Part shown: positions 1-60,041 of the stretch, piece after piece
How the letters are laid out: each line of letters opens with the position of its first letter
Position numbering within the stretch: position 1 is the first letter of the stretch
Source: a virus
DNA length: 60,041 bases
Virus record (IMG/VR): IMGVR_UViG_3300033155_000947
Location: 1 to 60,041 of that record
Direction: 5' to 3' (one strand)
Notes under the pieces: generated by a model
Seen by the model: the letters and a program-made list of their open reading frames with translations, nothing else
What the model was told of the DNA's origin: nothing
Databases searched by the model: none
Translations under genes and position numbers: made by a program

Positions 1-2
1 CC

Positions 3-224
3 GCCCAGCTCTTAGAGTTACGGTTCTCGCGTGCTGGTGGAGCTACGCAGACCGCGCTCGTACTGTACCGCAGAGACAACGAGATAATGCCCTACGTGGT
101 GCATACGTACGTAACCGTCTTGAACGAGGACGAAGCCCACTTAATCCACGGCCACTACTGCGAGACAGAAGAGCTCGCGCGCAAAGTGTTTGCGCGCCTA
201 ACCGCACCGCGCCGTACGAGATAA
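3..224 (+). CDS. hypothetical protein, 5' truncated
   Basis: The frame is open from the window edge to a TAA at 222-224, giving 73 residues, so the true start may lie outside the window. An internal ATG at 87 is possible but the residues before it look coding. The protein is rich in charged residues and has a central hydrophobic beta-like stretch (PYVVHTYVTVL), as in many small soluble phage early proteins. The next gene starts 8 bases downstream, so it belongs to the same transcription unit. Function is unknown. Confidence 0.5.
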   Translation, partial: AQLLELRFSRAGGATQTALVLYRRDNEIMPYVVHTYVTVLNEDEAHLIHGHYCETEELARKVFARLTAPRRTR

Positions 225-232
225 GTGACCTA

Positions 233-337
233 ATGCCTTTAACCCGCGCCCGCCTTACGAAGTTACTCGAAGACGTCTTTGAAGACCTCGTATATCCGGC
301 TGTAATAGAAGTAAAGGTAATGAAGGAAACAACTTGA
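233..337 (+). CDS. small hypothetical protein (34 aa)
   Basis: A short frame from ATG 233 to TGA 335-337. Its stop overlaps the TTG start of the next gene (TTGA at 334-337), the typical arrangement of translationally coupled phage genes. The peptide is amphipathic (RARLTKLLEDVFEDLVYP). No family is recognised. Support comes only from gene packing and codon use, so this is a modest-confidence call. Confidence 0.4.
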   Translation: MPLTRARLTKLLEDVFEDLVYPAVIEVKVMKETT

Positions 338-537
338 CCCCTCGTACAGTCCTCTACTCCGTGGTCGAAGAGCCAATCAAGCCCGGTTACTCGTCTACCG
401 TATACACTACAACCTGCCTAGACGATGCGTACGCAGTGCGGGCAGAGCGTAACGCAACTGCCCGCGATAAAGACGCAGAACTGTTTTACTGGGTACGCTC
501 CCAAACCGTCACCGACAAGGAACAACCATGGCAATAG
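334..537 (+). CDS. small hypothetical protein (67 aa)
   Basis: The start is TTG at 334, placed by an AAGGAA ribosome-binding site at 323-328 and by the TTGA overlap with the preceding stop. The 67-residue product begins TPRTVLYSVVEEP and contains a Tyr/Thr-rich segment followed by a charged alternation of acidic and basic residues. The last ten bases overlap the next gene. The family is not recognised. It looks like one of the short accessory proteins usual in phage early regions. Confidence 0.55.
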   Translation: MTPRTVLYSVVEEPIKPGYSSTVYTTTCLDDAYAVRAERNATARDKDAELFYWVRSQTVTDKEQPWQ

Positions 538-788
538 ACTACAACGACATCGAAGACACCATTAAGCGAATATTAGCGGACGATGCAGGGTGCGCGGACT
601 ACACAGAGATACGCGGATCAATGCTGATCCCCTTCGAGCTCCCGTACAACGCGTTGAGCTGGTACGACTTCGTAGACCGTGTGCAGGAAGTACTAGCGGA
701 TTACGACACCTACGTAACCCTTGACCATCACTTTCGGACTACGTCCGTCGGGCGCTTCATAGAATACGTACAGAAACGTGCCGTCTGA
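528..788 (+). CDS. small acidic hypothetical protein (86 aa)
   Basis: ATG 528 lies eight bases before the end of the previous gene and has an AAGGAAC ribosome-binding site. The product is acidic and rich in Asp and Tyr ([26 protein letters not shown]). It ends just before a C-rich tandem repeat that separates it from thyA. No catalytic motif is visible and function is unknown. The compact overlap with its neighbour supports that it is real. Confidence 0.6.
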
Positions 789-790
789 CA

Positions 791-814
791 CCCCCGCACC
801 CCCGCACCCCCGCA
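791..814 (+). repeat. tandem repeat, 3 x 8 bp CCCCCGCA
   Basis: Three perfect head-to-tail copies of CCCCCGCA lie in the 65-bp gap before thyA, and CCC follows the last copy. The gap has no purine-rich ribosome-binding site for thyA, so the repeat forms most of its leader. Confidence 0.9.
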
Positions 815-853
815 CCCTTCTCACACCCGCACACTAACGACCGGCTAAATCAT

Positions 854-1648
854 ATGCAACAATACCTCGACCTACTGCAGGACGTAATCGACAACGGAAT
901 CCAACGACCCGACCGCACAGGCACAGGCACCCGCTCTGTATTCGGACGGCAAGTCCGTTTCGACCTCGCCCAAGGGTTCCCGCTCCTCACTACAAAGAAG
1001 CTGTACACCCGTGCCATCACACACGAACTGTTATGGTTCTTGGCAGGCGACACTAACGTCAAATACCTGCAGGACAACAACGTGAAAATATGGGATTCTT
1101 GGGCAGGCAAAGACGGAGAGCTCGGCCCTGTCTACGGCAAGCAATGGCGAAGCTGGTCAACCCCGTCCGGCAAGGCTATCGACCAGATGCAGGAGGTGGT
1201 CACCGCCTTGCGCGACAACCCTGACGGGCGTCGCCACATCGTCACAGCATGGAACCCCGCAGACGTCCCGCAGATGGCACTACCACCCTGCCACTGCCTC
1301 TTTCAGTTTTATGTCGCCGACGGCAAACTCTCCTGCCAGCTCTACCAACGATCGGCTGACATATTCCTCGGAGTACCGTTTAACATTGCCAGCTATGCTA
1401 TGCTGACGCAGATGGTGGCGCAAGTCTGTGGGCTCCAACTCGGAGACTTCGTCCACACGTTCGGAGACCTCCACCTCTACAACAACCACGTCGACCAAGC
1501 ACGTGAACAACTTACACGACAACCGAAGGCGTTACCTAGCCTACACCTCAACCAGCAGGTAACCGACTTGTTCGCGTTCACGTACGACGACATCAGAGTC
1601 GATGACTACACAGCACATCCAAGTATTAAAGCACCTATCGCAGTATAG
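854..1648 (+). CDS. thyA: thymidylate synthase
   Basis: This enzyme makes dTMP from dUMP with methylene-tetrahydrofolate, supplying thymidylate for phage DNA synthesis. The 264-residue length equals that of the classical bacterial ThyA. Family motifs are in order: RTGTGT near residue 21, GPVYGKQWR near 91, the active-site Cys146 in LPPCHC, QLYQRSxDxFLGxPFN near 162, and the C-terminal IKAPIAV ending in a hydrophobic residue as required for closure. An extra Cys148 follows the catalytic one. The start ATG 854 lacks a clear ribosome-binding site and sits after C-rich repeats. Identification is secure. Confidence 0.98.
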
Positions 1649-1650
1649 TG

Positions 1651-1679
1651 TTGACACAACACGGCTAAGTGTGTAAACT
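1651..1679 (+). promoter_or_regulatory. class-A promoter P1
   Basis: TTGACA at 1651-1656, a 17-bp spacer and TAAACT at 1674-1679, with AAGTGTG just before the -10 box. It reads into the gene at 1715, 36 bases downstream. It is one of nine promoters in the window sharing this layout. Confidence 0.75.
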
Positions 1680-1714
1680 ATACCCTACCTCATACACGCC
1701 CCACGGAGCACTAC

Positions 1715-2080
1715 ATGCAACAGACGACCGCCTATGAATCCTCTGACGGTACCCTCTTTCGAACAGAGCAGGGTGCCCGCGAACACGAAGCCTTATTCAC
1801 GGTACGTGACGTGGTGAACGCACTATCCGCAATCCAACACCCTGTCGGAAGTGATGACTTTATGCGAGAGGCGCTGATCATCCTAGCCGACCACGCGGAT
1901 CGTATAACAGTGGTGAAGAAGTACCGCTACCTACGCGAGGGAGAGGCGCTGATCACACCCCCTGCGACCCCCGCAGAACAGGGCGGAACGTACCGGCTTC
2001 CTACGCCTGACACAGACGCCCTTGCGGGTGAGACGACTAACGCACCACACCCCGCGACGAATCCCGGCAACCTACTATGA
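1715..2080 (+). CDS. hypothetical phage early protein (121 aa)
   Basis: This is the first gene after promoter P1. The N-terminus (YESSDGTLFRTEQGAREHEALF) follows a pattern seen in many small phage proteins: a Tyr/Glu start, a DGxxF strand, then an acidic helix with a conserved HE. The gene at 14029 has a comparable opening. The middle is helical and the last 40 residues are Pro/Thr-rich and probably disordered. The stop overlaps the next start (ATGA). Function is unknown. Confidence 0.7.
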   Translation: MQQTTAYESSDGTLFRTEQGAREHEALFTVRDVVNALSAIQHPVGSDDFMREALIILADHADRITVVKKYRYLREGEALITPPATPAEQGGTYRLPTPDTDALAGETTNAPHPATNPGNLL

Positions 2081-2301
2081 AGAACGCCTTCCACGACGCA
2101 ATGCAGGCAATAGCCTCCGCAAAGACGCCCACCGACAGGCCTCTTACCATAGAAGCACTTGCGGAATGTGAAGACCGTTGTGAGCCTAACCCCACAGCTA
2201 AAGAGCGCGCAGAAGCGCGAAAGCTCCGAGCAGATCCGCACGGGTACCGCAGGCGACAAGCACTACGTAAGCGAAGACGCAATAAGCGCAGACACCCTTA
2301 A
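2077..2301 (+). CDS. small basic hypothetical protein (74 aa)
   Basis: ATG 2077 overlaps the preceding TGA, indicating translational coupling. The N-terminal half is a mixed helix with a CEDRC pair of cysteines near residue 31. The C-terminus is strongly basic (RRRQALRKRRRNKRRHP), suggesting nucleic-acid binding. No family is recognised. The gene ends just before the ACCACTTTAC repeats. Confidence 0.6.
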   Translation: MKNAFHDAMQAIASAKTPTDRPLTIEALAECEDRCEPNPTAKERAEARKLRADPHGYRRRQALRKRRRNKRRHP

Positions 2302-2340
2302 CCCCTTTACACCACTTTACACCACTTTACACCACTTTAC
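2301..2340 (+). repeat. tandem repeat, 10-bp unit ACCACTTTAC
   Basis: Three perfect copies (2311-2340) are preceded by one variant copy ACCCCTTTAC (2301-2310). The array abuts ATG 2344 and occupies the place where a ribosome-binding site would be expected. Confidence 0.9.
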
Positions 2341-2343
2341 ACC

Positions 2344-3060
2344 ATGACCGTACCTACATCTACAGAAGTAATTACACCGATCCTGACGCCTGAGCTTCAC
2401 GATCTATTCGACCACATCGTCAAAACCGTCTCCCGCTGGAACCGCGCCTTTGGCCTAGGGTCTGCGTACAACGCAGACATGCGTTTGGCTATCGAAGGCG
2501 AGGAAGTACTGGAGCTGGCACGTGCAGGCACCACTACAGACATGGCCGACGCTATTGGCGACGTACTGTGGACACACGCAGGAAGTGTGATAGACTTTGA
2601 GATTGAAGGCGGGGTACTGGACTACCTAGGTGCAGTAACCACAGGCTTAGAGGATGTATCCATCGACGACAACTCAGGCACCGGCTGTGATGTCTGTGCC
2701 CTGACCATCATGGGCATGATCTCCCGTGGGTTGATTTACGGAGCGCTGGCAGACAAACAGCCTAACTACTTAACACCCGCCACCGAGACCATGGCAGGCG
2801 CCGCTATCTACATGCTGGTGAAGTTTTCTGAGACGTTCGACACGTCTACGCTTAGGCGCATCTTCGGAGAGGTGTCACGTACAAACTTTGCTAAGCTATG
2901 GACAGAAGCCGAGCTAGCCGACCTCCCGACAGACTGGACGGTCGCACAGGCTACGCGCGTTAAGTATGTGGTAAAGAACAAGCACGGTAAGATTATGAAG
3001 CCCGCCTCATGGGCGGCACCCGACTTCAGCTTCGCAGTCTGCCAAAACGCTACGGCATAA
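2344..3060 (+). CDS. MazG-like NTP pyrophosphohydrolase (putative)
   Basis: The segment at residues 51-80 carries an acidic helix EGEEVLEL (Glu53, Glu54, Glu57) followed by DMADAIGDVLW (Asp69, Asp73). This resembles the EExxE...ExxD metal-binding pattern of the all-alpha MazG/HisE pyrophosphohydrolases, which hydrolyse NTPs to NMP and pyrophosphate. The 238-residue protein is longer than single-domain MazG, and the C-terminal part beyond about residue 110 is not recognised. There is no Shine-Dalgarno sequence; the leader is the 10-bp repeat array. A role in nucleotide pool control beside thyA would fit but is inferred. Confidence 0.55.
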   Translation: MTVPTSTEVITPILTPELHDLFDHIVKTVSRWNRAFGLGSAYNADMRLAIEGEEVLELARAGTTTDMADAIGDVLWTHAGSVIDFEIEGGVLDYLGAVTTGLEDVSIDDNSGTGCDVCALTIMGMISRGLIYGALADKQPNYLTPATETMAGAAIYMLVKFSETFDTSTLRRIFGEVSRTNFAKLWTEAELADLPTDWTVAQATRVKYVVKNKHGKIMKPASWAAPDFSFAVCQNATA

Positions 3061-3067
3061 CAGATAA

Positions 3068-3100
3068 CGGTTACTGGGGGTATGGTGTTCTCAGTAACCG
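3068..3100 (+). other. stem-loop in intergenic region
   Basis: A perfect 9-bp inverted repeat, CGGTTACTG (3068-3076) and CAGTAACCG (3092-3100), has a 15-base loop. It lies 8 bases after the MazG-like gene. No T-run follows, so it is more likely an mRNA 3'-end structure or an operator than an intrinsic terminator. Confidence 0.5.
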
Positions 3101-3187
3101 CACAGCGAGGTTTATTCAGCTTCGTTGGAGTACCGCACAGATGAAACATGCTATGCGGTGCCTTACACACCACTACGTTAGGAAGCC

Positions 3188-3463
3188 ATGGCCGAACCTC
3201 GTAAACAGTATTTAATAGACGAAGGGTGCGACGAACAGACGCTCTTCCTACCTCCCGAGTACGACGGAGCTATCCTAGGCATAGCCGACACAGGCTCTGG
3301 CGTATGGGTGGGCGTCTACGACCGCACCAAAGTACTGCAGGTACTACAGATCGGGCTAAGCGTGCAGGACGCGCTCGAGTATTACGAGTACAACATAGCG
3401 GGCGCGTACATGGGTGAGCACACTCCCCTCTTTGTGGACACGCTACCCGCAGACCTGTCATAA
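3188..3463 (+). CDS. conserved phage protein of unknown function (91 aa)
   Basis: ATG 3188 follows AGGAAGCC. The central pattern (PEYDGAILGIADTG, then VYDRTKVLQVLQ, GLSVQDALEYYEYN and GAYMGEHTPLFV) resembles a compact alpha/beta protein found widely in tailed-phage early regions. The acidic DALEYYEYNI segment and the closing TPLFVD are the most recognisable parts. No catalytic role is known to me. It is followed after 7 bases by the next gene. Confidence 0.7.
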   Translation: MAEPRKQYLIDEGCDEQTLFLPPEYDGAILGIADTGSGVWVGVYDRTKVLQVLQIGLSVQDALEYYEYNIAGAYMGEHTPLFVDTLPADLS

Positions 3464-3470
3464 TACGAGT

Positions 3471-3731
3471 ATGAATCGAACCATCCTTTATACCGTACTT
3501 ACACGACCGAAGGCACACAACACATCTAAAGCGTTGCAGGCGCAACAACGACAGGCACTACGTTTGGTGCAGGTGGTACGCACCGAGTCACCTACTGCGT
3601 TCGAGCGCAGGTGTCGATCGCTCGCCTACATCTTCCAGCTGTCACCCGACAACTGGTTATGCCTCGCGTCTGACGCACAGTACTGGGCAAAGCAAGAAGA
3701 CCACGCACAGGCATGGGAAAGCTCCGTCTAG
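3471..3731 (+). CDS. hypothetical protein (86 aa)
   Basis: The start is taken at ATG 3471, just after the previous stop; a longer reading from 3414 would overlap the upstream gene heavily and is less likely. The product begins NRTILYTVLTRP and has a Gln/Arg-rich helix (QAQQRQALRLVQVV). A Trp-containing tail (DNWLCLASDAQYWAKQE) follows. The stop is seven bases before the GTGACA palindrome. Function is unknown. Confidence 0.55.
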   Translation: MNRTILYTVLTRPKAHNTSKALQAQQRQALRLVQVVRTESPTAFERRCRSLAYIFQLSPDNWLCLASDAQYWAKQEDHAQAWESSV

Positions 3732-3737
3732 CACAAT

Positions 3738-3752
3738 GTGACAGTTTGTCAC
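3738..3752 (+). promoter_or_regulatory. palindromic operator copy 1
   Basis: Perfect inverted repeat GTGACA-GTT-TGTCAC followed by CCGAACC. It is the left end of control cassette 1. Confidence 0.8.
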
Positions 3753-3777
3753 CCGAACCACAACCGTACAACTATAA

Positions 3778-3795
3778 ATATACGAAAAAGTATAT
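3778..3795 (+). other. GAAAAA-loop hairpin, cassette 1
   Basis: ATATAC and GTATAT pair around a GAAAAA loop. It starts 40 bases after the start of the palindrome and 25 bases before the -35 box. Confidence 0.7.
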
Positions 3796-3802
3796 AAAGC
3801 GC

Positions 3803-3831
3803 TTGACAACTGTTATCGAAGTGTGTAAACT
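3803..3831 (+). promoter_or_regulatory. class-A promoter P2
   Basis: TTGACA at 3803-3808, a 17-bp spacer ending GAAGTGTG, and TAAACT at 3826-3831. It drives the small genes from 3871 and, behind them, the lysozyme-like gene. Confidence 0.8.
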
Positions 3832-3870
3832 GCGAGGGTAAACAGCTTTCACCCTCATACCGAGAACATC

Positions 3871-4003
3871 ATGCCCGACACAACGACCGACACCCGTAAC
3901 ATACGCGACGGAGTACGACAAGGCGGAAGCACAGTACCAAGAAGCGCTAGCAGGCCTAACCCACGCTATCGAACACTTACGCAAAATCAGCAAACGACAG
4001 TAA
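3871..4003 (+). pseudogene. small coiled-coil protein, frame disrupted by +1 shift
   Basis: ATG 3871 has the CGAGAACATC leader used by several early genes and opens with MPDTTTDTRN. In that frame the sequence soon becomes low-quality Ser/Pro/Gln and ends at 4029. The +1 frame, with no start codon of its own, reads YATEYDKAEAQYQEALAGL and then an amphipathic helix ending KISKRQ, stopping at 4001-4003. That stop leaves room for the ribosome-binding site of the next gene. A one-base insertion near 3901, a sequencing error or a programmed +1 shift would explain this. Confidence 0.45.
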
Positions 4004-4018
4004 AGGAAACGGTACCCG

Positions 4019-4135
4019 ATGACCGATAAGATCATTAGAGTCGACAAGAAGACGATGGAGAAGCTCCGCGCGTCCCTGCGTAAGACCCCAAAACCCTCGC
4101 GTGCGCTCATAGAGCTGATGAAGCGCGCGAAATAA
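4019..4135 (+). CDS. small basic protein (38 aa)
   Basis: ATG 4019 follows an AAAGGAA ribosome-binding site at 4002-4008. The peptide is lysine/arginine-rich and largely helical (TDKIIRVDKKTMEKLRASLRK, then SRALIELMKRAK). It resembles the ribbon-helix-helix style short basic peptides of phages, but no fold assignment is certain. It lies 19 bases before the lysozyme-like gene. Confidence 0.5.
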   Translation: MTDKIIRVDKKTMEKLRASLRKTPKPSRALIELMKRAK

Positions 4136-4154
4136 CCCTCTAACCGAGAACACC

Positions 4155-4751
4155 ATGACACCTCGACAATTCAATCTAATACTGTTTACAATCTTCACAG
4201 CCTTGCTCGTGCAGTTTATTATCCGACAGCCACTACGTAAGCAGAGAGCGCGCGTAACCGAAATAGAAGAGCGGGTAACCAACCTAGAAGAAGTCGTAAC
4301 CGTCATCACCCTCACAGCAGTACGCCACAGACCTGCACCAGCACCTACGGTACAACCAGCACCCACGTCAGCAGTCGACAGCGCTCGGGCAGTCCACGCA
4401 CTGTTACTCGCATCTATCCAGATACAAGAGACAGGCGGAGAAGCCGACCCCGCACAGGCGGTAACCAACAACGGAAGAGATTGCGGATGGTATCAAATAT
4501 GCCCCGCCTATTACGCGGACGCAGTCGACAGCAGTCTAGGACGTACGGTAGACTGGCCTACGTACGAACAGGCGGTAACCAGCAGAGTATGGAGCGAACG
4601 GCTCGTGGTCTGCTACTGGAGCCGGTACGCGGTACCAGCCCGACAAGGCGACAGCGACCAAGCACGGGCACGTATCAATAACGGAGGCCCACAAGGACAT
4701 AAGCATAACGCCACACTTAAATACTGGGCAGAGGTTCAGTCACGTCTGTAA
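4155..4751 (+). CDS. membrane-anchored lysozyme / transglycosylase-like protein (putative endolysin)
   Basis: The layout is a short N-terminus, one hydrophobic helix at about residues 7-23, a coiled coil at about 30-50, an Ala/Pro linker at 58-72, and a C-terminal lysozyme-like domain at 75-198. The domain has a candidate catalytic Glu92 in IQETGG, then NNGRDCGWYQIC, and an INNG.....H segment near its end, the usual signatures of the transglycosylase fold. Such an anchor would place the enzyme at the inner membrane facing the wall. It could be the endolysin, but no holin was recognised. Its 3' end overlaps the convergent thermonuclease by 35 bases. Confidence 0.6.
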   Translation: MTPRQFNLILFTIFTALLVQFIIRQPLRKQRARVTEIEERVTNLEEVVTVITLTAVRHRPAPAPTVQPAPTSAVDSARAVHALLLASIQIQETGGEADPAQAVTNNGRDCGWYQICPAYYADAVDSSLGRTVDWPTYEQAVTSRVWSERLVVCYWSRYAVPARQGDSDQARARINNGGPQGHKHNATLKYWAEVQSRL

Positions 4752-5307
4752 CAGGCTCAGGCGTAGGATCGACCTCGCCCGCAACATCAGCCACTACAGA
4801 GTCACGCTCAGCCTGCGCAGTAACCAACCGCTCCCAATAAGGAGTAGGCTTTCCCCACCGGTCAACCGCATCAGTATGACCCTGACGAATTAACTCCTCC
4901 TGCACCAACAGACCATCAGCAGTCCACACCCACACAAGCAACCGACCGTACACATCTTTATCATCACCGCCCGCAAACTCAATACGAACCGAATCAGACA
5001 TCAACTCCGACAGCGCAACCTTAGCCTGTTCATAACCATCTTGCCCACGCTCAGGAGTATCAATCCCAACCAAACGCAAATCAGTAGACTGCAGAGGCGG
5101 ATCATACAGGACACGACCGGTGTCACCGTCAACAGCTTTGATAACTTCGGTAACCAACGGGTCGGCCACCACTACAGTTATGTTAGATCCATCGGAAGAA
5201 CGAAGTATGTTAACACCGGTACCACCACCGGCACCAATCAACAGACACAGGACGGGAAGTACAGCACGGTTTTTACGAGTACGAACAGGGAGGGTATTAT
5301 CAGACAT
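4717..5307 (-). CDS. membrane-anchored thermonuclease (SNase family)
   Basis: Staphylococcal-nuclease family enzymes cut DNA and RNA using Ca2+. The conserved residues are visible: Asp in VDGDT (60-62), Arg78 in LRLVGID, Asp83, Glu86 in DTPE, and Arg122 in YGRLL. The start at 5307 is chosen because TAGGTG lies seven bases upstream and a transmembrane or signal segment follows at about residues 15-33. A longer upstream frame exists but lacks support. It is the only convincing minus-strand gene in the window. The product probably acts outside the cytoplasm or at the membrane, for host DNA degradation or exclusion of other DNA; this is inference. Confidence 0.85.
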   Translation of the reverse strand: MSDNTLPVRTRKNRAVLPVLCLLIGAGGGTGVNILRSSDGSNITVVVADPLVTEVIKAVDGDTGRVLYDPPLQSTDLRLVGIDTPERGQDGYEQAKVALSELMSDSVRIEFAGGDDKDVYGRLLVWVWTADGLLVQEELIRQGHTDAVDRWGKPTPYWERLVTAQAERDSVVADVAGEVDPTPEPVTDVTEPLPSI

Positions 5308-5337
5308 AAAGCACCTACACGGGTTAGAGGAACATAC

Positions 5338-5346
5338 AGTATACCA
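5338..5346 (-). promoter_or_regulatory. extended -10 promoter for the thermonuclease (putative)
   Basis: On the minus strand TGGTATACT occurs about 24-30 bases before ATG 5307, matching an extended -10 element. No good -35 box is present. Confidence 0.4.
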
Positions 5347-5371
5347 GACGGAATAGCAGAGGAATCGCAAT

Positions 5372-6148
5372 ATGACGACACAGATAAGTAAGAACACGCT
5401 ACTACTCGGGGACTGCATCGAACAGATGTCGGAACTCCCTCCGAGCTCAGTTGACATGATACTGACAGACCCGCCTTACGGAACCACCCGATGTAAATGG
5501 GATACCGTCATACCGTTCGCACCCATGTGGGAACAGGTCAAGCGCCTAATAAAACCAAACGGAGCTATTGTAATAACCTCCGCTCAGCCGTTTACTACGT
5601 CTTTGATACACAGTAACCTGCCTATGTTCAGGTACTGCTGGGTATGGGAGAAGACACAGGCGACAGGCCACTTCAACGCCAAGAAGCGCCCGATGGTGGC
5701 ACACGAAGACGTCTGTGTGTTTTACAGCAGGCCGTGCCTGTACAACCCACAGAAAACGCAAGGACATAAGCCTATGAACCACTACACAAAGAAGAAGGAG
5801 GTGGTGAACCGATCCGAGGTATACGGAAAGGTCAGGCGAGACATGAGCGGAGGAGGCGAGACCAACCGTTACCCCCGCAGTGTACAGACGTTCGCAAGCG
5901 ACAAACAACGTAATAAATTAGACGGGACTATCCACCCCGCACAGAAACCCGTGGCTCTTTTGGAGTATCTGATACGAACGTACACTTACGAATGCGACAC
6001 AGTCTTAGACTTCTGCATGGGGAGCGGTACGACAGGGGTGGCGTGCCAAAACCTAAACCGTAAGTTTATAGGTATCGAGAACAATCAACGCTATTTTGAA
6101 CTAGCAGTAGACAGAATAGCAGACGACACCACACAGGACGGACGGTAA
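5372..6148 (+). CDS. DNA methyltransferase (beta-type motif order)
   Basis: A site-specific DNA amino-methyltransferase using SAM. The catalytic motif DPPY is at residues 33-36, and the SAM-binding motif FCMGSGTTG is at 214-222, preceded by HPAQKP. Catalytic motif first and SAM motif second is the beta arrangement of N6-adenine or N4-cytosine enzymes. A GAGGAA ribosome-binding site precedes ATG 5372. There is no cognate endonuclease next to it, so an orphan enzyme protecting phage DNA is likely. The usual DPFxGSG is here DFCMGSG. Confidence 0.9.
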   Translation: MTTQISKNTLLLGDCIEQMSELPPSSVDMILTDPPYGTTRCKWDTVIPFAPMWEQVKRLIKPNGAIVITSAQPFTTSLIHSNLPMFRYCWVWEKTQATGHFNAKKRPMVAHEDVCVFYSRPCLYNPQKTQGHKPMNHYTKKKEVVNRSEVYGKVRRDMSGGGETNRYPRSVQTFASDKQRNKLDGTIHPAQKPVALLEYLIRTYTYECDTVLDFCMGSGTTGVACQNLNRKFIGIENNQRYFELAVDRIADDTTQDGR

Positions 6149-6232
6149 ATGCTACCATACGCGACGGCAGACCCGGACAGGTACCACCGTACACGAAAAC
6201 ACACGTACTACACAGATAAACCCTCTTTTTGA
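6149..6232 (+). CDS. tiny hypothetical protein (27 aa)
   Basis: ATG 6149 directly follows the methyltransferase stop, with GGACGG upstream. The peptide is Tyr/His-rich (PYATADPDRYHRTRKHTYY). Only spacing supports it; it may be untranslated leader of the next gene. Confidence 0.3.
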   Translation: MLPYATADPDRYHRTRKHTYYTDKPSF

Positions 6233-6244
6233 AACGGATAGACC

Positions 6245-6976
6245 ATGGACACAGAAGTAAACAGCATGAGCCCGACACTGCGGATTCTTACCGATACACA
6301 TGAACGGGTACAGAAACACCTGTTACGGCCTGAAAACAGCGATTATTCACTAGCACAGCTGTCAGACGCCTACCTGTGCCTGCCCGATTACCGACTACAT
6401 TCGCAGGCGGTTCCCCCGATCGTAGGTGATGTCGTAACCCTGCACCGCGACAGTGTCGTGCACTACGCAGGGGTTGAGACCCGCGCTTACGCGCATGACC
6501 TACACAACGTGCCTTTACACGTTGAAGAGATTGCGCGCCACGAACAACAGGTGGTATCGTACGAGCTCACAGGTGTTGACCGCGAAGGCAAGGATATAGC
6601 CTGCACATGCTGGGAGCGTCACGCGTTCTGTGTGGTACTCCGCCCGACCCTGACCTACGCGGACGTAACCTGTTGGTACGGTCACCGGCTTGTGCTAGAC
6701 GAACAGCACGAACAGCCTGCACGGGTACGGCACTTACAGACCGCGCTCGACCTACCGGTCTTACCTCCGCTGGCGATAGCGCATTCACAGACGCTACTAC
6801 GTGAGTACGGCAGTAACCTGCTGGATGTGATTCAGTACCGACCCGAAGAAGATAACAGCAGGGACTTGGCGACATTCTGCGCAGGCACCCACTTCGCACC
6901 TGCGACACCTCTACCCCGTCCGCTATTACTCGTACGTACCGTCCAAGGCGTTTATGAAGTCCCGCTCTGTCTGTAA
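6245..6976 (+). CDS. hypothetical protein (243 aa)
   Basis: This is a soluble, moderately acidic protein without transmembrane segments. Residues 100-140 carry a CTCWERHAFC cluster and a nearby TCWYGH, so metal or disulfide chemistry is conceivable. The remainder has alternating hydrophobic segments typical of an alpha/beta fold. I do not recognise the family. Its last 23 bases overlap the start of the next gene. Confidence 0.6.
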   Translation: MDTEVNSMSPTLRILTDTHERVQKHLLRPENSDYSLAQLSDAYLCLPDYRLHSQAVPPIVGDVVTLHRDSVVHYAGVETRAYAHDLHNVPLHVEEIARHEQQVVSYELTGVDREGKDIACTCWERHAFCVVLRPTLTYADVTCWYGHRLVLDEQHEQPARVRHLQTALDLPVLPPLAIAHSQTLLREYGSNLLDVIQYRPEEDNSRDLATFCAGTHFAPATPLPRPLLLVRTVQGVYEVPLCL

Positions 6977-7154
6977 CTACTGCTCACACCCTTCCCCCGT
7001 CACCTCACTCGTACAGGCGCTGGCAGTCGACCGCAACATCATTGACGTCTGCCACAACTGCCTCGAAGCCCACTACAAAGCACGCGCTCACAATGTGACA
7101 GTCTGTCACCCGAACCATAACCGTACAGATTTAAATATACGAAAAAGTATATAA
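6954..7154 (+). CDS. small zinc-binding protein (66 aa)
   Basis: Two CxxC pairs, CNYC near residue 7 and CHNC near residue 33, make a likely zinc ribbon. ATG 6954 lies within the end of the preceding gene, in another frame. The C-terminal tail VTVCHPNHNRTDLNIRKSI is translated from the regulatory cassette (palindrome and hairpin). The protein end and the control region of the next operon therefore share DNA. Function is unknown. Confidence 0.6.
   Translation: MKSRSVCNYCSHPSPVTSLVQALAVDRNIIDVCHNCLEAHYKARAHNVTVCHPNHNRTDLNIRKSI
7095..7109 (+). promoter_or_regulatory. palindromic operator copy 2
   Basis: GTGACA-GTC-TGTCAC followed by CCGAACCATAACC. It lies inside the 3' end of the upstream zinc-ribbon gene. 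Confidence 0.8.
7135..7152 (+). other. GAAAAA-loop hairpin, cassette 2
   Basis: ATATAC-GAAAAA-GTATAT, 40 bases after the palindrome start and 25 before the -35 box, as in cassette 1. Confidence 0.7.
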
Positions 7155-7159
7155 ACAGC

Positions 7160-7188
7160 TTGTAATATGTGCACCAACTGTGTAGAAT
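7160..7188 (+). promoter_or_regulatory. class-A promoter P3
   Basis: TTGTAA at 7160-7165, a 17-bp spacer ending CAACTGTG, and TAGAAT at 7183-7188. The -35 box is the weakest of the set. Confidence 0.65.
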
Positions 7189-7218
7189 ACAGACTCCCCT
7201 GTTCTTAAGGAGAACACC

Positions 7219-7959
7219 ATGACCGATAAGCCCGACACCAACACAGGCCACGCCAACCACGGGAACCGCAACAGCGGAAACCATAACGAGGGAGACCGCA
7301 ACAGCGGACAGAGTAATCACGGCTACCGTAATAGCGGACACTCCAATACGGGTAAGATCAACAGCGGTGATAGCAACCGCGGAGCGCGTAACACAGGCGA
7401 CAGCAACACTGGGAACTGCAATAGCGGGCACCTCAACACGGGAGACCGCAACAGCGGGGACTATAACTGCGGGTACAATAACGCCGGTGACTACAACAGG
7501 GGAGACCGTAACAACGGGTTCTTCAACGTCGGCACACCCGCCCCTACGTTCTTCGGTCAACCCACCTATATGTCGTGGGGGGAGGCACACAATCGGATAC
7601 CTGACATCGACCTGCCCGAAGTCTGTGAATGGGTTACGACCGCTAATATGACAAGCAAGGAGAGGGAGGCACACCCGTCACACACCACCACAGGTGGTTA
7701 CCTACGGTCACATGGTATGTCGTTAATCAAATCATTCCCGCTCGCGTGGGCTAAGATGACAGAAAAGGAGCGGGCGAAGTGGCGGGCACTACCGAACTTC
7801 TGCCCCGTCAAGTTTCTAACCATCACAGGCGTTGACCTACGCGCTACCGACCGCAAGGCCGAGATCCATGCCGAGCTGGACAAGCACCACGGGGCTATCA
7901 CCCGATCGCGTGCGGAGATCGAAGCGCTAGAAGCCGAGCTCGAGCACCTTACGAACTGA
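7219..7959 (+). CDS. N-x-G pentapeptide-type repeat protein
   Basis: Residues about 7-104 are a run of roughly twenty five-residue units of the form (D/H/N)xNxG, for example GDRNSG and GYRNSG, ending in FFNVGTP. This resembles the Pentapeptide_2 type repeat, expected to form a stacked beta solenoid. Residues 105-220 form an unrecognised globular part with Trp-rich helices. The last 30 residues are a coiled coil (RAEIEALEAELEHL). The leader AAGGAGAACACC gives a good ribosome-binding site. Possible roles are DNA mimicry or a structural scaffold; neither is shown. Confidence 0.75.
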   Translation: MTDKPDTNTGHANHGNRNSGNHNEGDRNSGQSNHGYRNSGHSNTGKINSGDSNRGARNTGDSNTGNCNSGHLNTGDRNSGDYNCGYNNAGDYNRGDRNNGFFNVGTPAPTFFGQPTYMSWGEAHNRIPDIDLPEVCEWVTTANMTSKEREAHPSHTTTGGYLRSHGMSLIKSFPLAWAKMTEKERAKWRALPNFCPVKFLTITGVDLRATDRKAEIHAELDKHHGAITRSRAEIEALEAELEHLTN

Positions 7960-7965
7960 CCTACT

Positions 7966-8244
7966 ATGCTATACACACTCGAAGACATCACCACCAACTC
8001 TGACGGCTACTGCGGGTACCTGCATGCTGACGGACAACGGATTGCCACCGTAACCGCAAGGCACGGCATGCTTCCGACCTGTAAGTTTGTCGACAACCAT
8101 GTACGTGAGGCACTACGGAGCCAACTCGCACAGATCATGGTGATCGAAGGCGGTCGCCTAACCCTACCCATGTTGGTCGATTCGCTTCGCGCAAGCAGTC
8201 TCTCCACCTCCGACACACCCTCCAAGGGTATCCAAATACCATGA
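7966..8244 (+). CDS. hypothetical protein (92 aa)
   Basis: ATG 7966 starts seven bases after the repeat protein. A glycine/tyrosine-rich beta start (DGYCGYLHADGQRIATVTARHG) is followed by a helix with REALRSQLAQIMVIEGG. Its end overlaps the HTH gene (ATGA at 8241), implying coupled translation. The family is not recognised. Confidence 0.6.
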   Translation: MLYTLEDITTNSDGYCGYLHADGQRIATVTARHGMLPTCKFVDNHVREALRSQLAQIMVIEGGRLTLPMLVDSLRASSLSTSDTPSKGIQIP

Positions 8245-8468
8245 AAACACGACTCCCTCGTAATCTGAAGGCGCTCCGTGAGCACCGCAATTACACCCAG
8301 CAACAGCTGGCCGACCGTGCGCAACTCCATGTAACGGCTATCAGCCAACTGGAATGCGGACGACACCTACCGTCGATCGTCAACCTCGTACGGCTGTCAC
8401 TGGCACTACGTTGCTCAGCCGACGCTCTCTTAACCGAAGACAACCCGATCGAGGGTCTGACCACGTGA
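8241..8468 (+). CDS. XRE/Cro-CI family HTH regulator
   Basis: A 75-residue single-domain helix-turn-helix protein. LKALREHRNYTQQQLADRAQLHVTAISQLECGRHLPS shows the five-helix Cro/CI pattern, with QQQLADRA as helix 2 and VTAISQLE as the recognition helix. It probably binds DNA as a dimer and is a candidate to recognise the GTGACA-N3-TGTCAC palindromes. It overlaps genes on both sides (ATGA and GTGA). Confidence 0.88.
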   Translation: MKTRLPRNLKALREHRNYTQQQLADRAQLHVTAISQLECGRHLPSIVNLVRLSLALRCSADALLTEDNPIEGLTT

Positions 8469-8854
8469 AGTTAACCGCACAGCATATCGAAGCCTATCGC
8501 AGTTACCTGCATACCAAGCTCGGCACGGCAGACGTTGAGGCCTCGCGCATGCTCGACGAACTGGTACAGCAGTCACACCGGACGTACGACCTCGAGCGCG
8601 AGCTCAAGCTACAGAGCCACATGGCCGACCATGCTCAGCACAAAGACCAACGCAGGGTCGCCCGCAAGGGCACACAGACAGGGTACATGCGCTACCCCGT
8701 GTTGGTGACCGCACGTGAGCACGGCTATACATGGGACAAGATAGCCACCGTCTGTGAGGTACCGATCACAACCGTCTACCGTTGGAACGCACGCAAAGAC
8801 CGCCCCACCGCTCTCGCCATACTACGTCTCGCCCACCACCTCGAAACCACCTAA
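8465..8854 (+). CDS. HTH-containing hypothetical protein (129 aa)
   Basis: The start is GTG 8465, overlapping the regulator stop (GTGA). The middle is a charged helix (RTYDLERELKLQSHMADHAQHKDQ in two parts). The C-terminus has a helix-turn-helix-like stretch, YTWDKIATVCEVPITTVYRW, followed by basic residues. Such proteins are often small DNA-binding factors. It may act with the adjacent XRE regulator. Function is inferred only from the fold pattern. Confidence 0.65.
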   Translation: MKLTAQHIEAYRSYLHTKLGTADVEASRMLDELVQQSHRTYDLERELKLQSHMADHAQHKDQRRVARKGTQTGYMRYPVLVTAREHGYTWDKIATVCEVPITTVYRWNARKDRPTALAILRLAHHLETT

Positions 8855-8862
8855 GGAACATC

Positions 8863-10350
8863 ATGCCCAAGAAGCACAAATACCAATACGAAGAGTACGT
8901 CACATTCCACCACCACCAGAAGGCCTATAACTACTACATAGGCGACTGGGGTCTTGTCGCGGCGAACCCCGAGGTTACAGACGCAACGCAAGAGCGGGAC
9001 ATATTCAAGGCGCTGGACATCGGAGACGTACGAGACTTCTGCATGACCGCCTACAGGTACACACCAGCACTCGCACAATCAGACGATATACCGCCGGCTA
9101 CCCGTGGCGACATCAAAGCCGTCCGCAGACTGATCAAGGCACTACACAAGAGGTGCAACCCGTTCGGAGCCGTAGACGCGCCTAACTTCTTCATAGGCGA
9201 CAGGATCCGATTCGAGCACGCAGGCTTTGTTCTGTTCTACGAAGCGCGCTCTTGCCATTTGGAGACAACCGGAGACCAGTTTAAGATACTGGAAATCCTA
9301 GGACTGTCATACGCAGAAGCGCGCGCGCTGTGCTCTGAAGCCTACGGATACCCTGCCTTAGAAGGGCGGTTCCCTGAGTACAAACCGTACGACGTGGGTG
9401 CTATGCGCAGGATGGTAACCGCGATAAGCGATCGCTGTGACCGGCAGGCGCGCCTAGCCGTTGTCGGAGAACAGGCTACTACAGAAGAACAAGCACCCGA
9501 GCAGGTACCTGTTGCACAAGACACCAGCGGTTGCGAGGGATCAGTAGACACTGCGCTCAAGAACGGGGCTAACTCTGTGTGCAACGTCTGTAACGGCTCC
9601 TCGGACACCGACGGTGAAGACACGGTCTACGTACCGACAACAGACGAAGAAGACGCGATCGCCTTTAAAACAATGTGGCCTAAGCACACGAGCGACGTAG
9701 AGACGCTACTGAGAGCTTCCGGCACCGATGACGATGAAGACACTGTCACCGTCGCATTCAAAGCGGCGTGGGAGAAGAAGAAGAAGAACACGATCGAAGC
9801 CGAGGCACTACGGGGCGCAACCGTGAACGGGGGACTAGCCAACGAAGCACTCATGGCACTGTTCGGCGTGGGCGTCACCGCCTACCATGCCCAACGCACC
9901 GAGCACGTGGCACCTGTACCCACAGACCAACTGGCGATACTGATTGCCACCGAGCTCAACTGGAAGACGCGGGTTATCACCGTGAACGACACGACGCTCG
10001 ACGCGTCCGCCCAACGACAGCACGCGGTTGAGCTGTACGATCCCGACAACGCACTAGGCGGTATCGTACTGCACCACCCTCAGTTTACGACGTTCGACCC
10101 TGCGCACTGTATGGAATCCGCGGATAGACTGGTCGCGGTCTGTGATCCACTACGTTACGTGACGGCATTGGCCGAACTCTTAGGCACCGGCTTCCCGCTG
10201 GACGATAAGAGCGTGTGTGCGGTAATAGAAGCACCCGCGCAACTGAAGACCCGAGCGTGCCTGCAGGTACTACAGACCCCAGCAGAGACCGAGGTGAACC
10301 ACGGATCAGTGGGTGAAGCCAGCCCGACACTGCATACAGATTTAACTTGA
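8863..10350 (+). CDS. hypothetical protein with internal duplication (495 aa)
   Basis: ATG 8863 has an AAGGA ribosome-binding site. Residues about 8-95 and 105-200 are related copies: each opens with a beta strand, then FKALDIGDVRDFCMTAYRY or FKILEILGLSYAEARALCSEAYGY, and ends with a helix LIKALHKRC or MVTAISDRC. A low-complexity acidic linker (about 205-330) follows, then a globular domain. Family and role are unknown. Its TGA stop forms part of the -35 box of promoter P4. Confidence 0.65.
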   Translation: MPKKHKYQYEEYVTFHHHQKAYNYYIGDWGLVAANPEVTDATQERDIFKALDIGDVRDFCMTAYRYTPALAQSDDIPPATRGDIKAVRRLIKALHKRCNPFGAVDAPNFFIGDRIRFEHAGFVLFYEARSCHLETTGDQFKILEILGLSYAEARALCSEAYGYPALEGRFPEYKPYDVGAMRRMVTAISDRCDRQARLAVVGEQATTEEQAPEQVPVAQDTSGCEGSVDTALKNGANSVCNVCNGSSDTDGEDTVYVPTTDEEDAIAFKTMWPKHTSDVETLLRASGTDDDEDTVTVAFKAAWEKKKKNTIEAEALRGATVNGGLANEALMALFGVGVTAYHAQRTEHVAPVPTDQLAILIATELNWKTRVITVNDTTLDASAQRQHAVELYDPDNALGGIVLHHPQFTTFDPAHCMESADRLVAVCDPLRYVTALAELLGTGFPLDDKSVCAVIEAPAQLKTRACLQVLQTPAETEVNHGSVGEASPTLHTDLT

Positions 10351-10375
10351 CACACGTACACGAAGTGTGTACACT
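10347..10375 (+). promoter_or_regulatory. class-A promoter P4
   Basis: TTGACA at 10347-10352, a 17-bp spacer ending GAAGTGTG, and TACACT at 10370-10375. The upstream gene's stop codon is inside the -35 box. Confidence 0.8.
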
Positions 10376-10429
10376 AAGACTCTCTTGACATCAGTTTAAC
10401 CGACCATTCCACGCACCCAAGGAGCATCC

Positions 10430-10945
10430 ATGTTTGGACGCAAAGACAAAGAACCGACCACCCCCGCAGATCAAGTACCGGACACACCTAAGGCTGTGAC
10501 ACCCGAGGTCACCGAAGCTACCGACACAGCAGAAGACGTCACGTCATCACCCGTAGGTGGCGAAACACCGATATTGCCCGACCCTGACACCGAAGCGTCC
10601 GCCCCTCCGCATGTGGCTGTGCCGGACGCCATGCCCATCTTCAAAGACGGGCAGGTCGAAATCTTCATCAGCAAGAGCACGTACGACCCTGCCAACAAAG
10701 GCAAAGAAATCTACCGCGCGTTCCGTGACGGACAGCCTGACGGCGGAGGTGACTACAGCGCGAAAGTCTGCTATGACGCACACTGCCAAGGATATGCCCG
10801 CTTCCACGACCACGACACCCCGCAAGCGCGGATCCAGCGGTACTCACATATCGCAGTCGCCAAGGCGTACGCACACCAGAACCAGCTCCCGTACTCTGAT
10901 CAACCCGATCAACACACGGCAGGCTTCCAGAAAAGCAAAGACTAA
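10430..10945 (+). CDS. hypothetical protein (171 aa)
   Basis: First gene of the P4 unit, with a CCAAGGAGC ribosome-binding site. The first 65 residues are Pro/Thr/Glu-rich and probably disordered. The rest is a compact domain with FKDGQVEIFISKSTYD and a His-rich segment (CYDAHCQGYARFHDHD) that could bind metal. The final helix is YSHIAVAKAYAHQNQ. No family is recognised. Confidence 0.6.
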   Translation: MFGRKDKEPTTPADQVPDTPKAVTPEVTEATDTAEDVTSSPVGGETPILPDPDTEASAPPHVAVPDAMPIFKDGQVEIFISKSTYDPANKGKEIYRAFRDGQPDGGGDYSAKVCYDAHCQGYARFHDHDTPQARIQRYSHIAVAKAYAHQNQLPYSDQPDQHTAGFQKSKD

Positions 10946-11018
10946 ACACTAAACACGTTACAATAGAGACGACAGCAGGCACCCGCCTCTGCGACCATCC
11001 CTCACTACGGAGCCTCCC

Positions 11019-11465
11019 ATGAAACCGCTTACCCTCCTTTCCGCCATCCTCTTTGCGTTCGTGCTTACAGTACCGATCACGCTCGTGGGTTGCACAACAG
11101 CACAGCAGTCAGCAGACAGTGCGTCGGAAGCGGCGCGTGATGCGCAGGACTTCAATGTCACGATCTGCGGATTCGACAGCAGAGACGCCGCTGGCGTTGA
11201 ATCCGATGTGGCCGAGGACGTCAAACTCGACCAAGAAACCGGTGAACTATATACCATAGACAACGGTGTGCGCAGTAATATTGACGCACGTAACCTTCCT
11301 CGCCAAGTATTTATCAACTCACCGGTTACCATCCAGCAGGACATTTGGGTCAGTGGTGAAACAGCAGGTGGACAGACCGCGCAAGGCGGGCAGGGCACTA
11401 CCGGCAACCAAGACACGACAGGCGCCACAACCGACGCCGCTCTTGAGCTTGACATAGCACCCTGA
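11019..11465 (+). CDS. putative lipoprotein (148 aa)
   Basis: The N-terminus is a classic type II signal peptide: basic start, hydrophobic core (LLSAILFAFVLTVPITL) and lipobox LVGC with Cys25. The mature part is acidic and ends in a Gly/Thr/Gln-rich tail containing GTTGNQDTTG. A second lipoprotein with the same tail motif follows at 11530. Phage lipoproteins often act in superinfection exclusion or as spanins; neither is shown here. Confidence 0.8.
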   Translation: MKPLTLLSAILFAFVLTVPITLVGCTTAQQSADSASEAARDAQDFNVTICGFDSRDAAGVESDVAEDVKLDQETGELYTIDNGVRSNIDARNLPRQVFINSPVTIQQDIWVSGETAGGQTAQGGQGTTGNQDTTGATTDAALELDIAP

Positions 11466-11529
11466 CATACTGCGCTAACCCGCACCGACCCCGTTTATCT
11501 ACTTCACTCCTCGTAATACGAGAACCCTT

Positions 11530-11796
11530 ATGTTCAAATTCGCTTCTACTTTCCTCTTCGCAACCCTCGCCCTAGCCGTCATCGGCTGTACCACATCAGA
11601 GCAGACGGCTGACAGTGACACCGCCACTACCGGCGATAGCCAGACGGTTAACATCGACAGCGCAGGCGGTACCATTTCCGCAGACGTAACCACCGGTGGT
11701 AACCAAGACACCACGGGAGGCACCGGCACAACCGGTGACCAAGACACCGCAGGTGCGGGCACAGAGGTCGACGCAGATCTCGCAGTCCCTGAGTAA
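11530..11796 (+). CDS. putative small lipoprotein (88 aa)
   Basis: The signal peptide (FKFASTFLFATLALA) ends in the lipobox VIGC with Cys20. The 68-residue mature part is almost entirely Thr/Gly/Asp low-complexity sequence with two copies of a (N/D)QDT(T/A)G motif. This is shared with the preceding lipoprotein, which suggests duplication. It is likely membrane-tethered in the periplasm. It is the last gene before a strong terminator. Confidence 0.8.
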   Translation: MFKFASTFLFATLALAVIGCTTSEQTADSDTATTGDSQTVNIDSAGGTISADVTTGGNQDTTGGTGTTGDQDTAGAGTEVDADLAVPE

Positions 11797-11834
11797 CACC
11801 CGCGTTCCCAACGCATCCCAGTGAGAACTGGTTT

Positions 11835-11860
11835 AGGTGGCTGACACAAGCCACCTTTTT
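11835..11860 (+). terminator. intrinsic terminator
   Basis: AGGTGGCT and AGCCACCT form a perfect 8-bp stem around a GACACA loop, followed directly by a T-run. It closes the lipoprotein transcription unit. Confidence 0.9.
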
Positions 11861-11875
11861 AATACACGTAACCCC

Positions 11876-12370
11876 ATGGCGATCATCCACCCCACCACTA
11901 TGACCGAACACCAGATACAAAAACGGCTTTACTGGGCACACCGCAAGGACGTGCTGGCTCCGAACATCCACCTGCACAACTGGTGGGAATGTGACCTACT
12001 ACGTCTCACACCCGCGGGTTACCTGTATGAGTACGAGATCAAGCTGACGGTACAGGACTTTCATGCCGACCAGAAGAAGTGCCGGTACCTGAAAGGGGGC
12101 GGGGGCAAGACCCGCAAGCACGACGCCCTGATCAACGGCCTCACCTGCGCTCCGAATTACTATCACTACGTACTCCCGCACACACTGTACCTGCAGGTAC
12201 AGCAGGCCATCCCCCGGCAGTACGGGGTGGTTACCCTGCGTGACGCACGAAGCCGACCGCAGTACGTAAGGCGCGGTACCCGCCTGCACCTGCACAAGAA
12301 TGAGAACGCCCGTAACCAGATCCTCACCAGCACCTACCACAGGTACTGGAAGTACAAAGAATCCTCCTAA
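11876..12370 (+). CDS. MmcB-like PD-(D/E)XK nuclease-fold protein (putative)
   Basis: Residues 38-66 read ECDLLRLTPAGYLYEYEIK then LTVQDFHAD. Asp40 followed by Glu54-Ile-Lys56 fits the D...ExK core of the PD-(D/E)XK fold, and the following 'DFxAD..K' resembles MmcB-type DNA repair proteins. The start is uncertain: ATG 11876 is used, ATG 11900 is possible, and neither has a clear ribosome-binding site. The gene begins just after a terminator, so its own promoter was not identified. Likely role: DNA processing or repair. Confidence 0.55.
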   Translation: MAIIHPTTMTEHQIQKRLYWAHRKDVLAPNIHLHNWWECDLLRLTPAGYLYEYEIKLTVQDFHADQKKCRYLKGGGGKTRKHDALINGLTCAPNYYHYVLPHTLYLQVQQAIPRQYGVVTLRDARSRPQYVRRGTRLHLHKNENARNQILTSTYHRYWKYKESS

Positions 12371-12384
12371 CCTGAAAGAAGACC

Positions 12385-12783
12385 ATGACCGACAACGCAC
12401 CTATCAACGAAGCCGAGAGCCTTATCGCACAATACAAAGACCTGCTGACGTCTGCGCACGCTATTGCCGAACGGAAGGGCGAGCACACCGCGTGGGATGT
12501 ATTCACTGCCCGACTACGCAAAGCCGGAATAGGGTCGGTGACGCCTCGCGTGTTCAAGCTACCGCACGAACCGGAGGACACCCGCCCACCGCATGTCATT
12601 CGAATGGAACAAGAACTGAAGGAGCTAAACGGTAGGCTCAATAAGCTGACCGCCTACCTACAGGCGCACACCGCAGAAGATCCGGCTGACCCGCTCATGT
12701 ACATCCAACGGGACTGTATGCAGGCGTACGCCCACACACTACGTCTGCGCCTTCGTAACAGTGTCGGCTCGGAGACCTCGTGA
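12385..12783 (+). CDS. hypothetical helical protein (132 aa)
   Basis: A GAAAGAAG ribosome-binding site precedes ATG 12385. The protein is mostly helical: residues 10-50 and a coiled-coil segment near 74-95 (RMEQELKELNGRLNKLTAYL). No catalytic motif is seen. It is the last gene before control cassette 3. Confidence 0.6.
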   Translation: MTDNAPINEAESLIAQYKDLLTSAHAIAERKGEHTAWDVFTARLRKAGIGSVTPRVFKLPHEPEDTRPPHVIRMEQELKELNGRLNKLTAYLQAHTAEDPADPLMYIQRDCMQAYAHTLRLRLRNSVGSETS

Positions 12784-12820
12784 CCACCCGCGCACACCTT
12801 TAACACGAAAGGCTGACCAC

Positions 12821-12835
12821 GTGACAAACTGTCAC
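12821..12835 (+). promoter_or_regulatory. palindromic operator copy 3
   Basis: Perfect GTGACA-AAC-TGTCAC followed by CCGAACTTACGGCTTACAG, a flank shared with copy 4. Confidence 0.8.
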
Positions 12836-12858
12836 CCGAACTTACGGCTTACAGAAAA

Positions 12859-12876
12859 ATAGACGAAAAAGTCCAC
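12859..12876 (+). other. GAAAAA-loop hairpin, cassette 3 (diverged)
   Basis: ATAGAC-GAAAAA-GTCCAC. Compared with the other copies one inner pair changed from T-A to G-C on both sides, keeping the inner stem, while outer pairing is weakened. It starts 25 bases before the -35 box. Confidence 0.55.
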
Positions 12877-12883
12877 AAGGCGG

Positions 12884-12912
12884 TTGACAACTGTTATCGA
12901 AGTGTGTAGAAT
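12884..12912 (+). promoter_or_regulatory. class-A promoter P5
   Basis: TTGACA at 12884-12889, a 17-bp spacer ending GAAGTGTG, and TAGAAT at 12907-12912. The spacer is nearly identical to that of P2. Confidence 0.8.
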
Positions 12913-12940
12913 ACAGGCTCACCCTCACACCGAGAACACC

Positions 12941-13168
12941 ATGACCGTTGATTATTGTGCCTACGACCCCGACCGTGACCTCCCACCGCACGACTGCGAA
13001 TCCTTCGAACACCTGCAGGCTTTCCTCACCAAGGTTATCAACTTCGCAGGCACCGCCAGTCACCTGCAGTGTGTACGTACCGTCACTGACGGCGACACTC
13101 AGGACTCAGACACCTGCAACGGAGCCGAGGCTATGCGCGTCGGTGAACCCGCCTTTGACCGCCACTAA
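12941..13168 (+). CDS. hypothetical protein, tandem paralogue A (75 aa)
   Basis: The start is ATG 12941 with the ACCGAGAACACC leader, 29 bases after P5. The C-terminal half (SHLQCVRTVTDGD, DTCNGAE, GEPAFD) is strongly similar to the next gene, so the two arose by tandem duplication. Conserved Cys residues and the DGD...DTCNG loop may bind metal. Function is unknown. Confidence 0.65.
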   Translation: MTVDYCAYDPDRDLPPHDCESFEHLQAFLTKVINFAGTASHLQCVRTVTDGDTQDSDTCNGAEAMRVGEPAFDRH

Positions 13169-13179
13169 CTGATCGCACC

Positions 13180-13413
13180 ATGACCACAACCTACAGCATC
13201 TACAACCACAATCACAATCACGACCGCCCCTCGCACACCTGCACTACGTTCGAACGCTTGCGGGCATACCTCACAGGTGCCAAGGCCGTCGCAGGGGATG
13301 CGGGGCACCTGCACTGCGTACGTACCGTCACTGACGGTGACGACAGTTACATTGACACCTGCAACGGTGAAGAGATACTGCACACCGGCGAAAGCGCGTT
13401 CGACCCTGCCTAA
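13180..13413 (+). CDS. hypothetical protein, tandem paralogue B (77 aa)
   Basis: A close paralogue of the preceding gene: GHLHCVRTVTDGD, DTCNGEE and GESAFDPA align one to one. The N-terminus differs and has an alternating Asn/His stretch (YNHNHNHDRPSHTC). It starts 11 bases after its partner. Confidence 0.65.
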   Translation: MTTTYSIYNHNHNHDRPSHTCTTFERLRAYLTGAKAVAGDAGHLHCVRTVTDGDDSYIDTCNGEEILHTGESAFDPA

Positions 13414-13445
13414 GCCCCTGCCTAAGCCCTTGTACCGAGAACACC

Positions 13446-13661
13446 ATGATAGACACACAAACCCACGAAACCCACTGCGCGGTCTGCGACTCCCTGCTTG
13501 AGGATGAGGAAATACGATCCTGCTCATTCTGCGGAGCGCGAGGCTGTTCGGCCTGCGTACTCGAAGTCCTGCAGGATGTCACGAACAGCTCCCGCACCTG
13601 CTGTCACGGTAACGCAGAGTGCGACCAACAGGCGGTAGATTGGATGAGTAACGACGTATGA
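13446..13661 (+). CDS. zinc-finger-like small protein (71 aa)
   Basis: Cysteine spacing CAVC...CSFC..RGCSAC suggests two zinc sites, resembling phage treble-clef or RING-like microproteins. A further TCCHGNAEC cluster follows. The leader ACCGAGAACACC is the same as in other early genes. Nucleic-acid or protein binding is likely but the partner is unknown. Confidence 0.65.
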   Translation: MIDTQTHETHCAVCDSLLEDEEIRSCSFCGARGCSACVLEVLQDVTNSSRTCCHGNAECDQQAVDWMSNDV

Positions 13662-13711
13662 GCTACTACATAGCCAATCACGTTCCCTTCGTTCAACGAC
13701 AAACCTCTTAA
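13658..13711 (+). CDS. tiny possible protein (17 aa)
   Basis: ATG 13658 overlaps the previous stop (ATGA) and reads MSYYIANHVPFVQRQTS. Only the coupling overlap supports it. Confidence 0.2.
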   Translation: MSYYIANHVPFVQRQTS

Positions 13712-13723
13712 ACAGGATTAACT

Positions 13724-13987
13724 ATGCACATCTGGTCGATATATAAATACACATTAACAATTACGGATGAGCAGGTCATTCGCTTGCCGTTACGTCACCG
13801 AATCCTAAGCGTACAGGCACAGAACGAAGAGCTGTGTATGTGGGTAAGGGTGGCCACGGACGATCCTTGTATCGATAAGAAGGTTTATGTCCTAGGGACT
13901 GGTCACAAGTCCAACCTTATTAAAAACAAGACCTACGCAGGCACGGTGCCGATCGGCAGTCTTGTCTGGCACATTTTCACGGACTAG
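13724..13987 (+). CDS. conserved phage protein, DUF7352-like (87 aa)
   Basis: The pattern IYKYTLTITDEQVIRLP, ILSVQAQNEELCMWVRV, VLGTGH and TYAGTVPIGSLVWHIF matches a common small family of phage and mobile-element proteins: an all-beta fold with a conserved GTGH and VWH. Its biochemical role is unknown. An ACAGGAT ribosome-binding site precedes ATG 13724. Confidence 0.75.
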   Translation: MHIWSIYKYTLTITDEQVIRLPLRHRILSVQAQNEELCMWVRVATDDPCIDKKVYVLGTGHKSNLIKNKTYAGTVPIGSLVWHIFTD

Positions 13988-14028
13988 CCCCGCCCACAGC
14001 ACTACAAAGAAGAAGAAGAAGAAATAGC

Positions 14029-14424
14029 ATGAGAACAAAGACCACCTATATCGCACACGACAAAAAGACGTTCAACGACCGCGCCTCCTGCTTGGAGTAC
14101 GAAGCATACCTAGACGAACTGAGTCGGCTAGGGGAAGCGCAGAAGCTCCGTCAGCTCGTGGCCGAACGTCTGGAAAGGGTTGCGCAGTCCCTGCGGGCAA
14201 AGGATAACGGTAAGGTTCATCACACGTGCGCGGAGATCGAAACAGACTGCTTGTGCGGGCACAGTGCCGACGGTTTTATGTACATCGACTTCCACGACAT
14301 CGTAGGAGGTGACAAACCTTGCGGAATCACAGAAGCGGTTGTACGTATAGAACGGCTGTCCCTACAGGAGCAAGACTCTGCGCGGTTGCGCGCAACACAC
14401 GCTAAAACAAGGAAGAAGAAATAG
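14029..14424 (+). CDS. hypothetical phage early protein (131 aa)
   Basis: The opening TTYIAHDKKTFNDRASCLEYEAYLDEL resembles the N-terminus of the 1715 gene: a short beta strand then an acidic E-rich helix. The middle has a CAEIETDCLCGH cluster. The end is a basic RKKK tail encoded by GAA/AAG triplets. The leader (AAG)n-AAATAGC is repeated before the next gene. Confidence 0.65.
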   Translation: MRTKTTYIAHDKKTFNDRASCLEYEAYLDELSRLGEAQKLRQLVAERLERVAQSLRAKDNGKVHHTCAEIETDCLCGHSADGFMYIDFHDIVGGDKPCGITEAVVRIERLSLQEQDSARLRATHAKTRKKK

Positions 14425-14425
14425 C

Positions 14426-14662
14426 ATGGCAATGCCCCGCCCTTACGGCTGGCTGGTGGTTCAACACCAAACAGGCGATACGTTAGAACTATCCGAGGAC
14501 GGTACGTACCTGCAGTCGGTCAACGCCGTCACTGTCCACACGTGGCGCGATGCGTTACGACTTTACAGGCAGGACGTACGTAACTTCATCTGGAACAATC
14601 ACGGAGAATGTAACATGCACGCGGTCGCAAAGAACGCAGAGCACGACGCAACCACTACATGA
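14426..14662 (+). CDS. hypothetical protein (78 aa)
   Basis: ATG 14426 follows GAAGAAGAAATAGC, the same leader as the preceding gene. The product contains a beta start (YGWLVVQHQTGDTLELSEDG) and ends in AVAKNAEHDATTT. The coding sequence of that ending includes a 27-bp exact repeat shared with the gene ending at 15776. The stop overlaps the next start (ATGA). Confidence 0.6.
   Translation: MAMPRPYGWLVVQHQTGDTLELSEDGTYLQSVNAVTVHTWRDALRLYRQDVRNFIWNNHGECNMHAVAKNAEHDATTT
14621..14647 (+). repeat. 27-bp direct repeat, copy 1
   Basis: Begins GCGGTCGCAAAGAACGCAGA and continues to 14647, identical to 15705-15731. It encodes AVAKNAEHD in both genes. Confidence 0.9.
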
Positions 14663-14853
14663 ACAGGCACAAACACTTCGTACGCCTCCCGACAGGCGAG
14701 TGGATTCACCGCCCGCCGTTGAAACGAATACTGAACCCGCTACTACGTAAGGTTCAATGGTGGACGGACTGCCCGTACGTCCTCGCCACCGCCTGCGAAG
14801 GCGACCCTCCGGTATTCCGCAAGTACGTGTTCATGCGCGTACGCCAACTGTAA
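14659..14853 (+). CDS. small basic hypothetical protein (64 aa)
   Basis: ATGA overlap with the previous stop. The peptide is basic and aromatic (FVRLPTGEWIHRPPLKR, QWWTDCPYVLATACEGDPP), ending RKYVFMRVRQL. It resembles short phage proteins with a Trp-rich beta hairpin. Function is unknown. Confidence 0.55.
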   Translation: MNRHKHFVRLPTGEWIHRPPLKRILNPLLRKVQWWTDCPYVLATACEGDPPVFRKYVFMRVRQL

Positions 14854-14875
14854 ACCCCACGACAAAGAGAACCCT

Positions 14876-15328
14876 ATGCTTATTACCCCGATCCCACATA
14901 TGAAGAGCGAACGCTTCGCAGAGCTAGTACGTCGCGTCTTAACCGGAAAGCAGACGCAACTCAGAATGCCCGAAGCGTGCACCGCCATCAGCAATCCGTT
15001 TGGCAAGGCAGGAGACTGTATAAAGTTTCATACAACCGAAGGCGAAGCCTATGCGTATTTAAGAGTCGTACGCTCGTGGCGCCAGAAGCTGAACGCTATC
15101 GACAGAGAAGACGTCCGCGCCCACGGCTTCGGCCTACCGGTTAGCCCCGGCGACACACAGTTTAGAGACGGATACAGTGAACTACATAGCATATTCGCGA
15201 ATGAGTGGGATGCGCAATTCACCGACGCTGGTCTAGGCTGGGACAACAACCCTATGGTATGTTGCTGTGAGTTTGAGCTCACGTCCGTATTCACACCCGA
15301 AGGAGTCGCAGATGCAACCACTACATGA
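14876..15328 (+). CDS. ASCH-domain-like protein (150 aa)
   Basis: The order of features fits a phage ASCH domain (a PUA-like RNA-binding beta barrel): VLTGKQTQLRMP near residue 21, FGKAGDCIKFH near 42, a LRVVRSWRQKL strand, an 'AIDREDVRAHGF' segment and a closing CCCEFELTSVF strand. Such proteins may bind RNA or modified nucleotides. An AAAGAGAA ribosome-binding site precedes ATG 14876. Its last 17 bases overlap the next gene. Confidence 0.55.
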   Translation: MLITPIPHMKSERFAELVRRVLTGKQTQLRMPEACTAISNPFGKAGDCIKFHTTEGEAYAYLRVVRSWRQKLNAIDREDVRAHGFGLPVSPGDTQFRDGYSELHSIFANEWDAQFTDAGLGWDNNPMVCCCEFELTSVFTPEGVADATTT

Positions 15329-15776
15329 ATCAAAACTCAGCGTAATCCTAGAATTCTTGCACAAATACCGGCCTGACCTCGTACCCACGAGACCGTGCGA
15401 TGATAGCGACACAGGAGCGACGAAACCGTATGTCTTAGTCACTACGATGGGGTTTGGCTGGCATAAGACGCACGAGGACAGCAGTTGTCCCGCAGGCTTA
15501 TGCTTCTGCCCCGAACACGAGGCACGCGCCCACATACAGGCTGTGCTTGCCGAGGAAGTGAGCAGACGTAACCTTGTTGTCGTGCTCCTCAAAGACGAAG
15601 GCGCGGGAGAGGCGTGGACATACGAACGTGGCAAGCACCCTGACGGGTACGTCCTACACGGGACAGCACCCACCTACCTCGAAGCCTTATACCGCGTACT
15701 ATGGGCGGTCGCAAAGAACGCAGAGCACGACCTCCGCACTACAGACACCACCGTCACAAGAACCCCCGATGAGTGA
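15312..15776 (+). CDS. hypothetical protein (154 aa)
   Basis: The start is ATG 15312, seven bases after an AAGGAG site and inside the end of the ASCH-like gene. The middle has CPAGLCFCPEHEARAHI, a possible metal site, then a VVVLLKDEGAGEAWTYERG segment. Near the end lies the WAVAKNAEHD segment encoded by the 27-bp repeat. Family unknown. Confidence 0.6.
   Translation: MQPLHESKLSVILEFLHKYRPDLVPTRPCDDSDTGATKPYVLVTTMGFGWHKTHEDSSCPAGLCFCPEHEARAHIQAVLAEEVSRRNLVVVLLKDEGAGEAWTYERGKHPDGYVLHGTAPTYLEALYRVLWAVAKNAEHDLRTTDTTVTRTPDE
15705..15731 (+). repeat. 27-bp direct repeat, copy 2
   Basis: Identical to 14621-14647, about 1.08 kb downstream, again inside a coding region in the same reading frame. 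Confidence 0.9.
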
Positions 15777-16038
15777 TCACCGATTCTGCCGAGACTTCTT
15801 AACCACCGTAATGATCGACGTGCGCAAGCACACTACATTCGAGCAACGCGGTAACTCGTGGGTAGACGGAAACTCGACCAACGATTACGCGTTTATCTGC
15901 TTTGACGGAAAAACGTACGGTAACGGTGGTTGCTGTAAGTGGGACACCTTAGCTCTTGGCTGGCTTAACTGGCTCAAGCAAAACACACCCGAACCCGAAC
16001 CCGACCAAAAGGATCAGCAGTGCCCGACCACACCCTAA
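15769..16038 (+). CDS. hypothetical protein (89 aa)
   Basis: ATG 15769 overlaps the preceding stop by eight bases. A helix (CRDFLTTVMIDVRKHTTFEQ) is followed by a beta-rich section (WVDGNSTNDYAFICFDGKTYG), a GCCKW motif and a Glu/Pro tail. Function is unknown. The end overlaps the next gene by 19 bases. Confidence 0.6.
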   Translation: MSDHRFCRDFLTTVMIDVRKHTTFEQRGNSWVDGNSTNDYAFICFDGKTYGNGGCCKWDTLALGWLNWLKQNTPEPEPDQKDQQCPTTP

Positions 16039-16217
16039 GCATCACCGACATCGTAGGCCTCACCTGCCGTGTCTGCAGTACCGACATTACCGACTTCCTA
16101 CACGCGCTCACGCTCGAAGAGCGGGCAGTGGTCAGCCGGTGCCCCGCCTGCCAAGCCGAATATATCCTAGCAGGTGTTGTATCACACACCACCGCCCGAC
16201 GCCCGTCCACTACGTAA
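16020..16217 (+). CDS. zinc-ribbon microprotein (65 aa)
   Basis: GTG 16020 has an AAAAGGA site seven bases upstream. CRVC near residue 16 and CPAC near residue 41 form a likely zinc ribbon, with a helix between them (LTLEERAVVSR). Such microproteins commonly bind nucleic acid or partner enzymes. The gene is followed by the extended CCACTACGTAAGGA sequence, which also provides the ribosome-binding site of the next gene. Confidence 0.6.
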   Translation: MPDHTLSITDIVGLTCRVCSTDITDFLHALTLEERAVVSRCPACQAEYILAGVVSHTTARRPSTT

Positions 16218-16226
16218 GGAACGACC

Positions 16227-16397
16227 ATGTGCAGTAAATGCGTAACAGCTCTAACAACCTACTTCCCCAACGCCACACCCGAGGAGCGCGACCGCATCCT
16301 ATGGGAGGAGACCCCGTGGCCGGCGGGCAGTGCCGAAGACATAGAAAAAGCGATCAAGAACCATTACCTATCCACCAGCCCAAAGGCGACCCCATGA
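16227..16397 (+). CDS. conserved small phage protein (56 aa)
   Basis: Starts MCSKC and contains FPNATPEERDRILWEETPWPAGS, then a helix EDIEKAIKNHYL. This MCxKC...F(P)...TxxPxG layout occurs in many phage and prophage microproteins. The CxxC at the N-terminus may bind metal. TAAGGA lies upstream, and the stop overlaps the next start (ATGA). Confidence 0.7.
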   Translation: MCSKCVTALTTYFPNATPEERDRILWEETPWPAGSAEDIEKAIKNHYLSTSPKATP

Positions 16398-16678
16398 CTG
16401 AGTTTGCAAAACTATTCAAGAGCGAGCAATACGGACAGATCTGCGTCCTCCAACTGCAGAATGAAAAGTACTGCCCCGAGGTACGATTCTTCGTATGCCT
16501 ACAAGGGGTGTGCGGTATCTCAATGGCAATCTCGTACGACGACAGCCCTAAAGGTTGGCAAGCGCGCGACGACTTCTTTACCCGTGTCGACCTACAACAG
16601 GCCGAAATCTATGTGGCGAAGGCCGTAGGACATTGCGAAGCGGAGCTGGGTGTAACCACTACGCAACCGCCAATGTGA
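16394..16678 (+). CDS. hypothetical protein (94 aa)
   Basis: ATG 16394 is coupled to the previous gene by ATGA. A beta-rich protein (QICVLQLQNEKY, EVRFFVCLQGVCGISMAIS) is followed by a helix with DLQQAEIYVAKAVGHCEAEL. Its TGA stop lies inside the GTGACA half of palindrome copy 4, so operator and stop codon share bases. Confidence 0.6.
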   Translation: MTEFAKLFKSEQYGQICVLQLQNEKYCPEVRFFVCLQGVCGISMAISYDDSPKGWQARDDFFTRVDLQQAEIYVAKAVGHCEAELGVTTTQPPM

Positions 16679-16689
16679 CAAACTGTCAC
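16675..16689 (+). promoter_or_regulatory. palindromic operator copy 4
   Basis: GTGACA-AAC-TGTCAC with the same right flank as copy 3. It starts cassette 4 and contains the upstream stop codon. Confidence 0.8.
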
Positions 16690-16712
16690 CCGAACTTACG
16701 GCTTACAGAAAA

Positions 16713-16730
16713 ATATACGAAAAAGTATAT
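16713..16730 (+). other. GAAAAA-loop hairpin, cassette 4
   Basis: ATATAC-GAAAAA-GTATAT, 38 bases after the palindrome start and 25 before the -35 box. Confidence 0.7.
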
Positions 16731-16737
16731 ACAGCGG

Positions 16738-16766
16738 TTGACAGCAGTTACCGAAGTGTGTAAAAT
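16738..16766 (+). promoter_or_regulatory. class-A promoter P6
   Basis: TTGACA at 16738-16743, a 17-bp spacer ending GAAGTGTG, and TAAAAT at 16761-16766. It drives the gene at 16802 and the methyltransferase after it. Confidence 0.8.
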
Positions 16767-16801
16767 GCAGGGGTAAGCTATCCCCTCCAACGGAGAACAC
16801 C

Positions 16802-17113
16802 ATGCCCATGTCCGTCACCGTCTATTTCGTTCGCCTCATCCTAGCCGACAGCACCATCCTTATCGGATACAGCAAGGACGGGTACCGCTTCGACAGCAAG
16901 GGGCACGCGTACGCCCCGCACCACGCAGAGTATGCCAAGACGCTGTACAACCGCACCAAGCGCCTTATCCCAGCAGGCGCGCGTATCGAATTGATCAGGC
17001 GTACATACGACCCGCAGTACGGTCTCGACCTACTTGTACCGTTACCTAACGACCGCTCTGTCACATCGCACAACCAATCTGATAACCCGTTTTCAAGCAC
17101 AGATACAGCATGA
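16802..17113 (+). CDS. hypothetical protein (103 aa)
   Basis: ATG 16802 has the leader ACGGAGAACACC. It opens with beta strands (VTVYFVRLILADSTILIGYS) and has a helix rich in His/Tyr/Lys. A central RIELIRRTYDPQYGLDLLV strand pair follows. It overlaps the methyltransferase by four bases (ATGA), so the two are co-translated. No family recognised. Confidence 0.6.
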   Translation: MPMSVTVYFVRLILADSTILIGYSKDGYRFDSKGHAYAPHHAEYAKTLYNRTKRLIPAGARIELIRRTYDPQYGLDLLVPLPNDRSVTSHNQSDNPFSSTDTA

Positions 17114-18645
17114 ACGATATAGCCACCTCCTGCAACCTAGATCGCGTCATCGCCCACCATAACGAGACGTGCAAGCTCATCACACTACGCGACGAATACG
17201 ACAAGACAGCACGGGAAACCGCGAACAACCTGTATAACGGGGTCACCCTCGGCAGGTCTGCGAGCGGGCACAACCAGAATACCACCTCCGAAGACATTAC
17301 CGCCTGTGCGTGGGGCTATGTGCTGGAGCGTTCAGGACTGTGGTCGCTGATGAGCCACAAGCAACGCGACAGCTGGTCGAAGACGCTACTACATGACGAC
17401 CTACCCCCGTTCACCCACGACAACGTACACAATACATTCACGGAGCTGTACGCCCGCAGGTTCGATATGATTATCGACGCGGTCGAAGAAGTGTTCAAAC
17501 ACCTAAGCTGGTCGCACAAGACCAACGACCCGCGCGCCCTGTCCAAGCGTATTATCTTTAGCCAGATGACATCCGCAAGCGGGCTCGGGTTCCGCGCCAA
17601 GTGCCTGCTAGACGACCTCGAACGCTGTTGCCTGCAGGTTCTCGAGCTACCGTTCCCATCCCACGAACGGACGCTAGGCTCCCTACTCTCAAAAGCCTGT
17701 GACACCGTACGCAAGACCGTGGCCTTTTACGACACGTTCCAATGCGAATACGACTGCGACCTATTCCACATCCAGACGTACAAAAAGGGCACCGCCCACA
17801 TCACGTTCAAGAACCCTGAAGCGCTCGCAGGACTTAACCGCCTGCTGGCACTACGTTACCCCACCGCGCTCGCCCAACACCGCCCGAAGAACACTGACGG
17901 CCTAACCGGTACGGAGCTGGTGCGCTGGACGGACACGCTTGTCTTTGACGGCCTACCGTCCGCACCCGCGTACATCGAGCACACCGTACAGGCTGTACCT
18001 GCTAATAAACTGGCACCGTACCTAAACGCGAAAGAGCAGGACAGGCTAAGCAACCACTACAAAGGGCTGACGGCACACGGACACTTCCCGACACCCGAGC
18101 CGGTGATCAGGCAGATGATTGACCTGTACGAACAATACGCACGGGGTGACGCAGGCGAGGCGCGTATCTTAGAACCGTCCGCAGGCTTGGGCTTCCTCGC
18201 ACGAGCCGTCTGGAAACGCGGGCACGATTGCGCAGTGGTCGAGTACAACCGTGACCTGTACGAGCACCTACATGACGTGATCGGAGTACCGTCCGAAGCG
18301 CGCTACCGTGGCGACTTCCTATCCTGTCACCCGCGCCACTTCTCACACGAGTTTGACGCAGTGCTGATGAACCCACCGTTTGAACGTATCAAAGGGCTAG
18401 GCTGGCAGGCACTACGCCACGTCCGGCACAGCGCCCACTTCGTACGCGCAGGCGGGCTCATCGTGGCGGTTATGCCCCGTGGATGGGATGGGCACCAAGA
18501 TAAGTTAACACAGCGGTTCGTGGAGTGGGCGAAGCCGTTAACGCAGGAGCACCTGCACCTACCCGCCCGCTCATTCTCTAAAGCGTACAACAACACCGAC
18601 GTGGACACGGATCTCATCGTACTGCGTATGCCCGAAGACGCTTGA
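17110..18645 (+). CDS. DUF4942-type class I SAM-dependent DNA methyltransferase
   Basis: A 511-residue protein in two parts. The N-terminal part (to about 310) resembles the DUF4942 domain found with phage and plasmid methyltransferases, including KKGTAHITFKNPEALAGLNRLL. The C-terminal part has FPTPEPVIRQM, SAM motif ILEPSAGLG (353-361), VVEYN, and the catalytic NPPF at 421-424. The order SAM motif then NPPF is typical of N6-adenine methyltransferases. It is probably an orphan enzyme that modifies phage DNA. Its TGA stop overlaps the -35 box of P7. Confidence 0.88.
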   Translation: MNDIATSCNLDRVIAHHNETCKLITLRDEYDKTARETANNLYNGVTLGRSASGHNQNTTSEDITACAWGYVLERSGLWSLMSHKQRDSWSKTLLHDDLPPFTHDNVHNTFTELYARRFDMIIDAVEEVFKHLSWSHKTNDPRALSKRIIFSQMTSASGLGFRAKCLLDDLERCCLQVLELPFPSHERTLGSLLSKACDTVRKTVAFYDTFQCEYDCDLFHIQTYKKGTAHITFKNPEALAGLNRLLALRYPTALAQHRPKNTDGLTGTELVRWTDTLVFDGLPSAPAYIEHTVQAVPANKLAPYLNAKEQDRLSNHYKGLTAHGHFPTPEPVIRQMIDLYEQYARGDAGEARILEPSAGLGFLARAVWKRGHDCAVVEYNRDLYEHLHDVIGVPSEARYRGDFLSCHPRHFSHEFDAVLMNPPFERIKGLGWQALRHVRHSAHFVRAGGLIVAVMPRGWDGHQDKLTQRFVEWAKPLTQEHLHLPARSFSKAYNNTDVDTDLIVLRMPEDA

Positions 18646-18670
18646 CAACAGTTACCGAAGTGTGTATACT
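18642..18670 (+). promoter_or_regulatory. class-A promoter P7
   Basis: TTGACA at 18642-18647, a 17-bp spacer ending GAAGTGTG, and TATACT at 18665-18670. It drives the tail-anchored coiled-coil gene cluster. Confidence 0.82.
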
Positions 18671-18697
18671 GCGATAACCCCTACATAAGGACAGACC

Positions 18698-19702
18698 ATG
18701 GCCACCAAGAAAAAGAAACGCAACGTACGCCAGATTCTGCAGGATATGCGGAAGAACTATAGCCTGCAACATGGCGAGCTGTATGACGGCAAGGGACAGC
18801 CTGTGCGATTGGTTGCCCGCAAGTACCGAGACAGTACCCGCATGTGCTACTACGTTGACACCGTATACATATCCGCCGCGAACGCTATATGGACGGTTAC
18901 CCATGGTGAGGTGCCGGACGGACATATCCAGTTTGTTGACGGGAACAAGAACAACTTCGACCCGGCAAACCTACGCAGGTCGCGTGACGGACGTCTGCGA
19001 CAGATGGCTAAAGCACGCAAGCGCGCGCAACACCGTACCATGCTCCCGAACATACGACCGACCGAACCGGTAATCAGGCCGACCGAACCCACCGTAAGGC
19101 CGACCGAGCCTTCTGTCCGTCCGACTGAACCGTCTGTACCTGCAACCCTCAGCCTAGCCGACATCACGGAAGCCACCCGCAAGGTCGTGGCCGAGTTTAT
19201 CGCTGACGGCAGACTCGGAGGCGATAAGCCGAGCACTACGCAACAACACATCGACAAGATCGAGCACCAAGCTGAGATCATCCACAAGCTAACACGCACG
19301 TACGGACAGCAGACGGATAAGCTCGCGAAGCAAGAACAGCGTATTGCGCACCAAGATGCAGTTATATCCGAGCTCACTGGTGCCTACGGAGGCCACGAGG
19401 CTAAGATCCTTGAACAAGAACAGCGTATAGCACGCAGAGACGCGTCTATCCGAGAACAGCAAGTGCGCATACGCAAGCAAGGCGGAACGGCGATACACCA
19501 AGACGCAGAGCTCGTAATCCTCCGTGAGGCACTACAGGCGGAGACCGAGCCTACGCCCCTGCCAACGCGGTTGGTGCGCGAAGGCGAAGACCCTGAAGGC
19601 ACCGCCGCGCCCCTGTTCTGCGTTATCTTCCTCGCTACCTGCCTATCGGTTATCGTTTTAATAGCGGTCGGTGCGTATTATCTTGCGTTCGATTTACTCT
19701 AA
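18698..19702 (+). CDS. degenerate HNH-like head, coiled coil and C-terminal membrane anchor (334 aa)
   Basis: Residues 1-11 are a basic stretch. Residues about 20-105 resemble an HNH/AP2-type module, with THGEVPDGHIQFVDG followed by NxxxxxPANLR. The His expected before the Asp-Gly is Val, so nuclease activity is doubtful. Residues 120-147 are four RPTEPxx repeats, and about 160-285 is a coiled coil. Residues about 308-330 are one hydrophobic helix at the very C-terminus, giving a tail-anchored topology with the DNA-binding-like head in the cytoplasm. The next gene has the same plan. Confidence 0.7.
   Translation: MATKKKKRNVRQILQDMRKNYSLQHGELYDGKGQPVRLVARKYRDSTRMCYYVDTVYISAANAIWTVTHGEVPDGHIQFVDGNKNNFDPANLRRSRDGRLRQMAKARKRAQHRTMLPNIRPTEPVIRPTEPTVRPTEPSVRPTEPSVPATLSLADITEATRKVVAEFIADGRLGGDKPSTTQQHIDKIEHQAEIIHKLTRTYGQQTDKLAKQEQRIAHQDAVISELTGAYGGHEAKILEQEQRIARRDASIREQQVRIRKQGGTAIHQDAELVILREALQAETEPTPLPTRLVREGEDPEGTAAPLFCVIFLATCLSVIVLIAVGAYYLAFDLL
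19055..19138 (+). repeat. 4 x 21-bp coding repeat (RPTEPxx)
   Basis: Four consecutive seven-residue units RPTEPVI, RPTEPTV, RPTEPSV and RPTEPSV form a proline-rich linker between the HNH-like head and the coiled coil. Codons vary between units, so selection acts on the peptide. Confidence 0.85.
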
Positions 19703-19737
19703 CTCCCCGCCCACGACACCCCAACACTGGAACCCTT

Positions 19738-20937
19738 ATGGCTCGTACCACTACAAAAGAAGCATTAGCATACGCACAGGCGCATTTCACTTACAGTGTG
19801 GGCAGTGTATACGACGAACGGAACCGCCTCTTACAGCTAAAGCGCTGTAACGGTTGTGATTACTATAACTTCAGAAGCGTGCGCGTCAAAGCGACACGAG
19901 TGGTGTGGGTGTTGACGCACGTGGCACCTCCCCCAGCACGCATCCGTTTCGTAGACGGGGACAGGTATAACCTACACCCGCTAAATCTGTGCGACAGTGC
20001 GTACAAGGCGCGACAGCGATTGCAGGAGAAGGCTATGGCTACTACGCTCGAGCCACCGATACTGACAGATGCGGAGTATGTACCGAAGCCAACCGATAAC
20101 CCTGAAGGCTTGGTCTATACACCTTACGCGCCTATGATGGTGCCTAACCGTAACACTAACCCCCACTTCCCACAGCTCAAGACCACACCCAAGGCACCAC
20201 CCAAGGCCGACGAATTCGCTGACGCGCTCCACACTACAGAGCCCGGGGAAGCCAAGAAGGCGTACACAGCCAAGGAGCTTTTCCGTACCCCACAGCAAGG
20301 TACTGACAAACTACGCAGGTTCGCCAAGGCGTACGGAGCGAATACCGACCTGCGTACTTTCGAATCACAGGCTCGGAAAGCAGAGGCTATGATGCCCGCT
20401 CTCACCGCAGAGGCGATGAAAGTAGAGTCGATAATACCCGCTCCTGACGCAGAGGCTCGGAAAGCAGAGGCTATCTACGCTAGCCACGCTATACGGCGCC
20501 GGACGCTCGGAGAGCAGTTAAAAGCAACAGCAAAGGCACTCAAAGAACAACGACCTGACACCGCAGGCTTCGACATACTGACAATACGTGCGGAGTTGCT
20601 GTTGGAGAAGGAACGTAACGCCTCGCTAGTGCAGGAGCTGGAGCTGTTGGAAATCTCCGCCACGGGTATCACCACTGACCTGCGCAAGAGCTTGGCCGAG
20701 GAGAAGGCGCGCAACCAAGACGCGATACTGTCGGCTGTCACTGCCGTGCACAAGCAGGTGGAGGACTACGCAGGCGACCTAGAGCGCCTCTCGGATGTGT
20801 ACGACACCATCGCAGAGCCTCAACAAGACATGCGAGCACACGTCCGCGTGCACTTCGTGGGCGTCGTAATACTCGCGCTCAGTGTACTACTATCGCTCGC
20901 AGTTACGGTCGCCACCATTCTATTCGCCACCCAGTAA
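19738..20937 (+). CDS. degenerate HNH-like head, coiled coil and C-terminal membrane anchor (399 aa)
   Basis: This shares the domain order of the preceding gene. The head (residues about 10-100) contains THVAPPPARIRFVDG and NLHPLNL, again lacking the catalytic His. A Pro/Lys-rich linker follows. Next comes a helical region with repeated EARKAEA units near 220-245 and a long coiled coil (about 250-365). A hydrophobic helix VGVVILALSVLLSLAVTVA closes the C-terminus. Sequence identity outside the head is low, suggesting old duplication or domain-level conservation. Confidence 0.7.
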   Translation: MARTTTKEALAYAQAHFTYSVGSVYDERNRLLQLKRCNGCDYYNFRSVRVKATRVVWVLTHVAPPPARIRFVDGDRYNLHPLNLCDSAYKARQRLQEKAMATTLEPPILTDAEYVPKPTDNPEGLVYTPYAPMMVPNRNTNPHFPQLKTTPKAPPKADEFADALHTTEPGEAKKAYTAKELFRTPQQGTDKLRRFAKAYGANTDLRTFESQARKAEAMMPALTAEAMKVESIIPAPDAEARKAEAIYASHAIRRRTLGEQLKATAKALKEQRPDTAGFDILTIRAELLLEKERNASLVQELELLEISATGITTDLRKSLAEEKARNQDAILSAVTAVHKQVEDYAGDLERLSDVYDTIAEPQQDMRAHVRVHFVGVVILALSVLLSLAVTVATILFATQ

Positions 20938-20961
20938 CCACCAACGAACAGGAGCCCGCAG

Positions 20962-21297
20962 ATGACCAAACCACCCACTGACATGCAGACGGAAATGCTA
21001 GAGCATCACAAGCGAGAGCGGGAACGCACTAACCGCTTGGTACGACACTCACCGCTCCCACGCGACCTACCCGAGCCCGAGCCTGATCCTGTCGCAGACG
21101 CGCAGATCATTTCTGATCTTAGGTGCGAGGTACGCGTCCTCACCGCAGAGGTGTCTGCGCTTAGGGATCGGGAGCATAAAGCGAAGTACGGAGACGACGA
21201 CGCGCAAAGCTATTACACACAGATACTCGCTGGCACACTACTTATCGGCGTCCTGCTGTATGCCGTCTTAGCCTTGCTCGTATACCTACAGCCTTGA
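20962..21297 (+). CDS. small coiled-coil tail-anchored protein (111 aa)
   Basis: Third member of the cluster. A charged helix (EMLEHHKRERERTNRLVRH), a Pro/Glu linker and a coiled coil (DLRCEVRVLTAEVSALRDRE) lead to a C-terminal transmembrane helix (ILAGTLLIGVLLYAVLALLV). It lacks an HNH-like head. It could form hetero-oligomers with the two larger proteins at the membrane; this is inference. Its stop lies in the -35 box of P8. Confidence 0.65.
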   Translation: MTKPPTDMQTEMLEHHKRERERTNRLVRHSPLPRDLPEPEPDPVADAQIISDLRCEVRVLTAEVSALRDREHKAKYGDDDAQSYYTQILAGTLLIGVLLYAVLALLVYLQP

Positions 21298-21322
21298 CGC
21301 ACACGCGCGAACTGTGTAAACT
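21294..21322 (+). promoter_or_regulatory. class-A promoter P8
   Basis: TTGACG at 21294-21299, a 17-bp spacer ending GAACTGTG, and TAAACT at 21317-21322. It overlaps the end of the upstream gene. Confidence 0.75.
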
Positions 21323-21347
21323 GATAATACCACCAACCGGAGCCCTG

Positions 21348-21710
21348 ATGAAACACCGCATCGTAAAGAGAACCAAGACCGCACGAGGCCGTACTCCGTA
21401 TGTATGTTACGTGCTCCAAAAACGACGCTTGTTCTGGTGGGTAGACCACCCCTATCATAGCGCCTATGAGGATTTACCCCGCCTCCAGCGCCTCCTCGAC
21501 GATTTAGAAGTGGTCACTACAGACGAAGAAATCCCCACGCGCGCCAAAGAGGGCTTGCGCGATCGGGTTGCCACCGACACCGACACCGACAGTGAAGGCA
21601 ACCGACTCTTTTCGGCGGAGGAAGTAGAATGTAAAGGTATTGAGGTTAGCGAAGGCGCTTTTTCTGGTTGCGATCAATCAGGTGGCGATTGCCCTGTATG
21701 TGGCAAATAA
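21348..21710 (+). CDS. hypothetical protein, paralogue of 21795 gene (120 aa)
   Basis: The start is ATG 21348, after the P8 -10 box; a longer frame reading through the promoter is rejected. The N-terminus KHRIVKRTK...RTPYVCYVLQKRRLFWWVDHP aligns with the gene at 21795. A second part has DTDTDSEGNRLFSAEEVE and ends with CDQSGGDCPVCGK, a possible metal site. Function is unknown. Confidence 0.65.
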   Translation: MKHRIVKRTKTARGRTPYVCYVLQKRRLFWWVDHPYHSAYEDLPRLQRLLDDLEVVTTDEEIPTRAKEGLRDRVATDTDTDSEGNRLFSAEEVECKGIEVSEGAFSGCDQSGGDCPVCGK

Positions 21711-21729
21711 CACCAACCCCTCACACGTT

Positions 21730-21757
21730 GTGCGCGCTTGTACGCACCATCTTTTTT
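21730..21757 (+). terminator. weak intrinsic terminator (putative)
   Basis: GTGCG and CGCAC can pair around an 8-base loop, and a run of six T follows at 21752-21757. The stem is short, so activity is uncertain. Confidence 0.35.
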
Positions 21758-21794
21758 AGACCCCCGCTAAACGAACACCCCTTACAGGATCCCT

Positions 21795-22073
21795 ATGAAA
21801 CACCGCATCATACAGAGAACCCAATACGTAGAAGAACGATCCCCGCACGTGTGTTACGTACTACAAGAACGACGATTCTTCCTGTGGCTGGACAAGCCGG
21901 GTTACACACCCTCGGAACGCCTTTCAGACATACAGCGACGACTACGGGCGATCGAAAAGTTGACCATAGACCGCGTCGTCAGCCCTGACGCAAAGCCCGA
22001 TAAAGTGTCTGGTATCCTGATGGGCGAGAGCATGTTGTCCCCGCCTGTACGCACCGCCACCGGCAACGTCTAA
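21795..22073 (+). CDS. hypothetical protein, paralogue of 21348 gene (92 aa)
   Basis: KHRIIQRTQYVEERSPHVCYVLQERRFFLWLDKPG matches the preceding gene's N-terminus. The remainder is a helix (RLSDIQRRLRAIEKLTIDRVV) and a disordered tail without the cysteine cluster. The leader CTAAACGAACACCCCTTACAGGA is nearly identical to the leader of the deformylase gene. Confidence 0.65.
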   Translation: MKHRIIQRTQYVEERSPHVCYVLQERRFFLWLDKPGYTPSERLSDIQRRLRAIEKLTIDRVVSPDAKPDKVSGILMGESMLSPPVRTATGNV

Positions 22074-22108
22074 ACCCAACTAAACGAACACCCCTTACCG
22101 GAATCCGC

Positions 22109-22717
22109 ATGGACACCACCACTACAATCAACGTCAACGTATCAGGCAGTCTCGACATAAGCGAGGCACCTGCCAAGCCCATCACAGGCCTACAGCCGTC
22201 CAAGCCCGAGACTATCCGCACGTTTGACGATCCGATCCTCACCGAGGTCTGCGACATCACCGACTTCGAGGCCTGCCTGCGAACGGCTAGCACGCTTATC
22301 GCCTCTGCCCTTAAAAGCGAGACACTCGCCGCAGGGCTCGCCGCCCCTCAGATCGGAAGTCTGTGCCGTGTGTTCGTATGGCGCGATGGAGGTGACGCAC
22401 CGTTCAAGGTGGCGATCAACCCAAGCATACGCCCCGCCAAAGGCGCGAAGACGGTTGCAGGACCTGAAGGGTGCCTCAGCTATCCCAAGCACGCCACCGA
22501 GGTACTACGTTTGAATAAGATCCGCGTAACCTACACCGACGAGCATAACAAGAGCCAGAGCGCGTTCTTGCGAGGCTTCGAAGCCGTGGTCTTTCAGCAT
22601 GAGTTTGACCACCTGCGAGGCATCTGCCCTGTCGCCCGTGCGTGGAAAGCCGAGACAGCGCGTGTCGCTAAGCTGAAAGCCGAAGACGAAGCCGAAGAAG
22701 CAATCGCACAGGATTAA
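22109..22717 (+). CDS. def: peptide deformylase
   Basis: This metalloenzyme removes the N-formyl group from new proteins. All three family motifs are present: GLAAPQ at 76-81, EGCLS at 120-124 with the metal ligand Cys122, and HEFDH at 164-168 with metal ligands His164 and His168 and catalytic Glu165. The first glycine of motif 1 is Ala. An N-terminal extension of about 35 residues and an acidic/basic C-terminal tail (KLKAEDEAEEA) flank the core. The leader repeats that of the preceding gene. Phage-encoded deformylases are known from marine phages. Confidence 0.95.
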   Translation: MDTTTTINVNVSGSLDISEAPAKPITGLQPSKPETIRTFDDPILTEVCDITDFEACLRTASTLIASALKSETLAAGLAAPQIGSLCRVFVWRDGGDAPFKVAINPSIRPAKGAKTVAGPEGCLSYPKHATEVLRLNKIRVTYTDEHNKSQSAFLRGFEAVVFQHEFDHLRGICPVARAWKAETARVAKLKAEDEAEEAIAQD

Positions 22718-22721
22718 GACC

Positions 22722-24122
22722 ATGGCCGACGCTGACAAAACATACTTGAAAGACGTGGGTAAGACACTACTAACCGCCAGCGGTAAGCTGTGTGTGGGCG
22801 ACGATTGTTGCGCGTCTGTCGAGTACTGTGGTACGCTCGGTCCTACCCCCGCATGTGGAGCTTATGAGGGCTTTGACATATACCTCACAGCCTGCTCAGT
22901 CAGCGGAACACCGTCCGACTGGGTAGGCACGGGCACGCATCGCGGAACGCCCGCACAGTGGACTGCGGAGTTTTGCGGTGACCCATTTAACCATCCGAAC
23001 GGGTGGCGCTACGTCCATTTAAATGGCGAGTGTTTTGTTTATGTCGGCGCAGACGGCGGTATTGCACACTGGCCTTGGGACGACGGTGGTGGTTGTCAAC
23101 ACACGTCCGACCCTGACTACCAAGATGAGATACCGATTGTTGGCCCTATTACGTTTTTCTGGGACTGCGAATGTTCGGACTTTTACCAGTTACAAGACTG
23201 CACCGACTTGTTCTCTTTCATAACGGTCTACGAGAACGAATGGATAGCCTTGCACGGAGCGGCGACCATAGGGCAGGTGTTCAAAGAAGACGGAGGGACA
23301 GCCTGTTGGAAGTTAACCGCCATCACCAAGGCGCCTATCGTGTTTACCATAGGCCGTAAGCCTACGAAAGACGCAGACTTCTTCGCGGTTCCTGCTTTCG
23401 TAGACTGTGACCTCTGCCTCGGAAACGTCATACACCTAAGGGACTGTGAGACGGGATTGGTTCACCACTACATACCCGCAGACGATTGGGTAGGTGCGCA
23501 CGCGGTACTCCCTACGGTGGGCGAAGCGTGGGAACGCTGGGCAGACGGTCTCTGCTACGAGATCATAGCCGTGGACGACCCGTTCCAAAACCCTACAATC
23601 ACGGCAAACAGTAATGACGAACAGTTCGACAGTTGTGCCTTGTGTGCGGACTATAAGATTAAATTCACGGACTGTGCGACCGGCTTAATAGACAAGTACG
23701 TGCACATGGATGAGTGGCTAAACTATAAACCAAGCGCGCCGAGTATCGGAGACGTCTGGCTGTACAACGAATCCGGGGACGTTGCGTGCTTCGAAGTTAC
23801 GAGCGTGACCGAGCCTGCGATCATAGGCGGTAGCGCAGACGCCTACAACTTCGAAGGAGAGTTCGCAGACTGTAACACCTGCAATAATCAGATGATTAAG
23901 ACGGTGGACTGTGCGACAGGTACGATCTTCCACTACATTCTACGGTCTGAGTGGCTATACTATCACGGGGCGTTGCCTACGGTCGGCACCGCGTGGCTTG
24001 TGGACGGTACGGACTGCTTTGAAGTCTTGTCGATCACACACCCCTTGCAGGCTCCTAACCACGACAGTGACTATTACAGCGTGGAGTATGCTAACTGTAC
24101 CGACTGCGAGGATGCGTTATGA
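22722..24122 (+). CDS. cysteine-rich repeat protein (466 aa)
   Basis: From about residue 150 the protein is built of four repeats of about 75-80 residues. Each has DCxTG....Y....W...., then a PTVGxAW....G.CFEV.SIT stretch, and closes with a C..C pair. The 150-residue N-terminus is also cysteine-rich but different. No signal peptide is visible, so a disulfide-free or metal-bound form in the cytoplasm, or assembly into the virion, is possible. The next gene overlaps by four bases and encodes sugar- and sulfate-transfer-like domains, so this protein could be their substrate or a receptor-binding fibre; this is inference. Confidence 0.7.
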   Translation: MADADKTYLKDVGKTLLTASGKLCVGDDCCASVEYCGTLGPTPACGAYEGFDIYLTACSVSGTPSDWVGTGTHRGTPAQWTAEFCGDPFNHPNGWRYVHLNGECFVYVGADGGIAHWPWDDGGGCQHTSDPDYQDEIPIVGPITFFWDCECSDFYQLQDCTDLFSFITVYENEWIALHGAATIGQVFKEDGGTACWKLTAITKAPIVFTIGRKPTKDADFFAVPAFVDCDLCLGNVIHLRDCETGLVHHYIPADDWVGAHAVLPTVGEAWERWADGLCYEIIAVDDPFQNPTITANSNDEQFDSCALCADYKIKFTDCATGLIDKYVHMDEWLNYKPSAPSIGDVWLYNESGDVACFEVTSVTEPAIIGGSADAYNFEGEFADCNTCNNQMIKTVDCATGTIFHYILRSEWLYYHGALPTVGTAWLVDGTDCFEVLSITHPLQAPNHDSDYYSVEYANCTDCEDAL

Positions 24123-26131
24123 TGAAACACTGCTTTAACATATTCTGCCACAAAGGTGACGTCACGGTCGCCAAAGAGTGTAAACGCTTAATCCTCGAGG
24201 TTATGGGTGAGGTGCCCGTATACATTGTCGGTGACGACGACGGAGGCGAAGGCTACGACATGACCAGCACCTTTGACAGGGGTGGGAACCTGTCAAGCAA
24301 AGAAGCATGCCTCGGGCTCTTACAAACCTGCATAGAGAACGGACTACGCACACAGGCCGACTTCTTGTGGAAGGTCGATCCCGACACCGCGCTATTGAAT
24401 GACACACTAATCGCCAAGGTCGAGGCTATAGGAGCAGAGACAGCAGGATATATCGGGCACCCTTCCCGTGGCGGTCACGTTGACTACGAGAAGGCGACGT
24501 TTGGTTGCATGCAGGGCTGGACACCGTCTTGCGCGAAAGATCTGTGGCACTTTATGGACGCAATGTCTATGAGAATCCACATGTTCGGAGACGTGGAAAT
24601 GAGCGGGATCTGCAACGGTATGAAAAAGAAGGGCGCGTACCTACCGAGTGGCAAGGGCGAACACGCGCTGACGTTCAGTGGCGGAGGCTTCCCGGCACAC
24701 GCATATACCCAGCACGGGTACAGCGCAGTGAACACAGGTAACCCGCCCACAACCACCAAAGCACAGCTGAAACTTATGCGGGCGTTCAAGGGTACACTAC
24801 GCCCCGCCGTTCGTACCCAAGTGAACGGTATAAATAACAGGGTGATAGGGGCGTACCACTTCGTCCACGTCCCCAAGACAGGCGGTACCTCGATTGAGAA
24901 GGCGGCGGAATTACGTGACACCCCGCTCAGTAAGCGGTACGGTGACCCCCGTTATCACTTCACCGCAGACGCGATTGAACGTACGTTGCCTGTTATGGCT
25001 ACGTACCGTGATCCCATGGACAGACTGTGGTCGCTGTTTAATTACTTCAAGGGGCGGGACGAGACACTAGAGCACTTCCTCGCCCGCCCACGCAAGCGAC
25101 GCGCGTTGTTACCGGTTAAGTATTTCACCCACAGTCACACTACAGGCAAGTGTTTGGTCACCGACTGGCTAGACTTTAATGATCTGCAGGGAAGCCTTGA
25201 CGCCTTAGACGCAGGCATCACAATCCAGCACAACAACCAACGCGGAGAGAAGCTCGAGCGCACAGCAGAGGATGAGCGGTTACTGCGAGAACACTATCCT
25301 ACGGACTTCACACCCCGCGACGCTGATATAGATGTCAAAGACATAAGCCGTAACCGCAAACGTGACCTGTCGAGGGTGCGCAGGCGCGACAAGATCCGAA
25401 TGGTCGACAACAGGTACCAGTTTATTCACATCCCCAAGACAGGTGGTACCTCCATAGGCAGGCAGTACGGGATCCGGCGCAAGCACATGACTGCGGATCG
25501 CATCACAAGCGACCTCCCGTTCTTCGCGGTCTACCGTGACCCCATGGAACGGCTGTGGTCGGTGGTGCGATTCTTCAAACCAGCGTCCGAGACGGTTGAG
25601 GAGTTCATCACAGGTGAGAAGGCGCTTGTCTACCTCCGACCTGCCAAGCACTTCACCCACAGTCACACTACAGGCAAATGTCTGATCAACCATTGGATTG
25701 ACTTTAATGACATCAACGCAGGGCTGGCAGAGCTAGGCCTCGAACCGGTGGAGCACCACAACAAGGCGCGGAAACACAGACTGAAACGCACACCCGAATA
25801 TGAGCGGTTACTGCAAGAACACTACCCTACGGACTTCCTACCGCGTGACGCGGACGTCGACCCCAAGGACATCGCGTTTGGAGCGCGACACACCACCCTC
25901 ACCCTCGCCATCAACCCTGAGACTATCCGTGTATGTGAAGCCAACCTCGAAATCTGCAAGGTATGTGCTCACTACGACGGGCGACCTCAGATCCGAGAGT
26001 CCCGTAACAAGTTCCTGATTGCTCGCGTACGATGCAAGAAATCAGGAGCCTGCGGTAAGTGGGTAACGCTGACCGGCAGTGGGTGCGACCTTAACCTGCA
26101 CGCTCCGGCACCTGACGCACGTAAAAAGTAA
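24119..26131 (+). CDS. glycosyltransferase-like domain fused to two sulfotransferase-like domains
   Basis: Residues 1-230 resemble a GT-A type fold with an acidic VGDDDGG and a DxD-like motif in FLWKVDPDT (Asp87, Asp89). Two tandem domains follow with the signatures of PAPS-dependent carbohydrate sulfotransferases: a 5'-phosphosulfate loop VPKTGGTS (251-258) and 3'-phosphate motif YRDPxxRLWS (296-305), then IPKTGGTS (438-445) and YRDPxxRLWS (472-481). Each also has a conserved FTHSHTTGKCL. The C-terminus has a CKVC...C...CGKW zinc-ribbon-like end. The two copies are very similar in DNA, indicating tandem duplication. A polysaccharide or glycoprotein substrate is likely. Confidence 0.78.
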   Translation: MMKHCFNIFCHKGDVTVAKECKRLILEVMGEVPVYIVGDDDGGEGYDMTSTFDRGGNLSSKEACLGLLQTCIENGLRTQADFLWKVDPDTALLNDTLIAKVEAIGAETAGYIGHPSRGGHVDYEKATFGCMQGWTPSCAKDLWHFMDAMSMRIHMFGDVEMSGICNGMKKKGAYLPSGKGEHALTFSGGGFPAHAYTQHGYSAVNTGNPPTTTKAQLKLMRAFKGTLRPAVRTQVNGINNRVIGAYHFVHVPKTGGTSIEKAAELRDTPLSKRYGDPRYHFTADAIERTLPVMATYRDPMDRLWSLFNYFKGRDETLEHFLARPRKRRALLPVKYFTHSHTTGKCLVTDWLDFNDLQGSLDALDAGITIQHNNQRGEKLERTAEDERLLREHYPTDFTPRDADIDVKDISRNRKRDLSRVRRRDKIRMVDNRYQFIHIPKTGGTSIGRQYGIRRKHMTADRITSDLPFFAVYRDPMERLWSVVRFFKPASETVEEFITGEKALVYLRPAKHFTHSHTTGKCLINHWIDFNDINAGLAELGLEPVEHHNKARKHRLKRTPEYERLLQEHYPTDFLPRDADVDPKDIAFGARHTTLTLAINPETIRVCEANLEICKVCAHYDGRPQIRESRNKFLIARVRCKKSGACGKWVTLTGSGCDLNLHAPAPDARKK

Positions 26132-26147
26132 AAGCCTGCGCGATAAA

Positions 26148-26159
26148 CGGTACAATAGA
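26148..26159 (+). promoter_or_regulatory. late-type promoter-like motif (putative)
   Basis: CGGTACAATAGA stands 26 bases before ATG 26185 and resembles CGTTACAATAGA at 10956-10967. No -35 box is seen. Weak support. Confidence 0.3.
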
Positions 26160-26184
26160 CATAACCCTTAACAACAGGTATCTC

Positions 26185-27093
26185 ATGCTCACCCCCGTAC
26201 GCACATCAGGCTGTTGGCGCATCAGCGTCGACCGCACACCCGCAGAATCCGTTCGCCAGCTTGACTACGTAACTGACGGACAGCCACACCATGTCGGCAC
26301 CGTACGTGACACCAACGAAGGGCGATCGGTTTCGATCAGCCGTAAGGGCACGGACGTTCGCGAGCTCCTGCCTGTAGGTTCACAGCGGTACACACCTCTG
26401 CAGTTGGCAAACCGCATGGCCGAGGCCTCAGGATACACCGACTTCCCCAACGACAGCACGCTATGGGATAAGGTGGGGCAGGATATGCTTATGACCGAAG
26501 CCGAAGACTGCAGGTACCTCAGCGAGGGCGAGGCCACCAGTGTGAGCAGAGCACCTACCCGTGTTCGCAAGGCCGATCGTGAGCTCCGTACAAAGCTCGG
26601 GAGCCTAGCGCGTAAGATGAAAGAAGTGCACGCGAATTACCACCGTGACACCGTTGTGGTGGATTATAGGCTGGACGCAGAGGACGCTGAAAAGGCTGTT
26701 CTGCGTACGGCACTACGTTTACCGGACGTCCGCACCGCCACATACAAAGACGGATTGCTTACGGTTACGTACAGCGCACCGCTCAACGAAGAGACGTACA
26801 AAGGTGAGCCCGCGCCTTCGTGCCCGTCACCTGATGTGGCCACCGCCTTGTCATTCCTCACACACAGGCGACCGTCCCTGCGGGTCAACCCTACGTCACA
26901 TACGGACGGTTCGCAGATATGGACGTTGGTTGACAGCGAGAACGGCAAACTCCGAGGCGATACGGTCGCGAGCTGGGTGTCCGGTTCGCTAATCCTCCAC
27001 CACGAAAGCGCACGCTCACACGCGGGGCGGAAACTGTTGCACCATGTACGGAATCTAGCGCGCTCCGAGGGTATCCCCGTTGAAGACGCGTAA
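26185..27093 (+). CDS. hypothetical protein (302 aa)
   Basis: An ACAGGTA ribosome-binding site precedes ATG 26185. The protein is soluble and basic in the middle (APTRVRKADRELRTKLGSLARKMKEV). A beta-rich C-terminal part ends in a helix with HHESARSHAGRKLLHHVRNLARSEG. No catalytic motif or family is recognised. It stands between the sulfotransferase gene and the giant mosaic gene. Confidence 0.6.
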   Translation: MLTPVRTSGCWRISVDRTPAESVRQLDYVTDGQPHHVGTVRDTNEGRSVSISRKGTDVRELLPVGSQRYTPLQLANRMAEASGYTDFPNDSTLWDKVGQDMLMTEAEDCRYLSEGEATSVSRAPTRVRKADRELRTKLGSLARKMKEVHANYHRDTVVVDYRLDAEDAEKAVLRTALRLPDVRTATYKDGLLTVTYSAPLNEETYKGEPAPSCPSPDVATALSFLTHRRPSLRVNPTSHTDGSQIWTLVDSENGKLRGDTVASWVSGSLILHHESARSHAGRKLLHHVRNLARSEGIPVEDA

Positions 27094-27191
27094 AATCACG
27101 CGCTAAACGGCTTGAACGGTTATCATAGTACTATACTACGGACAGCCCGCACTTGTTAGGCGGAGCACACCTACTATTACAGGATAAATTG

Positions 27192-30100
27192 ATGACCTTT
27201 ACCGACTTCCAAGCCGACTTCCGTGCCGATACCCTGCAAGTCGAGGTCGCAGAGGCCGATCGTGAGACGTTCTTGCAGTTGTTGGCTGAGTCTAAGCACC
27301 TCGAGCAACAGGGCGTCACTACAGGCAACACCGTACTCGAGGCGTCATACGCACGCCTAGCCACAGCCTCCGTCCACAAGGCGTTCGAGCTGGTTGAGGG
27401 TGCGGAGCTCGATAACACTGACACCGGCAATGACACCGATAACGACGACACCGTACCTGACAAGACGTACGAGGGCTTTAATGCCGAAGTGAGCAACCTG
27501 AACGAAGACATTTTATCCGTATTCAATGCGTCCCTGAAGTGGCAGGACGCCAAGGCTATTGCGCACGGACGCGCTTTTTCTATTAAACAAGTGAAAGAGT
27601 CTGAGCACTACACAGTAACCGTGGACGAACAAGAGACAGGTACACTTTTCCTGACAATCGCAGGCGCGAAAGCCGGATGTGGCCGGTACCTACAGTCGCT
27701 CGAAGAGGCTGGCACGTTAAAGCAAAGTTCGGGTGACAGTTTGTCACATGCTGGCGTACCCTACACCGAAGAGCAGTACCTCGAAGAGGCGAGCAAGCAC
27801 GACAAGCTGATCGACAAAGCGTTCAAAAAGCACGGATACGGACACACTATCAACATGCGCAACCTGAGCAAGGTCTTCCGTGAAGCCGGTGACGCGCTTA
27901 AGGCGGGCAAAGACCTAGACAAGGAAATGCCACAGATCGTCAAGAAATACACCGTAGGTGAGGGCGTCGACGAAGGCAAGACCCCACCGCCCCCTGCCGG
28001 TTACAAACTGTACACAGGCAAGCTCGAACGCAACCAGAAGTACTACATGCTCAACACCGAAGCCCCTGCGCCTAAGTGGCTCCCGATGAGCGCGGCGGGT
28101 AAGCAACGGATCAAGCCCAACACGCTGATCGCGATTGCCGAGACCGCAGACGACACCGACCTAGACGAAGGCGTTACACCTATTATCGGCAAAGGTGTTT
28201 CGAAGGATAAGCTCGCGAATGCTCCGAAGTGGTTACTGCGCGCGACTACGAGAGGCGAGAAGGTTGCGTGGGCTAAAGACGGCAAGACTCTGGTCTGGTT
28301 AAAAGGGTCGTGGCTGTGGGGTGACTGGAAAGACGGTATTTGGGAAGGCGGGCACTGGGGCGGGGGTACGTGGCATCACGGTATATGGAAGTCAGGTACG
28401 TGGCACGGAGGTGAGTGGAATGGGGGTACGTGGATAGGAGGAGTCTGGAAGTATGGAGTATGGGGCGGGGGTACGTGGCATCACGGTATATGGGAAAAGG
28501 GTACGTGGAAAGGCGGGGTATGGAAAGACGGGGTATGGAAAGACGGTACGCGGCCCACACCCTTACGCGAAGACACCGACCTAGACGAAGGTTTCACACC
28601 GCTCGACACCAAATCCTATCCTAAGGGTTCGGTCATCAAATGGACGTCACCTGACGGTACGAAGAGTAAAGGCAAAGCCACCAGCGGTAAACTAATCAAC
28701 GGGACGGTGCTTGTCACCCCCGACGGCAAGCGCGCAAGTGATGCAGTAATCGTCAAGGTCTCGACAATACGCGAAGACACCGACCTAGACAACGACCTAG
28801 ACAGTACGCTGGAGCTATCAGAAGCCTCTGAAGTGTCCGTCCGTAACCTGCCTAAGCCCATGGTGTCAGCCGTCAACAAGATCGGCAAGATCACTACAGC
28901 GTGGTCAGGCATTCACGGCATCATCCTGTCTGTCGCGCTCAAGAGCGAGCGAGTCGATATGAAGGATCTTAAAACGCTCGACCCGCGCTGGGTAGAGTTC
29001 AAAGGCAAAAAAGCGCTGTTCGGCCTAGCCGGTCACGTTGACGAAGGCGTTGACGAAGGCAAGCGCGCTCCCTTTAAGTACCGCACCGACGATGGTAAAG
29101 AGCACGTGGGACGCGCGTACGCAGGCAGACTCCCTAAGAAGGCGATGATTTACGTGGATAGCGAGGGGCTAAAATCAGCACTGTCGCTACCGGACTTCAA
29201 GGCGTATGACGGCAGTTTTGACAAAAGCAAATACCGATCCGCCACCCTCGTAGAAGACACCGACCTAGACCTCGAGGAAGCCTCGTATAAAGTAGGCACG
29301 GAGCTACCTTATACTGCGAAGGCGCTTCGCAAAATATACGCAGACGGCTATGGTGCCTCGGTGATAGGATCAGGGGGAGGCGCGTCGGACACGTTAGAGT
29401 ACGGTCGCGACATGGCGGACGCTACGTTCGTGCGTAAAATACTAGACAGGGACAAGCTGGACACTGTGTTGAAACAATCCGCTTCAGTACTAAAGCACGC
29501 TAATACTGATAAGAAACTCAAAGGGCGTAAGCTCTTGATCGTGATTAAAGCAGTACCTGTCAGCCTCAAAGAGACCGCAGACTATGGCGACACCGACCTA
29601 GACCTCGACGAAGCGGCGCCAAAGCTCACTACGTTATCATTCGGTGACGAAGTGGAGATCAATACGCAGTACAAGCGCGCAGGTAAAAAGCCGGTTATGA
29701 ACGGAGCTCTGTACGACTGGATCGCTAAGAAGTTCGGTAAAGGTAACGGTCTGACGATTACAAACAAAGCCTCCGCACTAAAAAAAGGTAAGGTCGAGAT
29801 CCACAAGAGCGTGGGCGCGTCCTCCACAGTGAAAACGATTACGCTGTACCCGTACGGTAAGTTCCTGTCGTATTACGACAACCAAGGTGGCGGTATGATG
29901 AACAACGGGATTAAGAAGTGGTACGCCCTCCCCGCCAACATGATTGCCGAGAGCGTGGACAGCACGGATCTTGCCAGCATCGAAGAGGCTACTGCGCAAG
30001 CGCTGTCCATCATAGACGCGGACTATGACGCTCCGACCGAGTACATTGACCCCGACCTTGACGAAAAAACGAAAGACCGTTTCCGTATGGAGCGTCGCAC

Positions 30101-32372
30101 ACAAGCAACACTCGACAAACTCTCCCGCAAAATGGGCGGACAGTCTGGTGGCGAGGGTACTACTCCTCCGTACGCCAGCGGATTAGAAGGCAGGCGAAAA
30201 GGCTACGGCATGGTCGCCGCTTACGTGTTTGATGACGAAGACTCTGCGAATAAGTTCGCCAAGTCCGCCAAAGACAAGGTCAGCAAGACCGAGGTAGGCA
30301 AGCCACGCGCCTTTTCGAAAAAATGGTGGGTTGACGTATCTATGCCGTCACCACTCAAAGAGTCGGAGATCGAAGAGCTCGCAACCGAGTTCGACCTCGA
30401 CATTACTGATCTTGACGCAGTCGACCACGACACTACAACCGCGTGGGCGGACAGCGACCTTGATGAGGGTATGTCGAAGTCACAAGCTCAGCAGTTGCTC
30501 AAGGTCTACAGCAAGAACGAAGACCGTAATTACCACACCGAGAACATCGTGTTGCTCGCTAAGGCGTTCTACGGCACCAGCAGTCGCGAATACAAATACG
30601 CGAAGGCTATGCTTGACTATCGGGAAGACAACAAAGAAGGCGCGCAACCTGATAAGGCGATGGATCGTAAGATCAACATGTCGTACTACAAGCTGAAGAC
30701 ACTGGCCGAAGACGCACAGGCGGAGCTAGACGAAGCCTTAGAAACCGCGAACATTATACGCAAACAGCTAGGACAGAAGGCGTTGTTTATGATGGGCGCC
30801 AAGAACCTAGCAGGCGACAAACACTCGCTAAGTTTCCGTATCGGCAAGAACAGCAGTGGCGGTAACCATGTTAAAATCCACCACGGCTCCGACGACCTGT
30901 ACACGGTCACCGTCAGCGCCATCCGCGGAGGCAAGGTAAAGGTTAAGAAGGAGTTTAAGAGCGTATACGCTGATAAACTGCACAAGACCCTGCAAGACGC
31001 GACCGGTATGGCGCTCAGCCTAACCAAGCACTACGAGTCAGACAACAGCCTAGGGGAAGGCTTATCGACAGCCGACAAGCATCAGAAGAAAATCGCAATA
31101 GACACCGTCCGTAACCCTGCAAAAGCCTTGCTCGGCGGACCGTCCGCCAAGGAGGCGGAGACGGTACTACGTACCAAGTTCAAGTACTCCGACAAACAAA
31201 TTCAGAAAATTAAGGAACACACTATGCCCCTAGACACAGACAACCCACTCGACGAAGCCGGATACATGACCCCTGCGATTGATGCGATTTACAAGTCGGT
31301 CAAAGACCTAAAAGGTAAGCAGAAAAGCGACGCGCTTGCTGTTTTAGCCACGGCAGTGTTGGTAGACTATCTCAACAAAAAAGGCGACAAAGCACAAGCC
31401 GAACAAAGCAAGAAGGATTCGGTACGTGCGGTCGCTAAATACACACAGACCTACCTCAAAGAAGGTGCCACCGACAATACCGACACCGGCGCGGATACCA
31501 CCGACACCGACAACACTGACGTCGATGAGGTGAACCCAGCCAAAGGCGGACAGCTGGCGGTTGAAGCGCTTGCGCGCATTGACGACTACGCACGTATCGG
31601 AGACGATCAACACTTCGAAGACGCGCAGACCGCCATCACCCGTTTAGCGCGCATTGGCGAACACGCCACGGGCGTACCACAAGAGCTGTGCAACACTGAA
31701 GAAGGTGTTCCGGTTCACACCGCCAAGGTGATTGACGCCCTGCGCACCCGTCTACAAGGAGTCGGAGAAGAGGTTACCGTCCGTCAGATCCGCGCGCTCC
31801 TATCAGAGCAGTTGGATATGTCCAAGGTACCGCTGGAGCTACTACGCGAAGTCGACAGCGCCTTAGAGTCAGGGTCGTCACTCGAGTTCGAGGCCGCTCT
31901 TGACGCATTGGCAGACCATGAAGGCGTGGCACCAGACGTTATCGAAGGCGTGCGCCGTATGTCCCGTTCTACTGTTATGCAACGTAAGCGCTCCGCACGG
32001 TTGAACGCTAATAACCCCGAGGTTAAGGCGAAAAACCGTGCCCGCCGTAAAGAGCGTAAACGCAACACAGGAATGCGTCAGGCCGAGAAGCGGTACAAGA
32101 AGAAGTACCGCCCACGCCATGAAGCTATTCGCGATGACACGGACTTCGACTTCGAAAGCTGTGTCAGTTTCCTCACCACACCCGAGGACGCGGACTATGT
32201 TGCCGAAATGGCCGACGCCCTTGGACTGGTCGAAACCTACACCATCACCGAGAACGGAATCCACGTTCAGGTCGAGATCTTAGAGGATACATTACGCGTT
32301 ATTGACGCCTATATGGACGCCCCTACGGACGAAGAGGCGGAAAGTATCGTCGCCACCGTGCTAAACGCTTAA
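27192..32372 (+). CDS. giant mosaic (polyprotein-like) protein, probably virion-associated (1726 aa)
   Basis: The start is ATG 27192 after AGGAT. The protein is a chain of small, mostly basic modules of 60-110 residues joined by acidic linkers of the type EDTDLDEG. Five linkers are identical over 15 bases at the DNA level. Residues about 371-454 are GxWxxG repeats. Modules near 1080-1380 resemble stand-alone small phage proteins, for example MGAKNLAGDKHSLSFRIGK and GGPSAKEAETVLRTKF. The region near 1590-1640 is very basic. No membrane segment is seen. The location upstream of head genes suggests an internal head protein cut by the prohead protease; this is inference. Confidence 0.75.
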   Translation: MTFTDFQADFRADTLQVEVAEADRETFLQLLAESKHLEQQGVTTGNTVLEASYARLATASVHKAFELVEGAELDNTDTGNDTDNDDTVPDKTYEGFNAEVSNLNEDILSVFNASLKWQDAKAIAHGRAFSIKQVKESEHYTVTVDEQETGTLFLTIAGAKAGCGRYLQSLEEAGTLKQSSGDSLSHAGVPYTEEQYLEEASKHDKLIDKAFKKHGYGHTINMRNLSKVFREAGDALKAGKDLDKEMPQIVKKYTVGEGVDEGKTPPPPAGYKLYTGKLERNQKYYMLNTEAPAPKWLPMSAAGKQRIKPNTLIAIAETADDTDLDEGVTPIIGKGVSKDKLANAPKWLLRATTRGEKVAWAKDGKTLVWLKGSWLWGDWKDGIWEGGHWGGGTWHHGIWKSGTWHGGEWNGGTWIGGVWKYGVWGGGTWHHGIWEKGTWKGGVWKDGVWKDGTRPTPLREDTDLDEGFTPLDTKSYPKGSVIKWTSPDGTKSKGKATSGKLINGTVLVTPDGKRASDAVIVKVSTIREDTDLDNDLDSTLELSEASEVSVRNLPKPMVSAVNKIGKITTAWSGIHGIILSVALKSERVDMKDLKTLDPRWVEFKGKKALFGLAGHVDEGVDEGKRAPFKYRTDDGKEHVGRAYAGRLPKKAMIYVDSEGLKSALSLPDFKAYDGSFDKSKYRSATLVEDTDLDLEEASYKVGTELPYTAKALRKIYADGYGASVIGSGGGASDTLEYGRDMADATFVRKILDRDKLDTVLKQSASVLKHANTDKKLKGRKLLIVIKAVPVSLKETADYGDTDLDLDEAAPKLTTLSFGDEVEINTQYKRAGKKPVMNGALYDWIAKKFGKGNGLTITNKASALKKGKVEIHKSVGASSTVKTITLYPYGKFLSYYDNQGGGMMNNGIKKWYALPANMIAESVDSTDLASIEEATAQALSIIDADYDAPTEYIDPDLDEKTKDRFRMERRTQATLDKLSRKMGGQSGGEGTTPPYASGLEGRRKGYGMVAAYVFDDEDSANKFAKSAKDKVSKTEVGKPRAFSKKWWVDVSMPSPLKESEIEELATEFDLDITDLDAVDHDTTTAWADSDLDEGMSKSQAQQLLKVYSKNEDRNYHTENIVLLAKAFYGTSSREYKYAKAMLDYREDNKEGAQPDKAMDRKINMSYYKLKTLAEDAQAELDEALETANIIRKQLGQKALFMMGAKNLAGDKHSLSFRIGKNSSGGNHVKIHHGSDDLYTVTVSAIRGGKVKVKKEFKSVYADKLHKTLQDATGMALSLTKHYESDNSLGEGLSTADKHQKKIAIDTVRNPAKALLGGPSAKEAETVLRTKFKYSDKQIQKIKEHTMPLDTDNPLDEAGYMTPAIDAIYKSVKDLKGKQKSDALAVLATAVLVDYLNKKGDKAQAEQSKKDSVRAVAKYTQTYLKEGATDNTDTGADTTDTDNTDVDEVNPAKGGQLAVEALARIDDYARIGDDQHFEDAQTAITRLARIGEHATGVPQELCNTEEGVPVHTAKVIDALRTRLQGVGEEVTVRQIRALLSEQLDMSKVPLELLREVDSALESGSSLEFEAALDALADHEGVAPDVIEGVRRMSRSTVMQRKRSARLNANNPEVKAKNRARRKERKRNTGMRQAEKRYKKKYRPRHEAIRDDTDFDFESCVSFLTTPEDADYVAEMADALGLVETYTITENGIHVQVEILEDTLRVIDAYMDAPTDEEAESIVATVLNA
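27733..27747 (+). promoter_or_regulatory. palindrome copy 5 (intragenic)
   Basis: GTGACA-GTT-TGTCAC lies inside the giant gene, encoding GDSLSHA. The CCGAAC flank and the promoter are absent. Confidence 0.55.
28152..28166 (+). repeat. linker 15-mer, copy 1 of 5
   Basis: GACACCGACCTAGAC encodes DTDLD. Identical in-frame copies are at 28572-28586, 28776-28790, 29256-29270 and 29589-29603, each at a module boundary of the giant protein. Confidence 0.9.
28302..28553 (+). repeat. GxW repeat array (coding)
   Basis: About sixteen five-residue units of the form GxWxx, such as KDGIW, HHGIW and GGGTW, make a Trp/Gly-rich solenoid-like segment inside the giant protein. TGGCATCACGGTATATGG is repeated at 28370 and 28478. 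Confidence 0.85.
28572..28586 (+). repeat. linker 15-mer, copy 2 of 5
   Basis: GACACCGACCTAGAC, directly after the GxW array and before the module starting at FTPLDTKSY. Confidence 0.9.
28776..28790 (+). repeat. linker 15-mer, copy 3 of 5
   Basis: GACACCGACCTAGAC followed by a second partial unit (AACGACCTAGACAGT). Confidence 0.9.
29256..29270 (+). repeat. linker 15-mer, copy 4 of 5
   Basis: GACACCGACCTAGAC preceding the LEEASYKVG module. Confidence 0.9.
29589..29603 (+). repeat. linker 15-mer, copy 5 of 5
   Basis: GACACCGACCTAGAC preceding LDEAAPKLTT. Confidence 0.9.
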
Positions 32373-32446
32373 CAAACACCCTCGAATACGTTACACTACA
32401 TAGTACCTAAGTTACAATCTAAAACCCCCCTTTGCTGGAGCTACCC

Positions 32447-33808
32447 ATGCCTATCTTCTTTGAAAACGACGAGCCCGTCGACTTAACCACCGCCACTGAC
32501 CTGTCAGACACCCTAGTCGACGAAGAAGGCAACGCCACTATCGACACCGAAGTGATGTCTGCATTCATCAACACCGTGGACTTCAACCCCGTGTTCGAAG
32601 ACGAAGACGTGCAGGACTACGTACAGACAGAGCTGTCGTACCTCGTGCCTATGTCGGAAGCTGAAGACGCTCCGTACCTGATCCTCAGCGAAGATGAGCT
32701 CGAAGAAATGTGCAAAGACGGCTCCGGCCACCTAGCAGGTAAACAACTGGGCGCGAAGAACGGTAAAAAGTACCGCAAAGCCGAGTATATGGGTATGAAG
32801 GAAAGCATTGACGAAGAGACAGGCGAGGCCGTCTACGCTGAAGATGACTGCGACCAAGACGAAATCAACTTAGACGATTGGATGTTCGAAGACGAAGCCG
32901 GTACGGATTATGACGACTCTGACCGTATCTATATCATCGAAACCGACGCCATCGCAGGTGACCTTGTCGACGCAGTAATCGACATGGACGACATCACTGA
33001 AATGTTTGCCTACTATTGCGCAACCGAGTTGCCTGCCACTACGTTAGAGGAGCGCGCAGTCTTCGCACAGTTCGCTGATCTTTACGAAGTAGAAGACATC
33101 ACCGAAGACGACCAGCTTGACGAAAAATCACCGTTCAAAAGAGGCGACTTCCGTAAAGGCGCGTTCAAAAACGCCAAGCAAGGTACCAAACTATTCAACG
33201 TACGTGCCCGCATGTTCTCTGCTATGCTGAAAAAAGGGGTGCTCAGGCGCGTGAAGTCCGGCAAAGGCTACAAGGGTGGTACCTACAAGTACAAGGGCGA
33301 CAAAACAGGTACGGCACAAGGTAAAAGCCGTTATGCCCGTATCCGTAAGCGTAACTACCGTCGTGCCTCCGACATCAAGAAAATGGTCGGCTCTGCCCGT
33401 GCCAAGGTTGTGAAAATGATCTACCGTAACCTCGGCAAGAAAATGCCAAAACCATACTCACCGCCAGAATCCCGCCTGAAACGCAAGCGCAAGTCGGCGT
33501 CGAAAGCACTGAAGGGTGGCGACGTAAGCAAGGCATCCGTTAAGAGCATCAAGAAAAACGTGTCTACGGGATCCACCGAGAAGAATGCTGTCAGCAAGAC
33601 GCTCGCCAAGTCTAAGAAGCACGCCGCAGGCGCCAAAGCCAAAGTACGGCTCAAAGCCAAGGACGTGAAGAAGAAGGCGCTCGCAAAGGCCGCTTCTAAG
33701 TCCAAAGCTAAGAAAAAGAAAAAGGTATTACCTGAGTCGCAGTACGAAACCAAAGGCATCGGCATCAACGAAGCCGTGATCTGCGCAGGCGCCATCGCTA
33801 AAATGTAA
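32447..33808 (+). CDS. charge-split protein: acidic N-half, highly basic C-half (453 aa)
   Basis: The start ATG 32447 has a TGGAG site. Residues 1-225 are strongly acidic (FEDEDVQDYVQTEL, EDDCDQDEINLDDW). Residues about 230-425 are dominated by Lys/Arg/Ala, like a histone tail (KSKAKKKKK). The basic part ends at VLPESQ, followed by a short C-terminal segment (YETKGIGINEAVICAGAIAKM in two parts). The same KVLPESQ follows a basic domain in the gene at 34192. LPE fits the (I/L)xE rule of T4-type prohead protease cleavage. A DNA-binding internal head protein or scaffold component is proposed. Confidence 0.65.
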   Translation: MPIFFENDEPVDLTTATDLSDTLVDEEGNATIDTEVMSAFINTVDFNPVFEDEDVQDYVQTELSYLVPMSEAEDAPYLILSEDELEEMCKDGSGHLAGKQLGAKNGKKYRKAEYMGMKESIDEETGEAVYAEDDCDQDEINLDDWMFEDEAGTDYDDSDRIYIIETDAIAGDLVDAVIDMDDITEMFAYYCATELPATTLEERAVFAQFADLYEVEDITEDDQLDEKSPFKRGDFRKGAFKNAKQGTKLFNVRARMFSAMLKKGVLRRVKSGKGYKGGTYKYKGDKTGTAQGKSRYARIRKRNYRRASDIKKMVGSARAKVVKMIYRNLGKKMPKPYSPPESRLKRKRKSASKALKGGDVSKASVKSIKKNVSTGSTEKNAVSKTLAKSKKHAAGAKAKVRLKAKDVKKKALAKAASKSKAKKKKKVLPESQYETKGIGINEAVICAGAIAKM

Positions 33809-33838
33809 CGACGTGTGTGGCATAATACGTTAGAATAA

Positions 33839-33860
33839 GGGTGCGACTACGCACCCTTTT
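33839..33860 (+). terminator. intrinsic terminator
   Basis: GGGTGCG and CGCACCC form a 7-bp stem around ACTA, followed by TTTT. It lies between the charge-split gene and the next small gene. Confidence 0.8.
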
Positions 33861-33875
33861 CTAATGGAGCCTGTG

Positions 33876-34190
33876 ATGAGTAACCCGTTCGCCGCGCTTG
33901 CCCGTGTTGGTACCGCCCACCTTAAGAATGACTTGGCGTCTTTAACGCCTGCCGACGCCCCCAAACGCGTGCGTAAGGTCTCCGAGAATTCGGCTACTGT
34001 GTCGGCTATCGCGAACCTCTCAGAGCGTATACAAGGCAGAGAACCGGCTAGCACACAGGCACCCGCACAGTCCGAAGAGGCCGACACCGAACAAGAGACA
34101 GAACCTACAGGCCGTCGGCACACCTTCCCCAAGGTGCGTGAGTCGGTAGGTCCGTCCGCTTCCTTAATATCCGCCCTACGAAAGCTCTAA
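33876..34190 (+). CDS. hypothetical protein, head-region (104 aa)
   Basis: ATG 33876 is preferred over an upstream in-frame ATG at 33864 because TGGAG lies correctly before it. The middle is a helix (SENSATVSAIANLSERIQG), then a Gln/Glu/Pro linker. The end (ESVGPSASLISALRKL) may be an interaction tail. It abuts the kinase-like gene with one base between. Function is unknown. Confidence 0.6.
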   Translation: MSNPFAALARVGTAHLKNDLASLTPADAPKRVRKVSENSATVSAIANLSERIQGREPASTQAPAQSEEADTEQETEPTGRRHTFPKVRESVGPSASLISALRKL

Positions 34191-34191
34191 A

Positions 34192-36294
34192 ATGCTTGTC
34201 TACGATTACGGCACCTACACGCGCAAGGATCTCGCACACATGCTCGTTGTGCCCGACCCGCGCAACATGCACACCCTGCTCGCCCGATCAGTAGGCACTA
34301 CGCAGTGGAATGAGGTTAACCGGATGACCGGCGAAAGCCGTCCTATACAGGCAGACGATGTCCGCCTGCAGAACCTCGACGATGTGGTACAGCGCGCCAC
34401 CGTGGAGCTCAACAAGTCCAGCACAGGCGTCATCAGCTTCGACCAGCTGGAGAATGTCTCAGAGGACGCCCTGACGCTCGCGTACGCTCACGACATTGAC
34501 CTAGACCCTACAGACACCCGCGCCTTCGAGACACAGCTCATGGAGCTCCTAGGGCAGGCACAGATAGCCGAAGACGATAGGCGCATAGATGAGAGCCCAC
34601 ACGACCCTGCGGCGCTCCGTGCGGTCTTCATAGCCGGAAGTGGTGCCTCGGGTAAAGGCTTCGTAGGTCGACAAATATTCACAGCGCGTGACGGGTTCCA
34701 TACCGTGAACGCGGACACCCACCTTGAACGCCTGCTCAAGAAGAAGGGCATAGCTCCCAAAGATGTAGGCAAGCACTACGGACTGTTCACCAAAGCACGT
34801 GACCTGCGACATGCCGAGCTCGGAGTACGCGCATCCGTCCGTCAGGGCATGGTTATCGACAGCACCGGATGGGATTACCCGCGTATAGCCAACCCTAAGA
34901 AGGCGCTCGAGAACCTAGGGTACGATACGTACATGGTGGTGATTATGACCACGCTCGAAACCGCGCGCAAGCGCAACAAAGACCGTGGAGCGTCCGGAGG
35001 GCGAGAAGTACCCCAATCGTACATCGACGATGCGCACCGAGGGCTCATGGATAACCTAGGGCGGTACATGCGGTTGTTCGGAGCTGGGCGCATATTCATA
35101 ATCGACAACGACGATGATCTCACACCCCGCCAGTTTCAGCAGATCGTAGGAGCGAAGCTCAAACAGATCCGCAAAAAGATTATGAACAAGCCGATCAAGA
35201 ACCCGCTGGGCGTGAAGTGGCTTAAAAACGCGTACGCACAGTCCGCGGACAAGGTCAAGAAGCAACAACGGTACGTTACCCGCTCTGCCGGAGACCAACA
35301 AGACCATACACGCGCCAAGCCTGTGTCGCTGTCGCACTACGTACCGAAGCCCAAGGCCTTCGGAGCATCCCTGTCACAGGCACAGACATCGTACAGCGCC
35401 TCGGCCAATGCGTTCGCAGGCGTGAAGGCGCGTAAACGGGCTAAAGTCTTGCCGGAATCGCAGATAACCGAGGACGATTACCCGAAGGTTACAAAAGACG
35501 ATAAGCGCCACATAGCAGACATGCAGAAGAATCGTCGTATCCCTTCCGTGGCGGACAAGGGTATGGCGATAATCGTACGCTGGGCGGACGGTCGAGGGCT
35601 CTTTGCCGTGCGAAGTAAGAAGGCGGTCGCTGATTGGTATGCGAGCAGTAAGTCGGGCGAGCACCCTGAGATCGTATCCATCAAGTACGGGAAGGCGGAG
35701 CACAAGGGCAAGCCACTACGTGTGAGCGAGTCCGCTAGCCACCTCACAGTCTCGCTGATCAACGGCCTCACCCACACCAGCTACTGCCCTAAGTGCGAAT
35801 CCACAAAGGTAACACACCGTGAACGGCACGCGGACACCTCTATCAGTTACTGGGAGAACCGATGCAACGCCTGTAACCACGCAGGCGAGAGCGCAACATT
35901 CACCAGCGATGCGGTTATGTACGCAGAACCCACCCCCGCAGAGGCGAAGGCTATAGCGCTAGAACAGGCACAGGCAGACGGAGACACCTGCGCACAGATG
36001 GCGTTGGTACTCGGGCTGGATGTCGACGACCTGCGCGTCAAGTGGGACAAGATAACACAGGATTCAGAGCTGTCCGAGAGCGTGACAAACTGTCACCCGA
36101 ACCATAACCATACAAAAGCGTACGAACAAGCGGTGGCACAGGCGGAGCGTTACCGAGCATCACCTCCGTCCTATGGGGAGGTCGCGCAACGGATAAAAGA
36201 CGTACGCGAAGTCAGCAACGAACAAGCGTACGCCTTATCATGGTATTTACACGGACAACAGCTCAGCGCTTCAGACGCGCTCGCCACTCTATAA
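34192..36294 (+). CDS. P-loop kinase-like multidomain protein with zinc ribbon (700 aa)
   Basis: Residues 1-140 are unrecognised. Walker A GSGASGKG (149-156) begins a P-loop domain of the zeta-toxin/polynucleotide-kinase type, with VIDSTGWDY and TLETARKRNKDRG downstream. A basic linker then leads to KVLPESQ near residue 421, a likely prohead protease site. The region near 533-570 is a zinc ribbon with two CxxC pairs (CPKC and CNAC). The gene contains palindrome copy 6, encoding VTNCHPN. Placement suggests a head-associated enzyme, possibly carried into the host; substrate is unknown. Confidence 0.65.
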   Translation: MLVYDYGTYTRKDLAHMLVVPDPRNMHTLLARSVGTTQWNEVNRMTGESRPIQADDVRLQNLDDVVQRATVELNKSSTGVISFDQLENVSEDALTLAYAHDIDLDPTDTRAFETQLMELLGQAQIAEDDRRIDESPHDPAALRAVFIAGSGASGKGFVGRQIFTARDGFHTVNADTHLERLLKKKGIAPKDVGKHYGLFTKARDLRHAELGVRASVRQGMVIDSTGWDYPRIANPKKALENLGYDTYMVVIMTTLETARKRNKDRGASGGREVPQSYIDDAHRGLMDNLGRYMRLFGAGRIFIIDNDDDLTPRQFQQIVGAKLKQIRKKIMNKPIKNPLGVKWLKNAYAQSADKVKKQQRYVTRSAGDQQDHTRAKPVSLSHYVPKPKAFGASLSQAQTSYSASANAFAGVKARKRAKVLPESQITEDDYPKVTKDDKRHIADMQKNRRIPSVADKGMAIIVRWADGRGLFAVRSKKAVADWYASSKSGEHPEIVSIKYGKAEHKGKPLRVSESASHLTVSLINGLTHTSYCPKCESTKVTHRERHADTSISYWENRCNACNHAGESATFTSDAVMYAEPTPAEAKAIALEQAQADGDTCAQMALVLGLDVDDLRVKWDKITQDSELSESVTNCHPNHNHTKAYEQAVAQAERYRASPPSYGEVAQRIKDVREVSNEQAYALSWYLHGQQLSASDALATL
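36082..36096 (+). promoter_or_regulatory. palindrome copy 6 (intragenic remnant)
   Basis: GTGACA-AAC-TGTCAC followed by CCGAACCATAACCATACA. The right flank matches cassette 2 far beyond the palindrome, so a cassette fragment is embedded in this coding region. Confidence 0.6.
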
Positions 36295-36323
36295 CCACTA
36301 CGTAAATCTACGTCAGGATCGAC

Positions 36324-39300
36324 ATGCCATTAGAACCTCTCGACGAAGCCGTCACAATCAACACAGGGGACATACGACAAGCCCGCCATAAGGTTAAGCT
36401 AGCACAGCCCCTATGGTCAGCCGTGTTTGCACTGGCACAAGAGAGTGACGCCCTTACAGAGTACGTGGCGCCCTACCGTGCGTACATCCAAAAAGGCGAG
36501 AAGACCCCCGCATCTGTGATCAACGCCATGCCACCCGCGTTAGGCCTGTTGTTCAAGGTGATGCACGAGGCCGGTGCCGGATACAAACAGATTGTACAGA
36601 ATACCGCTAAACAAGAGCAGGCCGAAGGTTACGGCATGTTGGCGAAGATTAACGACGACCCTGACGCCATCGCAGACAACCAGCAAGTATGGTCGTTCGC
36701 AAGCGACAGCATCCGTGCCCGCTTATTCGACATAGCACGCGGTCGCAACATCGGATCCCGAGCACTACGTGTCCAGCAGACGCGCAAGCGCCTAGCCATA
36801 ATCATCGACGAACTATTCCCGAAAGACATATCACGCTTCAACACCGCGTATAAGACCGCGGTTAAGGGTGATTTCGACAAGCTGGCCTCCGTCTGGGCAG
36901 ACGCAGACCCGCTGTTCGCGAAAGCGATAGCACAGACCGCAGTCGCAGGACAAACTGCAGATACGGCTACCGGTACCGACGCGCCTGATCCTGACCTCGA
37001 GCCTGCGGTCGTTGACAAAGACAGCAGTTTGTCCGCGCCTCCGAAGACCAAGAAGATAGGGAGCGCCTACCCGCAATGGGTTTATGCGATTGCCGACGCC
37101 AATATGGATGATTTCGTACAAGGCGAAGACGATGACGCAGTGAGCGCAGTGGTAACCCCCCTAAACATTCACGATACAGGTGTCGGAGTCTCGCACGAGC
37201 TCTTCGATTTCCCGTTCTACGTGACAACCGGCAAAAAGAAGGTACTCGAAGTACAAGGCGCCGCGTCGGCTATGGTGAGCTTCACTACGCTTACCAACCC
37301 TGACGGAACCACCGAGATCGTACCGTCCCAAACAGACATCGAATTCGCGCTGTTCGATGAGCAGACCGGTAAGTATTACGTCACATCCGACTCGGATCTG
37401 ACCGACGTACTTGCAGGCAGTTACAAGCTCACCGCGCATAAGCCACACACGCAGGTGCCACAGCAGGTTAAGCCGGCGCCCACGTTCGCCAACCCTGAGT
37501 CCCTGCCTGAGCCTGAATACACGCCCCCGTCACACCTAGCCACACGTCCTGAGATCTGGGGAGTGGTGTTATGGCGCACGGGCATCAACCAGCTCGTGTT
37601 CCGTACGTACGACAACTCGACCTACAGTGATAGCACGCTGTCCCAAGGCGCCACATGGAAAGAACTGACGCAGGACGCCCACTACGGAATCTATCTGCCG
37701 TTGGTGAACAAGGAGATAAAGCTGACGCATCTGACACGCAAACAGATGCACAGCAACCTCGCGAACCCTGTGCCTGCGGTTGCGAACGTCCCTACAATCA
37801 TTGACAGGTCGAACCCCTTTACCACACCAGCACCCGCCATGCGGGTACGCCCAGACGGCACGAAAATGTACCTGATAGCCGTCCTCCCGCTTCCGCAAGG
37901 GGATCGGTACGTGTATGCGCGGGCGATTTATACCGCGATAGAGTCCGCACACTTCAGTAAACTGCACAAAGCGTTCCAGCCCTCGGACGCTTCCGAAGAC
38001 AGTAACATCGCTAATATACCTGAGCCCGAGTTTGAAGACTTCGCACACCTAGCGACCTCCGATTACCTGCAGAGCGTGGTTACATGGGGCAGTCCGATAG
38101 GAGGCGTACCCACACTACGCTACACGGTATACAGCCAAGACGCTTCGGCTAGCCTCTCCCTGTCCTACAACGAGACATGGTCGGAGCTCCTGCACAGCCC
38201 TAACCATCTACCGTACCTCGCACAGGTCAACAAAGTCAGGACGTTGACGAACCCGACACACCCTGCACTGCGTATCTGGTTAGGGACGGAAGGCTTTAAA
38301 GACTTAAGCAAAATGACGCCGGGCGCCGCGGTTAGTAAGATGCTAACAGGGAACGACCTAGCTTCGCTGTTGGATCTTAAGCTGTCTTTGATAGCGCGCA
38401 CCGATACCGAGGATACGCACTACATGTTGGTGGACATTATCAGGAGCTCAACAGGGTCTGCGCGCCACGTATACGCTATGCGTGAAAAGAATAACGACGG
38501 GACGTACGGTAACCTAAGCGTAACCATCACACAACCGAAAGAGGTTGCACAACCGGAGCCGTCAGAGATAGTCCCTGCGTCGCACCCTGACATCCCGCAT
38601 CCGACTGCGATCGGTCGCTGGTTCACAGGCTCCAACAAGGCCTCCGCAGGCGACAAGATTTCCGTCTATCTGGTAAAAGAGGGCAAGGACTTCGACTACG
38701 CTACGGAGGATGCGCACACCCTCCACCAGACTGCAACCGTAATAGACGCGCCCGCAGGTAAGACCCTGTCGATAACAAGGCACGGAAAGATCACCGAACA
38801 GGTTATCACATTCTCACAGCTACTAACCTTAGGGGTTCAGTACACCAAGGACGTGATGAGCGCAGAAGAGAAGAAGAAGTCGGATCAGGCTGTGAGCCAC
38901 GAGAACAAACACGCGCTATTCGCAGGCGCGGGCATGAACAACGTAACGGCAGTAACCGGTCACATGCTGTCCGCGAAGACACACACCACTGCACCCGGAG
39001 CCTACGCCACGACAACAGATATAAACGCCCTGAAAGCAGGTAAGGACGTACCCGATACTGTGCTCCTCTACTACATCACACCGCACTCATGGGTGAATGA
39101 ACTAGGGTACAGCATACCGCATGTGATCCTATACCGTGGCACCATACAGCTAGACGACGCAGGAGCGATCGTCGCAGAGTTGATGGAATCAGCGGAGTCA
39201 CCGTCCAGCGATATACACATGGTAACCAAGTCGGTAGACTCGGGAGCGGTCTTGCCTGTCACCCTTGCTAAATCGTCTCCGCTTATGCCCCCTGTATCTG

Positions 39301-42300
39301 TGCAGAGCGGTACGGGCGTGGTACTCGACAAAGACGACCCGCTTGCACGAACTGCGAGCTCGATACCACAGACACCTGCATTCTTAGGCGGGTTCTATAC
39401 CAACGGCGATCAGCTGGTCTATGTATCACTACAGACCGATGAAGTTGACAAAGTACTCGGGTACGCTTTCGGCACCGTCAAGGACGTGAAGAACGTCGCA
39501 GGCGCGGATTATGTAACCGTCGACCCCTCGCTCCCTGTGTCCGCAGACCTCGTACAACTGACGGCTACCAGCTCTATGACCTCGTATGAAGCAAGTACAA
39601 CTCTAAAGCTCGAAGAGCTAGACGGGCTGTTCTCGGACTTCACACGTGCGTACTTGTTCCTCGACAACAGCAAGGTGCCTGCGTTCGAACGTATAGGGAT
39701 GGGCACGTACAAACAGCCGTTGCGCTTAGCAGGTGTTGAGGCCACGAAAATAGGGACAGTAGAAGACAGCCACGGGGCGCTGAAACAATACCCGCCACCT
39801 GCTATTACCCCCACCAACGACCCGAAACTTGTCGGCACGAAACTCCCGAAGGCGGGCGTGGTGGTTTATAACGCACAGACACAGTCGATCCTGTTCATGG
39901 AACCTGCTAACCACTACAATGAGGTGGGCTTGTCCCTGCCGAAAGGTACGGTTGAGGCTGGTGAGACGTTAGAACAAGGGGCTGTGCGTGAGTGTTTCGA
40001 AGAGACGGGGCACGCAGTACGGTTGATCAAGCATATAGGTGACGTACAGAACGTGCGCTGGTTCTTGGCCGAGACCAAAGCCGTGAACACAGATGCGATA
40101 GGCGACGAAACATCGTCCCTTATCTGGGGCGCTCTGACCCCACAGAAGATGCTATACCCTGACCTGCAGTTACGCCTCCGCCCGCGCGATAAGAAGGTCG
40201 TCATGCTGGCGCTGAAACTGCTCGAGGATGCGAACGCATGGGCAGATACGTCCGAAAAGATTATGGCCACTGACGTACAGACAGGAATCACCGGTTATGA
40301 CAAGCACGGGGTGCCGATCGCGGTCAGCCATGTGCCGGTATCAGACTTGACGCCCAAACAGGCGAAGCGGGTTCCGCCCAAGACCACGAATGTGAACGTC
40401 GTGCATACGAAAACCACGAAGAAGACGCACAATACGAAAGCAGTGATAGACTACGTAGAGAACCTCGACGGCGCCGACATCCCTGAAGCCTCTGACGATA
40501 AGAGCACAGGGGGCGGGTCGAACCCTGCGTGGATCATCGAGCGTAACGGTATGAAGTACAGGCTCAAAGCCTCCAAGGAAGGCACCACTAAGGGCGATAA
40601 GATCCGCGCACACGCAGAGGAGAGCGCGTGGGGTCTGATGTCAGCGCTTAAAGCGGACGGAGTGGCGTCTGGTGTCGCCAAGTACAAAGGCAGGGTCGTG
40701 GCGATACAACCGTTGGTTGACGCAGACGTCGAAGCATCGTTCAACACGGACGACGTCTCACACGCGGACGCAGGTGCGTTGCTCTATCAGCACGTCATTG
40801 ATATGTTCATGGGCGACCACGACGGGCACGCAGGCAACTGGCTTCGTGTGAAGGGTAAGCCACTACCTATCGACCGCGGACAGGCGTTCAAATTCCACGT
40901 ACAGGCGGTCAAGAACGGGAGCACGTACATGCCTGAACTGCACCCGTCGCATAACCCTGCGGGCAATGTCGGACAGCCGTTAGCTAAGAAGCTCTTGCTC
41001 GACTGGTCAGCAGGGACGGTAACCCTACCTGAGAGCGCCTTTTCACGTATGGCGTTGGCTCTCACACGCGTCAGACGCATCACAAGCGACGCGCTTCGAC
41101 CTATGTTAGCGAACCTCGCAGACAGCGCAGACGTCTCGGTGGTCGACCTCACCAACTCTGTTTTAATGGCGCAAGCAACCTACCTCGAGTCGTGGACTGC
41201 GGTACTCAAGTCACTACAACCAGACTTCGCGTGGGCGGTTACACCTAAGGGCATCAGCGCCTCGCTGAATAGCCCACTCGAAACGCCTGCGGATATGGGA
41301 CTGCACAATGAAGTCAATGACGTCGTGATGGACGCAGAGCTTATCCAACGCGCGGGCACCAACGGTATCTCGGTCGCCATAGCAGGGTCGCACGTAGAAA
41401 ACCAAGAGGTTCTCGCCAAAGTGGTCAACCTGACGCAGAACGTGGGCGGGCAGTCGCAGGGCACGCTAATGACGTGGAAATTTACCAAGAGCGCCACAGA
41501 ACAGGCGTCCATATTCATACAGAGCCAGCTAGACGAAAACAGTACGATGTCCACGGCTAACACAGGGGCGTCAACCTCGACCGCGAACAACGGTATTATC
41601 CAGCACGTCGGAAACCAGTACCGCTTAATGGCAGAGGATACGGATAATAAGTACTGGGAAATTATGAGCATGATGGCGAAGTCTTACACCTCTCGCCTAT
41701 GCCGGATCGTAGACGAAGCCGAGGCAGGCGCGCTGGGTATACCCGGAGCTAATATCACCCCACCTCGAGGTGGCTGGAGTACGAAAGAGTCGTTTGTCAA
41801 CGGAGAGAGCAAGTTGTCGGACTACTACAAACAAGCTCAGCCGGTTATCGCGCGCATCAAGCAAGAGCACGCCAAGAAACAGGTTACGGGAACCACCGCC
41901 AACGGTGAGCCGTATGCCGTGGTGTACGCTATGCTGTCGCACTATATGGAGAAGCTCAAAGCATTTGACTATGTGTCCGAAAACGAAGCAAAGCTCTTGG
42001 CCGACAACCCGAAAGGCTTAGAGCCTATCGTCATCGTACCGTTTGACTACGTACCGGTCGCAGACAAAGCACAGGAACAAGAACGCGAAGAGCGCTCACG
42101 TGTCGGATCCGGAGCAACCTACTTCACATCCTCGACCGTCAAACTGCCCGGCGTCTCTGCCGTGTCCCACGGGTCAGACACGCACGCACCCGTACCGTAT
42201 TACACGCCCGGAACCGGCCAAGGTCTGTCGCTGAACGTAGGAAAGTCCAAGACATACGCTGTGACGTTCAAGAACGCGCCCGGCGTTACGTTTGCTATGA

Positions 42301-43391
42301 CACAACAGGCAGGCGGGGGCGGTCCTCGCGCATTCTTCGGGAAGTGTTGGGCGTTCATGCCCGGCGTCCCAAGCCCTAAACATATCTCAGCACTGTTACA
42401 GACGATCGAAGAAGCCACAGGGCTTACCATGCGTGGCGCCACCGCAGAAGATCAGGAAGTTGTCTGGCTCGCCAACAACATTACATCATCCGGAGGTAAG
42501 ATCGCACCTCAGGACGGGTCGGTTGCTCCCGTATTGTCCGAGCTCAGTAAGACTATGGAGAAATACGACAGTGAAGGCCCGTCCGACAAACTGCGCACAG
42601 CACTACGTAAAATACTGAAGAAACGCCTCAAAACGAACAACGTGGAAGTGTCGTTAGAGGAGCTCGAAGAGCAGGCGACCACCCACGGACGCGCGCGTGA
42701 GGGCGCACCGCAAGACGAGAACGCAGGAACTATGCACAGCATACGGGCGGGCTGGACACTTGAGTCCCTTAAAAAGGCGTTAACAGCGTCTGGCCTCAAA
42801 GCCGACGCACTAAGGGTGTCGCACCAGCTTGGCATAGCAGGAAGTCCGTCCTCCGCGTTTCAAGGTATTCTACAAGGGGGATCGACTATGTTGGCTCGCC
42901 ATTCGTTCCAAGAGAACGGAGTCGCAGTAGGCGAGTCTTCGGTGGTACCCGCTGGCTCGGTCAAGAATAACGCGAACGGTTCGTCTGCGACCAGCGATAT
43001 ACAACAAGGCGGGGCAGGCGCCTTCGGAGTCTTCCGAAAAACAATGAAATTGGAGTACCTGCTCGAATTCGGTATCGGTCTGCTACTACGCACCGACATC
43101 CAGACTCACGGTACGGGCGACTCCTACGGTAACTGGGAGCTTCAGCGCTACGCCTCTATCCCCGCCCTGATCGAAACTATCCACGCGTCCCCGCTCTCGA
43201 CAGGCGTAGGACCCGCATCATCACCGCAGGTTATACTACGTACGTCCGTGAGCTGGTCGAAGTACTTACAAGGCGTTACCGTGGGAAGCATACACAAAGG
43301 CGCGCAAGGGCAGGCGCTAACGCGCAAAGCTCTCGGAGACGATGCCACGTTCTACAACGGTCAATCCATCGAACAAACCATTAAAGGGTAA
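36324..43391 (+). CDS. giant multidomain protein with Nudix and kinase-like domains (2355 aa)
   Basis: The N-terminal 200 residues are helical, followed by repeated beta-rich modules near 240-800 (for example 'PEPEYTPPSHLATRPEIWGVV' and 'PEPEFEDFAHLATSDYLQSVV', split here). A complete Nudix box runs from Gly1208: G-x5-Glu1214-x7-Arg1222-Glu1223 to Glu1226-Glu1227. A kinase-like fold of the HipA/PI-kinase type follows, with GDHDGHAGNW (1497-1506) and DRG at Asp1517. The C-terminal 800 residues are unrecognised. It probably acts as a head-packaged, ejected protein; this is inference from size and location. Confidence 0.72.
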   Translation: MPLEPLDEAVTINTGDIRQARHKVKLAQPLWSAVFALAQESDALTEYVAPYRAYIQKGEKTPASVINAMPPALGLLFKVMHEAGAGYKQIVQNTAKQEQAEGYGMLAKINDDPDAIADNQQVWSFASDSIRARLFDIARGRNIGSRALRVQQTRKRLAIIIDELFPKDISRFNTAYKTAVKGDFDKLASVWADADPLFAKAIAQTAVAGQTADTATGTDAPDPDLEPAVVDKDSSLSAPPKTKKIGSAYPQWVYAIADANMDDFVQGEDDDAVSAVVTPLNIHDTGVGVSHELFDFPFYVTTGKKKVLEVQGAASAMVSFTTLTNPDGTTEIVPSQTDIEFALFDEQTGKYYVTSDSDLTDVLAGSYKLTAHKPHTQVPQQVKPAPTFANPESLPEPEYTPPSHLATRPEIWGVVLWRTGINQLVFRTYDNSTYSDSTLSQGATWKELTQDAHYGIYLPLVNKEIKLTHLTRKQMHSNLANPVPAVANVPTIIDRSNPFTTPAPAMRVRPDGTKMYLIAVLPLPQGDRYVYARAIYTAIESAHFSKLHKAFQPSDASEDSNIANIPEPEFEDFAHLATSDYLQSVVTWGSPIGGVPTLRYTVYSQDASASLSLSYNETWSELLHSPNHLPYLAQVNKVRTLTNPTHPALRIWLGTEGFKDLSKMTPGAAVSKMLTGNDLASLLDLKLSLIARTDTEDTHYMLVDIIRSSTGSARHVYAMREKNNDGTYGNLSVTITQPKEVAQPEPSEIVPASHPDIPHPTAIGRWFTGSNKASAGDKISVYLVKEGKDFDYATEDAHTLHQTATVIDAPAGKTLSITRHGKITEQVITFSQLLTLGVQYTKDVMSAEEKKKSDQAVSHENKHALFAGAGMNNVTAVTGHMLSAKTHTTAPGAYATTTDINALKAGKDVPDTVLLYYITPHSWVNELGYSIPHVILYRGTIQLDDAGAIVAELMESAESPSSDIHMVTKSVDSGAVLPVTLAKSSPLMPPVSVQSGTGVVLDKDDPLARTASSIPQTPAFLGGFYTNGDQLVYVSLQTDEVDKVLGYAFGTVKDVKNVAGADYVTVDPSLPVSADLVQLTATSSMTSYEASTTLKLEELDGLFSDFTRAYLFLDNSKVPAFERIGMGTYKQPLRLAGVEATKIGTVEDSHGALKQYPPPAITPTNDPKLVGTKLPKAGVVVYNAQTQSILFMEPANHYNEVGLSLPKGTVEAGETLEQGAVRECFEETGHAVRLIKHIGDVQNVRWFLAETKAVNTDAIGDETSSLIWGALTPQKMLYPDLQLRLRPRDKKVVMLALKLLEDANAWADTSEKIMATDVQTGITGYDKHGVPIAVSHVPVSDLTPKQAKRVPPKTTNVNVVHTKTTKKTHNTKAVIDYVENLDGADIPEASDDKSTGGGSNPAWIIERNGMKYRLKASKEGTTKGDKIRAHAEESAWGLMSALKADGVASGVAKYKGRVVAIQPLVDADVEASFNTDDVSHADAGALLYQHVIDMFMGDHDGHAGNWLRVKGKPLPIDRGQAFKFHVQAVKNGSTYMPELHPSHNPAGNVGQPLAKKLLLDWSAGTVTLPESAFSRMALALTRVRRITSDALRPMLANLADSADVSVVDLTNSVLMAQATYLESWTAVLKSLQPDFAWAVTPKGISASLNSPLETPADMGLHNEVNDVVMDAELIQRAGTNGISVAIAGSHVENQEVLAKVVNLTQNVGGQSQGTLMTWKFTKSATEQASIFIQSQLDENSTMSTANTGASTSTANNGIIQHVGNQYRLMAEDTDNKYWEIMSMMAKSYTSRLCRIVDEAEAGALGIPGANITPPRGGWSTKESFVNGESKLSDYYKQAQPVIARIKQEHAKKQVTGTTANGEPYAVVYAMLSHYMEKLKAFDYVSENEAKLLADNPKGLEPIVIVPFDYVPVADKAQEQEREERSRVGSGATYFTSSTVKLPGVSAVSHGSDTHAPVPYYTPGTGQGLSLNVGKSKTYAVTFKNAPGVTFAMTQQAGGGGPRAFFGKCWAFMPGVPSPKHISALLQTIEEATGLTMRGATAEDQEVVWLANNITSSGGKIAPQDGSVAPVLSELSKTMEKYDSEGPSDKLRTALRKILKKRLKTNNVEVSLEELEEQATTHGRAREGAPQDENAGTMHSIRAGWTLESLKKALTASGLKADALRVSHQLGIAGSPSSAFQGILQGGSTMLARHSFQENGVAVGESSVVPAGSVKNNANGSSATSDIQQGGAGAFGVFRKTMKLEYLLEFGIGLLLRTDIQTHGTGDSYGNWELQRYASIPALIETIHASPLSTGVGPASSPQVILRTSVSWSKYLQGVTVGSIHKGAQGQALTRKALGDDATFYNGQSIEQTIKG

Positions 43392-43393
43392 CA

Positions 43394-44143
43394 ATGCTCA
43401 AATTCTTCACACAGTTACAGAACACAGTCGCGACCGGCGCGGAAGTCACCACACCTGCGGGGCTCGTATTCGTCCCTGACGTGGTTTACCGCGTGAGAGG
43501 CGGTATAGTGTTCCGCAGTGGTAAGTGGTGGGAAGACGACAACGATTTCATATACACAGTGACCGGTGATATAGTCGTAACCGATAGCGCTCTGTACATC
43601 CGACCCTCAGCAGGTCTGGCGTCCACCAAGATCGTACCGCTATCAGGGGTTGAGCACGAAGGAGTAAAGGAGTGGCGCAAGGAGCGCGACGAACTCGTAC
43701 GCACGGGCTTGTACGATCAATACATCCAGTCGTACATTAACACAGCTATTACTGACGCCTTTACTCGCCAGACACTACAACAACACCTCCGACTCGTACC
43801 AGCACCACCCGCACCCGCGCGTAACGTCGCTTTTATGCGCGAACGCCTTGCAGGCGTCGACGAAAGTGAGCCACAAACGACCGCAATTCTGGCACTCGCA
43901 GACGACGGTGGCACGTCATTTACGAAAAAAACGCCATGGACGGTGCGAACTTCGTCCGTTTGGCGTGCGCATTTGTCCCATTTTGACTACGATATATCTA
44001 AGGCGTGCGAAGCAATCACAGAACAGGACACACACGGTGTCTCGTATATCGACCCTGAGTATGTGATTCGCACGTCTTCTGCCTCTCTTACCGTTCTGCT
44101 TGCGGAAGTCTCGCAAACATTCCACCCTGTGCAAAGGAAATAA
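43394..44143 (+). CDS. hypothetical head-region protein (249 aa)
   Basis: It starts two bases after the giant gene. The first 100 residues are beta-rich (GLVFVPDVVYRVRGGIVFRSGKWW), the middle helical (TAITDAFTRQTLQQHLRL), then a Pro/Ala linker. The end is another beta section. No family is recognised. Position suggests a capsid or portal-proximal component. Confidence 0.6.
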   Translation: MLKFFTQLQNTVATGAEVTTPAGLVFVPDVVYRVRGGIVFRSGKWWEDDNDFIYTVTGDIVVTDSALYIRPSAGLASTKIVPLSGVEHEGVKEWRKERDELVRTGLYDQYIQSYINTAITDAFTRQTLQQHLRLVPAPPAPARNVAFMRERLAGVDESEPQTTAILALADDGGTSFTKKTPWTVRTSSVWRAHLSHFDYDISKACEAITEQDTHGVSYIDPEYVIRTSSASLTVLLAEVSQTFHPVQRK

Positions 44144-44145
44144 CC

Positions 44146-44541
44146 ATGCCCGTACATCAAACAGCCGTAATCGCCTATGTCCGTACCGCCGCCCCTGCCG
44201 TTGCGGCGCCTGTCCTAGAGTTAACACTCGCAACCGACACTCGCCCTGTTGCTCGCGTGATTAGCCACCGAGTCCAAGCGTTCGCTGAAGAAGTGACACT
44301 ACAGGCGCGCGTATTCGATCCTCGTGCAGGCGTTAACGCTTGGGTAAACCTCGGCTCTGCCGAAGCCATCCCTGCGGGCGGTTTCGCGGACTTGAGCTCG
44401 ATCATCCCTGCGTATGCCAGTAAGTTTGACTTCACGGCACAAGCGTCAGGCTCAGGCGACCAAGTAGAGATCACAACCCGTGGAGCTGAGGGTCTAGTAC
44501 TCTCGTCCTTCAATCAGCACGGTGCTACCGTCGGTACATAA
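44146..44541 (+). CDS. putative capsid-decoration-like protein (131 aa)
   Basis: All-beta, Ala/Val-rich sequence with no charged clusters (IAYVRTAAPAVAAPVLELTLATD, then ITTRGAEGLVLSSF). It begins two bases after the previous gene and precedes another all-beta gene. Such small beta proteins upstream of the major capsid gene are often head decoration or fibre proteins. The assignment rests on composition and position only. Confidence 0.5.
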   Translation: MPVHQTAVIAYVRTAAPAVAAPVLELTLATDTRPVARVISHRVQAFAEEVTLQARVFDPRAGVNAWVNLGSAEAIPAGGFADLSSIIPAYASKFDFTAQASGSGDQVEITTRGAEGLVLSSFNQHGATVGT

Positions 44542-44599
44542 TAAGTAACGTACGAACAGCCTGTCACCTCTCCTGCCGTATCCTACAGAAGGCTCGACC

Positions 44600-45061
44600 A
44601 TGACCCTGCATATTGCCACAATACAAGCCAATATCGGACAAGGTGCTGACGCTCCCTTAACAGGGGACTACACACCGCAGACGATATTCGCAACCCATAA
44701 GAAAAACGCACCTGTTGTGGTCGTTACCGTTCGAAACGCAGGCGACGAACCCGCCGTCCTGAATTTCGGATCTTTAGCGGTTTTCACAGCATCCAGCGCT
44801 ACGATTGCAGACGACCCTGTCGACCCTGCAGATAACACGGTAACGGCACTTGACGGTGTCTTGACCGACGGCACAACTGCGGATACCGTAACGGTGGCTC
44901 CGGGCGCTGTCGAAACTTTCATGCTGGTGACCCTGCATGATTACCTGTTCGTGAACGCCTTACCTACGTCTTCACGCCTTGAGATCTTAGCGAGCGCGTC
45001 TTTGGGCGCCTTGTGCCTGATCAACAACGTGGACGACTTCGACATTTCGGCAATACAGTAA
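44600..45061 (+). CDS. putative beta-sandwich virion protein (153 aa)
   Basis: AGAAGG precedes ATG 44600. Alternating beta strands (APVVVVTVRNAGDEPAVLNFG, DTVTVAPGAVETFMLVTL) resemble an immunoglobulin-like or jelly-roll domain. It lies in the head gene cluster. The exact role is unknown. Confidence 0.5.
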   Translation: MTLHIATIQANIGQGADAPLTGDYTPQTIFATHKKNAPVVVVTVRNAGDEPAVLNFGSLAVFTASSATIADDPVDPADNTVTALDGVLTDGTTADTVTVAPGAVETFMLVTLHDYLFVNALPTSSRLEILASASLGALCLINNVDDFDISAIQ

Positions 45062-45069
45062 GCTGTTGA

Positions 45070-45465
45070 ATGAAAAAACGCGCTAAACAATCCAATCCGC
45101 AAGCACAGGCACCCCTGCCCGTTCGAGCCATTGGGACGTTCCTAGTACTAGCGCGCGACAAAGAGCTAGCCCACTACGGTGAGGATTTCGCGGATTATAT
45201 ACTCCACATGGAGTCTGAAACGAACCCCAACGTACAGAACAGCTACAACTTAGGCAACGACGCCCCCACGGTCGCCCGTATCTTGCGAAGGTACACACCT
45301 GACCAGTATGTCGCAGAAATGATTGTAGACATTGCTACATCCTTCGGCGCCTCCCAGTATGTGTACCACGACGACCGTATCATCCCCTTAAAAGCCCCCA
45401 CAAAGGACGTTCACGATGCCCTTAGACCCCAACAAAAATGGACAAACCCACGCATCAGTGGATGA
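45070..45465 (+). CDS. hypothetical head-region protein (131 aa)
   Basis: A basic N-terminus is followed by a helix-rich domain (IGTFLVLARDKELAHYGEDFADYIL, VARILRRYTPDQYVAEMIVDIA). Its last 50 bases overlap the prohead protease gene in another frame, so the two are probably coupled. Small genes in this position in T4-like phages encode core or assembly factors, but homology is not recognised. Confidence 0.6.
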   Translation: MKKRAKQSNPQAQAPLPVRAIGTFLVLARDKELAHYGEDFADYILHMESETNPNVQNSYNLGNDAPTVARILRRYTPDQYVAEMIVDIATSFGASQYVYHDDRIIPLKAPTKDVHDALRPQQKWTNPRISG

Positions 45466-46966
45466 GTCGGTACTACTCACAGAGAGCGCAGTCGAGGACA
45501 TCGAAATTGCGTACGTACGCCAAGGCGACCGCGCGTATGTGGCGTTAGGCGACGTAAGCGCCTCCGACATCGGAGAAGGTGTCGAGTTGGTTGAGAACAT
45601 TACCGACCTAGACACGACTGAGGTTATGGTTGAGGGTGTTGACGGTAAGCGTCCGATGAACTTTGTGAAAGACGGTACGTGGGTTGTAGAAGGCATCTTC
45701 CAGCGCGCGGACACTGTGAACGTGAATAAGCGTAAATACTCTCGTAAGCTATGGGAACGGGTTCTGTCAGAAGACGGACCTACCATGCGCAATATCCGTG
45801 AGCGGTCTATGATCGGTCAGGTTGAACACCCCGCGGACGGTCGCAGTAACCTTAAGCTCGCCGCTTTGTTGGTAACAAGTAACAAACTACGTGAGGACGG
45901 TATTGTATGGGGTACTGCCGAACTGCTCAACACGCCGGACGGTATGCTCTTGCAAGCGCTGTCTGAGGCTAAGATCAAGTGGGGCATTTCCAGCCGTGGG
46001 CGCGGACGCGTTGACGGAGAGGGCAATGTCGACGAAGAACGGTTCACCCTCGGTACCTACGACGCAGTGTCGTCACCCAGCACGCCCGGAGCCTTCCCAT
46101 CGGCCAAGCGTGTGAAGAGTGCCAGCCGTGCCAAGGGTACGAACGAATCGGTAACCCTGCCCGACGTTCCCGACTTCGAAGGCCTAAGCGAAGACGACCA
46201 AATCGACCTAGCGCGTGACTTCCTCCGTCAGTTTGCCACGGCAACAGGAGAGACTGAAGTGGCGGATACGCTGGACGGTGTATGGAAAGCGGCACTACGT
46301 GTGCCGTCTGTGTCTGAAGGCGATGACAACTCTGCAGACCTACTCGTGGTTAACGACAATCTCCGTGTGGCGAATCGCCAACTGGTTGCCGAACTCGCAG
46401 AGCGGAAGAACGCCACCCCTACCGTCAACGAAAACACAGACAACCCCGATAACACCGACACAGGCGCGGATAACACCGACACCGACAATTTCCTAGACGA
46501 TGGCGCGCTTGATGACGCGGTACGTCAGAACCTACAATTACAAGAACGAATCGAAGCGATCCAAACAGAGTTAGGCGAGACGCAACAAGCTCTCGATGAG
46601 TCTGTGGCTTCGTCAACACAGCTGACAAGTTTGCAGTTAAAGGTTGACGAAACCCGCGCGGAGTACGATGACCTCGTGACGCTCTATGTTGAGCACCGCG
46701 ATCAAGTCGTCGCATACTTGCTTGAGCACGTACCAGCACTACAGAGTGATCCCGAGGCTCTCGGGGATGTGGATAACATCCAATCACTCTTGCAGTTGGC
46801 AGTACAGGCGAAGCGAGTCGCAGTTACTGAAGCGGATAACAGTACTGCACGTATGCCCGATAACAGCACCAAGCCGTCATTAAACCTCGGAAAACGATGC
46901 TTAAATGATGTTGAGGCACCTATCGGAGCACGTCAGGCCGCCGACGCCATTCGTCGTGCGCTCTAA
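45416..46966 (+). CDS. prohead protease fused to a scaffold-like coiled coil (516 aa)
   Basis: The N-terminal 230 residues match the T4 gp21-type serine prohead protease: NVNKRKYSRKLWERVL near 103, catalytic His138 in GQVEHPADG, Ser192/193 in GISSRGRG, and YDAVSSPSTPGA at 215-226. It matures head proteins during assembly. The C-terminal half is acidic linker plus a coiled coil (RIEAIQTELGETQQALDES), as in scaffold proteins, so protease and scaffold are one polypeptide here. AAAGGAC precedes ATG 45416, and the start overlaps the upstream gene. The major capsid gene follows. Confidence 0.85.
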   Translation: MPLDPNKNGQTHASVDESVLLTESAVEDIEIAYVRQGDRAYVALGDVSASDIGEGVELVENITDLDTTEVMVEGVDGKRPMNFVKDGTWVVEGIFQRADTVNVNKRKYSRKLWERVLSEDGPTMRNIRERSMIGQVEHPADGRSNLKLAALLVTSNKLREDGIVWGTAELLNTPDGMLLQALSEAKIKWGISSRGRGRVDGEGNVDEERFTLGTYDAVSSPSTPGAFPSAKRVKSASRAKGTNESVTLPDVPDFEGLSEDDQIDLARDFLRQFATATGETEVADTLDGVWKAALRVPSVSEGDDNSADLLVVNDNLRVANRQLVAELAERKNATPTVNENTDNPDNTDTGADNTDTDNFLDDGALDDAVRQNLQLQERIEAIQTELGETQQALDESVASSTQLTSLQLKVDETRAEYDDLVTLYVEHRDQVVAYLLEHVPALQSDPEALGDVDNIQSLLQLAVQAKRVAVTEADNSTARMPDNSTKPSLNLGKRCLNDVEAPIGARQAADAIRRAL

Positions 46967-46979
46967 TCTCACCCATAAT

Positions 46980-46994
46980 GTGACAAACTGTCAC
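46980..46994 (+). promoter_or_regulatory. palindromic operator copy 7, before the capsid gene
   Basis: GTGACA-AAC-TGTCAC followed by CCGAAC. It ends 19 bases before the ATG of the major capsid gene, so a bound protein or an RNA hairpin here could affect its translation or transcription. No promoter box is visible. Confidence 0.7.
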
Positions 46995-47013
46995 CCGAAC
47001 GAAAGACTACCCC

Positions 47014-48528
47014 ATGTTAATTAATCGTAAAATGTCATCACGCCGATCTTGGATCGAAGAAGGCCTCGAACTCGCAGACGTAAGTGTCGAAGAGGGCGGT
47101 TGGTCTGAGTACTTCGATGCCGAAGTCGACGAAGCTCTCGAAATTAAAGACGACATGACTCGCGCCGCAACTGCGATCGTCCTCGAAAACACAAAACACT
47201 GGTTAGCCAGCAAGGTACGCGGTAAGCGCGACAGCGATGGCAATATCCATATCGACGAAACAACTGCCTCGGGTTCTGTTGGTGGCTTCACCGACTACTT
47301 GTTCCCGATCGTACGCGCCGCGATGCCAAGCAACCCGCTCAATCAGATCGTATCGGTTCAGCCGACCAGCCGTAAGATTGCTACCGTAACCTACTTTGAG
47401 TGGATTTACGGATCCACCAAAGGTAATGTCACCAAAGGCCAACGCCTGTTCGGTGCCAACACAGGTAAGCCTGACAACGGTCGTAACTACAGTGGTGAGC
47501 TCATCGAAGGTGAGTCTATCGCAGTAAGCTCGGGCGCCTCAACCGGTGGTACCCTTCAATGGGTATCAGGCGGTGGCGTACGTCCTGCAACTGTTAGGTT
47601 CGCAGTAACCACCAGTGTCGGTGCTTCAACTATCGGTGACGATGGTCGTGGTAACCTCACAATCACACGTGACGACACAGGCGCCGCGATTGTCGTAGGT
47701 GCGACATCCATCAACTACATCACAGGTGGTTTCTCTATCACCTTGGCAGGACCGGAGACCTTCTCAGCAGGTACCGGCACGGCCACCTACGGTTGGAACA
47801 GTGAAGGCGGTATCCTACCTGAAGTGGACATCAACATCACCACCAGCAGTGTCGACACCGTCCGTCGTGCCCTGCGCATGAACCATACAAGTGAAGCATC
47901 GTTCGACCTTCAGCAAGAGTATGGCACGTCGCTCGACCAAGCGCTTATCAAAGGCGCCGCAGAGCTTCTCAACTTCGAACAGTTCCAGCAGGTACTACGC
48001 GAAATCTGGGCAGTTACCCCGGTAACAAGCACATGGGATCAAACCCCTGCGTCTGGCATCAGCCGTCGTGATCACTTCGAAGGTCTGTTGTACAACCTCA
48101 ACCAAGCCAGCAACAGCATCTGGCGTCGCACCCAAAAGGCTTACGCCAACTGGGCGGTGGTTGACGAAGGCGCCGCGAACATCTTGGAGTCACTACCTGA
48201 CACCCTGTTCAAAAGCGTTCCCGCGCCTAAGAACGTCATGGGCGCTCACCACATCGGTACCATCAAAGGCAAGATCAAGGTGTACAAGTACATCCACCTT
48301 GCCCAAGAGCCGGGTGCTGTGGCAGGCGGTAACATGATCATGGGCTATAAAGGCTCTGAATTCTGGGAAGCTGGCATGGTATGGTCACCTTACCAACTCA
48401 TGTACACGACTGACCCGTTGACAACTGCGGACTTCGTTACCCAACGTGGCGTGGCAACCCGCTACGCGACAAAACTGGTTAATCCGCATATGTTCGCTCG
48501 CGTGAATTTTACTGGCGCAGTCGTATAA
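47014..48528 (+). CDS. major capsid protein (T4 gp23-like)
   Basis: The main shell protein, 504 residues. LFPIVRAAMPSNPLNQIVSVQPTSRKIATVTYFEW (split as 'LFPIVRAAMPSNP' and 'LNQIVSVQPTSRK') is the conserved start of the HK97-fold region in gp23-type capsids. The C-terminal MIMGYKGSEFWEAGMVWSPYQL-like strand and YATKLVNPHMFARV end are also typical. An Ig-like insertion at about 180-265 shares ITGGFSITLAGPETF with the neck gene at 50314. The acidic N-terminus is probably removed by the prohead protease. A terminator follows at 48555. Confidence 0.9.
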   Translation: MLINRKMSSRRSWIEEGLELADVSVEEGGWSEYFDAEVDEALEIKDDMTRAATAIVLENTKHWLASKVRGKRDSDGNIHIDETTASGSVGGFTDYLFPIVRAAMPSNPLNQIVSVQPTSRKIATVTYFEWIYGSTKGNVTKGQRLFGANTGKPDNGRNYSGELIEGESIAVSSGASTGGTLQWVSGGGVRPATVRFAVTTSVGASTIGDDGRGNLTITRDDTGAAIVVGATSINYITGGFSITLAGPETFSAGTGTATYGWNSEGGILPEVDINITTSSVDTVRRALRMNHTSEASFDLQQEYGTSLDQALIKGAAELLNFEQFQQVLREIWAVTPVTSTWDQTPASGISRRDHFEGLLYNLNQASNSIWRRTQKAYANWAVVDEGAANILESLPDTLFKSVPAPKNVMGAHHIGTIKGKIKVYKYIHLAQEPGAVAGGNMIMGYKGSEFWEAGMVWSPYQLMYTTDPLTTADFVTQRGVATRYATKLVNPHMFARVNFTGAVV

Positions 48529-48554
48529 TCGCGTTTATCAGTCTAATAATGAAC

Positions 48555-48579
48555 AAACCCCGAGCAATCGGGGTTTTTT
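48555..48579 (+). terminator. intrinsic terminator after the capsid gene (copy 1)
   Basis: AAACCCCGA and TCGGGGTTT pair around GCAA, and a T-run follows. The same hairpin recurs at 49580 on the other side of the HNH gene. Confidence 0.93.
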
Positions 48580-48580
48580 A

Positions 48581-48609
48581 TTGACAATACGAGGCGTTAC
48601 GTGTATAGT
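48581..48609 (+). promoter_or_regulatory. class-A promoter P9 of the HNH gene
   Basis: TTGACA at 48581-48586, a 17-bp spacer ending GTG, and TATAGT at 48604-48609. The -10 box ends only seven bases before ATG 48617, so the transcript may be leaderless. Confidence 0.75.
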
Positions 48610-48616
48610 GATGTTC

Positions 48617-49555
48617 ATGGAAAACACACAAGAACAATGGAAAACGATCGTCGGTTACCCCGCGTACGAAGTAAGCAACTACGGACGGGTTAAACGCGTT
48701 ACACGAGCCCAAGGCACGGCCACGGGTGTGCTCAAGACGTTCGACAACGGGCACGGGTATCGACAGTTACGGCTCTGCGTGGGCGGTGTTCCGTGTAACC
48801 ACAAAGTCCATCGACTTGTCTGCCGAGCGTTCCATGGTGAGCCTCCTACACCTGAGCATACGTATGTCAACCACAGAGACTGTGACCCGAGTAACAACAG
48901 GGTAGATAACTTGGAGTGGTGTACGCCGTCTGAAAACGTCCAGCACGCACACGATAACGGTCGACACCCGCGTCAGGCTCCGCCCGCGCCTACTAAGGTC
49001 GGACGTTATCAAGACCTATCGGAGTTACAGACGGTACCGCCCGTAGGAGCCGATGACGTGGAGGAGTGGTATATCGTGGGTGAGTGCCCTGCCTACTCTG
49101 TCAGCAGTCTAGGACAGGTCAAGCGCATGTCAGGCGGGCGTGGCACACAGAGGGCACTACTCAAGACTTCGGCAATTGCGAGCGGGTACCGGAAGGTCTC
49201 CCTGTCGATCGGTAACCGTGTGAAACAACGTCTGGTGCACCGGCTAGTCTGCTCAGCCTGCCACACGCCCCCAACGGCCAAGCATACGGTGGTCAATCAC
49301 ATAAACGGGGATAAGGCCGACAACCGCGCCTGTAATTTAGAGTGGGTAACCTACGCAGAAAACAACAGACACGCCCGTGCGAGTCAGCCAAGCCAGTTCA
49401 AGAAACCACGGGACAAGGTAAGCGACAGTATGATTGAGGAGATCGTCAGGCGATTAAGCGCGGGCGAGACCCGTAAGCAGGTGGGCGCGGATCTAGGGAT
49501 TGCACCCCAACATGCAGGACGTCTCTACCGTCAGTACCGACCTACGAGCATGTGA
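48617..49555 (+). CDS. homing-type HNH endonuclease with two NUMOD4-HNH units
   Basis: Residues about 6-115 carry a NUMOD4 motif (EQWKTIVGYPAYEVSNYGRVKR) split from an HNH core with HKVHRLVCRAFHG, VNHRDCDPSNN and NLEW. Residues about 155-260 repeat this (EEWYIVGECPAYSVSSLGQVKR; VNHINGDKADNRACNLEW). A C-terminal helix-turn-helix (SAGETRKQVGADLGIAPQHAG) likely reads DNA. The start at 48617 is chosen because it lies after promoter P9; ATG 48611 is also possible. Twin terminators flank the gene, indicating insertion as a mobile intergenic element. Confidence 0.88.
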   Translation: MENTQEQWKTIVGYPAYEVSNYGRVKRVTRAQGTATGVLKTFDNGHGYRQLRLCVGGVPCNHKVHRLVCRAFHGEPPTPEHTYVNHRDCDPSNNRVDNLEWCTPSENVQHAHDNGRHPRQAPPAPTKVGRYQDLSELQTVPPVGADDVEEWYIVGECPAYSVSSLGQVKRMSGGRGTQRALLKTSAIASGYRKVSLSIGNRVKQRLVHRLVCSACHTPPTAKHTVVNHINGDKADNRACNLEWVTYAENNRHARASQPSQFKKPRDKVSDSMIEEIVRRLSAGETRKQVGADLGIAPQHAGRLYRQYRPTSM

Positions 49556-49566
49556 CAGTTTGTCAC
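49552..49566 (+). promoter_or_regulatory. palindromic operator copy 8, at the HNH stop
   Basis: GTGACA-GTT-TGTCAC, with the HNH stop codon TGA inside the left half. The right flank differs from the CCGAAC of copies 1-4, 6 and 7. Confidence 0.65.
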
Positions 49567-49579
49567 GTACGCACTACCT

Positions 49580-49603
49580 AACCCCGAGCAATCGGGGTTT
49601 TTT
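49580..49603 (+). terminator. intrinsic terminator (copy 2)
   Basis: AACCCCGA-GCAA-TCGGGGTT followed by Ts, identical in stem and loop to 48555-48579. Confidence 0.93.
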
Positions 49604-49695
49604 AATGCAGATTCCGACGACCGCCCGCGGTATACGATAAAATAACATAGAGCGTACTGTGCGCTCTTCTACCCTCCCCACTCGAGGTTCCTGCT

Positions 49696-50280
49696 ATGTC
49701 AGTTCCAATCAAACGTACCAAGTCACTTGACCTGTCCCCTGCCTTCATCAACGCCAGCGGTACTCCCGTAGGTGTCCGTGTCGGGGAAGGCAAGTCTGCA
49801 CGCATCCAAGTGGTCTTACCGCTCGCGCATATCAACTCACCTGCGGCGCTCGATGACAACGCCTGCTTCATCCTCGCAGGCAAGTGTTTTGAAGCTGTGG
49901 CGAGCCTAGATGAGCGCCTGCAACCGCTCGACCCGCGTAAGATTCAACAACCGGCTGTCCGCCTAGACGGTGAGACGACCTACCCACGGGTACTACGTGG
50001 TGACGACCCTACCGTCCGCACGTATGTCGTAACCGAAAGTAAGACCGAAGAGGCGCCGAAAGCGCCTGCGAAAGCGCCTGAAGAGCCGGACAAGGAACAG
50101 GACAAGGAACAAGACAAGGTGGCACCTAGTGAATCAGCGGTCGCGTCACAAGTTGAGCCCCCTCTCTCCGAGCTTCCTGAGGTACCGGTCGAAGGACAAG
50201 AAGAGCCGGACAAGGCACCCGCAGACGCGCCTAAGACACCTACCTTGAAACGCTCGAAGCGCACACGCCGTCGCTCGTAA
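49696..50280 (+). CDS. hypothetical virion-region protein (194 aa)
   Basis: The first 110 residues are a globular beta-rich domain (VGVRVGEGKSARIQVVLPLAHINSP). The rest is a low-complexity Pro/Glu/Lys tail (EEPDKEQDKEQDK) ending in a very basic KRSKRTRRRS. It is the first gene after the HNH cassette and precedes the neck genes. Function is unknown. Confidence 0.6.
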   Translation: MSVPIKRTKSLDLSPAFINASGTPVGVRVGEGKSARIQVVLPLAHINSPAALDDNACFILAGKCFEAVASLDERLQPLDPRKIQQPAVRLDGETTYPRVLRGDDPTVRTYVVTESKTEEAPKAPAKAPEEPDKEQDKEQDKVAPSESAVASQVEPPLSELPEVPVEGQEEPDKAPADAPKTPTLKRSKRTRRRS

Positions 50281-50313
50281 CCCACAACCCGCCAAACCTA
50301 TTAGGTACCTGCT

Positions 50314-51357
50314 ATGTCGTTAACCGTCGCAGACATATACGAAGAGATCCGGCTTCGTCTAGGGTTCGGAGCTGTCGAAGTGGAGCTCACCGATCCCCAA
50401 ATCGACATCTGCCTCAAGCAGACCGTGCGTCGTTATAACACGCACATAGGTCTGCTGGGTATAGGCACCTTATCTACTGCGATAGGCGCGCCACAGGTCG
50501 TAACCCGTCCGGTTCCCGCAGGCACCACGTTCACCGTGGCCTTGCCGGTCAACGGGGGTGCGGGTTCGACTACGTTAAAGTCGGTTCTTGCGACCAGTCT
50601 TAATCCTGTGAACCTGACCACCGATGACCTCGGCAACGTCATCCTGATAGACAGCGTCACACAAATTTTGATAGCAAGTACAGGGTACTTCAACAGCATC
50701 ACAGGCGGGTTGACCGTAACCTTAACAGGTGCTGAAACCTTCCTCGACCAGCAAGCGACGTTCACGTACCTCGTACGCCCTGCCAGCGGGCGGTATCTGA
50801 TAACCCACCCGAACCTTGCGGGTATTATCTATGTTGACGGGGTCGAGAACGACCTGTACTCCGCAGAACAGCTGGACACATTCAATCCGTACACCTACTC
50901 AGGTATCGGATCACAGCACGGCTTCGAGCCTAACCTGATCGTAGACTACGCTACGTTGACGATGTACCGAGAAATGCAACAGCGTATATTGGCTGACGAC
51001 TTTAACTGGCGTCACGAGGTAGAAGACGGTGAGCATTATCTGTACGTCGCGGCGCCTGCTACCCTCACGGCTATCATGTACGAGTTCAAATGGCACCTGT
51101 CGCCTGACGATGATGCGACTACCGGCCTGCGACACCTACCCGACAGCGACGCAGACTGGGTGATCGACATGACGCTCGCCCTGTCTCAGCAACTGCTAGG
51201 CCGGATCCTCCGCAAGCACGGCGGTATGATGAACAGTGACGGAGGTGTCGACTCGATTGACGGCTCGGAGCTGGTACAAGAAGGGCGTGAAGACGAACAG
51301 CGCCACATGGAAGAGCTCAAGAAGCGTAAACGCACACCACCTCCGATGATCGGTTAA
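50314..51357 (+). CDS. neck / head-completion protein (T4 gp13-like, putative)
   Basis: The N-terminus DIYEEIRLRLGFGAVEVELTDPQIDICLKQTVRRYN (split at 'LRLGFG' and 'AVEVEL') and the C-terminal helical half with YATLTMYREMQQRILADDFNW resemble gp13-type neck proteins. An inserted Ig-like beta domain occupies about 75-155 and contains SITGGLTVTLTGAETF, the same signature as in the capsid insertion. The C-terminus is a charged tail. Position between capsid and tail genes supports the assignment. Confidence 0.65.
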   Translation: MSLTVADIYEEIRLRLGFGAVEVELTDPQIDICLKQTVRRYNTHIGLLGIGTLSTAIGAPQVVTRPVPAGTTFTVALPVNGGAGSTTLKSVLATSLNPVNLTTDDLGNVILIDSVTQILIASTGYFNSITGGLTVTLTGAETFLDQQATFTYLVRPASGRYLITHPNLAGIIYVDGVENDLYSAEQLDTFNPYTYSGIGSQHGFEPNLIVDYATLTMYREMQQRILADDFNWRHEVEDGEHYLYVAAPATLTAIMYEFKWHLSPDDDATTGLRHLPDSDADWVIDMTLALSQQLLGRILRKHGGMMNSDGGVDSIDGSELVQEGREDEQRHMEELKKRKRTPPPMIG

Positions 51358-51360
51358 CCG

Positions 51361-51882
51361 ATGGCAAATAAGATACCCGATTTGCGGTATATCTTAACGG
51401 ACTTCGCGCGCCACGCAGTACGTGCGTCTGACACGGCACTCAAGGACGTGGCACAGGACGAAGTGGAAGACTTTCGTAAACGAATCGACGACCAGATGGT
51501 TGAGTCGTTCATCAAAGAGCCGTTGTCCGAAAAGTATGCACAATGGAAGGCGCGCAACCACCTCGACCCGCGCGTGATGGTGCGCACAGGGCACTACAAG
51601 AAGAAGATACAGGTACACGCTGTCGAGAAAAAAGCCCGGGTTCGCGCCTACCGAATAGGCTTCTTACCGTCTGACAGAGCGATACACTGGAAGACACGCA
51701 GACCGATCGCCTTCACCCTGCACAAGCTCGCGCTGGTACAAGAATACGGCACCACGACTCTGCCCAAGCGCCCACACTGGCGACCGCAGTTAAAACGGCT
51801 TCAGCGCCGTGGCCAATCCCATAGCAGGCGCATACGCAAGCACGTGATCCACACCTACAAACCCAAAGTGCGATACAAATAA
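51361..51882 (+). CDS. neck / tail-completion protein, HK97 gp10-like (putative)
   Basis: A basic protein of 173 residues. SEKYAQWKARNHLDPRVMVRTGHYKKKI and the later HKLALVQEYGTTTLPKRPHWRPQL match the pattern of gp10-type tail-completion proteins, in particular the EyGT...RP segment. Its stop codon shares a base with the next start (TAATG). It would act at the head-tail joining site. Confidence 0.65.
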   Translation: MANKIPDLRYILTDFARHAVRASDTALKDVAQDEVEDFRKRIDDQMVESFIKEPLSEKYAQWKARNHLDPRVMVRTGHYKKKIQVHAVEKKARVRAYRIGFLPSDRAIHWKTRRPIAFTLHKLALVQEYGTTTLPKRPHWRPQLKRLQRRGQSHSRRIRKHVIHTYKPKVRYK

Positions 51883-52460
51883 TGTCCTACTACCCTCCCG
51901 ACATACTGACCCTAACCCCTGTGGAGCGCCCACAAGAATATGGCGCAGACTTCTTACTGCAACAGCGGATAACGCGAGAGCAGTACACCCTACACGCACC
52001 GTTGATCAAATACTACCCGTTGCTAAAGAGCCCGACACGACCTGCCGACCCTGACGACATCATAGGAGCGCCCGCTACTACGAAATTCGACGCACTGTGG
52101 GGCGAGACGATCGCACCTACCATCAGTACATGGGAGCAACCCCACGGAAGTACCCACGATACAGGCAACACAGACACCCTCGCCTACGACGCTCCTGTCG
52201 ATATTCATATCAAGGTTCAGCGTGTGGTCAAAGACGCAGAGCTGAAACGTCTAGGGTTCGACCGACGCCGTGAGCTTCTCCTGCACGTACCCCTGCTGTT
52301 GCTGGATGAAGCGGGCGTAACCGTACAGGCGGGCGATAAGTTTGAGTGGGACGGTAAAAAGTACATCGTCAAACAGTACAACCGTAAAGGCTACTGGAAA
52401 ACGACCAATTTAAGGCTCTTCATGGTGATGAACTGCGACAACTTCTACGAGGGGTCGTAA
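51882..52460 (+). CDS. putative head-tail joining protein (192 aa)
   Basis: Translation is coupled to the previous gene. The C-terminal half is a beta barrel-like series (DIHIKVQRVVKDAELKRLGFD, HVPLLLLDEAGVTVQAGDKFEWDGKKYIV) resembling head-closure proteins, in which a 'GD.f.wdGk.y.V' strand pair is typical. A T4 gp14-like role is possible from gene order. Confidence is moderate. Confidence 0.5.
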   Translation: MSYYPPDILTLTPVERPQEYGADFLLQQRITREQYTLHAPLIKYYPLLKSPTRPADPDDIIGAPATTKFDALWGETIAPTISTWEQPHGSTHDTGNTDTLAYDAPVDIHIKVQRVVKDAELKRLGFDRRRELLLHVPLLLLDEAGVTVQAGDKFEWDGKKYIVKQYNRKGYWKTTNLRLFMVMNCDNFYEGS

Positions 52461-52461
52461 C

Positions 52462-52884
52462 ATGGCTATCAACATAACACGCAGATGGTATGACGCCCGT
52501 ACCCGCCAAGTGCACAGCCCGAACCTGATCGAGGTCGAGATACCTATTTGGACTGCGCTCACCACTACGTTACGTGTGCGCATCAATAAGGTATCGGTAC
52601 CTGCCACGGGAGACCTGCAGAAACGCGCCATGCACTGTGCGGTGATCCTACTCGGAGGCAAGAACATTGTCCTCGACCTCACAATACCACAGAGCGGGGT
52701 ATCCACGACACCTGCGCAGATTTACCTGAGTGATAAAGTGTCCCGCACAGCACACAACCGTTCCTATACGGAAGTAACGGCTATCGACCCCACGAATTTA
52801 CGTATTAACTACGCACAGTGTATGACGTACTTGGCGCGCAACGGGTACGATATAGCTGAGGCACGTAATATTCTCCGAGGATAA
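52462..52884 (+). CDS. hypothetical tail-region protein (140 aa)
   Basis: Beta-rich, with LIEVEIPIWTALTTTLRVRINKV and a closing short helix (MTYLARNGYDIAEARNIL). It sits between head-joining and tail-terminator candidates, spaced one base after the former and three before the latter. No homologue recognised. Confidence 0.55.
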   Translation: MAINITRRWYDARTRQVHSPNLIEVEIPIWTALTTTLRVRINKVSVPATGDLQKRAMHCAVILLGGKNIVLDLTIPQSGVSTTPAQIYLSDKVSRTAHNRSYTEVTAIDPTNLRINYAQCMTYLARNGYDIAEARNILRG

Positions 52885-52887
52885 TCA

Positions 52888-54477
52888 ATGGCAGTCCCGC
52901 ACACATTCGAAGACTTCATACGAGTGCACGACCGCGCCATCTACGATTGGCTAGGCGGTTTGCTGGTGGACTACTCGTACCAACTCCCGAACCAGCCGAC
53001 AGTGGTGCGCAAGCAACAGTCGATCATACGCGCCTTTTCCAGCCCCCAGCGTGCTGTGGCCGAGGTGGCTGACCTGCTCATACGACAACAGAGCGACCTA
53101 CTCGAAGGTGTAACCGACATTGACAAGTACGCGTCCGGCAACAACTTCCCCGTACAGCTTCTTCCTGCGGTAACCATAGACAGGCCGAGCCGGTTTACGC
53201 GTGACGTGAGCCACACCACGGTGGCCAACTCACAGCGGTTCTGCATAGACCCCGTAACCGGTGCCTATATCATCGTACGTGAGCCTATCGCGTACAACGT
53301 AGAATATGAGGTGAACTTTTGGATGCACAAGCGGTACACAGAGGCGTACATAACCGAATGGATTGAGAGTCAATTCGGGCGTATAGGTTTAGACAACGAC
53401 GAACGGTATATTAACGTCACACACCGAGACCCTATCGGCACTACGCGACAGTCGCTCAAACTGATGAGCTCCGCGGATCTAAGCAACCTTGAAGGCGACA
53501 CACAGAGGTTTATACGCTTCCAGTACATATTCCAGTTACGTGCGTGGCTCTATCAGAGCACCACCACAGGGTCTGAAGAGGAGTACGAAGACGGAACGGT
53601 GAGCGCGGTGGCACTCTACCCCGTCGAGTTTGCAGATTACAGCCAGTTTGTATGTGTCATAGACGCAGAAGGTAACGAGATCACCACCGAGGATCCGTCG
53701 GCGCATCTGAACCTGCCTAACCCGTCAGCAACCGTGGAAGGGCTTAACCTTTTCCCACCGATATTATCGGCTAACCGTGCCCGCGCATCTGCAACCGTGC
53801 CAACCACAGGAACCGCTAAGTTTACGCTCACAGGCGACGGGGTGTTCGACATGGAAGGCGGAACCGCAGGGGGTACGGTTACGGTGCTACTACGTAAGTC
53901 CGTACGCTTCGACCTTAACCCCGGTATCGCGCTGGAGCTAGGCGTGTACGGAATAGCGTACGCGTACGAGGCGTCTGATGACTTCGACATGAACATTGAA
54001 CAGTCGGCCACAGGTGCCGGAGTATTCACTTCGGTACGGTCATGGGATAACTTACGAGCGGGTGACGAAGATGTCCACGTCTTCACAACCATAACCGATG
54101 AATGGTTTAGGCTGTCATTTGACCTAGCACCTAACGCCACGGTTACGTTGTCACAGTTTGAGACCTACCCTACTGCTTTATCCCCTGTATCACTACCTAC
54201 GTCCCTTATGAGTGGGGTAGGTACTTGGGATGTGGACACCAAAGGCCGACCGGCACTCATGTTCGCGGTGCCCGACGCCCCGTTGACAGGCTCGGCTAGT
54301 ATCACCGGAACTGCGCGTGTATGTGACTGGGCAGACGCCCCGCAAGGGCTCTGTTTTCTTACAAGCTCCATCGACAGTAAAATTATCGCAGAACTTACGT
54401 CGTCATTTGTGGGCAAGCTCGGCGTAATACACTACAATGGTTCATATAGAAGTCATACTGCGGAGTTTGACACGTGA
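52888..54477 (+). CDS. tail terminator / sheath-stabiliser-like protein (putative, 529 aa)
   Basis: The N-terminal 250 residues (DRAIYDWLGGLLVDY, RFTRDVSHTTVANSQRFCIDP, VEYEVNFWMHKRYTEAYITEW, RFIRFQYIFQLRAWLY) fit the alpha/beta fold of gp15-like proteins that cap the tail. The C-terminal half is a long beta-rich region with Thr/Val/Gly repeats, probably one or two exposed domains. It is coupled to the next small gene through GTGA. The assignment rests on gene order and fold pattern. Confidence 0.5.
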   Translation: MAVPHTFEDFIRVHDRAIYDWLGGLLVDYSYQLPNQPTVVRKQQSIIRAFSSPQRAVAEVADLLIRQQSDLLEGVTDIDKYASGNNFPVQLLPAVTIDRPSRFTRDVSHTTVANSQRFCIDPVTGAYIIVREPIAYNVEYEVNFWMHKRYTEAYITEWIESQFGRIGLDNDERYINVTHRDPIGTTRQSLKLMSSADLSNLEGDTQRFIRFQYIFQLRAWLYQSTTTGSEEEYEDGTVSAVALYPVEFADYSQFVCVIDAEGNEITTEDPSAHLNLPNPSATVEGLNLFPPILSANRARASATVPTTGTAKFTLTGDGVFDMEGGTAGGTVTVLLRKSVRFDLNPGIALELGVYGIAYAYEASDDFDMNIEQSATGAGVFTSVRSWDNLRAGDEDVHVFTTITDEWFRLSFDLAPNATVTLSQFETYPTALSPVSLPTSLMSGVGTWDVDTKGRPALMFAVPDAPLTGSASITGTARVCDWADAPQGLCFLTSSIDSKIIAELTSSFVGKLGVIHYNGSYRSHTAEFDT

Positions 54478-54641
54478 TTAAACTCTTGAATAATCTAGCT
54501 CAGCCCTTGACTTTCGTACACAGCGGTACGGTCATCAAGTTACGCGGTCAGGAACTGTCGAGCACTCTCGACAGCGCACTCTTGACCGAGTACGTACGTG
54601 GATTGATTAAACGGGGTTATCTCAGCGTCCTCCCTTCCTAA
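54474..54641 (+). CDS. small conserved tail protein (55 aa)
   Basis: GTG 54474 overlaps the preceding stop (GTGA). The sequence (IKLLNNLAQPLTFVHSGTVIKL ending in LIKRGYLSVLPS) resembles a small protein often found just upstream of tail sheath genes in myoviruses. Its role is unknown; a sheath chaperone or small structural part is possible. Confidence 0.7.
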   Translation: MIKLLNNLAQPLTFVHSGTVIKLRGQELSSTLDSALLTEYVRGLIKRGYLSVLPS

Positions 54642-54654
54642 CTAGGAGCATAAT

Positions 54655-56580
54655 ATGCCCGGCGTAATCTTTAACGAATTTACAGCATCCCAAGCCAACA
54701 CACTCTCATCCGACTTCGCAGTCGGTGTCGTGGGTGGCGGTTCGTGGGGTCCTACCGACCTTCCTACACTGTTGACCACCGACGCTGATATTGTGGCGCG
54801 TTTTGGCACCCCAACCACAGATGACATGGGATTGTTGAGCGCCATATCCATTGCCCGCCGTGGCGGAAGCGTCTACTACAGTCGCGTCGCAGGGTCAGGA
54901 GCTCTCAAATCAGACGCAGACGTGGTAGGCCGTACGATTACAACACCTGCGGTTAAGGCCTTCGCTACTTTTGTCGCTGACGGTGGCAATACCGCGGCGT
55001 CTGACGCAGATCTGGTAACGATCATCGACGCTGAAGCGAATACGCTCACGTTCGAATTCGACACCGACAATAGCACTACGGGTGCCAACACACCTGTCGC
55101 GCCGGGTGCGACTGCAGACGCAAGCCTGACCAACCTAGCAACCGCCATCAATAACGCGCGTAATGGTGCGTTGCTGAACATGGTTGCCATCTACGACACA
55201 GGCACCCAAACCCTTACCGTCACACAAACAGGTGCAGGTGCAGTAGGTAACACAGCTATCGTAGAAACCGTCACACCTTTGTGGACGATTGACACCGACT
55301 TTGCGGGTGGCGTGACTGAGGTTTCAACACCTGTCGCAACCGCCCTTGCACTGGAAGCCCTGTACCTCGGCACCGGTGGCGACCTCGTACAATTCGAAAT
55401 CACTGAACCGAGCGTATTGGGTACCGCCAACGCCTTCGACCTCCGCGTTTACTATCCACCAGCTCCGGGCGCTCGCCCTGAATTGGTCGAGACATATAAC
55501 GGAGTCACCTTGGCGGCGGGCGCAAATAACGTGGTTGACGTACTCGCCAACGGGCGCGCAGGCGTCGACACCGCCAGTAACTACGTTCGGGGGGTCGCAG
55601 GATTATCGGCCACCGTACTTAACACCGTAAGCGCCTCCACACTATCAGGCGGTAATGACGGCCTGACCATCACTGACGCTGATTACATTGGTACGTCCAT
55701 CGGAGCCACGCCTACGGGTATCCAAGCCTTCGCGAACAGTAACGCCTTCCCGATCTACCTTTTACTCGTACCTGCCGTAAGTAACGCAGACGTGGTTGAC
55801 GCGCAGATTGCATTCTGTGAAGCGCGTACAGACGTGGCGACCTTTATCGACGCCCCGCTAGGCCTGAGCGCAACCCAAAAACGGGACTGGGCAAACGGTC
55901 TCGGTGCTATTCACAGCATCGCCAACGCGCCTACTGCGCTTTTGGATTCATCTTATGGTGCGGTCTTCTCGGAGTGGGAACTGGAGTACGACGCCTTCAA
56001 CCAGACCGAAGTATACATGCCTCCATCGGCCAAAGCGGCGTCCGCGTTCGCGGCGTCTTTCGTGGCTAACGGTCTTGGCGCTGTCGTGGCAGGCTCACTA
56101 CGTGGAGTAACAGGAGCTTCTGCGGGTCTGGAAACTTTGCTTTCAACCGCACAATCAGACGACCTCCTGCACAATGCGAATATTAACCCCATCGAGGCTG
56201 TCGGAGACGAAGCGGTCATCATGGGCAACCGCACGCTTCAGCGTTTTGACGACCCTTACCAAAGTTTACACGTACGCTTCGGCTTGCTGGGCATCAAGCG
56301 TATCCTGCGTCAAGCAGGCCTTGAAGTACGCATGGAGCCAAATGTCGAGTCGACATGGACGCGCCTCGAACTGCGTGTGGAGCCTGAATTAGATGACTAC
56401 GTGACACGCAACGTGGTTGAGCGGTATGACTTCGTCGTGGACACGAGCACCAACACTGAAGAACAGCGCGCGCTTAAACAGATGCGCGGTCGCCTGACGA
56501 TTAAATTCACCGACATTGCAGAGACTGTGGCGTTCGACATTGCGGTAACCGATACTAATTTGACGTTCACTGCTGTGTAA
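54655..56580 (+). CDS. tail sheath protein
   Basis: The contractile tail sheath subunit, 641 residues. The N-terminus GVIFNEFTASQANTLSSDFAVGVVG and the C-terminal domain with WTRLELRVEPELDDYVTRNVVERYDFVVD and RGRLTIKFTDIAETVAFDIAVT are typical of gp18-type sheaths. Residues about 95-300 are inserted beta-rich domains with Thr/Ala/Asp composition, probably surface-exposed. A TAGGAG site precedes ATG 54655. The tail tube gene follows, in the canonical order. Confidence 0.92.
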   Translation: MPGVIFNEFTASQANTLSSDFAVGVVGGGSWGPTDLPTLLTTDADIVARFGTPTTDDMGLLSAISIARRGGSVYYSRVAGSGALKSDADVVGRTITTPAVKAFATFVADGGNTAASDADLVTIIDAEANTLTFEFDTDNSTTGANTPVAPGATADASLTNLATAINNARNGALLNMVAIYDTGTQTLTVTQTGAGAVGNTAIVETVTPLWTIDTDFAGGVTEVSTPVATALALEALYLGTGGDLVQFEITEPSVLGTANAFDLRVYYPPAPGARPELVETYNGVTLAAGANNVVDVLANGRAGVDTASNYVRGVAGLSATVLNTVSASTLSGGNDGLTITDADYIGTSIGATPTGIQAFANSNAFPIYLLLVPAVSNADVVDAQIAFCEARTDVATFIDAPLGLSATQKRDWANGLGAIHSIANAPTALLDSSYGAVFSEWELEYDAFNQTEVYMPPSAKAASAFAASFVANGLGAVVAGSLRGVTGASAGLETLLSTAQSDDLLHNANINPIEAVGDEAVIMGNRTLQRFDDPYQSLHVRFGLLGIKRILRQAGLEVRMEPNVESTWTRLELRVEPELDDYVTRNVVERYDFVVDTSTNTEEQRALKQMRGRLTIKFTDIAETVAFDIAVTDTNLTFTAV

Positions 56581-56640
56581 GTCTTAGGCTCGCACACACC
56601 CCTTAACCTAAACTAACCAAATCCATACTCGGAGATTACC

Positions 56641-57144
56641 ATGGCACTCAACGACATGACCGCAAACTTCTTAGATCAGAAGGAAGTGCAACGTAACAAC
56701 AATGCGCTTCTTACGATCGACGGTGTTATGAACAACGGCTCCCCACTGCAACTTGCGGTCGAGTCGTTCCCCATCCCTAAGACTACGTTGTCGACAATCG
56801 AAGCTCCGTTGCTTAACGAGAGTCGTAAGTACGCAGGCAAGCCGACATTCGACGACCTGTCCGTGGTCTTCAAAGACCTCATCGAGGTTGACATTGCGGG
56901 CGCCATCAACGCATGGTTTCAGACGGTGTACGACAGCAAGACCGGTAAAATCGGCTTCGCGCGTAATTACAAGCGCCAAGGCACTGCAGAATTGCTCGGC
57001 CCTGACGGCAGTAACACAGGCCGTGTCTATGAACTGCGTGGCGTCTTCCCTATTGCATTTGACCCCGGCGACATTGACATGTCGGGCGGTGACTACGTCA
57101 AGATCAACCTAACGCTGAGCATCGACAAAACACGCTTACGTTAA
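56641..57144 (+). CDS. tail tube protein
   Basis: A 167-residue protein of the gp19-type inner tube family: DMTANFLDQKEVQRNNNALLTID, ESFPIPKTTLSTIEAPLLNESRKYAGKP and DLIEVDIAGAINAWFQTVYD, closing with GDYVKINLTLSIDKTRL. Tube subunits stack as hexameric rings inside the sheath. The CGGAGATT leader is a good ribosome-binding site. Order and size leave little doubt. Confidence 0.9.
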   Translation: MALNDMTANFLDQKEVQRNNNALLTIDGVMNNGSPLQLAVESFPIPKTTLSTIEAPLLNESRKYAGKPTFDDLSVVFKDLIEVDIAGAINAWFQTVYDSKTGKIGFARNYKRQGTAELLGPDGSNTGRVYELRGVFPIAFDPGDIDMSGGDYVKINLTLSIDKTRLR

Positions 57145-57257
57145 TTCAAAAGTAAACAGCCGTACAGGCCTTGACGGGCGGGTACGTGCATTTTCGTCAC
57201 GGGACAACGTCTCGTACTTACACATCGTTACACCCCTTTCAACGAATGGGAAACACT

Positions 57258-58064
57258 ATGGAACATACATGGATTGATTACCAACTACCCTCACAAGGAC
57301 GGTGGTATGGCGACAAACTGCCAGACGGCAAAGTCGCTATTCGTCAGCTCACGACACGTGAAGCGGCGCTCTTAGACAGTGACATGCTAAGCGCACTAGA
57401 CCGTACGAATCGTATTATCGACAACTGTGTCAAACTTCCGAACACTATCAAGCCCAGCGAGTTACTCACCAGTGACCGCTTTGCGCTGTTGTTAAACCAA
57501 CGGATTGCCACGTTCGGTCCTCACTACTCATTCAAATTGCCCGCAGGTGGTCGCCTCATCCCGCATACGGTGAACCTCATCCGAGACCTCACCGAGACCA
57601 CGCCCGACCGTGCCCTCGACGCCTGTCGTGAAGCGTACGACGAGGCGTCCGAAGAAGTCCGCGACGGCCTGTTTAAATGGGACGGGTCAGAGCCGTTCCG
57701 CATCACCCTCCCTGACTCCGGTGACGTACTCACACTACGCTTCTTACGAGGCGCAGATGAGTCGCAGATTATGACCACCGCCGCACGTGGCAAAGGCCAA
57801 CCGGGCGGAGGCGACGACGCCAAAATTGTACGCCTCACCACGCACTGCGTAAGCGTAGAAGACAAACCCGAGCTAGACGACGCATACAAACGAAGTCGCT
57901 ATATCCGAGATATGTCGTTCCGTGACAGCCTTGCAATCGAGCGGGCGCTTGAGGCGCGGGAAACCGGTATCGACACCTCCATTTCGATTGACTTACCCGG
58001 AAGGGGGCTGACGACCATTACTTTACCGATGGACGCAGAGTTCTTTCGCCCGTCCCGTCTGTGA
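57258..58064 (+). CDS. tail assembly chaperone, first frame (putative)
   Basis: The start is ATG 57258 with GGGAA upstream; a longer reading from 57171 is rejected as low-quality sequence. The 268-residue protein (WIDYQLPSQGRWYGDKLPDGKVAIRQLT; SELLTSDRFALLLNQRIATFG) resembles baseplate/tail assembly proteins encoded between tube and tape measure. Residues 175-195 are FRITLPDSGDVLTLRFLRG. It ends at TGA 58062-58064, where a +1 shift would extend it. Confidence 0.65.
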   Translation: MEHTWIDYQLPSQGRWYGDKLPDGKVAIRQLTTREAALLDSDMLSALDRTNRIIDNCVKLPNTIKPSELLTSDRFALLLNQRIATFGPHYSFKLPAGGRLIPHTVNLIRDLTETTPDRALDACREAYDEASEEVRDGLFKWDGSEPFRITLPDSGDVLTLRFLRGADESQIMTTAARGKGQPGGGDDAKIVRLTTHCVSVEDKPELDDAYKRSRYIRDMSFRDSLAIERALEARETGIDTSISIDLPGRGLTTITLPMDAEFFRPSRL

Positions 58065-58245
58065 TAAAGATATAATAGAATCACATGTATTCTTTATTCA
58101 GTACTACGGCAAAGGTTACGCCGCTCACACCGTTTGGGACATGTACCTTCCAGACTTATTTTCAGCCTCCAAGCGGTTGAAAGAGCAGTTAGACACCGAA
58201 AATGATGCCCACAGACGACAAGCGCAACAGACGCGCAGGAGATAA
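58065..58245 (+). CDS. tail assembly chaperone extension, +1 frame
   Basis: The +1 frame is open from 58012 to TAA 58243-58245 and reads DKDIIESHVFFIQYYGKGYAA and then HTVWDMYLPDLFSASKRLKEQL, clearly protein-like. No ATG, GTG or TTG starts it before the conserved-looking part; the ATG at 58085 is in another frame. The overlap with the upstream gene (58012-58064) ends in CGT-CTG-TGA, a plausible +1 slip before a stop. Position just before the tape measure gene matches chaperone frameshift pairs in other tailed phages. A rare ATT or ATA start is the alternative. Confidence 0.55.
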
Positions 58246-58247
58246 GT

Positions 58248-60041
58248 GTGAGCGCAGACCATGCCATTCAGTTCCTTCTCCAAGTAGAAGACCAGATAAC
58301 ACCTGCTATCAACAAGGTGGCGGGTAACTACGACAAAGCCGTATCAGCGGTCGAGGCGGCGAACGATCAGCTGTCAGCTACTTCGATGGACGTCGCTAAA
58401 GGGTTCGCGCAGGTCGCCAGCTCTGCGGAACGGATGGCGGACGATGTGTATGACGCTTACAGTAAGACACACGAGCGCATAACCAAGCTAGCCTCGAAGG
58501 CGATTAAACAAAAGATCGAGATTGAGGTGAGCGGGAGATCTTCGGCTAAACTTAGCGCCTCGATTAGCCGCGCCTTAGGGAAAGCTCTCGGAGGCGCTAA
58601 GATACGATTGAGCGCGTCCGCACCTTTGAAAAAGTCACCGCTGTTTGCCCACGACAAGGCTATGCGCGCCTACTACAAAGATATGCCACAACCACCCGAC
58701 ATGTCGGGTATTATCCGCGGACTGCCTAAATTCGCAGACGGTGGTATGGTTGAGGGACAGGCAGGGCAGTCGCCTCTCAAAGACTCGGTGATGGCTATGC
58801 TTCAGCCGGGCGAGTTTGTCATACCTAAAGACATGGTGCAGGCGCTCACGAAGTTCGGAGCCCAGACACAGGACGTGCCTGAAGATATATCAGAGACCAC
58901 AGCCAACGTGCTTAACCTCGTGAAGGCGCTCGACAACCTTAACGGTGACGAAGCGTTCAAAGGAAGCGCAAAAGGCGCGCAAATGTTCAGCGAAATGTCG
59001 GCAACCCTCACCGATGAGCTCGAGATCCTACGCCTGCAGGCGGAGACGCTGTCGAATGACGAATTCCCCGGCCTTCACCTTGCCACTACGGAGCTATCGA
59101 CCAAGGGTTTCATGGCGCTGGACGGGTCGGTTACGGACTTGAGCAAGTCTATGGACAAGATGGCCAAGGACACCAAGCAAGACATGCGACAGGCGTCTAA
59201 ATCGGTCGAAGACTTCGCGGACAAAGCCGTACCCGCGCTCGAAGACGTGAATGACCGTATGGACAGTATTGGCAACAATACAGGGTTCTTGACAGCCTTA
59301 GCCTCTAGCGCGGTTCTCACAGGTGATATAGCGCGCCAAGCCGGACAAGTTGCGGGCGAGGATACTATCGGGACGTTCACCGATGAAATGAACCACCTTA
59401 ATAACTCGCTTAACCTGAGCCGGCCAGCCTTGCGCGACCTCAAAAAGGAAACGCGAGAGTACGTCGCAGAGCTCGACAATGTCGATCTGTCCAAATTCGC
59501 TAATGCTATGGGCGCCGCCGCGCAGGTGGGCGCACGTGACCCTGCCATGTTACGTGAGCTCGCGACAACGGCGGCTATGATGCAGGAAATTGACGAAGGT
59601 ATCGACGCCTCTGCCATATCGCATATCGGGTGGGAGTTGCGAGACGGCCTGCATGCGAGCAACGAGCAGATGAATTCGATATTCGCCACTACAGCCAAAA
59701 TGCAGGAAGCGGGCGGTGGCCTAGGAGCCGGACAGCTCATTACCGACATGCAGGAGGCGATGGAGAAAATGGCTCCGTTTATGGAGCAGGCGACCACCGA
59801 GGCGAATGTGGCGTTGTTAAACGGTCTTGGCACCTTCCGGCAGTCGCTCGAACAGAATTTCATAGAGAGCGCGCCGCTAGCGGAGATCCTAACCGACGCT
59901 ATCGCAGGTAAAGATGACGCACTCGCACACACGGCTATGCTGTTGGGTGTGGGTACGTCCGATCAAGTGGCGTCACTGGTCGAAAGCGGAGAAGCTGTGG
60001 CGGTGCTAACCACCCGTATGACCGAGCTAGGGGTCACCTCC
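58248..60041 (+). CDS. tape measure protein, 3' truncated by the window
   Basis: GTG 58248 follows an AGGAGAT site and the frame stays open for 598 codons to the window end. It begins with helices (HAIQFLLQVEDQITPAINKVAGNYDKA), then has the tape-measure signature FADGGMVEG.....DSVMAMLQPGEFVIPK near residues 163-200. Long Ala/Met/Glu-rich helices follow. It sets tail length and is normally ejected at infection. The rest of the gene lies outside the window. Confidence 0.88.
   Translation, partial: MSADHAIQFLLQVEDQITPAINKVAGNYDKAVSAVEAANDQLSATSMDVAKGFAQVASSAERMADDVYDAYSKTHERITKLASKAIKQKIEIEVSGRSSAKLSASISRALGKALGGAKIRLSASAPLKKSPLFAHDKAMRAYYKDMPQPPDMSGIIRGLPKFADGGMVEGQAGQSPLKDSVMAMLQPGEFVIPKDMVQALTKFGAQTQDVPEDISETTANVLNLVKALDNLNGDEAFKGSAKGAQMFSEMSATLTDELEILRLQAETLSNDEFPGLHLATTELSTKGFMALDGSVTDLSKSMDKMAKDTKQDMRQASKSVEDFADKAVPALEDVNDRMDSIGNNTGFLTALASSAVLTGDIARQAGQVAGEDTIGTFTDEMNHLNNSLNLSRPALRDLKKETREYVAELDNVDLSKFANAMGAAAQVGARDPAMLRELATTAAMMQEIDEGIDASAISHIGWELRDGLHASNEQMNSIFATTAKMQEAGGGLGAGQLITDMQEAMEKMAPFMEQATTEANVALLNGLGTFRQSLEQNFIESAPLAEILTDAIAGKDDALAHTAMLLGVGTSDQVASLVESGEAVAVLTTRMTELGVTS

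Follow-up and report, generated by a model that had tools for sequence, protein, structure and literature searches.

Can a single phage polypeptide both transfer a sugar and sulfate it? This question is raised by one gene in the viral record IMGVR_UViG_3300033155_000947, the whole of which (60,041 bp) was analyzed and is referred to here as the window. The phage is represented by metagenome DNA only; a T4-type major head protein, a prohead protease and a tail sheath recognized in the window identify it as a contractile-tail tailed phage, with head and sheath proteins ~25–32% identical to their nearest named relatives. An earlier note on this DNA had placed a glycosyltransferase fused to two sulfotransferase domains at 24119–26131, and this location proved to be correct, with an intact frame on the + strand (Table 1). 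The GC3 of the gene (0.66) is similar to that of the neighbouring genes, and neither a terminator pattern nor a promoter excess was seen around it.

Table 1. Coordinates of the fusion gene, its predicted domains and motifs, and the overlapping upstream gene
Feature	Position	Strand	Basis
Cys-rich acidic repeat protein, 466 aa, 27 Cys	22722..24122	+	ATGA overlap with fusion gene
Predicted glycosyltransferase-sulfotransferase-sulfotransferase fusion, 670 aa, complete gene	24119..26131	+	ATG-to-stop frame
Head, aa 1-240, probable GT-A/GT31-like glycosyltransferase domain	24119..24838	+	Weak model, DxD
KVDPD, DxD-type metal/nucleotide-sugar motif, D87 and D89, aa 85-89	24371..24385	+	Aligned with DxD of phage GT31-like proteins
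Sulfotransferase domain 1, aa 246-409	24854..25345	+	Viral sulfotransferase profile, 59.1 bits; fold, pLDDT ~90
PKTGGTS, 5'-phosphosulfate loop, copy 1, aa 252-258	24872..24892	+	Motif, residue comparison
H280, catalytic-type His, copy 1	24956-24958	+	63/64 relatives
RDPMDRLWS, 3'-phosphate motif, copy 1, aa 297-305	25007..25033	+	R297, P299, S305 in 64/64 relatives
Sulfotransferase domain 2, aa 433-585	25415..25873	+	52% identity to copy 1; viral sulfotransferase profile, 52.8 bits
PKTGGTS, copy 2, aa 439-445	25433..25453	+	Motif, residue comparison
H456, catalytic-type His, copy 2	25484-25486	+	Residue comparison
RDPMERLWS, copy 2, aa 473-481	25535..25561	+	Residue comparison
C-terminal tail, aa 606-670, zinc-ribbon-like	25934..26128	+	Cys 606, 613, 616, 639, 645, 656

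The two motif-bearing domains are sulfotransferase-type domains

For sequence characterization of the two motif-bearing domains, a viral sulfotransferase profile of 78 non-redundant members was used, drawn from viral contigs that had been selected by the motif H-x-PKTGGT-[ST]. Both domains were matched by this profile (scores in Table 1). Deletion of the P-loop, by which the motif-selection bias is removed from the score, still left 21.7 and 19.3 bits for the two domains, compared with 4.5 bits for the best of 400 shuffles. The fusion protein was also matched by phrog_3347, annotated as "galactose-3-O-sulfotransferase", across the P-loop and the RDP region (E 2.6e-7). Standard searches with Pfam and NCBIfam returned nothing for either domain, and PF03567 (Sulfotransfer_2) gave no match at all in the fusion protein, let alone one above its curated cut-off. 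Because phrog_3347 and the viral profile match and PF03567 does not, the domains are termed divergent relatives and not members of the Pfam family. A match to phrog_6025 ("DNA methyltransferase", E 0.003) was attributed to chance, covering aa 371–407 alone and lying outside the PAPS motifs, and the C-terminal tail gave a single weak match, to phrog_34935 (E 0.026).

Comparison with 64 viral relatives showed that both copies keep H.PK.GGTS, the His, R.P..R..S, the H.N pair and the late Asp. Among these relatives, the Arg, Pro and Ser of R.P..R..S are invariant, the His is present in all but one, and the late Asp is found in 59 of the 64. Conservation of the P-loop is largely built into the motif search; that of the His, Arg, Pro, Ser and Asp located elsewhere does not stem from this selection. 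The 5'-phosphosulfate-binding loop, PK[TCN]GGT[ST], is present in both copies, as are the Arg and Ser of RxPxxRxxS that bind the 3'-phosphate (R297/S305 and R473/S481). For H280 and H456, the catalytic role is taken over from known carbohydrate sulfotransferases and is presumed to apply here. At one further position, the Glu conserved in most relatives is replaced by Asn in both copies (N354 and N530), as it is in three relatives.

An AlphaFold2 model of aa 1–428, for which sulfotransferases served as alignment rows, covered copy 1, and this copy folded with a pLDDT of ~90. Its best structural matches were heparan sulfate (HS) 6-O-sulfotransferase (HS6ST; Z 9.7 over 160 aa, 3.8 Å) and 2-O-sulfotransferase (2-OST; Z 8.2 over 150 aa, 3.7 Å), followed by the sulfotransferase domain of NDST (1nst, Z 7.3) and by bacterial and cytosolic sulfotransferases; nearly all of the structural matches listed for copy 1 are sulfotransferases. 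Plain Foldseek searches of the two-domain model against PDB and BFVD gave no match at E < 0.001, probably because the low-confidence head makes up half of that model. We regard the sulfotransferase fold as close to certain. The top matches to the predicted structure act on glycans, which agrees with, but does not prove, a carbohydrate acceptor.

The earlier note had called both domains carbohydrate-type sulfotransferases, a reading borne out by the profile with and without the P-loop, by the PAPS-type residues kept in the viral relatives and in both copies, and by the fold predicted for copy 1. Both are genuine sulfotransferase-type domains, and it is likely that the fusion protein catalyzes sulfate transfer.

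The tandem duplication is not recent, and both copies are constrained

The two copies share 52% identity over 165 aligned aa (E 6e-60), with copy 2 lacking 11 residues directly after the P-loop. Over 153 aligned codons, identity was 56% at the amino acid level, 63% at the nucleotide level and 48% at third positions, corresponding to a dN of 0.38, a dS of ~1.4 (1.39) and a dN/dS of ~0.27. A recent tandem duplication had been proposed for these domains. The duplication itself is clear, but synonymous sites are near saturation and it is therefore not recent; the low dN/dS indicates that both copies were held under constraint while they diverged.

The N-terminal head is probably a glycosyltransferase

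No Pfam, PHROG or NCBIfam family matched the head, nor did PF01762, and no sequence relatives of it were found in phage records, in viral contigs or in 50 whole viral records carrying sulfotransferases. The head carries FLWKVDPDT, a DxD stretch of the kind known in GT-A enzymes, in which D87-P-D89 comes after a predicted strand (residues 82–86). This stretch is common to phage proteins that include members of Pfam Galactosyl_T (L133 and L141); when it was masked, pairwise similarity of the head to phage glycosyltransferases was near chance. A viral locus (L181) that by eye resembled a relative of the head was discarded, its pairwise score lying within the shuffled range. Weak phmmer matches to lytic transglycosylase in PDB (E 0.035) were attributed to chance.

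When the head was modelled without relatives, the first 40 residues alone were confident (pLDDT ~80), forming a strand-helix-strand, Rossmann-like start. With GT31-like rows added, a GT-A arrangement was obtained at a pLDDT of 52, with best matches to CHSY3 (Z 11.9) and C1GalT1 (Z 10.1); these rows are presumed glycosyltransferases that were picked for the motif, and the model leans on them. Nearly all of the structural matches listed for this low-confidence model are GT-A enzymes, and D158, a second acidic residue of the head, aligns with the ED motif of the GT31-like rows. The head shares a predicted GT-A arrangement, the DxD and a downstream acidic motif with GT31 enzymes (the CHSY3 domain, C1GalT1 and B3GalT5/6) and with the phage proteins L133 and L141, but is without significant similarity to GT31 or to phage Galactosyl_T-like proteins outside the DxD stretch. 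It is not filed as a GT31 member, because no family matches it and masked scores are near chance. In the earlier proposal of a GT-A-like head with a DxD-type motif, the motif holds; the GT-A fold is plausible, being deduced from that motif and a low-confidence model and not from a sequence match. Taking the modelled arrangement and the motif together, we consider the head to be a glycosyltransferase with fair confidence.

Viral sulfotransferase genes are common, fusions are rare

Stand-alone sulfotransferases proved to be common in viral contigs, with at least 120 motif matches. Among 102 sulfotransferase ORFs that were collected, 100 encode proteins no longer than 320 aa. The two exceptions are the window protein, the only one with two sulfotransferase motifs, and a viral protein of 1077 aa (L030; IMGVR_UViG_3300010883_000030, 3496–6729), the only other one fused to a glycosyltransferase. 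L030 combines Mannosyl_trans3, FkbM methyltransferase and Sulfotransfer_2 domains. Its 59-kb record also contains a GT4-like gene and genes for a major head protein and for a sulfotransferase of the Stf0 type (PF09037, E 7e-21), and is likely to hold a sulfated-glycan gene set in a virus. Locus L189 (14451–15104) lies in the same record. Full-length relatives of the fusion protein were found neither in phage records, plasmids and IMG/VR nor in a scan of GTDB genomes, and 369 genomes of one class yielded a sulfotransferase-type match only. The earlier description of a very unusual phage activity therefore does not fit sulfotransferase genes as such, but it does fit the glycosyltransferase fusion, with one other case among the 102 ORFs, and the tandem copies, which are unique among those collected.

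Like the window protein, L030 holds a glycosyltransferase and a sulfotransferase in one viral polypeptide and has a Cys-rich gene just upstream. It differs in the glycosyltransferase family, in the extra methyltransferase and in having a single sulfotransferase, and the sulfotransferase parts of the two proteins are ~35% identical, in the motif region only. Fusion of a sulfotransferase to a glycosyltransferase (only a probable one in the window) has thus occurred at least twice in viruses, with different glycosyltransferase domains.

The window protein combines enzymes of known kinds in a new domain arrangement. With Sulfotransfer_2 (PF03567, which includes the HS 6-O- and 2-O-sulfotransferases) it has in common PKTGGTS, RxPxxRxxS, the catalytic-type His, H.N, the late Asp and the fold, whereas its copies are ~155–165 aa each against a profile of 252 positions, carry Asn in place of Glu, and stand two in tandem. 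The 219-position profile of phrog_3347 is about as long as a stand-alone sulfotransferase, whereas in the window the domain is doubled and fused. NDST, a bifunctional heparan deacetylase/N-sulfotransferase with a single sulfotransferase, likewise joins a sulfotransferase to another glycan-modifying domain, but its partner is a deacetylase and not a glycosyltransferase.

The overlapping gene encodes a candidate acceptor

The fusion gene is flanked on one side by the genes for a peptide deformylase and the Cys-rich protein, and on the other by large phage proteins. Its ATG lies within the stop codon of the Cys-rich gene (ATGA, 24119–24122), so the two genes are probably translated together. The phage peptide deformylase gene (22109–22717; PF01327, E 1.7e-31) lies directly upstream of both. 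Strongly acidic and containing repeats, the Cys-rich protein had no match in phage records, Pfam, PHROGs or NCBIfam. For both fused genes, that of the window and L030, the ORF directly upstream has a Cys content of 4% or more, whereas only 1 of the 100 unfused sulfotransferase genes follows a Cys-rich ORF, one with 3.1% Cys; this association was spotted after the fact, with cut-offs of our own choosing. Homology between the two Cys-rich proteins was considered and rejected, the sequences not being alike. Gene overlap and shared gene order are suggestive only, making the Cys-rich protein a candidate acceptor or virion partner. That the acceptor is a phage protein at all is a serious possibility, though it falls somewhat short of being probable.

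Possible functions of the fusion protein

On balance, we lean toward a single polypeptide that builds a sulfated glycan, likeliest on a phage-made protein. The N-terminal GT31-like GT-A domain would transfer a sugar from a nucleotide-sugar donor, and the two tandem, independently maintained Sulfotransfer_2-type domains would then sulfate that sugar or neighbouring hydroxyls. Host PAPS would be the sulfate donor; no PAPS-making gene was recognized among the window proteins scanned, and the window holds no sulfotransferase besides the fusion protein. The first candidate among possible phage-made acceptors would be the Cys-rich repeat protein of the overlapping gene. The analysis establishes the gene, its motifs, the duplication and the homology and fold of the sulfotransferases; catalysis by either copy, glycosyltransferase activity, the order of the steps and the acceptor are inferred. 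Counting against this reading are the missing PF03567 match, the absence of sequence relatives of the head and the low pLDDT of its model, the Glu-to-Asn replacement in both copies, the failure to recognize a PAPS-making gene among the proteins scanned, and the post hoc nature of the Cys-rich association. The boldest form of this proposal, in which the phage would use a single GT-ST-ST polypeptide to equip one of its own virion proteins with a glycan carrying one or possibly two sulfates, is rather unlikely.

The sulfated sugar might instead be destined for the O-antigen, the capsule or an S-layer glycan at the surface of the host, whereby an infected or lysogenic cell would escape recognition by other phages. 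Such a role would be in keeping with the occurrence of stand-alone sulfotransferase genes alongside sugar genes, as in a viral locus (L002) where a Sulfotransfer_2 gene has a cytidylyltransferase gene and one with weak exostosin-type matches as neighbours, and with a relative in Alloalcanivorax (L003) that lies just downstream of what appears by eye to be a nucleotide-sugar dehydrogenase gene. In the window itself, however, no flippase, polymerase or integrase was recognized among the neighbouring proteins scanned, and the fusion gene overlaps the Cys-rich gene and sits between the deformylase/Cys-rich pair and large phage proteins; we consider a host-surface role improbable. Also improbable, to a similar degree, is that the head is inactive or a binding module, leaving a double sulfotransferase that would act on a preformed glycan of host or phage, on protein or on small-molecule hydroxyls. 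The lack of sequence relatives of the head, the loss of significant similarity without the DxD stretch and the low confidence of its model are all compatible with this, whereas the position of the DxD after a predicted strand, the alignment of D158 with the ED motif and the predominance of GT-A-type enzymes among the matches listed (for a model that depends on the GT31-like rows) speak against it.

A variant of the favoured reading, and compatible with it, is that one sulfotransferase copy would be catalytic and the other a structural or substrate-holding pseudo-enzyme. The 11 residues missing directly after the P-loop of copy 2 would suit this arrangement, but neither copy has lost any PAPS-site residue or the catalytic-type His, and dN/dS is ~0.27; we hold the variant to be doubtful, if a little less so than the two alternatives above.

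A full-text literature search found no paper with the term phage-encoded sulfotransferase. Sulfotransferase genes have been described in OM43 phages, where their role in phage genomes was stated to be unclear (PMC10580990), and the joint appearance of sulfotransferase and PAPS in connection with phages in two other papers refers to PAPS reductase (PMC10434257, PMC10269572). In the window, the sulfotransferases are tied to a probable glycosyltransferase, in a gene that overlaps that of the candidate acceptor, which narrows the question of their role in phages by pointing to glycan sulfation and to one particular protein. Virion sulfation, if true, would be a new chemistry among the decorations of phage particles and might play a part in adsorption or in the stability of the particle. 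To our knowledge, a sulfated glycan on a phage particle would then be the first shown.

Other genes in the window

Several further genes of the window were noted. Downstream of the fusion gene, a 1739-aa protein (27153–32372) has DTDLDE repeats between its segments, one of which matches phrog_9437, and a series of GGxWxxGxW repeats near residues 390–475. A 700-aa protein (34192–36294) includes a zeta-toxin/AAA_33 P-loop kinase domain within a longer chain (PF06414, E 5.5e-11), and a 2355-aa protein (36324–43391) has a NUDIX domain in mid-chain (PF00293, E 2.8e-12), the remainder being without a match. The gene immediately following that of the major head protein (48581–49555) carries two HNH endonuclease stretches. 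At 17110–18645, DUF4942 and a DNA methyltransferase-like domain are found in a single protein. A Destabilase (i-type lysozyme) domain, of a family known mainly from animals, is encoded at 4155–4751 (PF05497, E 7e-7) and possibly belongs to a lysis enzyme.
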